Source of the DNA: Thuidium tamariscinum
Lineage: Eukaryota > Streptophyta > Bryopsida > Hypnales > Thuidiaceae
NCBI GenBank assembly: GCA_947034885.2
Contig: OX344752.2
Span: forward strand, 1,984,001-2,048,000
Direction of reading: 5' to 3'
Length of the DNA: 64,000 bases
The translations under genes were made by a program, and so were the position numbers. The notes beneath the pieces are model-generated. The model saw nothing but the letters and a program-made list of their open reading frames with translations, searched no databases and was not told the DNA's origin. This document shows positions 1 to 64,000 of this stretch, piece after piece; position 1 is the stretch's first letter, and the number at the start of each line of letters is the position of its first letter.

Positions 1-1454
1 CACTTTGCTAAGTCCTAGTCACTGGAACTATTTGCACACACTACCTTCGTAACACTGGGCATATCACTTGGTGACATGGGGGGGGGGGCGGGAACTTCCA
101 TCTTAATGTGCAAGGACTTATGGTGGCACTACACACCATAGTCCTAACTGCCCCTTGAGTATCATCCCACTCCATACTAGCCTTTTTGGTATTTGCTACT
201 TTCCTTCTAATGCTAACTAGAATTCATCATCAACTCGGGACACTACGAGGAAGGTTTAGCAAGGAGCGGGACTCCACCCAATTGATGCCATGGGACACAT
301 ATATTAGTATTCTATGGTGCTTTGGATTAGTGGTGAAGTAACATCACCAACTTTGAATCACTAGGACTTACTAAGGCACCAAGAAGGAGAGAGGAGGGAG
401 ACTAATCCTTCCTATAGTACTCTGTGTAGTTTGGGGTGGTCTCCCTTTTGTATGGTGAAGGAGTACCCCAAATACACTTGGGTTTTGGAAGACCACCCCT
501 TTCCAACTCAAAACACCAAGTTACCTTACCATTTAAACTCTTGAACTTTCAAACGATGTAACTTTGTGCTTAGAGCTCCAAATCCCATATGCAAGACTAT
601 TTTGGACATCTACGCAACAAATAAATGCCTATAGACCTTTACTTGTCCCATTTAGATAAGTTTTCACACAGTTATGGCCCTCCAAAGATTCAGGATAACC
701 GGGAGAAGTATCATGCCTTCACCATGGCTCATCTTTTGGCCATAACTTTTAGCTCATCGCTTGGAACCTTGTAATGCCTATCATTCTATGTTCCTTGTGT
801 TTGTATCTTTTCAATGATATGATACATGCCATACTTACTTGAAGGATTCATTGAGAACCCCTACCTCATGTCCTTCAAATAACCCATCATTACTAGGACA
901 CAACCAACTTTGAACAGCCATAACTTTTAGCCTACAAATCCAAATCATGCGTTTTATAGATTGTTGAAAGCATCTACTCAAGATCTTTTCAAGCATGTAT
1001 AACATATATCCAAATTCTTCATAATTAAAGCACTATTGCGCCCTATTTGATCATGAGTCTCTCATTCCTTCCATCTTAATCTATTGCAAGGCTTGGAAGG
1101 TCACCTGAAGGTCCCTCCTTGCTCACTAAGGCACTTTGGGCACTCGAAGGAGATAGGAGTGTGACATCTAGGATGCAAATCCAAAGTTTACATGTGGTCT
1201 TTGTGAGCGCTTCTAACTCCACCCTTGAGCTAAAAGTTTATCACACGGGTCCTGTGTCTAATTGAGTTTTCTCTCTAATTGGGTGTTCAAAGAGAGCCTT
1301 CTAAGCAATGAACTCTTTTAGTCACGTTTGTTAAGTGTTTCTAATCTAATATTATGGTTAAAGTTCAACTAATCTACTCTATCCTATTCTATTTTATGGG
1401 TTGAAATTGTACCTAGTTCTAATTCCAAGCATTCGGTAAAAAGAAACTTAATAG
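1..1454. other. left flank without recognisable gene
   Basis: AT-rich sequence with a G-run near position 80 and no sustained open frame on either strand. It joins the inverted repeat copy that begins near 1455. It may be further TE sequence, since the homology between the two repeat copies stops here, but I see nothing that identifies it. Confidence 0.4.
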
Positions 1455-1493
1455 TAAAACAACGAAAATGAAAATCAAATGGGAGCGGTTTAC

Positions 1494-1589
1494 CTCCTCT
1501 ACGTAAATCTCCATAGTCCCATCGTCGAACATCATCATGTGTAAATACTCTCCCACAACCTCGCCATCGAAATCATCCCGGCTGTCCAT
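1494..1589 (-). CDS. short conserved TE exon (32 codons, 5' exon)
   Basis: On the minus strand an ATG at 1589 opens 32 codons reading M-D-S-R-D-D-F-D-G-E-V-V, followed by a Met-rich stretch and an acidic end. It stops exactly at a splice-donor-like GAG|GTAAAC in phase 0. The same exon occurs at 14999-15094 in the other copy, with substitutions that mostly preserve the protein. That suggests a real first exon of a TE gene whose remaining exons are missing here. The product is unknown. Confidence 0.45.
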
Positions 1590-3438
1590 CTAATCCATAG
1601 TAATTCTCACGTTGTTGGTCAATTAAATCTACCCTGGTTAAAAGGAAACTAAAGGTTATGTAGTGCTAATTTAATTGCGTAATTCTTTTAATTCCTAAAT
1701 CCCCGGTAATTAGAAAATACTGCAATTCAATTAGTCTACCTATTTTGTTAATGTTCTATTCTAAAGAAATCTAAGGAAATTTAATGGTTAGCTATTTGTT
1801 GTTTTTTGTTATTATTTTGGTTCGAATTTGATATCCTAATTATTTCAAATTGAATTCAATTAATTTGAATGGGAAATTATCGTCAAATCTTTTCAAATCT
1901 AATTAATTTTTGAAATTATTTTAAATCCTTAAAGAAATTAGTTGTCAATTTGTCCCTTCCCCTTTGTCTTATTGGAATATTTTAAATCAAAAACTATCAT
2001 CAAATCTTTTCAAATCTACTTAATTTTGAATTTGCGTTAATTTGTAATGAAATTGGTTGTCAATTTGTTTGTTTCCCTTTTGGCTTATTAGGCCTAATAA
2101 AACAAAGCCAACAAAATCCAAACCTTCTAAGAATCTAATTAATGACTAACTACCAAAGAACAGAGAACATTCCTAAAGAACGAGAATCAATTCAATAGTG
2201 AGATTCCTAAGAAATTAGTTTTTTAAACAAAAAAGGGTCAAAGCAAGGGAATAAGAACCTAATTCAATAGTGTTTATTCTTCAAAAATTAGTATTTTAAT
2301 ACTAATTCCTTCACGTGAGCTTCTTCTCGCACCTTAACTCCCACATTCCTTCATTTCTTCTTCATTCTTGAGAGTATGATGTTTTGTTAGTTGTTTCAAG
2401 AGTGTCAATGGCTATGGAGTGTGAAAGTTTGAGAGTATATTGAAGAAATTTTGGAAACTCCAATTTCGGATTTTTAGTGAAAATCAACAAAAAAGGTTGT
2501 GGCCCCAACAGCCAACCTATGATTTTGGCTTTTAATCCAAATTTGAGTTTTCAAAAGTTGTGAGTACTCACTTCAATTTTTGTTTAGTTCACCCTTGGCC
2601 CAGCCTGCTCAATCGCTAGCAGCCTTAGCCTGCTCCACCCGGGTGCCACGTGGCGGGGGCGGACTAGCCTGGTCCGATGGCTCCCGCTGGTTGGTCCGCC
2701 GATGGGCTGATCACCCCAGTGGACTGGTCCGACCAGGCTTTGGGAATTTTGATTTTGATTTTTTACCTTTTTTAAAAAAAAACCACACTTAAAGTTTAAA
2801 TCTATCTTATTCCTTAAATTAAAACACTAATGCAGAGGTGAGAGAAATAGGGGGAAGTAGTGCAAATATGAGGGAAATAGAGGAAGGTAGTGTGGCCTCT
2901 AGAATTTCCAACTAGTCGCCTTTCCAATTGATCAAGCTTCGTTTACTTCCTTTGATTTGAACCTCTTGGGTTTCAAACTTTAAAATGGAAATTCCCGGCT
3001 TGGTGTGGAGAGGTCGATAGCTTCGCCGTTTACAGTGACTTAAATCGTATTTCAAGAATTTTATTCGCAAAAGGAGGTACACTTGACAGTGTTTAACCGA
3101 ACTTTCACTTTAAATTCCCGAAATTTCTTAGTATTTCAAAATCTCACAACCAAAGGAGGTACACATGACAGTGTTTACCCAAATTTTGGTGTTTGATTAA
3201 TGAAATTTCCACAAAGCAAGTTTCCGTACAAAGGTGGGAATCGAGATTTTTCAAGTCTTGGATTCAAATGAAGGGGCCCTAAGCCTTCAAGAATTCAACA
3301 CGTGTCTACATGAAACTTGGCCAAGATCGTTGGTCCAAGTTGTGCTCCGACCTTGTCGGTAATACGAAATGTAACTAGAAAAGCAAGGTGTTGGTGAGCA
3401 AAAGAAAAGGGTACTGGCAACCTCGAGGGGGGCCCAAG

Positions 3439-3445
3439 TTATATA
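3439..3445 (-). promoter_or_regulatory. TATA-like box of left repeat copy
   Basis: TATATAA on the minus strand sits between GGGCCC-rich segments and is conserved at 13122-13130 in the inverted copy as TATATAAGG. It lies about 1.85 kb before the conserved 32-codon exon in the same orientation, so it could be the promoter of the repeat's transcript. This is inferred from position and conservation only. Confidence 0.45.
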
Positions 3446-5006
3446 CCCATGGCCGGGCCCCTCTCGGTAATTGCCAGTGAAAACATTTTGTTACTTTCTA
3501 TCCTAAACTACCCTAATGTAATTCCAAAATAATACTTGTTTAATGGTGGAAATTTCTAAAAACATCCCCATTTGGCTAATGAAATCTTGGCCAAATCAAA
3601 TCCAAGATCTTAACCCAAGATTTTTTGAAACTAACCCTAATTTACGTAGATATTTTGCAAATTAACCAAAAGTTATTTTAAAAATTGTCTTTCTTTAGCC
3701 CAAAGGTGGCTTTTTACAAGAAAGAGATCTTGACCAAATCCAATCTTTGATTTTCCAAGAGATATTTCCAAAATCACTTCCAATTAACCGCAATTAACGA
3801 TTAAAAAGTCAAACTAAGAGCTGACCCTCTCTATCTTTTAGGGAACAACTTGAAACGGAAAACCGTCTGCGCCATTGTCTTCAAAAGACCCCAATTAGCT
3901 TGAAGGACCCTTCACCCCTGACTCCTAGGCCGTTTGTGTGCCCAAATTGGAATTACGATAACTCCAATTAAAAGTCAAAAATCTAACTTTTAGGATTTGC
4001 GCATTTTGATGAATTTGTCAGGCCAAGGTTGTTAGGAATGTCCGTGAGAGTAAGGAATGACTCCTTATTTGCGACAATCGGACATCATTCGCTCCCGATA
4101 TGCCGGTCAACCCGCCGCCAACTTGTAACTTCTATTGAAATTCGATGTCCATACCGGTTCTGGTAGTTGGGAATGTCGGAATGTCTTCAAACTTGACTAG
4201 GCACTTATTAAGCACACAAAAACCTATCCTAATTTTTAGAGAGATTTTACCGCATCATACGTAAATTCTAGGAATTTATGAATACTTCTATGTGCGGTTG
4301 ACTTCCCATGGAGTCAACGTGGAATTTCGGAAAAATCCGAAATAAATTGGGTAACATCTAGAGAATTCCTAGATTCTTAGGGTAAGTTCCACGCGACCTT
4401 GCACTATTCTAATTTTAGTAATTTGGAATCACTTTGCCCAATTGGACAATTTAATTCCCGATGCTTGGGAATCTTAGACAATTGTTTGATTATTGTTCGC
4501 TTTTGGCATGCTCCTACCCTTGGAACACCTTTCTATAGTCTTCAATCTCCAATCCTCCATCTTTCATCTTGTGAAACTCCAATTCTCCAAGTCATCTGTA
4601 ATTGTTTTACTTTTAAATCCAATTTGTTTCAAAATTGAATTTAAGCCATGGTAACTTTTCTAGGCTCGTAGTAGACTCTTTTGGCTTAGTCAGTATGTCA
4701 TATGCATCCTTAAAAGGTTGATTTTGTACAGACAGATACTAGGACTGACTAACTCTCAATCCTCCAATTCTCTCAAAACTACTAAATCTTCACACGAACT
4801 TACTTTGGAGACTTAGAATGATTCAAATTCCTAGAATTAAGAATTTTCCACCTTCTAAGTTGGTTTTTCACCATTTTGGCATAGACTGAAACCAAAACTC
4901 CTTCAACACTCTTTTTATGTCCTTTTCTTATATATTTTTGCTAATTTTTGCTACTTAATTGCGAAAAATGGACCCAGAGTCCTGAGTGCCATCTCGAGGG
5001 CTCACA

Positions 5007-6658
5007 GTCTTGCCATTTGGATTGTGTAGATTGCCTATAGAATGACAACCTCAAACTCAATAATTAACTGCCTATCTGTATTCATAAAAATGCCTCCAAA
5101 ATTCTACTTTTATTTATACCAAAATTAGAGTTTGAAAAGAGCTTTGAAACTCTAAGTTTTTACAATACTAAGATTGTACCAAAGTCCACTTACAAGATGA
5201 AATGGCTAAGAAAAAATGTTATTTCTAACAATAATTTGGAATTTGTCCAATGAGAACATTTTAGGATGGAAAGAATATATAAATGCATAATTCCAAATTC
5301 AAATTCAAATCCTATAAATCTATATGTCAAAATCTAAAACCTTGCTCGACAAGTATATATTGATTTTGGATAAGTAGACTACTTTATTAATAGTCTTTTT
5401 TGTGGTTTACATGAATCCAAAGGTTGATCATGCACTCTAAAGGAACACGTACTTCTTCAAGGCAAATAAGGGGATATAAAGAGGGAGTTTTCTTCTTGCC
5501 CCTAGTTTTTGGTGTAAATTCGTCTTTAGAATCATGGAGACCCTGAATGAGCAACCTCATTGAAAATTCACACATATTTCTTTAATTGAAACAAAAATTG
5601 GTGTTTTTTTCTCGTTCTTCTTTTTGATTGGAAGTTTTCTCTTTATAAAGGGATGTAACTAAGGCCTCCCTTGTTTTAACTTTTGAATCAAGTATGGAAC
5701 AAATTCTTTATAATCATCAACCATATAAATGGTTAACCCTAGACTACCGCCAACTCCATTCTATGACATTTAGATGACAATTTAAGGACCTCCAAAGCAA
5801 ATAGAAGCATTTTTGTCATCAACTTTTTCATCTTGAACTTTTATGGTGAGCTATAAAGAGTATCCAATTGAGATTTTCGTCTCATTGGTATTTGTTTTCA
5901 TGTAGTTGAAAAGTAAGTAAAAAAACGCATTACAAAATATGTCATTAATTTTTAGTATATTTTGGGAAGTTGATACTTGTTGCTCTAAATCTAAAATTTC
6001 TCTTCAAAAACAATATTTTTAAGTTTGAGCCCAACAAACAAAATGAAGGTCATCTACTTTAATTTCTACTCCAATTGGAATTTTGAAAACATTCATAGCA
6101 TTGAATATTTTATTGCAATTTTAACTTTGGATGTATTTTCAATGTCTACTACATTCTAATTATAGAATTGATTGGAAATTGAATTTACACCATCATGTTT
6201 GTCATTGTAATATATACATGGTGAAATTTTCAGATTTTTTGAAATAATTTTTCATTCGATGTAATTTATACTCACTTTTTCTTCAAAAATTCTCAAAAAA
6301 TCAATTCTCCTTAAGAAAATCAATTTTTTTTGTGAAGTGTAGAAGACATGTAATTTCATCTCTGAAAAATAAATATAAATATTTTCATACATATCTAGTT
6401 CCAAAATGGTAGCAAATTGAATGATGGGCAATGAAGCTTGAAATCAATGGTTGTAGGTGTCTTCATTTGAGGGTGAAAGTTAATTTTCTTTTCTCTTTTG
6501 AAGTTTCCTTGCCGTGCCCATTGAGGTTGAAGATTTTGGACAAAGTTTTTTAATTTTTTTTTCTTATGAAGTGTCAAAGTGTCAATATTTCATTTTATTG
6601 TGGAGCTCCAAATCTCAACATTCATCCATATATAGGATAGAAAATATCATATTAGCAC

Positions 6659-6689
<31 letters not shown>

Positions 6690-7560
6690 CATTCTATTTT
6701 CATCCATTACTTGGCAATTTCATCCACTATTTTTTTAAAATTTAAAGTTTATTGGCAATTTCATCCAAAATTTGACTTTTTTTTTTCCCTATAGGCTTGG
6801 TACTAGGCCAAAAAATTTGGTGTGATTTTGTACCAAACCATAAAAAAACAAACCCTGCTTGGACATATGTACCTGGGGTCCTCAAATTTGGATGTCAATT
6901 ACAGCTGCAACATCCATCCCAATTGAACCAAGTGCATATCAAGATAAATGTTTTTTGGCGATTTGCTGCCAAATTCCAACATGATTCTGAGTTTCTGACG
7001 CTTGCTACAAATCTAGACAAAATTTGAGGTTTTCTAGCCCAACCTCTTACCAATTTCATCCAAGCTTGGGCCAAGAAATTGACAAATCTTTCTTATTACA
7101 GTCAATCATGCAACTCCAATGGATGATCAATAGAGTTCAATTAAGCAAGAGTAAGAAACTTACTACAGTACTGTACTGTACTTCTTCGTCCCGGCCTGCA
7201 GTTGATGGCCCCAACGGCAGCAAGGAGAAATCCCTGCTGGTGGAGAGCAGAGGCGCACGTCGCCCAGGGTGGGGCCTTGGTGGCGACCTGCGCTGAAGGA
7301 AGGAAGGAAATGAATGATTCAAGGCAGCGGATCAGCCTATCAATACAGTGGTTGGAAGGCGGTGATAACAGAATGTTACGGAGCACTCCGTATAACATAA
7401 GCTTACGGTTCTCACCGTAAGATAGCTTGGGAAAGGAGCCCTGCAAGTCAAGCTTTCCTGTAAGTTAACTTACCACTGAAGCCACTTCCGTCAGCACTCA
7501 GCACTGTCAGCAGCTTCTCTTCAGCTTATTCTGATTCTCGATCAGATGTGGCTGCCTGTC
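5007..7560. other. intergenic region upstream of the peroxidase gene
   Basis: AT-rich to about 7.1 kb, then rising in GC toward the gene. Short open frames here lack codon structure or recognisable motifs. An AAGG microsatellite-like run occurs near 7296. I see no gene; the last few hundred bases probably hold the promoter of the downstream gene. Confidence 0.5.
6661..6689. repeat. (TA)n microsatellite
   Basis: About 14 uninterrupted TA dinucleotides, seen directly in the sequence. Confidence 0.95.
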
Positions 7561-7899
7561 TACCCGTCCTTGTTGGTGGGAGCATCCGACAGTGGGCAGG
7601 ATCTCATGATTCCACCACTGCTGTGGCTGCTAGGTTACATCCGTCGCCATCCAAGTGATCGAATCCCCGGCCCCCTCCCTCTGGCTGAGGCGTGAGGGTC
7701 GACTTTCCGCTGCAAGCCCAGTGGCAGCGCAGCCCGCGCGCCACGGCAAATGAAGCCAGTTCATCAGAGGTTCTGAATCAGGTCCCTAATTCGATTGCGT
7801 CCTTCGAGAGAGGGAGGGAGGGAGTCCTCCGTCCGTCGGTCAATTGCGCCCACGCTCGTCCCCCTTGTGACGACTCACTCCTTTAACTTCGTGTCTGCC

Positions 7900-10724
7900 A
7901 TGGCTTTCGTTGCCACCGCCACTGTTGCAGCAGCTCTCCCGACTGCTCTCTCGCGCCTCTCCTCGCGCTCTTCCTCCCCCGCTGCCGCTGCCGCCGCAGC
8001 TGGCTTCCGATCGGTCCGTCGTGTCGCGTCTCGCTCCGTCGTCTTCGGCCGTCGTTGCCACCTCGCGACTTCGCTGCTCGGCCTCCCGCTGTTTGTGACG
8101 ACCGCCTCCTCCCCGCCCGTGCCCGTTCGCGCAATGGCCACCGGGGTCTCGGCTTCCGCGGCCTCCGTCAAGAGCGGCAGCCCTATTTACGACTTCGTGG
8201 TTCAGGTACGCAGGCACTCGCCACAGTAGGCTGAGCTGGGTTGCTTGGGGCGGGCGTTGCAATGCAAGGATTCCTTGGAGCGTGAGTCAGGGTGTGGGTG
8301 TAGATTAGGGGTTGACAAGCGGTTTGGATGGGATGGGGTTGTAGTTGCGATGGAGAAGAAATCATGGGATACCAATTTAGTAATGGGATAGCAACCGGTA
8401 CGTTTTCTTCTAACTTGGAGTGGAGTTTCTTGGAGGTGTGCTTTCTCGGGCTAGGGAAATGGGAATGGAGTGGAACCAATGGGGTGTCCAGAAACAGCAT
8501 TATGTATTGAGTAGTGACTCACATCTTTGAATTTATGGGCCACGAGAAGGGCGTGCGCCACCAAAAGGGATTATTCCATTTTTCATTTGAGGGTTTCCTT
8601 TGGGGCCACAGGTGGACGACGTGCCCTTTTTTATTGTCTTCAATGAACCTGCGGGCTGGTCTCTCGTTGCATGTCTCGTGAGATGGCTTTGCTATCTGAT
8701 TTCCTTAGAATGACACCAAGTGGCGAGGGACTAAGTAGTGTGAAAGCGACGAAATCACAGTTGTGGACTCTAGACTCAGTTTTTCTCCAGAACGAGTGTC
8801 ATTAGTAACAGCGTCATGAATGACTGCAGGATATTAATGGGAACGATGTGGAGCTGAGCGTGTACAAGGGCAAGGTTTTACTGATTGTCAACGTGGCTTC
8901 TGCATGGTAAGCAGATGTGGAAGAAGGGGTGTCATCAACTCTTGGCTACTGTCGTGGTGACAATTCTCGACGGAGGTGCAAGTAACCGGTCATGTGGTTC
9001 GTGATATTGCTATGTTTTGAGAAATGTAAAGTAGTCTATTTTCTTGAGATGCTCGGCAGTCCTCAATGTTTGCCTGACGTGATTGGGTGGCAGTGGGTTG
9101 ACTACCACAAATTACAAGGAACTCGCAGATATTTACAGCAAGTACAAAGACCAGGGTGAGTTCATTCTCACCAATTCTAGCTTTAGGCATTTGAGATTTG
9201 TGCCTTGGGAATGGAGATTGGGCCTCTCGCTTATGACGTTGCTAATTCTGTTCGTTTTAAAATCCCTCCTTGGTATTCTCTTTTTATCTCCAATGCAAGT
9301 CATTCGGACCATTTACGTTTTCATTTACCAACTTTGTGTAGATCTCAAGTTTTTGTAGGTGGTTTATATCATTTGATTGTGTGCGTCGAAAGGACTAATA
9401 TTTCACGACGGTTTCATACGGAGGTTTTCTGGTGGTCCAGGAGAGAGACTAAGACTCAAGGATCACTTAGACCCTTACTATTTGTTTTTCTTAGCGTCAA
9501 AAATCTAGAAACCATGCAAATCTGTATCAAGATTTTTGATGCAACCACTATGAACACGGAACACTCCCGGGCCTTTGTTTGGTCACAGATATCATTCGAT
9601 CGATTCCTGAAAGTTTGTGTGGGCAATGAGGTTTTGGCGTTCATGTATATGCATTTTGCTCACTAGATTGATTGATCTAAAGTCCGTACTGATTGACTGG
9701 CCATGTCTGACCACCATCCGTCTTTGTGAGAACTGCAGATTTTGAGGTTCTGGCTTTTCCTTGCAATCAATTTGGAGGCCAAGAGCCTGGGACCAATGAA
9801 CAGATTAAGGAATTCGCATGCACAAGGTTTAAAGCCGAGTACCCCATTTTTGATAAGGTAACGCTTCCACTTGTCGAGTCTCTCACACTCTCATGAAACA
9901 AATGCTTGTCATTTTCAGCGGAGTTAGGCCTGCTGTTCCAATCTGTCCCCGTTCTGTGGCTATTAACTAATCATTTAATCATCGGATACTGTATGATCAA
10001 GTTATGAATTGTTGAGGTCTGAAATACTGAGATCCCAATCAATTGCCGAAACTATCCTTGAACCATTGGAGTATAGTTAGCAATACTCATGTTACAGGGG
10101 TAGTATCTCATTGAAGTATAGTTAACTTTGATAGAGCCGAGAAGTTGATCTCATTTCTTTGAAGTCATGTGGTTGGATGACACTTGCGTTGTAAATGGGT
10201 GGCTTACAACTGACATGAAAGGGATTCCACGCAATTAGGGTTCTCACCGTAGAACTCATTGGTAGTCCTTGGTTTTACCTTTCTGGCAGATTGATGTAAA
10301 CGGCTCTCAAGAGGCACCGCTCTACAAGTTTTTAAAGTCTCAGAAAGGTGGCGGCTTGTTGGGTGATAGTATTAAGTGGAATTTCGCCAAGTTCCTAGTC
10401 GACAAGAATGGAAATGTAGTCGACCGCTATGCTCCCACCACTCCTCCTTCAAAGATAGAGGTTATCCTCAAGCACTTAAGTAGTGTCAATCGTATTGTAA
10501 TTCGTTGAGTTATTGTGAGATGTATTACTTTAGTGGAACGTTGAAGAGAATAGTGAGGCTCTGTACATTCAATTTGCAAATGTATACGATGCCTGCTTTT
10601 GTAAATTACGCTGGCAAGTAGATGTTGTGTACTTGAATGTTATTTGATATGTGCTCTTCTATTGATGTTGTGCACCGTGTCTTTTGTTTTGCAGAAGGAT
10701 CTTAAAAAGTATTTGAGCAGCTAA
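7900..10724 (+). CDS. GPX: plastid-type glutathione peroxidase (phospholipid hydroperoxide GPX), six exons
   Basis: Exons 7900-8205, 8830-8906, 9094-9155, 9739-9857, 10290-10460 and 10695-10724 join in frame with GT/AG borders to give 254 residues. The first ~90 are rich in Ala, Ser and Arg, as in a plastid transit peptide; the GPX fold starts near I-Y-D-F. The tetrad is C128 (its codon split by intron 2), Q163, W218 and N219. F-P-C-N-Q-F-G follows at 155-161 and the resolving Cys is C176 in F-A-C-T-R-F. Peroxidatic Cys instead of selenocysteine plus that resolving Cys is the plant pattern, which uses thioredoxin to reduce lipid and hydrogen peroxides. The 7900 ATG is preferred to the in-frame ATG at 7795 because the transit-like sequence starts there. 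The last exon supplies the expected K-D-L-K-K-Y end; without that splice the frame stays open to 10508. Confidence 0.93.
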
Positions 10725-11234
10725 GTGCCGAGTTCAATGTTGTTGAAGCGAGTATGCAAGGAACTCTTGGCCTTGCCTTGGCCTTTGATTTCTGGTTTCT
10801 GTTTATAGTTTCTTAGAGTTTCTGAATGTTTTTGGTTTTGTAGTGAGTACATTTTTGTTATATTTGATCGCTAAACATCCAGAAAATTTTGGTTTGCCTA
10901 GCTACAAGGGTCGAAGGGCAAACTCTCTTATTTTGTATAATCAAATTTTGGAGAAATCGAATTTCAGGTAGTATTTGTAATATTTTTGTATCTGAGTTTG
11001 GAATACCCATATCCGTCACTGTGAAGCAGAAGGTAGAAGTGTCTGATTCCGTATGCCACCAAAATTTTGTCAAAGTAGAGTTTTGTTGAAGTAGTATTAA
11101 TATGACCTTAACCCTGAGGCGGATGAAGCCTATGACCATGTAATTTTCCATTGCTTTGTTTCCTCTATACTGCAACTAAATTGGAGTGGTAGTTATTTTA
11201 TTTTATTTTTGGAGATTAAATCACATGTATTTTA
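10725..11234. other. 3' flank of the peroxidase gene
   Basis: T-rich on the + strand and probably includes the 3' UTR and polyadenylation region. Short open frames at 10858-11175 are weak and on both strands, so I do not call a gene. Confidence 0.5.
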
Positions 11235-11509
11235 TAAGTCATAAAGTTTTTTTGTTTTGTTTTTTAGACACAAATGAAATGGAATTTCATTGCAAAGAAG
11301 TAGAGTACAATGCACCAACCACGAGTGGCTTAGTGGGGAACACAACAAGCAAAGGATGACAACGACACAGACGAGATGTAGATCCAACTCTATTCAAACT
11401 TTATCCTACGATCACAGTGTGGATGGATGCTGAAGGCTTCCTTTGGTCAGGTCGGGAAGAGGCGACACCTCGACCGGCGTCAGAGGGGCGGTGTCTAAGT
11501 CATAAAGTT
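11235..11509 (-). mobile_element. short retroposon (SINE or 5'-truncated LINE) with 14-bp target duplication
   Basis: TAAGTCATAAAGTT occurs at 11235-11248 and again at 11496-11509. Between them lie 247 bp that end, on the minus strand, in an A-rich tail (T-runs with G interruptions at 11249-11275 on the plus strand). Flanking direct repeats plus a poly(A) tail are the signature of target-primed retroposition. The minus-strand head contains a GGTCGAGG stretch resembling an RNA polymerase III B box, which would favour a SINE. The segment before the tail (ATTGTACTCTACTTC...) resembles plant LINE 3' ends, so a 5'-truncated LINE is the alternative. Confidence 0.85.
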
Positions 11510-13121
11510 ATTTAAACCAAATTGGCCTGGCCAAAGGTGGATCAGTCTGGGGGGTGGATGTGAGCCTTCGAGATGGCACTCAGGACTCTGGGTCCATTTT
11601 TCGCGATAAAATAGCGAAAATTAGCCAAAATATTCAAAAAAAAAGACATGAAAAGAGTGTTGAAGGAGTTTTGGTGTCAGTCTATGCCAAAATGGTGGAA
11701 AATCAACTTAGAAGGTGGAAAATTCCTAATCCTAGGAATTTGAATCATTCTAAGTCTCCAAAGTAAGTTTGTGTGAAGATTTAGTAGTTTTGAGAGAATT
11801 GGAAGATGAGAGTTAGTCAGTCCTAGTGACTGTCTGTGCAAAATCAACCTCTTAAGGATGCACATGACATACTGACTAAGCTAAAAGAGTCTACTACGAG
11901 CCTAGAAGAGTTACCATGGCTTAAATTCAATTTTGAAACAAATTGGATTTAAAAGTAAAACCACTACAAATGACTTGGAGAATTCGAACTTCACAAGATA
12001 AAAGATGGAAGATTGGAGATTGAAGACTACAAAAAGGTGTTCCAAGAGTAAGAGCATGCCAGGAGCGAACAAGAATCAAACAATTGTCCAAGATTCCCGG
12101 GCATCGGAAATTAAATTGTCCAATTGGGCAAAGTAATTCCAAATTACTAAAATTAGAATAGTGTAAGGTTACGTGGGACTTACACTAAGAGTCTAGGAGT
12201 GCCCTAGATGTTACCCAATTTATTTCGGATTTTTCCAAAATTCCACGTTGACTCCATGGGAAGTCAACCGCATATAGAAATGTTTGTAAATTCCTAGAAT
12301 TTACGTATGATGCGGTAAAATCTCACTAAAAATTAGGATATGTTTTTGTGTGCTTAATAAGCGCCCGGTCAAGTTTGAAGACATTCCGACATTCCCAACT
12401 ACCAGAACCGGCATCGACATCGAATTTCAATAGAAGTTACAAGTTGGCGGCGGGTTGACCGGTGTATCAGGAGCGAATGATGTCTGATTGTCGCAAATAA
12501 GGAGTCATTCCTTACTCTCATGGACATTCCTAACAACTCTGACCTGACAGATTCATCAAAAGACGCAAATCCTAAAAGTTAGATTTTTGACTTTTAATTG
12601 GAGTTACCGTAATTCCAATTTGGGCGCGCAAACGGCCTAGGAGTGAGGGGTGAAGGCTCCTTCGAGCTAATTGGGGTCTTTTGAAGACAATGGCACAGAC
12701 GGTTTTTCGTTTCGAGTTGTTCCCTAAAAGATAGAGAGGATCAGCTCTTAATTTGACTTTTTAATCGTTAATTGCGATTAATTAGAAGTGATTTTGGAAA
12801 TATCTCTTGGAAAATCAAAGATTGGATTTGGTCAAGATCTCTTTCTTGCATAAAAAGTCATCTTTGGGCTAAAGAAAGACAATTTTCAAAATGACTTTTG
12901 GTTAATTTGCAAAATATCTACGTAAATTAGGGTTAATTCCAAAATATTTTGGGTTAAGATCTTGGATTTGATTTGGCTAAGATTTCATTAGCCAAATGGG
13001 GATGTTTTTAGAAATTTCCACCATTAAACAAATATTATTTTGGAATTACATTAGGGTAGTTTAGGGTAGGAAGTAACAAAGTGTTTTCACTGGCAATTAC
13101 TGAGAGGGGCCCGGCCATGGG

Positions 13122-13130
13122 TATATAAGG
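13122..13130 (+). promoter_or_regulatory. TATA-like box of right repeat copy
   Basis: TATATAAGG follows GGCCATGGG and precedes GGCCCCCCTCGAGG. It is conserved at the mirrored position in the left copy, which supports function as a core promoter of the repeat. Confidence 0.45.
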
Positions 13131-14998
13131 GCCCCCCTCGAGGTTGCCAATACCCTTATTTCTCGCACCGACACTTTGTTTCTCCCGCGTGCTACCGACA
13201 TATTCGGAGCACCACTTAGACCAAAAGATTTTGGCCAAGTTTTGTTTATGTTTTATTTTATTTTGAAGGCTTAGGGCCCCTTCAATTAGTTTTCATTTTT
13301 TGCTATTGACATTAGAAATCCAGTCTCAACACATTGCTTGAACAACATTCATGACATTTCAAACATTAAGCACCAAAGTTCGGTTTAAATACTGTCATGT
13401 GTACCTCCTTTGGTAGCAAAATTTTGAAATACTAAGAAATTTTGAGGATTTAAAGTGAAAGTCCAGTTAAACACTGTCATGTGTACCTCCTTTTGCGAAT
13501 AAAATTCCCAAAATACCATTGGAGAGTTCTGTGCCGCGGAATCAACCAAATCAAACGGTGAAGCTTTGAACCTCTTAAAGGGGAACCTCACTTGAACAGT
13601 TGGATGACATTTGGAAATCAAACCAAAGCATCCAATCCAACCACTTATATTTTCCATCATTCCATGCAAAATTCCTTTTTGAGTGTTTAGATAAAAATTA
13701 GACCGAAATAGCGAATTTCAGATTCCAATTTTTGGTCAAAAAAACAAAAACCTAGCCAGCTAGCCAGTCTTTCGATTGACCAGCCAGCCAGGAATCTATT
13801 CGTCGGAGAGTTGCTCGCTGGGAGTGCCGAGGTCTGGTCCGGGGGTGTCTGCCGGGAATGGTCTGCTGGGGTGTCCGGGAGTCTGGTCCGTCAGGGTCTG
13901 TCCGGAGGTCTGGTCCGTCGGAAAGCCGCTGTTGGGATGTCCATCGGGAGTTGCTCGCTGGGAAATCGGGGGTTTGGTCCGTCGGGAGCTGCTCGGAGTC
14001 CAGGGAGTCCAACTTGAAGACAAGTAAGAGTCTCACACTCATTTATTCATTGGTTTTGCAAAGGATAGATTTGGGCAAAATTAAAAGAGATTATCAAAGA
14101 AAACTCCAAACTTTAAATTCAATTTTATGCCAATAATCTAACAATTGCAACACCAATACGTCTTCACTAAAATTTGGCCACTTCAAACTCCATAGCCGCT
14201 CTCTCCCTTGAAAAACATTGCAAAACATAACCAAGCAAGAATGAGGGAAGAGACACCGAATTAGGAGAATTAAGGTGGCCAAATAGGCCCACGTGAGAAC
14301 ATTAACATTAAAAAAGTAATTTAAGGGAATAACACTCTAGAGATTAGATTCTTTATTCTCGGTCTTTGACCTTTGGGAATAAAATACTAATTTCTTTAGA
14401 CTATTACTATTGAAATTATTCTCGTTCTTTAGGAATGTTCTACATTCTTTGGTAGTTAGTCATTAATTAGATTCTTAGAAGGTTTGAATTTTGTTGGTTT
14501 TGTTTTATTAGGCCTAATAAGCCAAAAGGGAAACAAACAAATTGACAATCAATTTCTTTACAAATTAACGAAAATTCAAAATTAATTAGATTTGAAAAGA
14601 TTGGACAATAGTTTTGATTTAAAATACTCTAATAAGACAAAAGGGAAGGGACAAATTGACAACTAATTTCTTTTAGGATTTACACAACTTCAAAAATTAA
14701 TTAGATTTGAAAAGATTTGATGATAATTTTCCATTCAAATTAATTAAATTCAATTTGAATCAATTAGGATATCAAATTCAAACCAAAATAATAAGCTAAC
14801 CATTAAATTTCCTTTGATTTCTTTAGAATAGAACATTAACAAAATAGGTAAACTAATTTGAATTGCGGTATTTTCTAATTACCTGGGATTTAGGAATTAA
14901 AATAATTACCCAATTAAATTAGCACTCCATAACCTTTAGTTTCCTTTTAACCAGGGTAGATTTAATTGACCAACAACATGAGAATTACTATGGATTAG

Positions 14999-15094
14999 AT
15001 GGAGAGCCGGGATGATTTCGATGGCGAGGTTGTGGGGGAGTATTTACACATGATGATGTTTGATGACGGGACGATGGAGATTTACGCAGAGGAG
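14999..15094 (+). CDS. short conserved TE exon (32 codons, 5' exon)
   Basis: The ATG at 14999 opens M-E-S-R-D-D-F-D-G-E-V-V and runs to GAG|GTAAAC at 15094, the same phase-0 donor as in the left copy. Between the two copies the reading frame is kept and most changes are silent or conservative. No downstream exon is visible because the copy is interrupted at 15134. The function is unknown. Confidence 0.45.
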
Positions 15095-15137
15095 GTAAAC
15101 CGCTCCCATTTGATTTTCATTCTTGTTGTTTTATTTA

Positions 15138-15784
15138 GGGCTGTGCGGACGTCCAGCGTCCAGCGTCCGGCACCCCGTGGACGTCCTGTGACATTTGAAT
15201 TTCCTGTATTTAGAGCGCCCAGTAAAAATTGAGGCAGACGGCCGCCCCGGCAGCCGGCGTCGGAAGTCCCGTCTGACCGCCCGTCCGCCCCGACCGCGGC
15301 GTCGGAGGTCCCGTCCGACCCGACCACCGGCGTCGGAGGTCCTGTCCGACTGCCTGTCCGCCCCGACCGCTGGCGTCGGAGGTCCCGTCCGACCACCTGT
15401 CCGCCCCGACCGCCGGCGTTGGAGGTCCCGTCCGCTGCGCCCGTCTTAGCGTCCGCCACGACCGCAATCCCGTCCGCCGCGACTGCATCTCGCCGTCTGC
15501 TTCGACCGACCGCGTCCGTGATGGCGTCTGCATCGACCCTGATGAGAATGTCTGAAAAAAAAATTAAAACTTTTCACCGTGTAAGGTAACTAGTCAATTT
15601 AAGAGCGGAAACTGAATTTTGGGGAGGGGAAACGTCTTAAAATATTTTCCAGTAAATTGCCTTTGAAAGACAAGTGGAATTGACATCTAACCGAAATTGT
15701 TTTATAATTTTTGAAGTTTTGTGGAATTAGTTATGAATTTTTGAAGTTGAAAAGGCATACGGCTTTGAAAACGCCCACCCCTGC
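15138..15784. mobile_element. candidate non-autonomous hAT-like element with GC minisatellite
   Basis: Begins AGGGCTGTGCG and ends with the inverse of AGGGGTGGGCG, a 9/11 match between ends and typical of hAT termini. Inside, units starting GGCGTCGGAGGTC recur at 15256, 15298, 15329, 15372 and 15415, giving periods of 42, 31, 43 and 43 bp. GTCCG and CGACC words dominate. The remainder to 15784 is AT-rich. I could not find an 8-bp target duplication, so the borders are uncertain. Confidence 0.5.
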
Positions 15785-15791
15785 AATGTAC

Positions 15792-17316
15792 AACGACGCT
15801 AGCATGCGAGCTTGGAGCGGTGAGCTTGTGAGCTGTGAGCGTGAAGTTTGTGAGCCTAGAGTTTAAAAAACATTTTTTTCTTAATAATTTCTAAAAAAGG
15901 AATGTTTCCAAAATTTTGCCTAAAAATGGAAAAAAGCTTATTATTTATAGTAAGTTTTGGGACCTATGACCGCTACCCCTATGACCGTGGATTTTATTTA
16001 TTTTTGATATGTGCTTTGTCAATTCTCATTTTCAATTAGAGAAGAACTTCAAACTTTAGTGCATTGTTTGAGCACTTAGTTTATTGACTTCAATTCCCAT
16101 CCCTATAGAATTACAAATTTCTTATAACACATACTATAAAACTGGATATAATCTAGCTTCTAATACAACTACTTTAAACTTACTCTTATCATTAAGTTCA
16201 AAATTAAGAAAATGACTAGTAACATAATTAAAGGCTTTCTAAGATTCAAATCCAAGTCATTACATAATAGTTTCATGGATGTCTTGCAAATATATTCCAA
16301 CCTTATTAAGTGAAGGAATAATCACTCCTACAAAAACCAAAAATAAAAAATAAAAAAGACATTGTCAAAAAATGGGAATAAAAAATAAAAAATAAAAAAT
16401 AGGAACAAAATGACAAAAGAGTAAGAAAAGGAAATGGCAAACAATTTATTTATTTTTAAATATATGAGTTGATGATTTTGGAATCACAATTGTAGTTTAT
16501 AGAAATTTATACCTTTTTAGTTCAAACATTTGACTAATGATATGTATCCCTACATTTCATGAATGCTTGAACATTTTTCATTCTATATACTTAAAATCAT
16601 TTCACTCTTTGTAAATGTAAATTTATACAATACTAATTATGTACATGGAAGAATGTGGCAATTTCCATTCTAAAACACTAATGATTTTTATGCAAATAAG
16701 TAGAATCTTCGACTTGTTGAAACAATAATTTGGTGCATAAATGAATTTATCCTCAAAAATATCCATTTTTGCAAAAGTACATATTCAAATAATGCAAGTG
16801 CTTGCAATTTAGGTGTTGTTGATAAACTTTAATAATAGAAACAACTATATTCAAAAAGTCTAAGTATATGCATGTGGAAAATATATCCACTGTAATTTGA
16901 TACTCATTTCTTTTATAGTCTTCCCTGATCTTCTGCAACACTTTTGCACCTAAGCTCTGAAATAGAAGCAAAGTCACTCCTATTTTATAACTTCTAACAT
17001 CGACGATGCTCTTCCACTTGTTCAATTGCTATATTGGTAGTGCATTTGAAAATTGGTGTGTGGTTTGGTTGTTTCTAACTATTGGATATCCATCTGAATT
17101 CAGTGGCAGAAAATAGTCACATATAATGCTCTTGAATATGTAAGACATGTTGAAGTGGCAATGTGGCAAGAATAATGACACTCTTGAAGATGGAAGCTAG
17201 CATACTTCACCAACAAGGTCTTGTTCCAATTTGATTTGGTCCTTATCAAAACAAGTCATATCTCTAGCATCTTGAATCAATATATGACTAATTTGTTGTT
17301 TGTTCTTTTCAAACTT
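15792..17316. other. AT-rich stretch without gene
   Basis: Apart from the end repeats described for the outer element, this holds A/T-rich simple runs (AAAAATAAA repeats near 16340-16400) and short random frames. A 90-codon minus-strand frame at 16753-17025 has no recognisable domain. Confidence 0.5.
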
Positions 17317-17519
17317 CACTGCAAGAGAAAGGGGTGTTTTAAGTAGTGTCCTAGACATCACGTCTTTTAAGTAATGTCTTTTAAGTAAGGTTTTAAGTAA
17401 AATTTTACTAAAAAGACAGTCTTTTCAGTAAAATTTTACTTAAAACCTTACTTAAAAGACATTACTTAAAAGACGTGATGTCTAGGACACTACTTAAAAC
17501 ACCCCTTTCTCTTGTAGTG
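17317..17519. mobile_element. CACTA-type MITE, near-perfect hairpin
   Basis: The 203-bp unit begins CACTGCAAGAGAAAGGGGTG and ends with the inverse CACTACAAGAGAAAGGGGTG. It is flanked by the 3-bp duplication CTT (17314-17316 and 17520-17522). The CACTA terminus and 3-bp duplication are those of the CACTA/EnSpm superfamily. The two arms are complementary over almost the full length, so a transcript would fold into one long hairpin. There is no coding capacity. Confidence 0.92.
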
Positions 17520-18245
17520 CTTCATTCTATGTCATCTCAAGAAAACCAAAAGTTCACCACCACCTCTTTATGATTTCCACAATTTTTCTATCTTGATCCC
17601 TTGACAAGTTAGATTTAAGGATCCTTACTATCCATTAGTTTGTAATTTTATAGTACACTTGATGTTTGCCCTCCATTGTTGAGCTTGACATTCTGCATTT
17701 GATTTGTAGTTGATCCTTGCAATATTGCATTTTCATTTGTTGCAATTGCTTTGATATGTAATTACAACATGTTGGAATGTATTTGCCTCATGTGATTTTT
17801 CTATACCCTTGAAGACTCAACAAAAGTTGCAGTGAATAGCATTCAAACATGACGTTGAGAAAAATTGACTTGGACCAATCTATATGACTCTCTTGAATTT
17901 CCAATGGACACACCTCATTCCTTTTTGTGCTTCCAAAGGGCTTTTTTCCTTCTAAATGTGGTGTTCATTATTCAAGAGTTCTAATACCTTCAACTCCAAA
18001 CAATGTGTTCAAGAACTTCTTCTATTTGGAGAATCTTCACTTCATCTTGCAAAATCTCAACTTCAACTCCCTTTTTGATGAACCAAATTCAAATGACTTT
18101 TTGAGTACTCATGGTATTTTTTTCATTTGCATTCATGCATAGATTTTATTATTGCAGTACTGTAAAACAAATTGTTTTTTTGGTTTTCAAACAATTGAAG
18201 CCACTTGTTATGATTTGTTTCTTACAAATTGCTCAAAGGTATGTC

Positions 18246-18272
18246 AAGGCCTTATTCGTTAAAATGAGACAA
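18246..18272 (+). repeat. left terminal inverted repeat of the giant element
   Basis: 27 bp, identical to the reverse complement of 37070-37096. TGTC precedes it, and a second AAAATGAGAC lies within the next 20 bp. Confidence 0.85.
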
Positions 18273-18685
18273 AATGGTCAAAATGAGACTTTGAAGAAGT
18301 GAATGCAAAGATCCATGAGATCCATAGTTGTTGAAATCAAAGATACAAGAAGCTTGAGGTACGAGAGAGATCATGGAGTGCATTGAACATGTTCCCACTT
18401 ATGACATCATAGAAGTAAGAGGAATTACATTGATAGTGAATGAAAGATGCATATATGGAAGAGCAATTGAATTTACATTCCGTACAATTTATGTGCCCAA
18501 AACTTTAAGTCCCAAAAAGAGTGCCCCTAGTTACTCACAGTGGCACCTAGAGGTAATGAAGTACCTACTACTTTGTTTAGCGTGTGTAAGCTTAGAAATG
18601 AAGAAGTTCACTGTACATGGAACTCACTTCTTTCTGAATATGGTGTGCAATGCCTAAATATTGAAGACCTCACAGACGAATGATT

Positions 18686-19600
18686 TTAGGGTTTAAGGGC
18701 TGTCGCCTCACTACTAGTATTGGCTGTACACTTTGGCTTCGTGCTTTCCATCTCTTTGAGTTTAGCGAGAGCCCGGAAGATATCCTCGCGTCGAGAAGGA
18801 TAGTGAGGTCCACTTTCAGAAGCACCTCCGCCACATGAACAGAGGCTGTGCGATCCACTCTCCTTTCGCTTTGGCTTCCGGTTGCTCGGATGAACCTCCA
18901 AGTTTGAAAGAGACCTGGACCCACGAGGCGGCTTCGTCACCGACGTATTGACATTGTTTATGTACGCATGACCCGATCCAATGGACTTTGAATCCGAGGA
19001 TCGTCGATGATCTCTAATAACTCTATGACGAAAAAGAGTGTCGGCGGAAGAAGTTCTCTTCACCCCAACAGAGGACGCGGGCTTGGAATGGTTATCTTCG
19101 AGCCGAGGATGCTGCTTTGCTGGGGAGGATTCCAAATGTTCGCTCTTGGACTGTCGAGCGACGCGCAAATTCGGACCACTTGCGTCGACGACATGTTCCG
19201 GGACGGTCTTCGTATCTCCATCTTTGCCTCGAGGATCGAGGGCAACTTCCATAACAGTGAGGTCCAATTTTCGGTTTGTGCCCACCTCCGTCCGCGGAGA
19301 TGGGGAGAACGAGTGTTCTCGACCAGAAAACGTCCACTTTAGGGGCGACGGTGAGCAGATGGGCGTCCGCGGGGGCCCCCGACTTGGGGGACTGTCAACG
19401 ACGCCGTCCTCGATGTCGCCCTTGGAGAAGTCGATCGCCGCGTCCGCGGCGTCCGCGGCGGAGCGCATCATGAATGGTTTGGAGACCGGGATCGTCCCGC
19501 AGCTCCCCCCCACGAAATCGGAGGCATGTGAGACGGACTTCTCGGATCCGGAGAGAAGACTCCTCGTTAGTTTTTGTCCTGCAAGCGTCTTCCCAAGAAC
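18686..19600 (-). CDS. Ser/Pro-rich basic protein, probable 3' exon of the element's minus-strand gene
   Basis: 304 codons, open from a splice-acceptor-like TTCTGGCAG|GTTC at 19600 to TAA at 18686. The product is hydrophilic and low in complexity, with many Ser-Pro and Arg-Lys pairs and an acidic patch near the start. No known domain is visible. It may join the upstream phosphatase-like exon by a CGC|GTGACT donor at 19778 (both phase 0), extending that protein; the donor is weak, so a separate gene is possible. A degenerate copy of the element's palindrome at 19093-19111 is translated here as H-P-R-L-E-D. Confidence 0.55.
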   Translation of the reverse strand, partial: VLGKTLAGQKLTRSLLSGSEKSVSHASDFVGGSCGTIPVSKPFMMRSAADAADAAIDFSKGDIEDGVVDSPPSRGPPRTPICSPSPLKWTFSGREHSFSPSPRTEVGTNRKLDLTVMEVALDPRGKDGDTKTVPEHVVDASGPNLRVARQSKSEHLESSPAKQHPRLEDNHSKPASSVGVKRTSSADTLFRHRVIRDHRRSSDSKSIGSGHAYINNVNTSVTKPPRGSRSLSNLEVHPSNRKPKRKESGSHSLCSCGGGASESGPHYPSRREDIFRALAKLKEMESTKPKCTANTSSEATALKP

Positions 19601-19762
19601 CTGCCAGAAGACAAGAGGATGCTTTGCTTGAAAAGACAATGTACAAAAAACCAGAACATGCATCGACAATCGCAGAGAGAATATCAGGTTTGGAAGTCAA
19701 ATTTTTATATACAAAATAATGTACCACGTACAAATTTACAGCGTTCATGAAGTGCCCAGCCA

Positions 19763-20608
19763 CTAAGAGTGAGTCACGCGGGTGCTACGCCTGGCTGGCT
19801 CTACGACTATGCCTAGTCCACGGAGGTCGTAACGATGGCCAAGGTTATTGGTGGAATTCCTCATCCCCTCCAACATGTTCTTGACATGGTAATCCGAGGC
19901 TTCCAGAGGTTTCGACCCAATGCGATTGGCCTCAACGAAATCCCGCATGCCCCCTCGGCGACACTCCGTATCCAGACGATGAAGCCAGGGCAACAACTTC
20001 TCTAAGAGGAAGTTGTCCCTCCGCTGCCCGTGGCTCCATTTGTCCAGGAAAATGGCATTCCCCCTCTCATTGCAGAGGCTCTTTTCAGGAGTATCGTCAA
20101 TGAGGAGGGTATTGTCCGGCCCGAATGATGTGTCCCCACTAGGATTAGAGAAAAGCTGTTCGGAAAGATCCTTGAAGAGGCTATATTTTCCTGCGCGCGA
20201 GAGGAAATTCCCCTTGGACAACTCTATCTTCCTGCACTGCTCCTGTGCTAAGACATCGAAAGGGGCCTTGCACTGGCTGAAAAGGTGCGCTGCGATAGGT
20301 TCTGCGTTGGACCTGTACATCGAGGTCCACACCAGAATCCTATCCGCGAACTTGGAGACCTCTCGGAGGAACTCCACCACATTCTGATGCGCGAAGACCG
20401 CTTTGGGTCCGATGATAGTGGGCACTCTGTGGCAGAGAACATTGTCTTCGATCCTGTACGTCTTCATTTTTTCGGCATATGCTGTCAGGGCGCATTGGCA
20501 CAGTATTCCGTTGAGGTCGAAGACAATGTTCGGCCACTTCCTCCGCGCCCCGGGTACTACACGGGGGACCTCCCTCGGCACGCTCTCTCTCCGCTCCCCG
20601 CACTCTAC
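19763..20608 (-). CDS. FCP1/NIF (HAD-superfamily) phosphatase-like domain
   Basis: 281 codons from the acceptor CAG|GTAGAG at 20608 to the stop at 19763. HAD motif I reads V-F-D-L-N-G-I-L (residues 29-36); W-T-S in I-L-V-W-T-S matches motif II and L-I-D-D-T-P-E-K-S motif IV. Family members dephosphorylate Ser/Thr, classically on the RNA polymerase II C-terminal domain, using D-x-D-x. Here the second Asp is Asn (N33), so catalysis is doubtful and a phosphopeptide-binding role is possible. The Asp-Leu-Asn form also occurs in plant NIF-domain proteins, so the change need not be recent damage. An in-frame ATG at 20626 lies 18 bases before the acceptor, so a stand-alone gene is the alternative to a terminal exon. 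Confidence 0.75.
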   Translation of the reverse strand, partial: VECGERRESVPREVPRVVPGARRKWPNIVFDLNGILCQCALTAYAEKMKTYRIEDNVLCHRVPTIIGPKAVFAHQNVVEFLREVSKFADRILVWTSMYRSNAEPIAAHLFSQCKAPFDVLAQEQCRKIELSKGNFLSRAGKYSLFKDLSEQLFSNPSGDTSFGPDNTLLIDDTPEKSLCNERGNAIFLDKWSHGQRRDNFLLEKLLPWLHRLDTECRRGGMRDFVEANRIGSKPLEASDYHVKNMLEGMRNSTNNLGHRYDLRGLGIVVEPARRSTRVTHS

Positions 20609-21134
20609 CTGATCATTGCAAGACAACAGAGAAAAGAGTTACCTGGTTGAACGCAGAGGTTGGGGAGCCAGACAGTGGGGTCATGCATTGCATTCCTCTA
20701 ATTGACTGTGGGCTCCCATTAGGACTCGCTTTCAAAGGCAGCGGACAGCACACGCTTTTGTTTTTTGCGAGCTGATAAAAAACATGGAGAATAACAATAC
20801 AATTAGAGCAGAGGCATTTTGTAAATTCAATTCCGTATAATTTATTTACATAGATTATAGGATACATTCAAAATTGTTGTTCATCCAGAACCGACGGTTT
20901 CTACATTCACAGCTATGCTACACTACTCCACACACATCCCAATCGCAGACGGGATCGCCGTCCACACCGAGCGGTTAAGAATTAGACACGCCGTCCTGTC
21001 AAGCCGCATCAATGCAAATGAGAGTCCACTACTATCGCATGCACACAGTTGCTCAGGCCAATACCACTCGACGACGACCAACAACAAACACGTGATTTGT
21101 CTCAATCATATTTGTATGGATCCGATGATTGTAC

Positions 21135-22676
21135 CTGAGCGGGACTCTGTGTTGGCGTTTGCACTGCGCCCTCTACAAATGTCTCCAAGGCGAGATTTTC
21201 GTCCTGCGTTTCGTCCTCTTCCTCGTCCTCTTGCATCCCCTCGCCGTAGTCGACCATCTCTTCGTCGAGATCTTCAGACGCTTCCTGAGATGTTGGGCAG
21301 TGCACTGCCTCACCTTGTGCACCTGAGTGATGCACTTCTTCCACAACCGCAGCGAAACTCCCAGCCTCCTTCATGGGGACATCTTCGACTCGAAGATGTC
21401 CCTCCTTCCCAGAGTTCACTTCCACGACCCTGGAAGGCTCGTTGTGACGCTCGTCAAACGCCAACTGGTCTGACGCCCCAGACATAGTCGAAATTTGAGA
21501 AGTTGGAGTGGACGAGATGACATCCACATGCGCCAGCGAAACCACCTCCGCGGTATCTTCGAGTCGAGGATGTGCCAGAGGGAAACCTACGTGCTGCACT
21601 GGACCAGAAACGGTGGGAGCTGGAGCTTGAACTTCAACACTCTGAGAAGGTGCAGTCTGCGCACTCTGCGCAGGAGTTGAGTTCTGTGACTGCACCATTG
21701 CCATGAGTCTGTTAATCTGAGTGTTGAGCTCGGAAAATCTCACGTCGGAGTTGGCCTGCACTTCCTTCAGCTCCTTCTGGGCAGCTTGCGAAGCCGTGAT
21801 GGCTTCGGCGAGCTGCCTGTCCTTCTCCTCTCGCTCCTTCTTAAGCGCGGCCGTCTCATTCTTCCTCTGGATTTCTCGAGCCCGCCGTTGCTTGCGTCTC
21901 TCCTCGTCTTCCGCCCACCAACCCTTCTCCACCTTCACGGTCACTCCCGAAGGTGCAATAACAGGTTTCAGTTCCACCGCCTTGAATGGCTTGTCAGCCT
22001 CGTAATCATCGTCAGAATCGCGTCGATGATCGCCGGGGGAGTCCGGCTCATCCAGAATGATGAGATCATCTGGATTCTCAGGACCCCAGGGCTTCGCTCT
22101 TGTCTCCTCAACGACAAGGACATCTTCTTCCATGACCTCAGGAGTGAGGGCACGCGGGTTCACCTGCGTTGTGTGCATCTCTTCACCCTGCTCAACACGC
22201 TGCCGCTGCTACATCTCCCACTTCGAATCCGACTCAATATCCTCTTCTAAATCATCGACAGAAGGGACATCTACATCACCATGAGCAGCAGGCTGTCCTT
22301 CTGAGTTAGTGGGAGGAGGAGCAGCGCGTACAGCAGGAGCCACCATCCAGCCATGAATTTGGAATATGTTTGTTCCAAATTCATCTATCCCCTGTACGCC
22401 AGGGTCGTCACTGGTTTGGGGACCAACGTTCTCGCGCTGCCGGTTCGCTGGCCCTATGGATTGCGGAGGAGAGACCAAATCTGTCGTTGGAGACGGAGGA
22501 GAATTGGAGTTCACAATGACAGGGCCTTGACTGACTGGACGTTCGTATGTGAGAGAATATGGGGAATTCCCAAACATGTAATCATTCTTGTCCATCCTGT
22601 CAGCCAGGTGCGCGATGGAGCGCAAGCCTTTGTCATCTCCACGGTCCACAAACCCATAAAAGTACGCTCCAAACAT
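21135..22676 (-). CDS. acidic coiled-coil exon interrupted by one TAG (TE gene, exon c)
   Basis: 514 codons between the acceptor GCAG|ATG at 22676 and the donor CAG|GTAC at 21135, all phase 0, broken once by TAG at 22209-22211. Before the stop is a Pro-rich region; after it come an acidic stretch, a Lys/Arg/Glu coiled coil (about codons 254-328), Gln/Ser-rich linkers and a very acidic tail. The palindrome is translated twice, as H-P-R-L-E-D (21554-21572) and H-L-R-V-E-D-V (21381-21397). No catalytic domain is recognised. Codon-like composition on both sides of the TAG in one frame points to a nonsense mutation, not an intergenic gap. Confidence 0.6.
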
Positions 22677-22874
22677 CTGCAAGCCAAAGACGCCTTCGTT
22701 ACAGTGCTTTGATAAAATACATCTCATTCACATGCGACCAATACCAAGCTGCATCATCGACTCGAAGATCACTATTCCAAAAACATGATCAGCACTGTAG
22801 AAGACAAAATCCTAATAGATAACGACATTCAATTATCTTCGAGTCGAAGATATCTCTCAAAATGGGGGACTGAC

Positions 22875-24248
22875 CTTTGAAGCGAGTAGGAATTTCGTGC
22901 CACAGTAAATCCCGAGGACGTTATCTTCAGGCTTCACGAAGTCTTGGAGGATTTCAAGGTAGAACTCCATGCGAAGTTCAGTGGCATTAATGCGCCATTT
23001 TGCCTCCGTGTTCCACCTGAACTCGTTGTAGTACAAGGCGTCATGTGGTACCATGTAACGTGTCCTCACATAAGCACGGGCCGAGGTAGCAAATGAGTTT
23101 CCTCTTTTGAAGAGGAAAAGCAGCGGCACATCTGCAACCTTATCAGCGGATCTGTTGGAGACATTGTTCAGCCTCTCCGCTTTTGAGACGACGTACTTCG
23201 ATGAAACAGAGTCGAAGTCCTTCATCTTCGCAGTCGCGAAGCTCTTGGCAGCTCTCAAATCCTCAGGGCCATCCAAAATAAGAAGCCACACGTTGGGCTC
23301 AGAAATTTTGGGCTCCAATTTCTCCGCCAGAAAATTGAAAAATGGATCCAGCGCAGCTGTGGTATCAGTAGGCTTCGACCTTGGCACCTGCCTTCCATCC
23401 AAGACGGCCAGGTTCACCACTCGATTGTGATAGTGGTAACTTGTGCTCGTCACCAGCGCCCTCGCTGCGATGTCGATGCCCCTCACCATCACTCCCCCAG
23501 AAGGTTCTTCAAGTCTATACTTCAACTTGATAAACTTCGTGACCATATGCAGCACTGCCGGAAATTTCTCCGCAAGATCTTGCGCTGTCTTTGTCCAAGC
23601 ATCATTCTGGAGTCGCCGCTTGAAATATTCTGCCTTGGGATGAGAAAGCAAGAAATCCCAAGTCCCCTAGGTGAACTTGTGGCGAGCTTTCCAGTCTCTC
23701 CAAGTTGCATCTACGACGTCTCCGTTCTTGTCAAAGAATTGTAGGGACGGCCTGACTGTCATCAAGTCCTGGAGAATGACTTTTTTCCTCTTCCTGCGAT
23801 CGACCCAATCTGTTGCTGTCATGTTGTCTACAATCAGCAATTTTGGCCTCGCCACAGACAGCTTGGGGTACGCGACCTTACGGTTTGGTGTTTCACCAAG
23901 CAAACCAATTGCGAACGCCTTGAAGTCGTTGTCAGTAAAACGACTGAAGTGTCTGAAGAACTCTTTCTTCAGTGAAGTTTTGGCACGATTAAAAGTCTTC
24001 GGATCGTTGTAGGGCTTCAGTGTGAAGGGGTCAAGGAGGTTCCCGTCAGCGTGCATGGTTAAGAACCTTTTCCAAGGGGCGAAGATATCGTCCGGCAAAG
24101 TGATAATCTGCAGTTCATTCTTTAGATCTGCAGGACCTCGAATCTGCACCCCATCTCTGTCCGGATTGATGTTCTGGAACCGCTTCACTATCAAGTCAAT
24201 GAATTTCTGCCCACCAGCACATTGAAGGACTCTTTCAATAAGTTGTCA
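22875..24248 (-). CDS. unknown TE-gene exon with in-frame TGA and TAG (exon b)
   Basis: 458 codons between the acceptor TAG| at 24249 and the donor AAG|GTCAGT at 22875. The first codon is TGA (24246-24248) and TAG interrupts at 23667-23669; the frame is otherwise open throughout, with protein-like composition. The downstream half contains a V-W-L-L-I-L-D-G-P stretch and K/R-rich surroundings. I do not recognise a family. The introns on both sides fit phase 0, and the intron at 24249-24417 is 169 bp. The stops suggest a decayed copy. Confidence 0.55.
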
Positions 24249-24417
24249 CTATCACAAAGGAGGGAATCAGGACAAGGGGATCATTATGCACTTGCTATGG
24301 CGACGACATGTTTGTCGTCTACAATGTTTCTCACATACATATCCTAACTAGAAGCAATATTCAAAAAAGAAGTGAGTATCTTCGACTCGAAGATACTCTG
24401 TGTTTGTTTTCTCTTAC

Positions 24418-25746
24418 CGTATACTTCGTCAAAGAATACACGGCACGGTTGCCACGCTGCACGCCTTCGTTCTCCACGTCCGTAGGCCGCTTGCAGGAGA
24501 TCCAGATGTTCCTGCAGCTAATGATTTGGTTTCCCCACGTTGGCTGCGCATGATTGAGATGATTTGTACAGTTGTAGAACTTAGATATAGTTGTCAGTTT
24601 GTTTATATCCAAAGTCCATACAATGTACGCATCCCAAGTCTGTAATTTTGTCTTTCTCTCTTCGCTGCAGCCTGAAAGTTGAAGTTCCTTGGAGGCCGAG
24701 ATGTTGTGTTGACCGTTTATGATCATGAACTGCCCTTTCTCTATGTCTTCCCATTTCTTAGGCGCAGTCTTCAGCAATCTCAATTGCTTGTCCACAGGTG
24801 TCAAGCAAACCTTCTGACGCTGACTCACGTCGATGATCTGCACCAGTTCTTTCTTCACAGCATCAACAATATCTCGTTGTAAAGTGCGAATGATGTACTG
24901 GTCGCGGGCGATATTACACTGGTCTATGTGCACTTTAACAGTTTCCATCCCGAAGAGAAAGCATGATTCGTGCTTGGCCCAGAATTCTTTCTGGATGAGA
25001 TTGAATTTGTCATGCTCTTCAATGGGTGCATCCTTAAGGAGCTGACTCGCTTCTGCTGTAGTCAATCCAGAACCTGAGCTTCCAGCGGTTAAAGACACAT
25101 TTGACAGATTGGACTTCTTTCTCTTCCGACTAGGCTCACCAGGTGTAGAGCTTGGCGCTATGGATTTCCGGGGCTCGGATCTAGCCGGGGTCGGTCTCGC
25201 CCCACGAGTTGGGGGAGGAGTTGATGTGGACTGCGTCCGCCGTGTAGCTTGGGAGAGGTTGTGCGCTTGAGTCGCTGAACCACCTACTGCTAGTCTCTTC
25301 TCGACGTTCTTCACTGCGTAATGATCAAGCGCTTGCCATATCAGACGTAGTCTCTTGGCGTTTGACTTAGCAGTGCTGTGCCTCCAAGGCACGTATCCAG
25401 CGTTCTCGAACTCTGCATTCAATGGGTCCATCTGGGATCCCTCCAGAAATGTCATCAGGTTCTGCAAGTCAAATTTTCCGTGGTGCGCATTGACATCAAG
25501 CACAATGGAGTGGCTGTGTTGGCCGGCCTGTCCGTTTTCGTCTACCTCTCTGAGGACGATGACAACGTAATCATCCCTGTGTTCCTCGATCAAAGTGACC
25601 TTCTCTTTCAGATTCCATGGGAGGTAGGCTTCTTTACCCTGAACACGGTACCGAAGGTACACGTAGTCTCTCCAGCGATTCACTCCGAAACTCCAGGTTG
25701 AGATGTGCTCTTTAAATTGCCACAGTTGGCCGTATGATTCCTCCAT
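24418..25746 (-). CDS. 5' exon of the element's minus-strand gene (exon a), unknown domain
   Basis: 443 codons from ATG at 25746 to the donor ACG|GTAAGA at 24418. The first ~160 residues look globular (W-rich, with L-P-W-N-L-K-E-K), followed by a low-complexity Ser/Pro/Thr/Arg linker with a basic R-K-R-K-K cluster that could be a nuclear localisation signal, then another globular part. Protein-like sequence extends upstream of 25746 in the same frame to a TGA at 25822-25824, while an ATG at 25836-25838 lies in a shifted frame. The true start may therefore have been lost to a frameshift or stop. The function is unknown. Confidence 0.6.
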
Positions 25747-25860
25747 TTCGTCAAAGAATGGTTTGTCCAGGAATGGGTTAATAAATTCTTCCAGATGTTG
25801 CTCAGTCGTTGTGTAGTCGTATCATCTGATTGGTCCATTTGTATTTCCTGAAATGAGAAG

Positions 25861-27100
25861 AGAAGAACGATTAGTAATTAGCTCCATCTTCGACTCGAAG
25901 ATAATTAGACTTCTCTGGTTTAATTCATCGGGATATTCAGGGCACGCAATCAATTTCTTAGAAATAGTCAGTATCTTTTTTGGCGATGCGAACTTCTGAG
26001 GACGCTTACAGAGACACTAATTTCTTTGTTCTGTGAATGAGATATCTTCGACTTAAACATAGAATTTTCTTCTGAGAGAGGTGTTTGATGGCACTTCTGA
26101 AGGCGCTTTTTTTATCGGGATGTTTTCGTAGGCTTAAATTTAATTGTTTTGGAGGCTATCTTCGAATCGAAGATAGGTTTCTTCTGTGATTGTGGTCTCT
26201 GAGGTAGGCTCAAAAACCAACACCTAAAGACGTTCTAGTCGGCAGTACTCTAGAAGATGGAAATTCTATAGGACATCTTCGAGTCGAAGATACCGGACCC
26301 TACTATCGAGGATTTGGTTTCCCCGCACTCCAGTCTGAAACCCTAATGAATGAAGTTCTATAGGACATCTTCGAGTCGAAGATACCAGACCCCACTATCG
26401 ATTATTTGCACGCACTTCACTCTGAAACCCTAACGACATTCCACATCCCAGACACTGATTTCCAAAACCCTAACGTAGGACCAACTCTTCAGTTGTCATG
26501 GTTTTGTATTCAAAGTCCCTGCATATTGACAGTGCTTTCACAACACAAGTATTTCCACTAAAAGTATGCCTGTTCAGTCACTTTGGGCAAGAGTTTTAAA
26601 CCCTAAACCCTAACATAGAACCACAACTACTTCCAGATACCACTGCTTTTAAAAACAGATTCAGAATTTCAAAAGTTCAATTTCAACATTGCAACACATT
26701 CAGAATTTCAAAAGTGCAATGTCAACATTGCAACATAAGTAATGCGATAGCTTTCCTTACCTTCGAATTCACACCTTGTCTTCACAGCAGAAGAACCACC
26801 GAACACAAGCAACTGAAATTCAACTTCTGCCGAAGAACACAAGGTCCGAATTAGTCCTCTATACACAGGTGAGGTCAATTGCACTCCTCACTCCGCTTGC
26901 CACAAACAAGATCAAACTCAATCCCCATCCACTTTGTAACAGTGAAACTACCTACCTGAATTGGGCTACAGGATTGAATATTCACGTTCACTAACAATAC
27001 GAAGCATTGCAAAGTGCACCCTCATTCATTGCACCCTGATTCATTGGAATTGGAAGACAGCAACACATACTCACCGTAAGTCGTAACACAAAAAACACGG
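25861..27100. other. upstream region of the minus-strand gene with telomere-like tract
   Basis: Holds four palindrome copies and scattered CCCTAA motifs (AAACCCTAATG, AAACCCTAACG, AAACCCTAAACCCTAAC) between about 26336 and 26615. No open frame is convincing. It probably includes the 5' UTR or promoter of the leftward gene. Confidence 0.5.
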
Positions 27101-27870
27101 ATTGCAACTAAGTCGATGCAGAACCCTGAAACCTCAAACAACGGGTCGGCAAGGCGGGACGAACTCTGCAAGTGGCGAGGACAGCAAGCGCATTAACTCT
27201 CAACAACAAGAACTGCAATCTCCCACAAGAAAACAAGAAATTCAAAACAAGCACCTCACAAGCACTTGCGGTGCCAAAGAACCTCGTCCGACTAGCGCTC
27301 ACCTCCGAGTCTCCGACCACAAAATCCAAGCCGACCCAAGCCGCGCTTCACACGGAGGCTACAAGCAGATGGCGCGTCACAAGTCAGGGTGCACTTCTCC
27401 ACGCAATGGAGAGAGCGCGATCAATAGCGCAGCGCAGGAGAAAGAAACCAGCGCCAAGGCAGGAACTACAAATGTCTCCCGAGCGCCCTCTCAAGCACTT
27501 TTGTAACCCAGAAAAAATCCTCCACCCACCGAGACAGTCCCCACGCCCCGAGACCTTCTACACGCCCCGAGACCTGCCCCACACACCGAAACCTGCACCA
27601 CGTACCGAGAGAACAAAAAGGAGCAAAACAAAGCGCAAGACGGAGATGGCGCGCCACAGAACGAGGAAGACGGAGTTCGAAACAGGAAAAGCCCTAAACC
27701 CTAATCGCGACCTTCATCGTAACTCCCTGGTACCCAGACTTCTTGCCCATACCCGCCTTGGTCACATACCCTCCTCTCTTGCCATACCCGCCTTGTTACA
27801 ATACCCGCCTTGTTCCCATATCTGCCCAGGAGCGGAGAGACGACTGCCCTAACCTGCCCAGCACGTTCGT
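27100..27870. other. GC-richer block with low-complexity open frames
   Basis: Both strands are open for up to 226 codons, but the composition (Arg, Pro, Thr, Lys only) is what GC-rich non-coding DNA gives. At 27740-27825 CATACCCGCCTTG recurs about four times with a period near 18. It could be a CpG-rich promoter between the two divergent genes. No gene is called. Confidence 0.4.
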
Positions 27871-28045
27871 TCCCGAACCTGGCTGCGAGTTTCGGCACCG
27901 AAGCAGCCGAACGAACCCAGGAACCTATACATCAAGTTTGGCACCAAAGTAGTGGAACGCACCCACGAACCTAGATCTTTGGTTCGGCAGCAAAGCACTC
28001 TAACAAGCCCATAGACTTAGGATTCAAGTTCGGCACCAAAGCAAT
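27866..28045. repeat. 46-bp tandem repeat, about 3.5 copies
   Basis: Units beginning TTCGGCACCRAAGCA recur at 27891, 27937, 27983 and 28029, exactly 46 bp apart, with GAACCTA in the second half of each. Confidence 0.85.
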
Positions 28046-29100
28046 GTAATAAGGTTCATAATGATTCAATGTATAAGGGTAGGTGTGCATGAGTATGATT
28101 AAACAATTCTTTTCACCAAAATAATAAAGAAAAAACAATTCTATATATTAATAACAATTTAGGATTGAAAAGGCAATTCCTCGTTTCATCCATGTTTTCT
28201 AAATGAGAACGACATGGATGAGTCTCTAAATTTGGATGAAGAATTTTGGGTATAGAACAGTTAATAATTCATCCATGTGTATTTGTAGAACAAAATTAAC
28301 AAACAGTTATGTGCAATCTTAGAAATGTTTGTCTACAAATGAAGGAAATCACCTATGTTTTGAAGAATAAATTTAAATCTCGTGTACAGTACCTTTGTTT
28401 TGTAGTAATTAAAAGAAAAGAATATCATTTTCGAAAACCATAATTTTTAATACTCATGTTTTGGGCTACAATATACTCTTCTATTAAAGGATGAATTCAA
28501 AAATTGAATGTCAACTACGTAGTACTAAGATGAAGTTCTCATCAAGAGTTGAAGCTTTTAAGTATGTAGGGACTTGTAGAAGGTATTTAAAATTTTCAAT
28601 ACACATTTTTGGAGAATTAAGTATTTCAACTTTTTGTAAGAATAAATAAAAAATCAATGAATATTACATGAAGCTGTTACAGAACTACAGTGGTCCAAAT
28701 GTAATTCTTCATCATACAAAGTCTTTAGTAGTATACTATATTTTATAGAAATATAGAACATAGGAAGAGAAATCCTATGAAAGAGTGGTCTTCTACAGAG
28801 ACTTCCTTAATTAGAGAAACTTTAACCTTCCAATACTTTTTAGGTAAACGTAGACCCTCAAATTCAATTGAAGTTTTTTCTTAATAGTATTCACCAATAA
28901 GTTAATCCAAATTACTTCATTAAAGTAATTTGAAAAAAAACACTATTTTCTGAATGAAGTAAAAAAAAAAATTTTAATGTATCTAAACAAAGCTCAATTT
29001 TTTTTAAATATAAAACCATAGTACTCTATGGAATCATACAAATAAAACCATGGTACTCTATGGTATCATCGAACAAAAGGTAGACAATTTGAAGTTTAGA
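28046..29100. other. AT-rich spacer
   Basis: No gene is visible. A 31-bp duplication with an internal CCATAGTACTCTATGG near-palindrome lies at about 29015-29075, just before the satellite. Confidence 0.5.
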
Positions 29101-29109
29101 ATAGAAATT

Positions 29110-31000
29110 TGTCATGGAACATGAAAGCTCTATGACATTCCAAGTTCTCCGTAACTTTTTTTGTCATCACTTCACGTTCATTTTCAATTCTTTAAGCCAA
29201 TTTTAAAGCCATTTTTAAAAAAGCCCAGAAACTGGTCGGGTACTCTTTTTCTCCAAAGTCAACAGAAGGTAGAGAATTTGAAGTTGGGAATGGAAATTTG
29301 TCATAGAACATGAATGTTCTATGTCATTCTAACTTCCCCATATTTTTTTGTCCACCCTTTTACGTCGATTTTCAATTCTTTTGGCCATTTACACATAAAG
29401 CCAAAAAATGACAAAGTAGGCTATTTTTTGAAATGTAACAAAAAATAGAGAATTTTATGCTAAGAATGAAAATTTGTCATAGAACATGAAAGTTCTATGA
29501 CATTCCAAGTTACCCATATTTTTTTGGGTCATCACTTCACGTTCATTTTCAATTCTTTAAGCCAATTTTTAAAAAAAACCAGGAAAGGGCTGGGTAGTTC
29601 TTTTCTCCAAATCCAACAAAAGGTAGAAAATTTGAAGTTGGGAATGGAAATTTGTCATAGAACATGAATGTTCTATGTCATTCTAACTTCCCCGTATTTT
29701 TTTGTCCACCCTTTTACGTCGATTTTCAATTCTTTTGGCCATGTACACATAAAGCCAAAAAATGACAAAGTAGGCTATTTTTTGAAATGTAACAAAAAAT
29801 AGAGAATTTTATGCTAAAAATGAAAATTTGTCATAGAACATGAAAGTTCTATGACATTCCAAGTTACCCATATTTTTCTGGGTCATCACTTCACGTTCAT
29901 TTTCAATTATTGAAGTCATTTTAAAAAAAACCCAGGAAAAGGCTGGGTAGTTCTTTTCTCCAAATCCAACAAAAGGTAGAGAATTTGAAGTTGGGAATGG
30001 AAATTTGTCATAGAACATGAATGTTTTATGTCATTTCAACTTCCCCATATTTTTTTTGTCCACCCTTTTAGGTCGATTTTCAATTCTTTTGGCCATGTAC
30101 ACATAAAGCCAAAAAATGACAAGGTAGGCTATTTTTTGAAATGTAACAAAAAATAGAGAATTTTATGCTAAAAATGAAAATTTGTCATAGAACATGAAAG
30201 TTCTATGACATTCCAAGTTACCCATATTTTTCTGGGTCATCACTTCACGTTCATTTTCAATTATTGAAGTCATTTTAAAAAAAACCCAGGAAAGGGCTAG
30301 GTAGTTCTTTTCTCCAAATCCAACAGAAGGTAGAGAATTTGAAGTTGGGAATGGAAATTTGTCATAGAACATGAATGTTCTATGTCATTCTAACTTCCCC
30401 ATATTTTTTTTGTCCACCCTTTTACGTCGATTTTCAATTCTTTTGGCCATTTACATATAAAGCCAAAAAATGACAAAGTAGGCTATTTTTTGAAATGTAA
30501 CAAAAAATAGAGAATTTTATGCTAAAAATGAAAATTTGTCATAGAACATGAAAGTTCTATGACATTCCAAGTTACCCATATTTTTCTGGGTCATCACTTC
30601 ACGTTCATTTTCAATTATTTAAGTCATTTTAAAAAAAAACCAAGAAAGGGCTGGGTAGTTCTTTTCTCCAAATCCAACAAAAGGTAGAGAATTTGAAGTT
30701 GGGAATGGAAATTTGTCATAGAACATGAATGTTCTATGTCATTCTAACTTCCCCATATTTTTTTTTTGTCCCCCTTTATGTAGATTTTCAACTCTTTAGA
30801 CCATTTAGGAAAAATCCAAAAAGTAGACGGGTAGTCCATTTTTTGAAATTCAACAAAGGGTAGACAATTTGAAGTTTGGAATGGGAATTCGTTGTAGAAC
30901 ATGAATGTTCATTGACATTTGAGCTTCCCCATATTTTATTTCGTCTCACCTTCACGTTCACTTGATTTTGAACTCTTTAAGGCACATTAAAAAAAAACCC
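29110..31000 (+). repeat. 177-bp satellite array, A/B dimer organisation
   Basis: The landmark CATAGAAC recurs at 29302, 29478, 29656, 29832, 30009, 30186, 30363, 30540 and 30717, at intervals of 176-178 bp, with diverged copies at both ends. Two alternating monomer types (GAATGTTC and GAAAGTTC after the landmark) make a ~354-bp higher-order unit. Each monomer carries a dyad: in type A, 10-bp arms CATAGAACAT and ATGTTCTATG around GA. Confidence 0.93.
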
Positions 31001-31769
31001 TAGAAAAGACGTGATTTGAAGGTTTTAACGTGTTAAAACCAGAAAAGACATTCTTTTGGAGAAAAGAGAAGTGGAAGTTGTCAAATTAAAAAGTTCCATT
31101 ATTATTTCCAAAAAAAACTTCTATACATGTGTAGTATTTATTTTTCAAAGTGGGAATGGTGAACCTTAAATTTCTGAAAATAATATTATAGGTCTCCTAG
31201 GCGTATAAAAGCAAATGCAGGGTTGAGGCCCCTAGAAGATGTAAGAATTCAGTAATCATCGAACATCTTTATAGAATGACTGTTTTCCAATACATGCCGG
31301 CTATGTGTCCAAAAAATATTTCATAAAGTGAAAAGAGTAAACCCTACAAATTGAAATAAAAATTTCTAAATCTTGTAAGGCTAGAAACAAATGTGCATGT
31401 TTAATATAAAGGAAAACAGGACTTCAAAAATCATGCAATATTCATGTTCCATGATTCCTTCTCGTAAAATGCCTTTCACGAGTATTAAATTCCTTTAAAT
31501 GAAGTAGGAAACACAAACCCTACAATTTTCAGTATAATATACGAAGTCTTCTGTGGTTTCCAAATGATGAGTACATTCAGACCAAGAAAAATGTAGAAGT
31601 GCTAAAGTTATGGAAAATTCATATTTCCTGATTATTTTCCATGACATGCTCAGTACGTGTGTCAACTTCTTTTATAAAATAGAAATGGTAAACCTTGTGA
31701 CTCTAATAAGAAATTCTGGAAAGTCTTCTAGAAATAGGTATGTAAAGTATACAATTGGGAAGAATTATC

Positions 31770-31915
31770 CCTGAACCCTAAACACTAAACCCTTGAACCG
31801 AAGCTCTCAAACCAGAATTCTAACCCCTAAACCTGAACCCTAAACCCTATCCCCTAACCCAAACCCTAACCCCTTACCCTAGACCCTAACCTTGAACCCT
31901 AAGCCCTAAGCTATC
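31770..31915. repeat. degenerate interstitial telomere-like repeat (CCCTAAA type)
   Basis: At least twelve CCCTAA-like words with 0-3 intervening bases, running as CCCTAAAC, CCTGAACCCTAAACCC and similar. The motif is that of plant (Arabidopsis-type) telomeres, in imperfect array. Confidence 0.8.
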
Positions 31916-32199
31916 ACTCGCTGAGTGACACCTACAACAATCATGGGGAAACAACGCTGGAAATTCAAGACATGCTGAAATAGTATTGGGTAGGTGGAAG
32001 GGTTAATTAAGATAACATGAGAATAATGCTATAAACGGCCAACTTTTGTTGGCCGCTACCGAATGTACCTAGGAAGTTGCATCAGACAACTCGTAAAAGT
32101 AACCGGGAATTTCGAAGCCTCCAAGGAATCTAAATACAGAAGGTCAATTCCCTGTATGGAGGTTTGCGAATTTTGAAATGCACATTTGGGCGGCAAGAA

Positions 32200-32224
32200 T
32201 TTCCCGCCCATCTTTCCGCGGGAA
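32200..32224. promoter_or_regulatory. pair of inverted E2F-like sites
   Basis: TTTCCCGC at 32200-32207 is a perfect plant E2F consensus (TTTSSCGC). GCGGGAA at 32218-32224 is a second site in the opposite orientation. They lie about 1.45 kb before the ATG of the 950-aa gene. E2F sites usually drive S-phase expression; the link to this gene is inference. Confidence 0.35.
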
Positions 32225-32650
32225 TTTCACGGCGGATGACCCAGCCTCGAAGCATAGCGAAGCCATTCCATTTGCTTGCATTCCTAAACCGCTCTCCAGT
32301 CCATCGCATTCTTTAGAGAGATGAGCCTATTAGTTGTTTTTTATTTGCTCTATACAGAAGAGTGACATTTTCGCTGACCGGACACAAGAAGGTGACTTGC
32401 TGCAAACTGTCTTTATACTTCTTCCAGATTAGTGCATGACGTCCTACTTGTGAAGGATATTGAACCCTCTGCTTTCATCTTTGTAGTGTATTTAAGGTTT
32501 GTCTAGTTCATCATATTGTGTTCGAGAAGTCGTCGTGGAAGTCGAGGAAGTCGTCTGAGACTATGTTCTGCGTCGGGGCTTTGTGGGATCCCGAAATTTG
32601 CGCCGTTAATTTCGGAAGTCCTTCTTGGCATTCAATGTTCATGCATACAT

Positions 32651-33375
32651 TATCTTCGACTCGAAGATAACCAAGCTGCGTATTCGTAGCTTCATTTTAT
32701 GTCGTCGTCGAATATTCTAATGACATATATCTTCGAGTCAAAGATAATGAAACTGTGACGACAAATCTTCCAAACAGAATTTAGAGCATCTAATTCTAGA
32801 GAGTCATGTTATAAACTAATATATAAATCATCGGAGAGTATCTTCGAATCGAGGATATCAGAATGTATCCTAGAATTTCAGTGAGATCCACATATCTTCG
32901 ACCCGAAGATACGAAGGAATCACTTATCCTCAACTATGTCTTCAAGTGAAAAATAACGTAGTCAAGGTTTCGTAGCCAAGTATAGTGGACTCACATTATC
33001 GAATCCAGAAACCTTACATTCATAGATTTAAAGTCCAGTATCTTCGAGTCGAAGATACCGTAGTTAACTATCATGGTGGACTCAGCGATATGACAGTGAG
33101 ATGTTATTGGCGCAAGTTCCTATATCTAAGTACCTTCATGAGAGAGATATCACAATGACAAAAATAATGACATTGACATTTACGATTAAAGACAAATGTT
33201 GTACGGAATGAGAATGATGAAAACTTAGGTTGGGGGTTATTTGAAGTCATTTTGATGATTTCCAGTGACTGCAATTTTATAAACTGGTCCTAATGTTTGA
33301 ATTCATACAGGAAATGTTCGTCTTAAGATCAAATGCTCTTTAGAATAATGTGGCCTTATCTTCGACTCGAAGATA
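32651..33375. repeat. palindrome family TATCTTCGASTCGAAGATA, cluster II
   Basis: Copies at 32651-32669, 32728-32746, 32839-32857, 32893-32911, 33039-33057 and 33357-33375. Three are perfect and the others differ at one to three positions. All lie in the 1 kb before the coding exon of the plus-strand gene, and none is inside that exon. Confidence 0.9.
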
Positions 33376-33658
33376 GAATTCTAATCTAAAATCTACTAGT
33401 TCAAAACTTATTACTTGGAATGTTTGAGATGATATGTACATGAGAACATCTTATTCATTTGTTCTATCATCACAACCAGTACATTCACATGAATGGCAAA
33501 TGTATTTGCGTTTACACTAAGAATGTATATTGCAATGGCAATTTTGGTAATGTTCACGATTGTAGCTCCCATATAGTCATCTCTAATATGCTTTGCATAC
33601 TCGTTATTTATCTTCAAGTAAATTATTGGAGTTAATATTTCGTTCTGTTACTTGCAGA

Positions 33659-36511
33659 ATGGATTATCATGGACCTGACGACTTCAGCGCACCAGTTCCT
33701 ACACTTCCACTTGATGTTCGTTTATGTGATGGATTACCTCGTGCAAAGTGGGTGACGCAGCCTGTCACTCTTCAAGATGAAAATGGAGTGGACGTTGCAA
33801 GAGGTGTAATTCAGAACATTGACCCTGAACTGGTCATTGACCAGAATGGGCAGTCGCTTGGAGATGATCGAGTTGCCATTCATATTGCGGAGTCTTTGAA
33901 TGAAGACTTGTTCCCCTCTTCAAATATGTGGTCACTACGTTCTTGGCCCATTAGGAGGGTAGTCCTTCACGATGGTGCTTCTCTCTATAACCACGATGAG
34001 ACACAAAAGTACAATGCGGCTTTGAATCCCAAAAAAATTCGGAAGGGAGTTCGAGTGTATGAATCAACCCGTGTGAGAATTGATTCTGAGGTCCTCCCTA
34101 AGAAAGACCTTCTGTTGACTATGGAATCAATCACACAAGTTTCTACAAAAACTTGTTGCGAGAAGAATTGTGTACAACCTTTTCCGCGTGCCCAAATTCA
34201 GGCAATACGCACTGATTTGTATGCAGGAAATGACTACAAGGCTCGCAATAGAACACTTCTGGAGGTGCATAGGCAGATCCACAAAGATGCTAATGGCAAA
34301 GAGATGATCACCTTGAAAGAGAGGGAAGTATGTCCTACTGCGTGGTGGATCATTCATGGAATTGCAAAATGTACGTACTATAGGTACAAAGAGAAAGCGA
34401 AAATAGGAAGGCAAGCTGATGTACACGGGAATTTAGGAAGTAAGAAGCCTCGCATTCAAACTCTTCAAGCCACAGCCACCCTTCGAAAGTTAATTGAGTC
34501 GGATGCTGATAGGATGCCACACAAGACAAGGACACTTGAGTCTGGAGAGAAGGTTACTGCGATGGTTCTCCCATCGTCATTTCGCTGGAGTGATCAATTG
34601 CAAGCAATCAATGAATCCAATGCAAGCTTCAATTTGCCGCCCATTTCTTCGAGCGGTTTGAGCAATATTCGTCGTGACTCTTTTCCAGAGTTTGCTGCAA
34701 AGGCTCGTGGAGATTCATTTGCTAGATGTGGGTTATGTGACAAGTACAACCAATTAAGAAGCGCATGTGTGGGTGAGGAGGCAAAATCGAAGTGGGAAGA
34801 ATTGAAGAGAACCCATAATAATGGACAACTGGCTCATAGGCAGTACTACTATGGAAATCGAGATGAATCCGTAAAAGCGCCGGATAAAATGTTGTGCATC
34901 ATACATGACAAGATGGATCATTCGAAGACCGCTTCTCCACATTTTTCTCACAAGACGAAAGTAACGGAATCTTTCATGAAAATGCCTGTCGCGGTTACGG
35001 GTATGATTGCTCATGGACATGGTGACGTGCGATATGCACACTACGGTTTGAGTATTTATCCAAGCGACTCCAATCATACTATAGGGTCGATTGCAAAGTT
35101 GTTGCGTGATTTGGAAGGGCCGCCAAAGAATTCTTCACGAGCGTTATTTTCGGTAGAAGATAATCAATCCTCGTTAACAAAGGCGCTCTTACATGGAGCA
35201 GAAACTTGTGTGGACTCCTTGCTCCCACCCCCAAATGAACCGCTTCCAGCAAAACCTCTTCCCCCGGTATTAATACTGCAACTCGACAATTGTTCTGGAG
35301 ACAACAAGAATCGTTATGTTTTTGGTTTTTGCTCCATGCTTGTCTGTAAAGGCATTTTTCGCGAGGTGTATATCAACTTCCTCATTGTGGGCCACACTCA
35401 TGAAGACATCGATGCTCTTTTTGGTCGTTGGAGCTCCAGATTGAAGACAAACAATTATCCAACACTTCCGAGGCTCATGAAGTCCTTCATGGATTCTGAT
35501 GAGCACCCTGTGATTCCTCATCTCATTGAAGAAGTTCCTGACTTCAAGGCGTTCGTACATGGATACCTCGGCACGGGTGGGGACTTCCTAGAGGGTCATT
35601 CCAGATCTCAACAATTCAAGTTCTTCAAGGATTCTAATGGATGGCCTTTGATGGAATATAAACATTTGGTTACTGACGATAAATGGCTGCCCGAGGGTGG
35701 CAAGGGAATTAGATTGTGGTCAGAAACTGCTGACGGGCTTCCTAAAGTGCCATCAGGGAGTCCTCCACCTCTAGTTCCTGAACCAATGAAGGCTCTTCTA
35801 GATATAAAGAAGGGTTTGGATGGCTTTGTCCAATATTGGAAGAAAATGTCAAATGATGACTACACAGGAGAGTTCAGGCGAAAGAATGGTGCCTTGGAAG
35901 ATTATTGGAAAGGCGTTCGTGCGGCTTTGAATGCACCTCTTCAAGTGCGTGAGGCATTACTTGATGGATTTTGGCCAGCTTCCAGGATTGCCCCCAATGA
36001 GACCGATCGAATGCAAAGAGATGGCACATTGCATGAAGAAGACGCAGAAGACGCACCATTCGTTGGACGTAGACGTGATCGTCCACGGCCTTCATTCCGC
36101 GTTAATGTTGATACACACGAAGGTTCTTTCATCGCAGTGCGCCCTGCTGATGGGGACCCTAAACCATTTTGGCTTGCCCGGGCCATTACGGCTCCAAGTC
36201 CAGATCCAGGACATATGCATATGATCAAAATTCAGTATTGGACGCCTACTTCAAATCGGCACACTAATATGGAAACATATGAAGGATGGGACACAAAACA
36301 AGGGAATGTGTGGCGTGAAGACACCGCGATCCAGCCAACTTGGTCAAGTACGGGTTGTATCCTAACGGCTTGGAAGCCTCGTTTTCGGGAAAGTACTAAA
36401 CAACCGAAAGTGTCGATTCCAACTTTACAAATTGGCATCATTAAGGCATCATTGGTGGCCTTTACAATTGAAGAGCCCAACAATGAAGAAGATGAGCCTA
36501 TGGAAGAATGA
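33659..36511 (+). CDS. DDE/RNase H-like transposase-type protein (DUF7869-like), 950 aa
   Basis: Start chosen at 33659, directly after the acceptor TTACTTGCAG; the frame is open from 33593 but the first 22 codons look intronic. Cys motifs C-C-x3-C (about residue 160) and A-R-C-G-L-C-D-K suggest metal binding. The core has I-H-D-K-M-D-H (D417, D420), L-Q-L-D-N-C-S-G-D-N-K-N (D543) and G-H-T-H-E-D-I-D (E582, D583, D585), spaced as in an RNase H-fold nuclease. L-D-N-C-x-G-x-N-K-N and G-H-T-H-E-D-I-D are what I remember of the uncharacterised DUF7869 family, common in plant and invertebrate repeats. It is the only long intact frame in the 18.85 kb element and the most likely protein to move it. 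Its acidic C-terminus ends E-E-D-E-P-M-E-E. The family name is unverified. Confidence 0.8.
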   Translation: MDYHGPDDFSAPVPTLPLDVRLCDGLPRAKWVTQPVTLQDENGVDVARGVIQNIDPELVIDQNGQSLGDDRVAIHIAESLNEDLFPSSNMWSLRSWPIRRVVLHDGASLYNHDETQKYNAALNPKKIRKGVRVYESTRVRIDSEVLPKKDLLLTMESITQVSTKTCCEKNCVQPFPRAQIQAIRTDLYAGNDYKARNRTLLEVHRQIHKDANGKEMITLKEREVCPTAWWIIHGIAKCTYYRYKEKAKIGRQADVHGNLGSKKPRIQTLQATATLRKLIESDADRMPHKTRTLESGEKVTAMVLPSSFRWSDQLQAINESNASFNLPPISSSGLSNIRRDSFPEFAAKARGDSFARCGLCDKYNQLRSACVGEEAKSKWEELKRTHNNGQLAHRQYYYGNRDESVKAPDKMLCIIHDKMDHSKTASPHFSHKTKVTESFMKMPVAVTGMIAHGHGDVRYAHYGLSIYPSDSNHTIGSIAKLLRDLEGPPKNSSRALFSVEDNQSSLTKALLHGAETCVDSLLPPPNEPLPAKPLPPVLILQLDNCSGDNKNRYVFGFCSMLVCKGIFREVYINFLIVGHTHEDIDALFGRWSSRLKTNNYPTLPRLMKSFMDSDEHPVIPHLIEEVPDFKAFVHGYLGTGGDFLEGHSRSQQFKFFKDSNGWPLMEYKHLVTDDKWLPEGGKGIRLWSETADGLPKVPSGSPPPLVPEPMKALLDIKKGLDGFVQYWKKMSNDDYTGEFRRKNGALEDYWKGVRAALNAPLQVREALLDGFWPASRIAPNETDRMQRDGTLHEEDAEDAPFVGRRRDRPRPSFRVNVDTHEGSFIAVRPADGDPKPFWLARAITAPSPDPGHMHMIKIQYWTPTSNRHTNMETYEGWDTKQGNVWREDTAIQPTWSSTGCILTAWKPRFRESTKQPKVSIPTLQIGIIKASLVAFTIEEPNNEEDEPMEE

Positions 36512-37069
36512 ATATTTTATAGTTCTATTAGAAATAGGTGTTACTTTACTTATTGAATTTCAAGTTGTAGATTGCGTTTCTTAGTGTAGTTACAAATCAC
36601 TAGAATGATATTTGCTTGCATATATATAGGTCAAAGATATGGATGTGTCAGACATCACAAATATTGCAAGTAGGTAGTAGATATTGGTTTCTATTAATAG
36701 TATATATTATTTATGATTGCATCTCAATACTATGTGTAGAAAAAAATTCTTGCATAACAGAATATGTGATATGTTTATAAAGTCAAAGTGTATTATCATA
36801 AACTTTACATGTGTATTGCAAAAAGTGGAATTTTTCCATTTATCCTGAACTTCTAACTCAAAAATGTTTTGAAATATTTTGTTTACTTACAAAATAATTG
36901 GAAGATGAAATTTCGATGTTGATAGTGAATATTTTCAATTTACATAATTAAAAAAATAATAATAAAGTATATTTTTTGACATTTTCGAGTCTCAATTTAA
37001 TAAGAAGTCTCAATTTAATGAAGGCTTTTTTGGCCCTAAAATAGAAAGTCATTAAAATGAGACTACAAA
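36512..37069. other. 3' region and right subterminal region of the giant element
   Basis: AT-rich, without a gene. TCTCAATTTAAT occurs twice near 36990-37020 and AAAATGAGAC once near 37055, next to the right TIR, matching the motif repeated inside the left end. Confidence 0.6.
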
Positions 37070-37096
37070 TTGTCTCATTTTAACGAATAAGGCCTT
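37070..37096 (-). repeat. right terminal inverted repeat of the giant element
   Basis: Exact reverse complement of 18246-18272, followed by TGTC at 37097-37100. Confidence 0.85.
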
Positions 37097-37100
37097 TGTC

Positions 37101-38904
37101 TGTCATCTCCTCCAAATTTAAATCCTAAAAATCAATCTTGAAGAACACTTCAATTTGCATTTAATTTCACACATCAAAGACAAAAGGATTTATAAACTGC
37201 AATAACTCAGACTACTTGTAATCTACAAAAGATGATGGTCATTCAAAGACAATTAAATGAAAAAATATACTCATCTACAAAAAAGTAGGTCAATAATTAG
37301 CCTCTTTATTGCTAATTGCTTCCAACCACTTTCTAGTACTATTTCCCCCAAATTTTTGAAAAACATTTTACCAAAAAAAATGGTACCCCAAGGCACTCTA
37401 AAATAATTAGTCAAATCTTTCTAATGTCTTTGTAGCATCTCAAGATACCCTTGTTTTTTGTACCTAGAAGATTGCTTTATAAATTTTTTTTTAAACCAAA
37501 TCATAAGAGGATTTTTACCTAGTTTAGAAGATTGCGAGTTCCCTGACTATGGGAACTCACTGAAATTTGCCACACAAACGATCTAATGTGGCCAAGAGAT
37601 TGCCACATCAAATAATAATATTTAATTAATATTTGTTTATTTATTTAATATTTATTTAAATTAATTTTTTTAATCTGACTAGTAGTGACTAGTTCACAAA
37701 TTGGGAAACGGGACTGAAATAGCCTCTTAGCACCTTGAAAAATCCTCTTATGAAAATCATTGGAATATAGAAATGCTTAGTCGAAACTAACATACCACCA
37801 ACCAATTCTCATATTTTACGTGATAGGCTTTGTAATTTGTAAATACTATTTTTTCAACACATAAATATCTTCAAGCTCTCTATACCACACCCTCTTTGAT
37901 GCATTCTTCATGAAATAACATGTGTAATTGACAATGACAAACTTCATGTAGCCTTCTAATGCCTCATGTTTATAGAATATTATCTAAGTACTTGAATTAT
38001 TATTTCCAAACAAAGAAACAAAAAAAGAGCCCTTATCTTGTTTTGACTCTTCTTCTACCTTAAGAAAAAGACCTAAAATGAGCATAAAGAAATCACTATT
38101 AGAGACAAATTGTACAACATCAAGCAATCAATGCAAAATTTGTTTTAGCTTTAATTTTTTTTAATTTCAAGGTTTCCCATTTTTATCTTTGGAAGGAGGT
38201 ATCCAATATTTACATTTCTTTTGAGAAATCTATAAAGGTAAAAAAATATAGGGATAATCCATTTTTGTAACCTTCATGAATGCATTCACTTTTCTTCCTT
38301 TTGCCAAGATTATAAAAAACTTTGAAGGCATGTTGCTTGTGACCTTTCAACTTCAATGCTTTTCATGCAAGAAGAAATTGAAGCCCTATTTTTATCCTCA
38401 CAACAATCTTCAACTATGGATACAGGAAAAATTGTACAAGGAACAAATTTTTACATTACATTTTTTAATTACAATGTTTGGTTGGAAGTAATGAAAGCTT
38501 TTTGGAAAAACCATATATGTACCAGAAGGAGGGGAAGCTTGAACTAGTTCCAAGATCCTAATCCAATTTGACTAAGGTCTTATGAGTAGATCAAGATATC
38601 TCCAACTTTAAGTGCCTTCATAAATGAATAAATGAGTTAAAATTTCATTCTTATTACCAAAAATATAGAAGATTTTAAGGGATAGTCATTTAAAGTGACT
38701 CTACTTCAAATGTTTTTTATGTCACATTAAGTTGCGGCCTTATATTTCCCCTTCATACCAATGTTCAATTCCAAATTATTTGTTGAATGAATTGTGAAAT
38801 GTTTCTATTTTGACTTCTTATTGGGGGTGTAAATTTTCCCTTCCGATGTATCCAAAAAACAGAAAGTACTAAGAACATTTAGAAGTTCAATTTGATCCAA
38901 TTCA
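37101..38904. other. AT-rich region without recognisable gene
   Basis: Short frames such as 38276-38491 have no motif I can identify. It is probably decayed sequence of the outer element. Confidence 0.45.
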
Positions 38905-40430
38905 ACTTCTAAGAGTCCTTGGTGTTACCTTATATTTAGGTACCCTGCACTCACCTATAGTGTATAAGAAGTCTAGAATGTGTTTTTTGGTCATTGTTTC
39001 AATTTTTCAAAAAAATTGCTTTCAACTTGTCAAGAGTACCTAAAATAGGGGTAGTTCCGAGTACCTTTTGAGGCTCAGTTGGATACAAAGGACCTTCAGG
39101 TGTTCCTTGGTGTTACTCCCCATTTAGATACCCTATAGTATACCAAAACGTGTTTTTTGGTCATGGTTTCAAATTTCTTGAACAAAATTCTTTCAACTTT
39201 TCAAGGGTACCTAAAGTAGGGGTAGCTCTAAGTATCTTTTGAGGCTCAGTCGGATCCGAATGACCTTGGGGTGTTCCTTGGTGATACTCCCCATTTAGGT
39301 ACCCTGTAGTGTACCAGAACATGTTTTTTGGTCATGGTTTCAAATTTCTTGGACAAATTTCTTTCAACTTGTCAAGGGTACCTAAAGTAGGGGTAGCTCC
39401 AAATATCTTTTGAGGCCTAGTCGGATCCGAATAACCTTGGGGTGTTCCTTGATGTTACTCCTCATTTAGGTACCATGTAGTGTACCAAAACATGTTTTGT
39501 GGTCATGGTTTCAAATTTTTTGAACAAATTGCCTTCAACTTGTCAAGAGTACTTTTATATACCCCTATTTTAGGTACTCTTGAAAAGTTGAAAGAAATTT
39601 GTCCAAGAAATTTGAAACCATGACCAAAAAACACATTCTGGTACACTACAGGGTACCTAAATGGGAAGTAACATCAAGGAACACCCCAAGGTCATTCGGA
39701 TCCGACTAGGCCTCAAAAGGTACTTGGAGATACCCCTACTTTACGTACCCTTGACAAGTTGAAAGAAATTTGTTCAAGAAATTTGAAACCATGACCAAAA
39801 AACACATTCTGGTACACTACAGGGTACCTAAATGGGGGGTAACATCAAGGAACACCCCAAGGTCATTCGGATCCGACTAGGCCTCAAAATTTACTTGGAG
39901 ATACCCCTACTTTAGGTACCCTTGACAAGTTGAAAGAAATTTGTTCAAGAAATTTGAAACCATGACCACAAAACACGTTTTGGTACACTACAGGGTACCT
40001 AAATGGAGGGTAACATCAAGGAACACCCGAAGGTCATTTGGATCCGACTGAGCCTCAAAAGGTACTTGGAGCTACCCCTAATTTAGATACCCTTGACAAG
40101 TTGAAAGAAATTTGTTCAAGAAATTTGAAACCATGACCAAAAAACATGTTCTGATACACTACAGGGTACCTAAATGGGGGAGTAACACCAAGGAACACCC
40201 CAAGGTCATTCGTATCCAACTGAGCCTCAAAAGGTACTTGGAACTACCCTTAATTTAGGTACCCTTAACAAGTTGAAAGAAATTTGTCCAAGAAATTTGA
40301 AACCATAACCAAAAAACATGTTCTAGTACACTACATGGTACCTAAATGGGGAGTAACACCAAGGAACACCCCAAGGTCCTTCAGATCCAACTAAGCCTCA
40401 AAAAGTACTTATTGCTACTTTTATTTTATG
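38905..40430. repeat. palindromic array of 171-bp satellite monomers
   Basis: TGTTCCTTGG-type landmarks occur at 39101, 39272 and 39443 (period 171), with a diverged unit before. From about 39555 the same monomer runs in reverse, with its inverse landmark at 39676, 39847, 40018, 40190 and 40361 (171, 171, 172, 171). About 3.5 units face about 5 inverted units around a centre near 39555. Confidence 0.92.
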
Positions 40431-41849
40431 TACGTTTGAAGATTAAATATACACCTTTGATTATAAGTCAATTGAAAATAATTCACAACTTGCACAATAA
40501 ATAATTTGAAATTGAACATTGGTATGAAGAGAAAATATAGGGCCACAACTTTATGTGGCATGAGTAGCATTTGAAGTTGACCCAACTAAAATGACTATCT
40601 CTCAATATCTTCTTTATATTTGATAAAAGGAATAAAATTCCACTCATTCATAAAGGTGATTAAAGTGGGGTAGCTTGAACTACCTGCAAGATCTTAGTTG
40701 GATCAGAATAGGGTCTTGAAGCTAGTTTAATCTACCTTTCCCTTGGGTGCATGCATGGTTTTTGCAAAAAGATTTTGTTACCTCCAACCAAACATTGAAA
40801 TTATTTTTTTTTTCAATTTGCTTCATTATGCATGTATAGTTGAAGGTTGTTGTGAGGAGAAAAAAGAAGGTTTTAAATTCTTCTTACATGAGATGATGAG
40901 AAGCATTTGAAGATGGTTGAAAAGATGCAAAACACCCCTAAATCCCTCCATTTGTGGTACCTAATTGTTGTTCTATTTATTTTTTTATTTTTTAATAAAT
41001 TATTACCACATAGACTACAAACTTTTTGATATAGTGCTATAGAATTTTTTTTTTCAATGTCAAGTTTTGTAAAAAGAAGAGGACTAGTTTTTGAAGTTTT
41101 TCTTTTCTTTTCTTTTTATAATTTCTTATAGTTATCTAAGGAAGTGTAAATTTGGTTTGATGAATTGGGATCTTCATGGCATTGGTTTTTTGAAGGTACC
41201 AAATTTCAAGGTACTAAAATGAAGTACACTTGGAAGGCCAAATGGATCTAGTTAGCTTTCTAAGAGAAGATTATGCTAGTATTCCAATTTTGGTCTTTTT
41301 TATAGAATATTTAAAGTTTTTTAGCCACTTTGGCATCACAATTATGTACAGAAGGTGGATGAGACATCCATCCACATCCCTTTTTTCCTAATGTAAGGTG
41401 TGTACATTCAAAATTACTACAAATTGGTATTGTACCTAGTTACTATTATTAGACTATTTAAGTTTTCACATAGTCTAGCTTGTTGGCAAATAAAAGCACA
41501 TTCCAATGTATTAAGAAACGGAGCATGTGGATACAATTTGTAAAATTTATTAAGGGTCAAAGTTTGTTTTTGACAACATCATCTATAGTCTTTGTAGTAT
41601 ATATATAACTTTGGAAATGTTCACACTCTCTAGATGGCAATTTAAGGTCAATTGTGCTTTTAAGTGTACCTACTATAATAGATTATTTACTTTGTATTCA
41701 TGAAAGCAAGTCTTTTGGTAGTTGCACACATATGTAAAATGTATTTAAAGTTGGAACCATTGATATTGAATTTGATGCCTTGAACGTAACATGACATCAT
41801 TCTTTGTCAAATATATCTTTTGTAACATTATTTTGAACAATTTATAGAT

Positions 41850-43970
41850 GCCAATGAAGGAAGGATAATTAGATTTGATGTCTTCATTAGTGGAACCACC
41901 TTTGGTTGAGAAAATTGAAGATATTAGAAGACTTTTGACTCTTGCAACTCAAAAAGTTGGATTGTCAAGTAATATTATAGCATCAAAAGCTTAAGATGTT
42001 GACTTGGTAAGCCTAAGTGACATACTAGAGTAATTGAACTCAAACGATTGTACTTGTGATCAAGTTGAACAATCACATCTAAGTAGTGCTTAGTGCCTAG
42101 TGTCTAGAAAAACTGTACATGCAAGCAATTTGTATTTTCATTGAGAATTTCAACACTAAGTATAGTTTTTTGAATTATTCTTGAATCTATATTTTTAGCG
42201 TTTGGTTTGAGGAATATTGTGGTTGTTTTTGTAGTGATACTTTAGGCAGGCACAAGGTGATTTTCATTCACCTCAATTTTCACTAAAATTGATTGTTTGA
42301 TATAAATTGATTGAAGTTTAGAGTTTCTATCTTCTTTCACCTACTAGATTCATATATCTATAATATAGCCATAGTAAGCTTGGTGTTGATTTTATATACA
42401 TTTCAATCCTTGCATCATTATAGCTTTGCATTAGATTCTTCAACTTCTATTCAATGTTCTATTTTTAATTTATTAATTTAGCTCATTTAGAATATATGGT
42501 GTATTGAAATTGCATTTTCACATCAACATATTGTGGTTGATTTATACATTGGAAGATTAAATTGTATAGACTAAAGTAGCCAATGACACAATTAGGCTCA
42601 AGATGAAACATCATGAATTGAAGGAAAAGAGTTTATGGGCATTGATGTTGAAGTGGATATCAATTCTAGTGTTTTTACAAATTGAAGATGTAGCTATTGA
42701 GTACTTCAAAGGGGTGGTTAGGTAAGACAACATCATGATCAACTACAAAATCTCATGATAGTTGAAGTACATAGAAAACTATGTATATGGATGGAGGAGA
42801 AAGATTTAGAATCAAGGGTTTGGATCTTATTCCATAAGAGTAAATTACTTCAAGAAAGGGGCCTTCTTTATGATTTACAAGAGATCAAATTTGGTAGCTT
42901 AAAAAGTATTTTTTTTTATATGTTTATATGTCTTGGCATTAGTGAGTTTCTATGTGTACATATATGTCTTATAAGTGTGAATTATATTTTGTAATTAGAT
43001 TTATCAATGCACTCACAACATTTTATGAAATGAATTATTAGACCTAAAGGAGTAAAGGGTGGGTATATTGAGGTACCATTAGAAACCCAACTAAATCCAG
43101 CTAAGGTTCTAGAGGTACCTCAATTTACCTTTACTTTTGGTTCTCATTGTCTTCCTATTTTGGGGGGTTTCAAAGATGTTATGGTTTTTAGAGACTATTA
43201 TCATGGTATTTTAATATGTAGTCATTTCCATTGTTGTTTGATTTATATTTGTTTTTTAACATATATTATAATATATATGCTCATCAAAGGCACAACCAAT
43301 GAAGGTAATCTAGTTTTCAACTATACTGCATCTACATATCAATAGTCAATTTAAAATTATTGTATATTTGAATTCTAATTTGTAAAATACGTCATTGAAT
43401 TAATATATTTGATTTTGTTGATTTCAAGTGCATTGATTTTCAATTAATTGCTTGTTGTGGCACAAGTTATTACATTGTGATTTTACAAGTAGATAAAGAC
43501 ATCTTCAACACTCTCCTCAAACCCATGAAGAAGGCTACTCTAAGTATGGTGACAATACAACTAAATGAACCAATGTTGGCAATTGTTGCATCACAAAATC
43601 TAGACGTTCTTGTGGTGACAAAGAAGTTTTCTACGAAGTCAAAAATTAGTAAGTAAATTTGCCTAAATTTTATTTGTTTGCATGATGTTTTTTATACTTC
43701 AAAAATATAACATTGTATCATATCCTCTTGTAGTCATAGAAGATTGATGTCACCAAGTACAATGATGAAAAAACAAAATTTTCTCTTCAGTCTAGAGAAG
43801 TCTTTTTATCTTCTAGTATATACCAAACGAATGGCATTGATGTTTGCAAAATTTAATTTCTCTAAACCAAAATACTAAAAAGGTATATATGTTTTCAATG
43901 TTGTAGGTTTGTATTCAATGGATCAACATCTGAGGATGCAGAGACCTCAAAATTAGATATGATTGAAGAT
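41850..43970 (+). other. possible degraded coding exons of the outer element
   Basis: Short protein-like frames separated by AT-rich DNA: about 41878-41992 (ending in TAA), 42755-42880, and about 43490-43655, which ends near a TAAGTAAA and reads L-K-P-M-K-K-A-T-L-S-M. They could be exons of an unidentified gene with AT-rich introns, but I recognise no domain, cannot join them, and chance frames are not excluded. Confidence 0.2.
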
Positions 43971-44350
43971 TTCACAATGGAGTCTATAACAACTTTAATT
44001 CAATGAGATTGACAAACAATCCAAATAAACTATTATGTGTGGATTTTGATTATTATCAAATTTGTGTGTCTTATAGCTACATCTTAGGCAAAGTTTCTTT
44101 CCGTTACATTTTTGCATCATGTAATTTCTATCCAAATCAACTACATTTGGTTGGTATAAAAATTATTTTCAAGAAACACTTGCAAATGCCTCAAAATTTC
44201 CAAAAATAAATCCAAATATATGGAACTTCACAATGTCCTAAACCCACGGTCATAGGTCCTTCATTCATTTTTTCTTCAAAAAGATTTTCCCGCTCACAAG
44301 CTCATAGGCTCACAAGCTCATGCTCACAGGCTCGCCAAATAGCAACCCTG

Positions 44351-44378
44351 CTGCAATGTACACCCTTTGTACATTGCT
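44351..44378. repeat. short hairpin at the right edge of the outer element
   Basis: GCAATGTACA and TGTACATTGC are separated by CCCTT. It overlaps the sequence proposed as the right target duplication. Confidence 0.7.
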
Positions 44379-44444
44379 GAAGGCTACAAAAAGCAACATG
44401 TACAAGTAGTGAAAGTAGGCGATTTTAGGCGCATTGAACTTGCA

Positions 44445-45957
44445 ATTGGTGGGGAAATTCATAATTGATTTTTGGAACAATGTACTTGATTACTTGAACA
44501 AGTTAACAAGAAGATCAACAAGTTGGTTTTAAAAAAAAAAAATTAATGATGAAGATTTTGATTTTATAATTCCTTTAGGCATTAATAGTCAGTAGTCATC
44601 AATGATGGCAAATGACCCTATTAAACTGATACTAAAAAAATTAATAATTTTGTTTCTAAATTCAAGAAATTTAAATTTTACTAGTAAAAACATTGAATAT
44701 TAAATAGTATTAAAATAATTTTAAAATAATGATGAAAATAATAAAATAATAATAATCTTGAAAACAACATCTTTATGTGGTTACATTGATTCCATATTAA
44801 CTCCTAAAATTTAGGCATAAAAAAAGTGGATGTACCTTATTCAACTTTAATTCTAACTTTCAATATAGCCATTTTGGTATTTGACTTAAAATAAGAAAAT
44901 GAAGCTTGAAAATTTTTATTTTTATTTCAACTTAAAATTTTGAAAAATTCCAAGAATTGAAAAATTTATTGCAATTGCAAGTTCTATGTGTTGAAATCCG
45001 TCAAACACAATACATTGTCTTTTTCATTCATATTTATTCGTTTTAAGATCAATCTTTAATTTCAATTGCAATATTCAGTTTTCCATTTAACATTCATTAA
45101 TGGTGAAAATTTCAAACTATTCCAATATATAGTATAATTGATATAATTTTCTTAACTTTTTACTTTAAAATTATTACAATAATATGTAGTTTTCATCAAG
45201 CAATTTGTAGAAAAATAGAATATGTAGAAAGTAGAATTTTACAATAGAATTTCTCTTGATAATGTATAAAATCAAAAATTTAATTTTCTTTAATAGCCAA
45301 ATTTGACTTTGAGGTCTTTGTTATTGTAGTTTTTGGTTCAAAATTTTTTAAAGGCAAATTGAAAATTTTATATAGTGATCTCCATTTATACTTGTACCTC
45401 TGGAAGAAATTGAAAGTATTTCGGATTTTTTCTGCTAGTTTTCCTATATTTATTTTTAATTTTTGTAAAAAAATGATAACGATTAGAATTTTTCTCAAAA
45501 TCAATTGCTCCCATTTTTGGTTCAATTGATAATCAACTATTGTTTCAATCAAATTTTTGTTTCAATTGATTTTGTTATTTTTGTTTCAATTAAAAATCTT
45601 CACAAAATCAATTGAAACCAAAATATAAATTTTATATTGATAAAATTCATAGTTTCTATTCCATTTGGTCAAATATCATCCTTAAGCTAAAATAAGCATA
45701 TCTTATTTTGTTCAAACATCAATCTTATATTTTTATTACTTGAAACTATGAATTTGATATCACTATGAGGAAATTCAAATGATTTTGAGAGAAATTTTAG
45801 TCATCTTTTTAGTTGCAAATATTAATTGGTGGGGAAATTCACAATAAAATTTTGGAACAATGTACCCTATTACTTGAACAAGTTAACAAAAAGATCGACA
45901 AGTTGGTTTTCTTAAAAAAAATTTAATCATGAAGATTTTTATTTCTGGCATTCCTTT
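44445..45957 (+). repeat. pair of ~133-bp direct repeats 1.38 kb apart
   Basis: 44445-44579 and 45825-45957 both start ATTGGTGGGGAAATTC and share TTGGAACAATGTAC, TTACTTGAACAAGTTAACAA and ATGAAGATTTT in order. The DNA between and after them to 46.5 kb is very AT-rich and without a gene. They could be short terminal repeats of a decayed element. Confidence 0.75.
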
Positions 45958-46561
45958 CGGGACAAGTTTTTAGTATTTTGAAGTGCATTTGGGGCACGGG
46001 TCCTTTTGGGGTTAATGGCATTTTCGAATTCTGAATCATGATCTGTCCATGTCATGATTTTATTTAAAATTGCCATAAATTTCTCAGAGCTCCGCAAAAA
46101 GAATTTTGTCATTTGAATTTCATTTGTGAAACATTTGTACACCTCTGAAAAATATATAACTCTCTTGAAGTTCACCCTAACATACTCAGATTGCAAGTCA
46201 GGGTGCTAATAGGTACTTCTACCTTACTTACTACTTAGACCTTATACATCATGCAAATTGTTACACAACCTTATCAAGTATCTATGTGCACAACAACATC
46301 TACCAACAATAAATACTATTGATCTCATTCCCCCCCCCATGAATACCTTTGCCTATCAAGTATCAAAGATTATAAACATTAATAGCTGAAATTTTCAAAT
46401 GCTTTCAGTAATTCAAAAAATATATTAGATTTCATTTGGATTGCCATACATTGGTGCTCCATATATATACTACGTATTATATATGGTGCACGTGTACATT
46501 CTCTCTATAACATAGACTATATATCATTCTATACTTACGTATGCTACTATACTATGCCGAT

Positions 46562-48069
46562 CTATTCATACGAACGCCGAAAGTGTTCATCGGGAATAGG
46601 CCAGTTGAAAGTACTGGTCCAACGATTGATGATGCGTGCCAAACCGCCTGCATTCTCCAGGCAGTCTTTGCAAGGGCACTCCAAGTACGCATGAAATGAC
46701 ATTGCCAACGCTTGGTGATCAAATTTGCTCATACTTGCCGTTTCCATGTTCAACTTGTGGTACTCCTCTGACATGCAATCCCTGTTAATTGCCATGGCTA
46801 TTTTGCACACCGCGTACTCCTCCGTTGCAATGGATAAACTTGGAATTATTTGCACATTTTTGTCTTTTTTGTGCAAATATGCAATCTTCTTTGTCACCCA
46901 CCAACGGTTTTGCAAAGCAGCATCCATCTCTTGTTTGGATGTGAACACGTACAATGACTTCGGTGGTTCTGTAACGTACGAAGTCATGCCCCAATCGCAC
47001 ACTCAAATGTACACGCGCGACTCGTCCGCGGGAAAGTGCAACATAATGTTGTCCAGTGAGATATCATTGTGCAAATATCCTGCATCGTGCACCGTATGCA
47101 TGATATGCAACAACGCCCATGCTAGCTCCATACGTTTCTTTCGAAATCGTGCAAGATGGTCCGCGGCAATGACATCCACATCCGTTGGCGAGCTATATTA
47201 CAAGTGCATACGTATATTGTCTGGATAAGTTCTATCCAAATGCATCATCTTCCGCAAGGTCCCGCCATTCCACCAATATGCATATCCTTCATTCCTCCTT
47301 GCATGAACTGCAGAAAACCGTATCACTCCGGGATGGCCAATCCGCAGTTCCGCACCGCCATGGACTTGTTTTGGTATTCCGCCTTTGCAAGATGAGGTAG
47401 CGTTTGCTGTACATTAGATAGCTTTGCTGCAAACTCCCAATACTCAAGTATTTCACGGCATCCCCGAATTTGCACCCTCCGAATTGTTGCGTACTCGCCT
47501 TTGGTCACGACATCATCACAATAAATCACGGTCACCATGTCTGGAAGTGCTATTAGATGCTTCCTGCCTTCCGTCAATTCAACCATTCTATCACTGGTTT
47601 TCCACCAACCCATAGATCCTCGTCTGTTCCTGGCAGACGCGAATGGAGCACATCGGCCGACAAACAATTTAGCCCTTAGAATGACTTGCTCAAATGCGGC
47701 ATCATGTTGACGGTGATGCTTCCCATACTTCGTTAAGATGTCCTTCGCATTCCACAACGCGTCATGCACCTTATTTTTCAATAACTACTCAAAGCCACTC
47801 TTATCCATCTCACTGTGCCATTGTGGAACAGAAACCGCATCCATAAACCGTTGCCACATTTCATCCCTGAATTTTTTAGGACAGTCCTCATTGTAGCGAA
47901 CATACTTCATCTACAAGGACATCGTGCTCTCCGATTCGTAGAAGTCCACGATCACTTTAATCATCATATTATTCAATGCTTCAGAGGGCTTGTTTGCATG
48001 TGCCTCCTCTTTAGATGGACCTGCCACCTCCTCCAGTTTCCTTTTACCCGCCTTCTTTGTTCGTGCCAT
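46562..48069 (-). pseudogene. protein-kinase-like TE cargo gene, broken
   Basis: Read leftward from ATG at 48069 (M-A-R-T-K-K-A-G-K-R), a kinase-like protein continues to 46562 through TAG (47911-47913), TAG (47785-47787), a frameshift near 47320, TAA (47198-47200) and TGA (47003-47005). The C-terminal part has the catalytic loop H-N-D-I-S-L-D-N-I-M-L and then V-C-D-W-G, matching the H-x-D-x4-N and D-F-G motifs of eukaryotic protein kinases (HND for HRD, DWG for DFG). W-W and C-x-D-C motifs follow near the end. The family normally transfers phosphate to Ser/Thr or Tyr; this copy cannot make a full product. A GC block with a TATA-like box lies upstream, as for the other TE genes here. Confidence 0.75.
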
Positions 48070-48229
48070 CATGATAAAAATCACGTCAAAACTTCAAAAA
48101 AAAAGCAACAAGGGGGCCCCAATAATGTCACCCTTGCTTTCCCTAGGAGGGGAACCAATGGAGACTTAAGAACTTAAGCCACCAAGCTTTCCACTCCACG
48201 CTTGCAAAATGCAAGGGAGAAAACAAGAG

Positions 48230-48590
48230 TGAGGGCGGACGGCCTAAACCGCCCCTCTTATACCCTGGCGGACGCCCTAAACCTGTGCGGACGACCCGAC
48301 GAGGCGTTGTCTGCCGTCCGATCGAACGGACAGCGCGCACGCGTCCGCGCGATCAGACAGTCGTAGGATCGGGCGGCCGTGGGATTGGGCGGCCGCGCGA
48401 TCGGACGGCCGCGGACGGGCGGACGGATATGCGTCCGTCTCGTCAGACAGCAGGTCGGCAGTAATCCGTCCGCCGACGCAATGCACGTCGGAAACGCGTC
48501 CGCCCGATCGGGCGGATGGGAAGTCCGCCGTCCGATCAATCCGACGGATGACCATAATCGAGCGGGTGCCGTCCGCCTAATCCAACGGTC
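48230..48590 (-). promoter_or_regulatory. GC-rich GTCCG-type block with TATA-like box
   Basis: Dense CGGACGG/GTCCGCC words, several in opposed pairs around 48390-48420. On the minus strand GTATAAG (48257-48263) closes the block, about 190 bp before the kinase-like ATG. This may be a subterminal repeat region used as promoter. Confidence 0.5.
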
Positions 48591-48609
48591 TACTTTGTAG
48601 AAGGCCTTC

Positions 48610-49380
48610 ATTTGAAATTTCACGTGAAGAGGGGCCAAAAAAATATGGAGAGGTTGAAATTTCTTAGAACATTTGTGTTCTATGACAAATTTCCATTCGG
48701 AAATTGAAATTGCCTACTTTTTGTGAGATTCCAAAAAATAGGCTACATTGCGATATTTGGAGTTTTTTGCTAAGTGCCCTATTCATTTGAAATTTCACGT
48801 GAAAAGAGGCCGACAAAAATATGGAGAAGTTGGAATGTCATAGGACATTTATTTTCTATGACTAATTTCCATTCCACATTTGAAATTGTCTAGTTTTTAT
48901 TTTATTTCAAAAAATACACCACGTAGCCATTTTGGGTCTACTTTGTAAATGGCCTATTCATTTGAAATTTCACGTGAAGAGGGGCCAAAAAAAATATGGA
49001 GAAGTTGGAATGTCATAGGACATTTCTGTTCTATGACAAATTTCCATTTGGAAATTGAAATTGCCTATTTTTTGTGAGATTCCAAAAAATAGGCTACATT
49101 GCGATATTTGGAGTTTTTTGCTAAGTGCCCTATTCATTTGAAATTTCACGTGAAAAGGGGCCGACAAAAATATGGAGAAGTTGGAATGTCATAGGACATT
49201 TATTTTCTATGACTAATTTCCATTCCACATTTGAAATTGTCTAGTTTTGATTTTATTTCAAAAAATACGCCACGTAGCCATTTTTGGGTCTACTTTGTAA
49301 ATGGCCTATTCATTTGAAATTTCACGTGAAGAGGGGCCAAAAAAAATATGGAGAGGTTGGAATGTCATAGAACAATTGGA
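48610..49380 (-). repeat. 177-bp satellite, second cluster, inverted
   Basis: The TATG landmark after TTC recurs near 48681, 48857, 49032 and 49209, about 176 bp apart. The reverse complement (AATGGAAATTTGTCATAGAA..., then CTTCTCCATATTTTTT and CACGTGAA) matches the monomer of the 29-31 kb array, so this is the same family in the other orientation, about 18 kb away. Confidence 0.88.
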
Positions 49381-50090
49381 GAAATTGGAATGTCATTGAA
49401 TTTCGACTACGGATGAGGAATTAGGGCCTCTCTTATTTTATTCTCATACAAATTCTAAATAGACATGCTAGAGATCACATAGGGAAAAAAAAACACGTGA
49501 AAGTTTCATTCAACCTCTTTGGACTACGGATGAGGAATTAGGGCCTCTCTTATTTTATTCTCATAAACTTAAATAAACTAACATGTAAGTCTTCTATTTC
49601 TTTTAACCCCCAAATGACCAAGTACTGCCTTGACAATTTTCACAATTTTCAAAATGGGTCATCAAAATAATATTAGGTTCAAAGGCATAACAAGCATAAC
49701 CCCAATCAAGTTTTTAGCTTATTAAATTCTACTTCACAATTCTAAGTTGTTAAAACTATGTTTCAAATATAAGTTCGAGGAGGCATTGTAATCAGAGTAC
49801 TAGAAAATAGGGGAAAACATTCCAATGCAATATTCATATTTAAATAATAAAAATAGCTACACATTGGTTAATTTTAATACTACAGGTCAAAGGTCCCATC
49901 CACAGATCCAATATTGTACTCACGCATTTCAAAAATTTGTATTTTCATAAATACTTATAGGTTCGTGAGTACCCCTCACCAACATTACAATACCATGCTT
50001 GCCACCACCTACGGTACATGGTAGTGGATTACAATCATTACACCGTAGTGCGGACTAGCCACTACAAGAGTGTAGTCTTTTTGTTGTACT
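49381..50090. other. spacer without gene
   Basis: GACTACGGATGAGGAATTAGGGCCTCTC is duplicated near 49408 and 49523, about 115 bp apart. Otherwise AT-rich. Confidence 0.6.
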
Positions 50091-51167
50091 TCACTCGGAA
50101 TCTGAGTCGATATCATCTCTCTGACTATGGCCTACAGAACTAGATCCATACACCCCTATATATATATGGTCCTCTACCGTACATGTCTCCTGCTCTGCTT
50201 CCCGCTCCTCCTTGTCCATAGTTCCCGTAATGAGGCCCTCCAAAGGTTGGAGGAGGAATTGAATCTCCATAGTAGGAGCCTCCTTCATTTGAACGGCCAT
50301 GGTAAGACCCTCCATGATGCCCATAATTTCCATATGAACCACCTCCACTAGACCTCGAATGGTATTGGGAGCCTTCTTGGGTAGAAGGAGCATTGTGCGC
50401 GGTTCCGCGGCTTCCTCCTACGATTTGAGAACGACTTTGCCCACCTCGTGGGTCATGTGTACCACGTTCATGTCCATAGTACCCATCGTAACCATATTGT
50501 GGACCACGATCTTCTATGCTTCTCCGCATTGCCTCACGCATTTCATGCTCGTATTGAATGTCCTCTCAAGCTTCTCTACGTTCATGCCTCTCTCCACCGG
50601 CCACGGGTGCAGTAGCCTCTTCAACATCATCATCATCATCTGGGATGGGCTCGTTTGCATCCGGCATCACTGTTGCAGGAAATCCAAATTGGCCTCGATT
50701 GGACCATTCGGGCATGCAATCGCTTGCATTAGTCCAGCTCGTATAAATGACTGCTTCGTTGCGATTGAGAGTCGCCACATCTTTTCCTATATTGTGCGCC
50801 AATCAACATCTTTGTGAAGTACAATCTCTGCCCAGACCATGGCCATGTTCGTATAATTCATGACATTTGGTTTGGAGTCATGTATACCAGCATTACGCGT
50901 CACTTCATCGTATGGGTGAACAAAGTGCCTACTGAGACACGTGGATGTTTGCCCTTCCCAACGGCGAATTTGTTGCGCTGCACGGTCCGATGCCCACAAT
51001 TTGGCAATGTGGGTCATTTTCACATACTTCTTGCACGTAGTGGCGGTCCAAACTTTCTTTGGTTCACTCTCCCATCCGGGTTCACCAACACACATTGGAT
51101 CATTCCAATCATCCCAATTTATACTTTGGGATTTCCCCTTGTTTTTCTTGTTTTCATCACGGGGCAT
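50091..51167 (-). pseudogene. TE-type gene with conserved N-terminal domain and Gly/Tyr-rich tail, broken
   Basis: ATG at 51167 opens 126 codons that match the N-terminus of the gene at 55130: G-W-E-x-E, C-K-x-Y-V-K-M-x-H-I-x-K-L-W, H-F-V-H and V-D-W appear in the same order. After D-W-R-T-I the frame ends at TAG (50787) and coding sequence resumes one base shifted. It then passes an in-frame TGA (50566-50568) to a tail with repeated G-G-x-S-Y-x-G and G-N-Y-G-type units (about 50150-50420). The conserved domain may bind DNA, as in Myb/SANT-like TE accessory proteins, but that is a guess. The breaks argue for a dead copy. Confidence 0.65.
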
Positions 51168-51429
51168 GGTGGCATTGACTAAAATGAGAGCAACTGATGA
51201 CTTCGTTCACACTAATTCAACCAATAAGAAATCAAAATGCTTCAAAGTTACAATGCGATGCAGTTTAGATGAAGTTGTAGTCCCTTAGAGCCTGATCATT
51301 ACTTCAACTAAAGTTCGTGAAGCATTTTAGTGATGATTAATGAAGCACAACCGTTTGCACACAACGTCGGAAGGGGCGCGCAGAGCCACAGATTAAAATC
51401 GGGCACTGGATCTTCCACTTCGGAGGGAA

Positions 51430-51690
51430 ACGGTTGTGGCCAAATGAGCCGTCCGCCCCGCTTCTTATGCTGAGCCGACGGCCGGACCTAGGCGGACGGC
51501 CAGATGCTCATCCGACGGCAGAGAGGCGGACGCCAGAATCCAGCGGAGAGAAATCGGCGTCCGCTGGATCGCACGGACATCGGGCGGACTCACCGAGGGA
51601 CGAACGACGCGGACGGCGCCCGTCGGGGGCGGATGTAGGGATGGGCGGACGACAGCACCGACGGAAGAGCGGACGGACGGGTGGGGGGTT
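51430..51690 (-). promoter_or_regulatory. GC-rich GTCCG-type block with TATA-like box
   Basis: Same word composition as 48230-48590. GCATAAG at 51464-51470 on the minus strand closes it, 300 bp before the ATG at 51167. Confidence 0.45.
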
Positions 51691-51699
51691 TGAAACCCT

Positions 51700-53602
51700 C
51701 AAAGACCTACATCGATACTTGAATTCTTGAAATTCATTGAATAAGCAGTTTACACTGGTTTAGGTTCTGAAACCAGCCAAGTTGATGTTGAATCTTCTCG
51801 AAAATCAGAAATAAATGCTAGATTCTCTTTGCAATTTGCATGCATTTGGGGGAATTTGAACACTTCATGGAATAACTATGACTTTAGGTTTCAATGTTCA
51901 AATTATATGTATCCAAAATTCACCTTAGGACCTGATAGAGAAGAATGATTTATATTACCGTAGTACGTTTTCAATTTCAACAAAAATTAATTTCTTTTGG
52001 AAGAATTTGTAATTCTAGGAAATTATAATGATACTAGTTTTAAATATTGGAAATTGTCAATATCATTTGTTGAAATTCAGGTGATTCAAATTGTTCCAAA
52101 CATAGTAATACACCTTCTATGACAAAGGAATATTCAAATTTAATGAAATTCCAATTGAAAGTTGGAATCCTAAAGGATCATTCACTTTTGGCCCTTGTGG
52201 GGAAACATGGGATTTGTGGTAGTACCTGCGGGCTGAAATTTCAAATTTGATCCTCGTTTTTAGTTTTTTAAAACTTCTTCAGAAGATAAAAAAATTGATT
52301 AACTTCCATGGAATGTAATTTTTTTCACAATTGATTCCCAATAACAACATTTATGATCCAGTGAACTCAAAATATTGAAAATAAGGGACGGGGGGTTGAA
52401 AAAAACTAGAACAATCTCACCATTGAGATTATTGTGTTTCAATCCCATGTTAGAGCTATTAATGATTTAGTTTTTCTTTCAATCTTGGACTTACTTGTAC
52501 TTAACAATTTTTTGAATAATGAAAATCAAGCCTATTTTTCTTGAAATTTTTGTCTTAGACTTTCAACTCCCATCCAAGTTCTTCAAATTCCTTCAAAAAT
52601 TTTAATTCAAGGTCCATACTCCGTACTCCATAGTTCCAAAAAATTCCACGAATAGCGATCAAAGTCATCTGATATTTTTGCTACTTTTTCCTAGATAAGT
52701 AAAGTACAAGATCCTAAGGTTAGATCCAAAGAAAAGTATTTTCTTGGTTTTTTTATAGTGAACGCAGCAGAAATGACAGTTCTGAGTGGTTTGTAACAAA
52801 AAAATGGCCTTGGTCCTTTAAGGGTTAACAATAAAGGGAGAGATTTATATTTTATAACCATATTTTATTGCAAGACATTCTCAACTCTCAATTTGTAACT
52901 TGTAAGGGCCTAATATAACAATTTCTAAACAAATTAGAAAAATGTATCACCATACTTTCTACAATTCTACAGTTGGAAGATGGTAACATTCATGATTGCA
53001 TTAGAAGATGAGTGAAATTTGAAAATGATGCAATTATACTTGAAAAAAGATTTCAAAATGTGAAAAATTATAGAATCCTTCATTTGAATGTAAGTGAATG
53101 TAAATATGAAGGAGTGTACTTCAAATGATTTTACCCCTTACTGCCTTACTGGTTTGCATTTAGAAATATGTAAAGAGTATATGTTTTCTCTATTAAAGTA
53201 GGGTGCATACATTTTTTAAATTAATAATGTGTTGGATCCTTGAATCATTCATCAATTTATTTTCACTATTTATTATTTTATATGACACCCATATTCCCAT
53301 AATGCCAAAATGATGAAGAAGCTAGGGTTTAGGTTCTAGGGTTTAAGGTTTAGGGTTTGGGCTTGTCTACACTCTACAAAAGTGGATGTCGATGCTATTC
53401 GAATAGGGTGTAGGGTTGAGGACTTACTTTCTTTAAAAATTTTAATGTGCAGAATGAAACTCAATTTCACACATACATTGAACATTGGATGCTTTTTCCA
53501 ACCCTTCCCATTTTTACCCCTAAAAGCCCGCACTTTTTTTTTGGGATGTATAGAAATTTTGGGTAGGTACCTACTACTTACGAGCGGGGATATCCAGATT
53601 TG
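51700..53602. other. AT-rich region, includes a diverged copy of the inverted-arm sequence
   Basis: No gene. 52640-52850 resembles 54350-54515 in the same orientation (AGATCCTAAGG..., GAAATGACAGTT, GGTCCTTTAAGGGTTAA). A telomere-like tract (GGGTTTAGGTTCTAGGGTTTAAGG) lies at about 53325-53365. Confidence 0.55.
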
Positions 53603-54520
53603 AGGCTAAAATTTGAATGGAATTGAGTCAATTGACCAATGTGGGGGTGAGGAAGATCTGTCATATGCACCAAATTTTCATGGCATTTGAAAATACTGGT
53701 CAGAAGTTATAGCCTAATATGTTACTTTTTTTTTGTAACAGGGCATTTCATGCAAATCAGAGAAAATCACTTATTTCATAAACAAGAATTCCACAAATTC
53801 ATTTTCTAGAGTTTTGGATACACGTGAAGTTTTGAATCATTCCATTTTGATGAATGAGTCAAAAGTGATGTGGATTTTCTGTTTCCGGGTAATTTTGGAT
53901 TTCCTACTCTAAAATAAACTTTGAAATCCTTTATCTTACCCAACTTCCAATATTTTTGGACGAAAATAAAATCGTAGGATGTAGATACATTATTACAACA
54001 TTTCGAATTTGCAACCATTGGAAATTTGGGATTGGGAATTTTCAATTCCATATTTCAACTGTAAATAATGTAGTGCGTTTTATCATTCTCTACTACTACG
54101 TATTTACTATTTTTTTCCTATACGTTGTACTATTCCAAATGATTTGAAAATTTTTAAGCATGTGCCCAACTTCTGTAGGAAAACAAATCCAAAGAAGCAC
54201 GACCATTTAGGTCATTTTTTCATAGAAATGTGAGCTTGGGAAGTGCAGCTGCCTTGCTTTTCGGCTTTCACAGTGTAAAAAAAATGATTTCAGTTAATTT
54301 GAATGCTTATATCTTGTAATCCACTCGGTGGAAATGTTTGAAATTTTTACCACATGCTTTTGATACTATATAATACAATATCCTACGATCAAATATGTCA
54401 AAAAAAGTTTTTTTCCAAAGATTTTGGTACTTGTACTAGAAATGGCAGTTTTGGTTTTTTGGAGGCAATTGGAGCGCTTTTGGTGAAAGTATATTGACGG
54501 TCCTTTAAGGGTTCAAGCTT
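53603..54520 (+). repeat. left arm of a ~0.9 kb inverted repeat
   Basis: Aligns with the reverse complement of 63140-64000 along its length. Shared landmarks are GCCTAATATGTT, TTTGAATGCTTATATCTT, AAATTTTTACCACATG and CTAGAAATGG. By eye identity is about 75 percent. It encloses the 8.6 kb with the coiled-coil, RING and hAT genes. Confidence 0.85.
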
Positions 54521-54629
54521 TAAATATGACTTCTGGAGAACCCAATGTTCACTTTGGACTTGTGGAATCCAATGTCGACTTTTCACTTCTGGAATCCAAT
54601 GTTCAGTTTGGACTTGAAATCTGAGCGGT

Positions 54630-54890
54630 CGACAAGGCGGACGCCTTTGTCGGACGCCCAGTTGGTCGTCAAGGCGGACGGGCAGGGCCAAAGGGCGGAC
54701 AGGGGGCGGTCGGCAGAGCGGACGGGCGGTCGGACGACAGGTCCGCCGGACGGGCCTGTCGTCAGACGACCCGAGGTGGATGCTGGAGGTCCGGGCGGAC
54801 GCCCCGTCCGGCGACGGTCTGCACTAGCCGTCCGCCGGTCCGGTGCCGGACCTGTCTAGGTCTGGCAGCGGACGGGTATATGGTCTGAGT
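54630..54890 (+). promoter_or_regulatory. GC-rich GTCCG-type block with TATA-like box
   Basis: GCGGACG and GGACGGGC words fill the block; GTATATGG at 54876-54883 closes it, about 250 bp before ATG 55130. Confidence 0.5.
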
Positions 54891-55129
54891 GTCGGACGGC
54901 CCCTTCATTTTCCCTCACTTCTTTTCTCCTCACGAAGTGCTCCAAGTTGGATGTGCTGCTTATTGCCACATATGAGTGCGTGGTGCTAGTTGCTCCTACT
55001 TGGCGGAGAGAAGGGGTCATTACTTTTTCACGTCGAAGCTTTGATCGATTGTATTACGAAGACACGTTTCATACCCTCCGGTTCACATAATTTTGATTTG
55101 TAAGGGCTTGTAAATTCGGATTCTCTATC

Positions 55130-56692
55130 ATGGCTACAGACAGCGGTGCAGGTACTGATGGGATGAATTCAGGAGGTGACCAGAAAAAGCGAAATAAAGT
55201 GAAGGGGACTACACATGGACTACACTATGAAATTTTGGATGATCCGAACATCATAGCAGAGAGCGGTTGGGAAAATGAAACCGCAGATTATTGGACCTCC
55301 AAATTATGTAAGCAGTACGTTAAAATGTACCACATCAATAAGTTGTGGCCTCGGGATGCACACGCACGCCAGACTGCGGATTTCAACTGTAAACCACACA
55401 GTTGCATTGACCCGCACTTTGTCCATCGAGCGACAAAGGTGTGGGGGGCCATGTTTGGCCCTAAACCAATGTCTAAAGGGTACATCAACTACAGCTTGGC
55501 GTCCATGGTGTATGCAGAACTGAGATTGAAACGCAAGGTGGATTGGAGCACGTTCCAAACAACAAAGAAGAATCCTCTACTGCTGCAGCAAAATCAAAAG
55601 GATATTCCTGATTCTTGGCCGCAGACGGCGCAGAGGGTACAACCAATCTTACAAAATCCAGCAACGCCTACAACGATGGCCTTAGCAAGCGCATGTGTGA
55701 AACCGCAGTTGGATTCGAGGGAGACGACATCGAAAGTTATGAACGTTTCTGCAGTTCATGTGAATGACCAAAACAAATCTCCCAACCGGAAAGAGCTCGT
55801 CAACAAAAATGGTGGCCCGTCTTCTCCGAAGACGGACCCCACGGACGAAGAGGTTGCAGGGGCCAATGTCACAATTGGACATTATGTAGACAGCGGTGTT
55901 TTAGATAGTTTGGGATATGCAGCTCCAAATCCACAGTTGCCAACATCGGAGAGCCCATTGTGTATTCCAATCACTCAAGAGGACCTGTCAAGAACGAATG
56001 TGCAACAACCCAATGCTGCAAAGACGAATGTGACAGTGGATACATATGAGTTTATAAAAAAGTATCCACATTTGTCAAGTTTAGACTCGACTAGCTTCAA
56101 GAATCTTGTTGCAATGCCACAGATTCCGCATTTGGAAGGCTTGCTTGACCTTAGTATCAAGTGGAAGACAGTTGAAGAACGTTTGTTTCCATTTGAGCAA
56201 CGGACTCAGCAGAACGAGCCGGAAAGCAGTACTCCACCGAAGAAAGTATATCGACCCGCTGACTTTCCACATGCCGCTCTGGCATTGACAAGAACTGCCA
56301 CATGGATGGATGAATTGGCTCCAAGGGTTGGTGCGTTTGCTGATGAATTAGCATCCCTAGCTCCTACACTATTGAGCGGTGCGACGGCTTTCCTGTTCTT
56401 CACCAATCAAATGTTACCAATTCTCACGTCCGCGATTCATTGTGAAGAAAGTCACGTTGAATTGAGGGAGGAGCTAAAAGAAAATGCAAGAGAAATTATA
56501 TGGTTGAAGACTGAGCTCAACAAGGAACGACAAATACCCAAAGACAAGGAAAAGATTCAAAGGATGGTTGAATCATTGAAATGTATTGAACCAAGTCAAG
56601 GGACTCAAGGTAGCGATCAACTCTCTCTTCCAATGGACAAGGGCAAAAGCTCATGTCGAGCCAGACCAACAAACTTTGCCGATTGGCCGTAA
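55130..56692 (+). CDS. TE accessory protein, 520 aa, conserved N-terminal domain and C-terminal coiled coil
   Basis: Open from ATG 55130 to TAA 56692. Residues ~25-140 form the domain shared with the broken gene at 50091-51167 (G-W-E-N-E, C-K-Q-Y-V-K-M-Y-H-I-N-K-L-W, H-F-V-H, V-D-W). Two independent copies keep these positions, so the domain was under selection. The middle is Ser/Pro/Asn-rich and probably disordered. A hydrophobic patch (F-L-F-F-T-N near 420) precedes a Glu/Lys coiled coil (about 440-490). The basic K-K-R-N-K near the start may be a nuclear signal. It could be a DNA-binding partner of the transposase encoded 3 kb downstream on the same strand, but no known family is recognised. 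Confidence 0.7.
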   Translation: MATDSGAGTDGMNSGGDQKKRNKVKGTTHGLHYEILDDPNIIAESGWENETADYWTSKLCKQYVKMYHINKLWPRDAHARQTADFNCKPHSCIDPHFVHRATKVWGAMFGPKPMSKGYINYSLASMVYAELRLKRKVDWSTFQTTKKNPLLLQQNQKDIPDSWPQTAQRVQPILQNPATPTTMALASACVKPQLDSRETTSKVMNVSAVHVNDQNKSPNRKELVNKNGGPSSPKTDPTDEEVAGANVTIGHYVDSGVLDSLGYAAPNPQLPTSESPLCIPITQEDLSRTNVQQPNAAKTNVTVDTYEFIKKYPHLSSLDSTSFKNLVAMPQIPHLEGLLDLSIKWKTVEERLFPFEQRTQQNEPESSTPPKKVYRPADFPHAALALTRTATWMDELAPRVGAFADELASLAPTLLSGATAFLFFTNQMLPILTSAIHCEESHVELREELKENAREIIWLKTELNKERQIPKDKEKIQRMVESLKCIEPSQGTQGSDQLSLPMDKGKSSCRARPTNFADWP

Positions 56693-56768
56693 AAGTTGGC
56701 TTGACTTGTAAAAAGAATTGGACCAGTCCAATGCCAAAAAAGCCCTTCTTCAGTCCAAGTTGGATCAA

Positions 56769-58270
56769 ATGATACGAGTGCAGGCCATGGATGAATATTT
56801 GCCTAGGAGGGGATCGGAGTCTCGTTGGTTGGGATGGGTACAAAAACTTCAAGACCCACCCTTATTAGCAGCTCGAGAAATGAACAAGCTTCGTACGATT
56901 GCATTGAAGGGTAACGATGAATGCAATGCCGTCAAGAAACATTTGAAGAAGTTCGAGAGCGAGGTGGATCGCCATCCAATTGAGAGTGCTTCAATCACAT
57001 GTTGGGGAAACACAGATGCTATGATGGAGCGCTTGAACCACACAAAGAAAACGGAGGGTGGAAATATCAATTGGGCCTTGGAAGTAGAGGAAGGATGGGT
57101 CCCTTACCAAACGCTTTCAACACACATCAACAACAAGGAGAAGCGTGTTATGCATAATTTTGATGCAGGTCATAAAATGTTGGATGGTATTTGTACAGTT
57201 TGCCAATACGCTTTTGGACTAGAAGGAGCCATAACCTTGGGCCATTGTGGCCACACTTTTCACGTGCGGTGCATCATTCAAGCATCAATGTTTAGCTCGG
57301 TTTGTGCCGAATGTCGTTCTCCTTTGAGTCCAAGGTTTTATGAATTGTTTGGACTCTTGGATGTTATACCCCCCGGCCAGGAATACAACAAGTGGACCCT
57401 TCCATTGGACCAAGGGCCATACGAATTTGTGAATTATAAGCATTGGGGAAAACCTCTACAATGGAACCCAACAGAACGGAAGCATGCATTGTATGATGAT
57501 GTCCGTAGTCCAGTGGATGCTTTCAATTGGATGACCCAAACAAACGAGGTGGAAATACGTGCCCGTTCAATTGACGATGATGAGGGTCGTGAATTGTTTT
57601 GTCGCAACATGGGGGGCATTGGAGCGTGCAACGTAATAAGTTCTTCCGGTTTCCAGAGAAGCATGTGGAGAAAACGGAAGGTGGAGAATGGGTTGCTGTG
57701 GAGGATTCAGAAGAATTCAAGGAACAATATGCGGCATACGACCACGGTTTGATAGGTCGGGCCTTGTTGTTGTCAAAGTTGGAAGAAGCTGCCGAATATC
57801 GTGCTTCCGTGGACATAGATGCGGAATGGAACACAAGCGAACCAATGGTGGAGGTGGTGGAGGCGTTTGACCGGCGGGTTGGGGAAATCATAAAGCAGTG
57901 GAGGACACTTCTATTCGAAGGATGTACGACCGAAAAATCATTGAATGAATTCTCATTTGAAGTGGCCAACAAAGTGGTAGACGAGGTCTTACTTCGATTG
58001 CAGTCTACTTTATCAGCCTTGAAGTTGAGGTCTATGGATTTGACTCCCAAAAGAGAGAAGAAACGGAAGTTGGAAGATGATGATGATTATACAGTGGACA
58101 CGGCAGAAGCATTCAAAGTAGTTGAGCGGACTAACAAGTCCGCACGACTAGCTGGCCCTGAAAGCCCTGAGGCCCAAGCTCGTCAAGAAAGTCTAGGAAG
58201 TGCAACTCGACGCACTAAAGATGAATCGTCTCGTGGTTCGGGAGAGGGTAGTAGTAGTAAAACAAAATAG
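56769..58270 (+). CDS. RING-H2 finger protein with a -1 frame break at a G6 run
   Basis: From ATG 56769 (first in frame after TAA 56709) residues run through a RING-H2 finger: C142-x2-C145, C160-x-H162-x2-H165-x2-C168, C179-x2-C182. RING-H2 proteins are usually E3 ubiquitin ligases that position an E2 enzyme. The frame becomes non-protein-like after GGGGGG (57611-57616); reading one base back there continues cleanly as M-G-G-H-W-S-V-Q-R-N-K-F-F to a stop at 58270. The second part is charged, has an acidic D-D-D-D-D-Y segment and ends in a Ser-rich tail. The break may be a mutation, a sequencing error or a programmed -1 slip. Coiled-coil, RING and hAT genes lie head to tail. Confidence 0.72.
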
Positions 58271-59264
58271 ACATGGACCTATACGTCTTATATGAGTTTT
58301 TGATTGAACCATCATATTGTATGGACTATGGATGGTTAGATGGTGATGTGGATTTTAGAAGGATAGAGCAATACTAGGTAAATGTACACGGAATATGCTT
58401 TGACTTATTATCGGTTTTTAATATGAACATATATATGGAATTATTTATCTATCTATTCATTTATCTATCTATTTATGTATGTATCAATTAGTCAATGTAC
58501 GTATTCACTATGCACAATACTTTTTGATGTGGAATGTATGCTATTAGAGGCATGGTATTGGATGTAAGAAATTATGATTGAAGATTATAATCTTTGAATT
58601 CTTAATTGATTTTGATTTGTTTTGTTTTTGTATATGATCTCTAATATGCCTAGTTTCAATTGGCACGGTTACCATGCAGAAAAAGAAATATACAACTTAT
58701 AAAAATGTTTGCTGTTTGTTCAATTTGAACAAATTCGTCGAAGCTCAAAATAGGCCTTGGACATTTATGGGTAAACACTAGAGGTGTTTTCAATAAAATA
58801 TTATTTTCAGTAAACATGTATAGTTGTGAAATAATTTCTAAGAACTACTTCCGTCGGTAGATTTGAAGTTGCTTTCTATGAGCAAATCCTTAGAACTTGA
58901 AATTTGGCATACATATTATCAACATAGAGATGATCTCATGCCAAGAATTTCATGGCCAAATTTTAATTTCTCAATCTTTGCTTCTTTGGGAGGGTGTCAA
59001 AGTTGGTAGCATTGGAATTTTAGTCACAACCACACATGTACGTAGATTTTGAAATATCTTTTTCTAGGCAAATCTTTTGGCCTTGAAATTTGACGCATGT
59101 GTTATTAATATAGAGACAATATTGTGCAGAAAATTAAATGTAAAAATAACAATTTTTGAGCCCTAGGGAGGGCATCAAAGATGGCAGCAACAGGGGATTT
59201 TTTTTTCCATGTGACAGCAAGAATTCGTAAATGAAGTAGACCTTACTGTATATGTTTTACGCAC
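58271..59264. other. intergenic AT-rich spacer
   Basis: No gene. Short TATC/TTTATC simple repeats lie near 58440-58480. Confidence 0.6.
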
Positions 59265-59440
59265 GGTCAGTCCGCCTAGACCGAAGTCGCCGTCCGCCCC
59301 CGACCGAACTGGCCGTCCACCCTCGACCGAACTGGTCGTCCGCCCCGACCGATTTTGCCGTCCGCTTCGATTCAGTGACTGTTGCAACGAGTATTTGACT
59401 GTCCGCCCCAACGGTCAGCTGCGCTCAGTTTACTATAAGG
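59265..59440 (+). promoter_or_regulatory. GC-rich GTCCG-type block with TATA-like box
   Basis: CCGTCCGCC and CGACCGAACTGG units repeat three times; CTATAAGG (59433-59440) closes the block 230 bp before the transposase ATG. Confidence 0.55.
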
Positions 59441-59667
59441 AGACTGAGAGAAGTCATTTGTAAGCACTCCTGATGAACTGAACACTAAGATTTCCAAGGG
59501 CTAGGCGCTGCAAATTTATTTGTATCTCTTGCTTGGTAATGCATAGTTTGGTGGAAGGGGGGGCTTTCATTTTGAAGGCTTTTTGCACTCAGTGCTTATT
59601 TGATTGTGGACTTTTACAACACAGTGCTAACGTTACCAATTACAATTGAAGGGAAAAAGAATTCAAT

Positions 59668-62601
59668 ATGAGCAAAGACTTCACCACTTGGTACACGATC
59701 CCGGAAACAAACAAAATACAATGCAAGGCTTGCAAGTGTGTGTTCGCCCGAAAAACTAGCCGTATGTTGAGCCACTTGGGATACGAAGGCCCTACGGGAC
59801 AGCGTGATAGGGGCATCGGCTTGTGCTCGCAGTTGACATCCACAACAAAATCCTTATTTGTTAATTGCAAAGGGCTGTTTCCCAAAAGACCTGTTGCGGA
59901 CGGAACGGATGGCAACGACATGCCAATGTCCACAAGCAATCTTTTGAATGATAGGGGCACGCCGTGTTCTACGCAAGAAGATTCATGCACCGCACCGGAA
60001 GAAGTGGTCGCTGTGGGTTCACAAATAACTCCAAATACGGAATCAGGTGGTAATCGGCATACTTCGAGGGCATCAAGCAGTAGGCCTGCAACGCAGAGTA
60101 GGCTAGTGGATGGATTTGATGAAGTCAACAGACGCAAATTACATGCAACGTGGGCTCATTTTTTTTATTCGGCGAATATACCATTTTCAGTAGCTCGGAA
60201 TCCAGCCTTTCGGGAAGCGGTGAAGTTGACGGCTGAGTTTAAAAAGTCCTACACTCCTCCATCATACAATGATCTGCGACATAAATTGCTTGATCAAGCG
60301 AAGTCAGATATTCAAACGAAGTTGCTTCTGAGGACTGAAGACAGTGTGAGGAAGTTCGGAGCAACACTGTCTTTTGATGGATGGAGCTCGGTGACGAACC
60401 GTCCATTAATAAATGCAATGCTCATATCTTCAGCAGGTGAACAATTCCTTGGATCGGTGGATACGAGTGGACAGAAGAAGACAGCACCGTATGTGGCTTC
60501 TATCTTGGAAGAATTCATAGAGCAAGTGGGCCCCAAGAATGTAGTGCAAGTGACTGCGGATAATACCAATACAAACCCCGCAGCATGGAATTTGGTGTCC
60601 CATAAATATCCACACATATATTTTCAAGGATGTGTGGTGCATGCCTTGAACTTGTTGCTTAAGGATTGGGTGAAGCAGCCATGGATCAAAGATTACGTGA
60701 AGGCTGCCGAGGTCGTTGTCAAATTCTTCAGGAAGAGGCACATGCCATTTGCCATATTTCGGAAGTACAAGACGAGGTTCAGTTTGTTGAAGCCGTTGGA
60801 AACAAGGTTTGCTTCTTATTTCATCATGATTGACCGCTTGTTGGAAGTGAAGGATGCGTTGAAGCAGAGTGTGGTGGATCCACAATGGGTGGCGTACGTG
60901 AACACCTTGGATGATAGAGACAAAGGCAAATCACGATCGCAGTCAAGGAACGTGTACAATACAGTTGTGGATGAGCATTTCTGGGACCGGTTGACCAATG
61001 TGCAGGAACTGACAGCCCCAGTTGTATTCGGTCTACGTGATTTGGATGCAAAGACGCCGTGCATGGGGAAGATATTGCATATTATGCGGAATTTAGAAAA
61101 ACATGTGTTTGGTCTACGAAGAGCACCTTTTTGTTTGGACCTTGACCGAGCAATACCACTGGAGGAATCCTTCGTAAAACGACGAAAGATGGGGGAGACA
61201 GACCTCCATTATGCAGGCGCTCTTTTGAATCCGTATCTTCTCCACGACAAAGAACTAGCCGACGATCAAGATGCAACAGAGAGATGCAAGAACGTTCTAA
61301 CGAAGATATGTTCTAGCGAAGAGTACGCGAAGGTGGTGAAGGAATTTGTAGCCTTCCGCTATAGGGAACCTCCATTCGATACCATGTTGGAGCCACAAGA
61401 ACAAATGTTGTCGGCCCATGCTTGGTGGGATTTTGAAGGTGCATGTGGGAAGCTAATTGCTCCCATTGCTAAGAGGATTTTGGCCCAACCAGTGTCATCA
61501 TCTACATGCGAACGAAATTGGAGTAGCTACTCTTATGTTCACAACAAATCTCGGAACAAATTGGCAACAACCCGGGCAGCGGACTTGGTGTATGTGTACA
61601 CCAATTCAAAAGTTGTGGGCGCATCGAAGAACAAGGATGAGAAGAAATGGTACAGAGACAATGTGGACTACCAGTCCTCCGATGCGGGAAGCGATGCGGA
61701 AGACATTGATGATGGACCTCATCCACTTGACCAACGGGATGAAGATGACGAGGACAATGACATGGACAATTTGTATGACGAAACGTACCATAGTCCTAAT
61801 CCAACGAATGGTGGGTGGAGAGGCAATAATACAAGCATCTATGACTTTCAATCCGATGAGGAGAATGATGGGTACGGTGAAGATGAACCTCGTATAGCAA
61901 GATTCGTGGATGGATCCGGGTTTTTGAATAGCGAATCTATTCTATCGCAGAAGGAGGACGCTTTTGTAGAGATAGCGGAGGCGGATGGGACAACACTTCC
62001 CGACGGTGGGGATGGTGGCACGGATGAAGGCATTCGTATTTGTCAATCTCCATCCACAGGAGGGGTTCAAGAAAAGGATAATGATGAAGAAAATGATGGA
62101 GAAAGGGGTTGTACGGACAATGAAGAGGTCCCGATCAATACAATTGCAGTAAAGGAAAATGGTACTGAACGTGTAGAAGAGGCCGAGAGTCCAAGCTTTG
62201 GCAATACACTCAAACGTAGAGAAGAGCTCATGCAAGATTCCCCAAAACCACCTCGGAGCGGTGCATCGGGTGCCATATTTGGAACTAGTAGCCAAAATCC
62301 GGACGGTTCAAGGAGCTTAGGGCTTGGACATCGGCTTGTTAATGTTGGCAAGGCAAAGCAGCCTTGCATCGAATTTACTGCCACTGTATTATCATCCACC
62401 GATGATGATGGAGATGTGACATTGGCACAGATGAAACGTAATTTAGCTTTGCACATCGCACCACCACGATGCAATCTGAAATCAGCAGCCTCTCCACCGC
62501 AATCTTCGAGGGCCTCAAACATAATCGTTCATGGATGTCCCCAGGCAGTGAAATTAGAGGTCAAAGTAGGCAATGAAGGTAATAAAAAAAGACCTATGTA
62601 G
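59668..62601 (+). CDS. hAT-superfamily transposase, 977 aa, signature residues intact
   Basis: The N-terminus has a BED-type zinc finger (C-K-A-C near residue 19, then a His). A DUF659-like region follows with catalytic D237 in L-S-F-D-G-W, D298 in V-T-A-D-N-T and the C322-x2-H325 motif (G-C-V-V-H-A-L-N-L). The third acidic residue is E615 in the dimerisation region S-S-T-C-E-R-N-W-S. hAT enzymes excise DNA with hairpins on the flank and make 8-bp target duplications. The tail after ~660 is acidic and disordered, unusually long for the family (many are 600-800 aa). The frame ends at TAG 62599-62601 but continues open for 109 more codons, so that stop may be secondary. A GC block and TATA-like box lie upstream. 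Confidence 0.92.
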   Translation: MSKDFTTWYTIPETNKIQCKACKCVFARKTSRMLSHLGYEGPTGQRDRGIGLCSQLTSTTKSLFVNCKGLFPKRPVADGTDGNDMPMSTSNLLNDRGTPCSTQEDSCTAPEEVVAVGSQITPNTESGGNRHTSRASSSRPATQSRLVDGFDEVNRRKLHATWAHFFYSANIPFSVARNPAFREAVKLTAEFKKSYTPPSYNDLRHKLLDQAKSDIQTKLLLRTEDSVRKFGATLSFDGWSSVTNRPLINAMLISSAGEQFLGSVDTSGQKKTAPYVASILEEFIEQVGPKNVVQVTADNTNTNPAAWNLVSHKYPHIYFQGCVVHALNLLLKDWVKQPWIKDYVKAAEVVVKFFRKRHMPFAIFRKYKTRFSLLKPLETRFASYFIMIDRLLEVKDALKQSVVDPQWVAYVNTLDDRDKGKSRSQSRNVYNTVVDEHFWDRLTNVQELTAPVVFGLRDLDAKTPCMGKILHIMRNLEKHVFGLRRAPFCLDLDRAIPLEESFVKRRKMGETDLHYAGALLNPYLLHDKELADDQDATERCKNVLTKICSSEEYAKVVKEFVAFRYREPPFDTMLEPQEQMLSAHAWWDFEGACGKLIAPIAKRILAQPVSSSTCERNWSSYSYVHNKSRNKLATTRAADLVYVYTNSKVVGASKNKDEKKWYRDNVDYQSSDAGSDAEDIDDGPHPLDQRDEDDEDNDMDNLYDETYHSPNPTNGGWRGNNTSIYDFQSDEENDGYGEDEPRIARFVDGSGFLNSESILSQKEDAFVEIAEADGTTLPDGGDGGTDEGIRICQSPSTGGVQEKDNDEENDGERGCTDNEEVPINTIAVKENGTERVEEAESPSFGNTLKRREELMQDSPKPPRSGASGAIFGTSSQNPDGSRSLGLGHRLVNVGKAKQPCIEFTATVLSSTDDDGDVTLAQMKRNLALHIAPPRCNLKSAASPPQSSRASNIIVHGCPQAVKLEVKVGNEGNKKRPM

Positions 62602-62928
62602 CCTTTCGCAGTTTCACCAGTGAAGAAATTGAATGCAGGTAGAACCCCCCTTCATGCATGCCTACCTGTTGCGAAGAGGAAAATGAAACCGGTCGCGTGT
62701 CTAAATTCTAGGGAAGAAATTAGCAAAGCCATATTGACAGTAAAAGAGGAATACAAGAAGCCGATCAAGCGAAGGAAAGCAAAGAGAAGTAAGCAAGTAG
62801 AAGGTGCAGGATCTTCATCAGATGGTATGGAGAACACATCGAGCAATGAAGACGTAGGATACAGACGAGGATGCGAGAGTAGTGGGGCAGAGGTGAAAGG
62901 AGATGATGATTATTGTCCTTCTAATTGA
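62602..62928 (+). CDS. in-frame continuation after the hAT stop codon
   Basis: After TAG at 62599-62601 the same frame runs on to 62928, with a Lys/Arg-rich cluster (K-K-P-I-K-R-R-K-A-K-R), possibly a nuclear signal, then a Ser/Asp-rich end. Composition matches the tail upstream of the stop. It is either the original C-terminus cut off by a nonsense change, or a short separate frame; a 33-bp GT...AG segment spanning the stop is too short for an ordinary intron. Confidence 0.45.
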   Translation, partial: PFAVSPVKKLNAGRTPLHACLPVAKRKMKPVACLNSREEISKAILTVKEEYKKPIKRRKAKRSKQVEGAGSSSDGMENTSSNEDVGYRRGCESSGAEVKGDDDYCPSN

Positions 62929-63139
62929 AGGGATGTAAGCTTAGGGATTTAGATGCTCATATATACCAAGAGTAGGTGATTATCATCTGTTGTTGAAGAA
63001 GACTTTAATAAACAAGGTTTGTTTTTTTCTTTCATGAATGGTACAACATCTTTGCAAAATCGGAGTATTGGACATCAAATGCAATATGAATGTTTAAATG
63101 TGCGCCTAAGGGATTGTAGTTTCACGAATGGGAATCGAA

Positions 63140-64000
63140 GAAAACCTAAACCCCTAAAGTTCCATGACTATGTATTCCCCAAAAACGCTCGAAAACTACC
63201 ATTTCTAGTACAACTACCAATTTCCTTGATAAAAACATTTTTTGATACATGTAACCATAGGATCTTGTAGTATAATGTCTACAAAACATGTGGTAAAAAT
63301 TTCAGAAAATTCCACCATGTGGATCAAAAGATATAAGCATTCAAATTCACCTAAACCATTTTTTCAATCCTGCAAAGAATTGGGCAGCTACACTTCACAA
63401 GCTCACTTCTCAAGGAAAAAATGTTGAAAATGTTGGTGCCTCTTTGAATTCAGTTTTCTAAACAAGATGGAGATATGCTCAAAAAATTTCATGTCATTTG
63501 GAATTGTACAACATATAGGAAAAAAATAGTAAGTAAAAAGAAGTAGAGAATGATTCATAATACTAAATTGTTAAGAATTTAATTATAGAATTAAAAAATG
63601 ACAATCCCAATGGTTGTAATGTTGTAATAATCAATCTACATCCTAGGGTTTTATTTTTTTACAAAAACATGGAAAATTGAGTGAAATAAACAACTTCAAA
63701 GTTTCTTTGATAGTGGAGAATCCATTACTGCCCGCAAACAAAAAAACCTCATAACTTTTGACTCTTTGATTGAAATGGAATGATTCAAAGCTTTCCACTT
63801 ATATATAAATGTAGAAAACCAGTTTAAAATTTTCATTTTTAAAAAAAGTGATTTTTTCTGATCTGCCCGAAGTCCCAAATTGCCCACTTACCAAAAAAAG
63901 CAACATATTAGGCCATAACTTTTGAGTCATATCTCCAAATGTCATGAAATTTGATACACATGAAGATATTCCTCGCCCCCACCTTCTATTAAAATTTGAG
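63140..64000 (-). repeat. right arm of the ~0.9 kb inverted repeat, runs off the window
   Basis: Reverse complement matches 53603-54520. The last bases of the window still align, so the arm continues beyond 64000. Confidence 0.85.

Follow-up and report, generated by a model that had tools for sequence, protein, structure and literature searches.

A palindrome repeated within a giant transposon of the moss Thuidium tamariscinum varies in spelling with the transposon's partner gene

The window, a 64,000-bp stretch of Thuidium tamariscinum DNA (C4:1984001-2048000), contains a giant transposon in which a 17-bp palindrome, ATCTTCGA-N-TCGAAGAT (half-site ATCnTCGA), recurs upstream of both main genes. 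Across related elements of the genome (363 Mb, 19 contigs), we observed that the palindromes are respelled as a set, and that the spelling tracks the partner gene that faces the transposase-like gene. This points to the partner protein as the reader of the sites. We judge it slightly better than an even chance that the partner protein recognises the palindromes of its own element, a self-recognition that would probably serve anti-silencing or self-activation by a logic like that of VANC and VANDAL, with unrelated parts.

The original prediction had described exact 27-bp inverted ends with TGTC directly outside both of them, and both features were confirmed (Table 1). The end sequence occurred twice in the window (0 matches expected), with no recurrence beyond the two ends of the element. 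Genome-wide, the 27-mer had 447 matches with at most two mismatches, compared to none for its reversed control. A search with the first 155 bp of the element gave, among the best 40 of 109 matches, 8 at 100% identity and 16 at 98% or more. Contig C11 (17.5 Mb of the 363 Mb) was enriched in copies, with 22 of these best 40 matches. Ten further copies were read for their borders (11 with the window copy). The right border was present in 10/10 and the left border in all nine whose left end was read, each with a single mismatch in one copy, and the borders did not fall elsewhere. Copy C11:9921349 is counted with its right border. Complete copies, including that of the window, were 18.06-19.54 kb long. 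Nine of the ten further copies were ~96-99% identical to the window copy over long aligned pieces; C2:47655598 is a diverged copy (78-92% by piece). The 447 matches and ten further copies show that the 27-bp pair is not confined to this locus, as it would be if two unrelated short elements had nested here.

Perfect 4-bp duplications flanked 8 of the 11 copies, window included (TGTC, AGAT, AGGC, GACT, AGAA, CACT, CTTA and TTAT). Two more copies, C11:9002759 (plus strand, flanks AAAA/TAAA) and C11:9538741 (minus strand, flanks TAAA/AAAA), had perfect duplications once their right (inner) flanks were swapped. A 536-kb inversion between them, by recombination of the inverted copies, is therefore likely; the flanks are A-rich, and the inversion is not certain. 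Partner exon 2 was shorter by one base in both copies of this pair (C11:9002759-9538741, loci L009-L012). Because independent copies share inverted ends and duplications of fixed length, the element is a real multi-copy DNA transposon of the cut-and-paste type.

Table 1. Positions of the element and its features in the window (1-based)
Feature	Position	Strand	Details
Whole element	18246..37096		18,851 bp; borders common to 10 further copies, as far as read
Left target-site duplication	18242..18245		TGTC
Right target-site duplication	37097..37100		TGTC
Left terminal inverted repeat	18246..18272	+	27 bp, exact
Right terminal inverted repeat	37070..37096	-	27 bp, exact
Transposase-like gene, DUF7869	33659..36511	+	950 aa; Pfam E 6.5e-46
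Partner exon 1, coding part	25838-24418	-	1 base directly behind ATG missing from window copy, present in 9 close copies
Partner exon 2	24206-22875	-	One TAG in window copy
Partner exon 3	22676-21135	-	One TAG in window copy
Partner exon 4, NIF/FCP1-like domain	20608-19763	-	PF03031 E 8.2e-13; best 134 of 477 places genome-wide
Additional open frame downstream of partner gene	18686..19696	-	Unclear status; dN/dS 0.54; 2 weak palindromes inside
4 palindromes upstream of partner gene	25886..26383		Starts 25886, 26158, 26275, 26367
6 palindromes upstream of DUF7869 gene	32652..33374		Starts 32652, 32729, 32840, 32894, 33040, 33358
Palindrome in partner intron 1	24378..24394		23 nt past exon end
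2 palindromes in partner intron 2	22753..22851		Starts 22753, 22835
2 palindromes within partner exon 3	21381..21571		Starts 21381, 21555
2 weaker palindromes in downstream open frame	19094..19236		Starts 19094, 19220
177/354-bp satellite array	29105..30960		Array length differs between copies; not private to element

The intact 950-aa DDE-like gene predicted earlier was recovered as an open frame that belongs to DUF7869 (PF25273; 156.8 bits, compared to a curated cut-off of 26); the D-D-E triad is a candidate only. DUF7869 was the sole Pfam match in this gene at E ≤ 10, and the gene did not qualify as a MULE transposase. The stretches IIHDKMDHS (from residue 414), LQLDNCSGDNKN (from 540) and GHTHEDIDALFG (from 578) could hold the D-D-E residues. 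Ten of the 11 copies contained all three, and the best match in the other copy stopped short of the third. The frame was open in 7/11 copies. Compared to the diverged copy C2:47655598, DUF7869 had a dN/dS of 0.09. The values for the window against three close copies were 1.4, 2.3 and 1.1, each derived from very few changes, and purifying selection on DUF7869 is therefore not visible among these copies of the recent burst.

Beyond the recent burst, DUF7869 genes 84-89% identical to that of the window were found at 36 places (best 47 of 948 candidates). The DUF7869 genes of loci L030 and L032 fell outside these best 47, so more distant DUF7869 genes exist or were left unscored; that of L034 was 50% identical to the window's over its first 116 residues. 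Searches of viral contigs and phages (peptide pattern, tblastn) returned no DUF7869 relatives. DUF7869 appeared in no paper of the literature searched.

Sola elements make 4-bp target duplications. The 4-bp duplications observed here would suit that superfamily, and the D-D-E-like pattern, on our own reading, is a further likeness. No profile named for Sola came up among the domain matches. Sola elements measure a few kb (mean 5,445 bp for Sola1 in bivalves; PMC10294476), whereas the present elements reach 18-19 kb and include a partner gene of 1,713 codons. Starships are likewise large, many-gene eukaryotic elements, but they are reported to use a tyrosine recombinase (PMC12134995); the present element encodes a DUF7869 protein between inverted ends that are flanked by target duplications, and Pfam recognised no tyrosine-recombinase captain domain in the eight element frames scanned.

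The divergent multi-exon gene with an FCP1-like domain, also part of the original prediction, lies head-to-head with the DUF7869 gene. It can be read, as a model, as one gene of four exons with 1,713 codons and a stop. The inner exon borders have AG before and GT after and are all in phase 0 (frame read in copies that have the base missing from the window copy). Exon lengths (1422/1332/1542/846) were exact in six of the ten further copies. Among the remaining copies, exon 2 was changed by one base in two and exon 1 carried an insertion in one. In C2:47655598, exon 3 was changed by three bases, and exons 2 and 3 each contained a stop; its joined partner frame was left out of the count (one-base mapping slip, exon 1). 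The exon 1 insertion, found in copy C10:13611634 (~255 bp, ~6.39-6.64 kb into locus L017), is bounded by the same 27-bp ends with two mismatches and one mismatch and, judged by these ends, is a nested MITE-like non-autonomous relative.

The partner gene was broken in 11/11 copies read. The frame of the window copy is short of one base directly behind the start and is interrupted further on by two TAG stops. Since the DUF7869 frame remains open in 7/11, the partner gene is evidently not needed in cis. We also considered the TAG excess among partner stops as a sign of CHG methylation. The stops in the best 88 of 516 exon 1 places were TAG 114, TGA 37 and TAA 30, and the window frame offers 28, 13 and 12 possible transition sites, respectively; the excess is merely mild, and we set this idea aside.

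Compared to the diverged copy C2:47655598, dN/dS was 0.08 in exon 1, 0.05 and 0.08 in two parts of exon 2, 0.22 and 0.37 in two parts of exon 3, and 0.19 in the NIF exon. The dS values for the same comparison (loci L027 and L028) rose from 0.06 in the NIF exon through 0.62 in DUF7869 to 1.3-1.8 in exons 1-2. This wide variation between segments points to an exchange of segments, or modules, between element lineages. The facing gene had been called cargo. Its many places genome-wide (exon 1 at the best 88 of 516 candidate places, the NIF exon at the best 134 of 477) argue instead that it is an old core component.

The NIF domain belongs to a family that is kin to phosphatases acting on RNA polymerase II, and its match here (48.8 bits, compared to a cut-off of 21.8) places exon 4 within PF03031. 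The usual catalytic motif of NIF/FCP1 proteins is DxDx(T/V); the window copy reads FDLNGIL, with the second D replaced by N. Phosphatase activity is thus doubtful, and with DLNG in place of the catalytic DxD the domain may bind instead of cut.

For the first ~900 residues of the partner protein, Pfam, PDB, PHROGs and NCBIfam gave no known family of weight, profile searches recognised no DNA-binding domain, and Pfam had no match in three exon-2 sequences. Single-sequence AlphaFold models reached a mean pLDDT of 32.8 and 33.6, too low to inform on the fold. Exon 1 had no relatives in viral contigs and prokaryote genomes (peptide pattern, tblastn, exon-1 alignment). A literature search found no paper that brings together an NLI interacting factor, a transposase and a terminal inverted repeat. 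Two candidate identities were rejected. A stretch near the end of exon 2, NVLG-F-AG-KF-LAAK, resembles what we take to be methyltransferase motifs; a beta-class methyltransferase found no support in Pfam or in PF01555 (N6/N4 DNA methyltransferase), whose best E of 0.54 was below the cut-off, with no match at the partner exons. Similarly, FMIINGQHSITAS resembles ParB/DGQHR motifs by eye; a search of this genome at E ≤ 10 gave no match to the ParB N-terminal domain, PF02195 (positive in 11/14 control genomes), and Pfam, PDB, PHROGs and NCBIfam had no weighty match.

Within the window, the palindrome is the private repeat of the element. With at most two mismatches, ATCTTCGA-S-TCGAAGAT occurred 16 times in the window, every time within the element (0.01 expected); a looser consensus gave 17 palindromes, again all in the element, leaving the remaining 45,149 bp free of them. 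Of the 17, ten fall in the upstream regions of the two genes, at distances of up to ~1.06 kb; partner introns 1 and 2 hold three, and exon 3 and the downstream frame two each. The DUF7869 frame, partner exons 1, 2 and 4, intron 3, the 5.75-kb middle and the element ends of the window copy hold none. Each of the eleven 20-kb stretches that contain the copies had 17-20 palindromes (three mismatches allowed).

Placement is conserved beyond the close copies. The intron 1 site was 14-23 nt past the exon end, as set by us, in 6/6 loci (window, L029, L031, L032, L033 and L034). When the window element was aligned with L034 (exon 1 43% identical), 17/17 blastn matches at E ≤ 1e-3 fell at palindromes. 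The palindromes thus keep their place and symmetry while the surrounding DNA is lost, and we conclude that they are under selection.

Private repeats had also been predicted for this element. This part of the prediction, which did not include the palindrome, failed for the satellite: the 177/354-bp array recurs at 48587-49374, beyond the element, and had 317 matches genome-wide, many of those listed lying beyond the copies read. The subterminal AAAATGAGAC-type repeats noted earlier were present, with 6 of 13 window matches (at most one mismatch) no more than ~110 bp from one of the ends; the total of 13 was not above chance (shuffle mean 9.8; 19/100 shuffles reach 13). Elsewhere in the window, we observed an open hAT-type transposase frame of 983 aa at 59650-62601 on the plus strand (DUF659 E 5.9e-35, Dimer_Tnp_hAT E 1.2e-7) and a RING finger open frame at 56712-57752, also on the plus strand (PF13639 E 2.3e-6), adjoined by a 531-aa frame at 55097-56692 with no Pfam match at E ≤ 0.1. 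Two adjoining 171-bp tandem arrays occupy 38981-40410, and their consensus units look partly reverse-complementary by eye.

Elements were grouped by the identity of partner exon 1 to that of the window: 67-100% in group 1, 53-61% in group 2, and 43-44% for L034, which with its relatives forms group 3. With L034 as the query, about 40 exon 1 places were at least 52% identical to it (best 86 of 549). The half-site letters at position 4 differed between the groups: T115 C9 A2 G0 in group 1 (8 loci, 63 sites), A62 G52 C47 T5 in group 2 (9 loci, 83 sites) and T38 C18 A0 G0 in group 3 (4 loci, 28 sites). Nine near-identical group-1 copies were left out of these totals, where the window represents them. 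A chi-square value computed on the totals assumes independent sites, an assumption that does not hold here. In the same DNA, the palindrome had 174 matches, compared to 0, 2 and 1 for three scrambled versions. In the group-2 elements L029, L031, L032 and L033 the layout of the sites was kept and position 4 was A, G or C with few exceptions; T or C stood there in L034 and three further group-3 loci, the latter chosen because palindromes were listed there.

We repeated the comparison at ten further loci from the exon 1 list, chosen by coordinates; nine were unseen, and the sites of C2:45565610 had been listed earlier. Site class tracked exon 1 similarity in 10/10. The T..A form was found in 22/23 sites where exon 1 was 67-81% identical (5/5 loci) and in 0/31 sites where it was 53-61% identical (5/5 loci). 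Genome-wide, the group-1 form had 303 exact matches and the group-2 form 1,011; the reversed controls had none. Among the sites listed, 50 per form, 48 of the group-1 form and 36 of the group-2 form lay at most 16 kb from an element gene (84/100, or 85 after one later addition); 16-kb zones around element genes make up about 1% of C1 and C2. Some group-3 loci appear under both forms because group 3 mixes T and C. The other 15 listed palindromes had no element gene found nearby. At C1:22086886-22087762, we observed seven exact group-2-type palindromes with no element gene found nearby, four of their six spacings being 169-182 bp, as in a tandem array.

The transposase and the ends did not follow this division. 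DUF7869 of the group-2 loci L029, L031 and L033 was 87%, 87% and 86% identical to that of the window (three of four group-2 elements that were read over long stretches), similar to the 88% of the group-1 copy C2:47655598; exon 1 of the same three loci was 61%, 54% and 54% identical. The spelling differs while DUF7869 is 86-87% alike and the 27-mer ends are the same, and the sites therefore go with the partner gene and not with the transposase or the ends.

Joint inheritance of site class and partner group reduces the association to one or two evolutionary events, not 21. In an exon 1 tree of seven sequences, one well-supported branch set group 1 apart from group 2. Once L034 was included, L031 and L033 branched off first and two changes were needed; one change fits only 12% of bootstrap trees. 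Group 2 may thus be a grade, and the switch may have run in either direction. Seven exon 1 columns separated the T-users from group 2 among eight sequences, and one of them was uniform on both sides (T410 versus R). At the ten further loci, residue 410 was T in 5/5 of group 1 and R in 4/5 or L in 1/5 of group 2; it was T in 3/3 further group-3 loci, though the sites there are T or C. A single-residue specificity code at residue 410 thus holds partly, and we do not adopt it.

The arrangement suggests a mechanism. As a dimer, the partner protein would bind the palindromes in the DNA of its own family. Through its RNA-polymerase-CTD-phosphatase-like (NIF) end, or through recruited host factors, it would keep the promoters of both genes open, by anti-silencing or self-activation, and the transposase would then be made. 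Sites upstream of both genes point to control of the element's own transcription, and the kinship of NIF with RNA polymerase II phosphatases fits such control. Partner protein and sites would drift jointly into new specificities, with the transposase and ends remaining shared and exchangeable.

Anti-silencing or self-activation appears the most likely role, and self-repression is its main rival. As a copy-number control, the partner would bind both promoters and shut the element down once copies suffice. The same anatomy fits, the loss of the partner in 11/11 copies with the transposase open in 7/11 would release a repressed element, and DLNG in the NIF domain makes phosphatase activity doubtful. 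A dN/dS of 0.05-0.08 would be unexpected for a repressor unless the element profits, and host silencing is usually a stronger limit on transposons than self-limitation; neither point is decisive, and we regard self-repression as unlikely.

The palindromes could instead be host transcription factor sites exploited by the elements, with the partner gene doing something else. That 10/17 sites lie within about 1 kb upstream of both genes is as expected of host sites, but one host factor does not explain different spellings in three groups of one genome, and the absence of sites from the window's 45 kb beyond the element and the proximity of 84/100 listed sites to element genes also make this quite unlikely. 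Dispersed internal transposase sites are known from other elements, which would favour binding or enhancer sites for the DUF7869 transposase. Against this stand the different spellings of groups 1 and 2 with similar transposases (compared in three group-2 elements) and an identical 27-mer end, and the terminal regions of the window copy, which hold no site; we consider it very unlikely. A partition system like ParB-parS, in which a ParB-like protein on the palindromes would maintain the element during a stage as a free circle or episome, draws on the by-eye likeness of FMIINGQHSITAS and on the multi-site array, and is extremely improbable given the missing PF02195, the lack of a ParA family among the Pfam matches of eight element frames, and sites that are spread over introns and the upstream regions of genes instead of forming one cluster.

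Self-recognition by the partner protein has its nearest counterpart in kind, in the literature searched, in the VANC work on the VANDAL MULEs of Arabidopsis (PMC5735166). According to PMC5735166 and PMC10398659, VANC proteins bind motifs in non-coding regions, VANC expression removes methylation, and motif variants differ between related elements. Both systems have a second, non-transposase element protein, short motifs repeated in the element's own non-coding DNA, and motif variants (C- and T-type in VANDAL, position 4 here) alongside diverged proteins. Joint diversification of such a protein with its own non-coding motifs was observed here over one or two switches. Unlike the VANDALs, the present elements have DUF7869 in place of a MULE transposase, 4-bp duplications, a dispersed 17-bp palindrome rather than tandem YAGTATTAY, and a partner for which no known family was found except NIF.

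Fungal DNA transposons with TET/JBP genes (KDZ elements) are not known to have a site array. They are comparable in carrying a gene possibly acting on silencing (PMC12730594), and differ in that no TET/JBP Pfam domain was present in the eight element frames scanned here. We put at an even chance that the moss elements represent a self-addressing system unrelated to VANDAL and of second, independent origin, in which an orphan ~900-aa module with a CTD-phosphatase-like domain reads a palindromic address. The address would be present 10-20 times in promoters and introns, and in exons too, and a change of the module would bring a new spelling of the whole set. Transposase and ends would be the common property of all address classes, and half-site position 4 would act as a simple symmetric code.

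The palindrome is a ready marker for finding such elements. If the binding is real, the partner may represent a new family of palindrome-reading proteins, useful for targeted epigenome control, and a variable half-site position within one genome would make specificity switching, cross-talk between families and the silencing arms race directly testable. Transposon self-recognition and anti-silencing would then not be peculiar to the VANDALs of Arabidopsis, but a strategy invented more than once.
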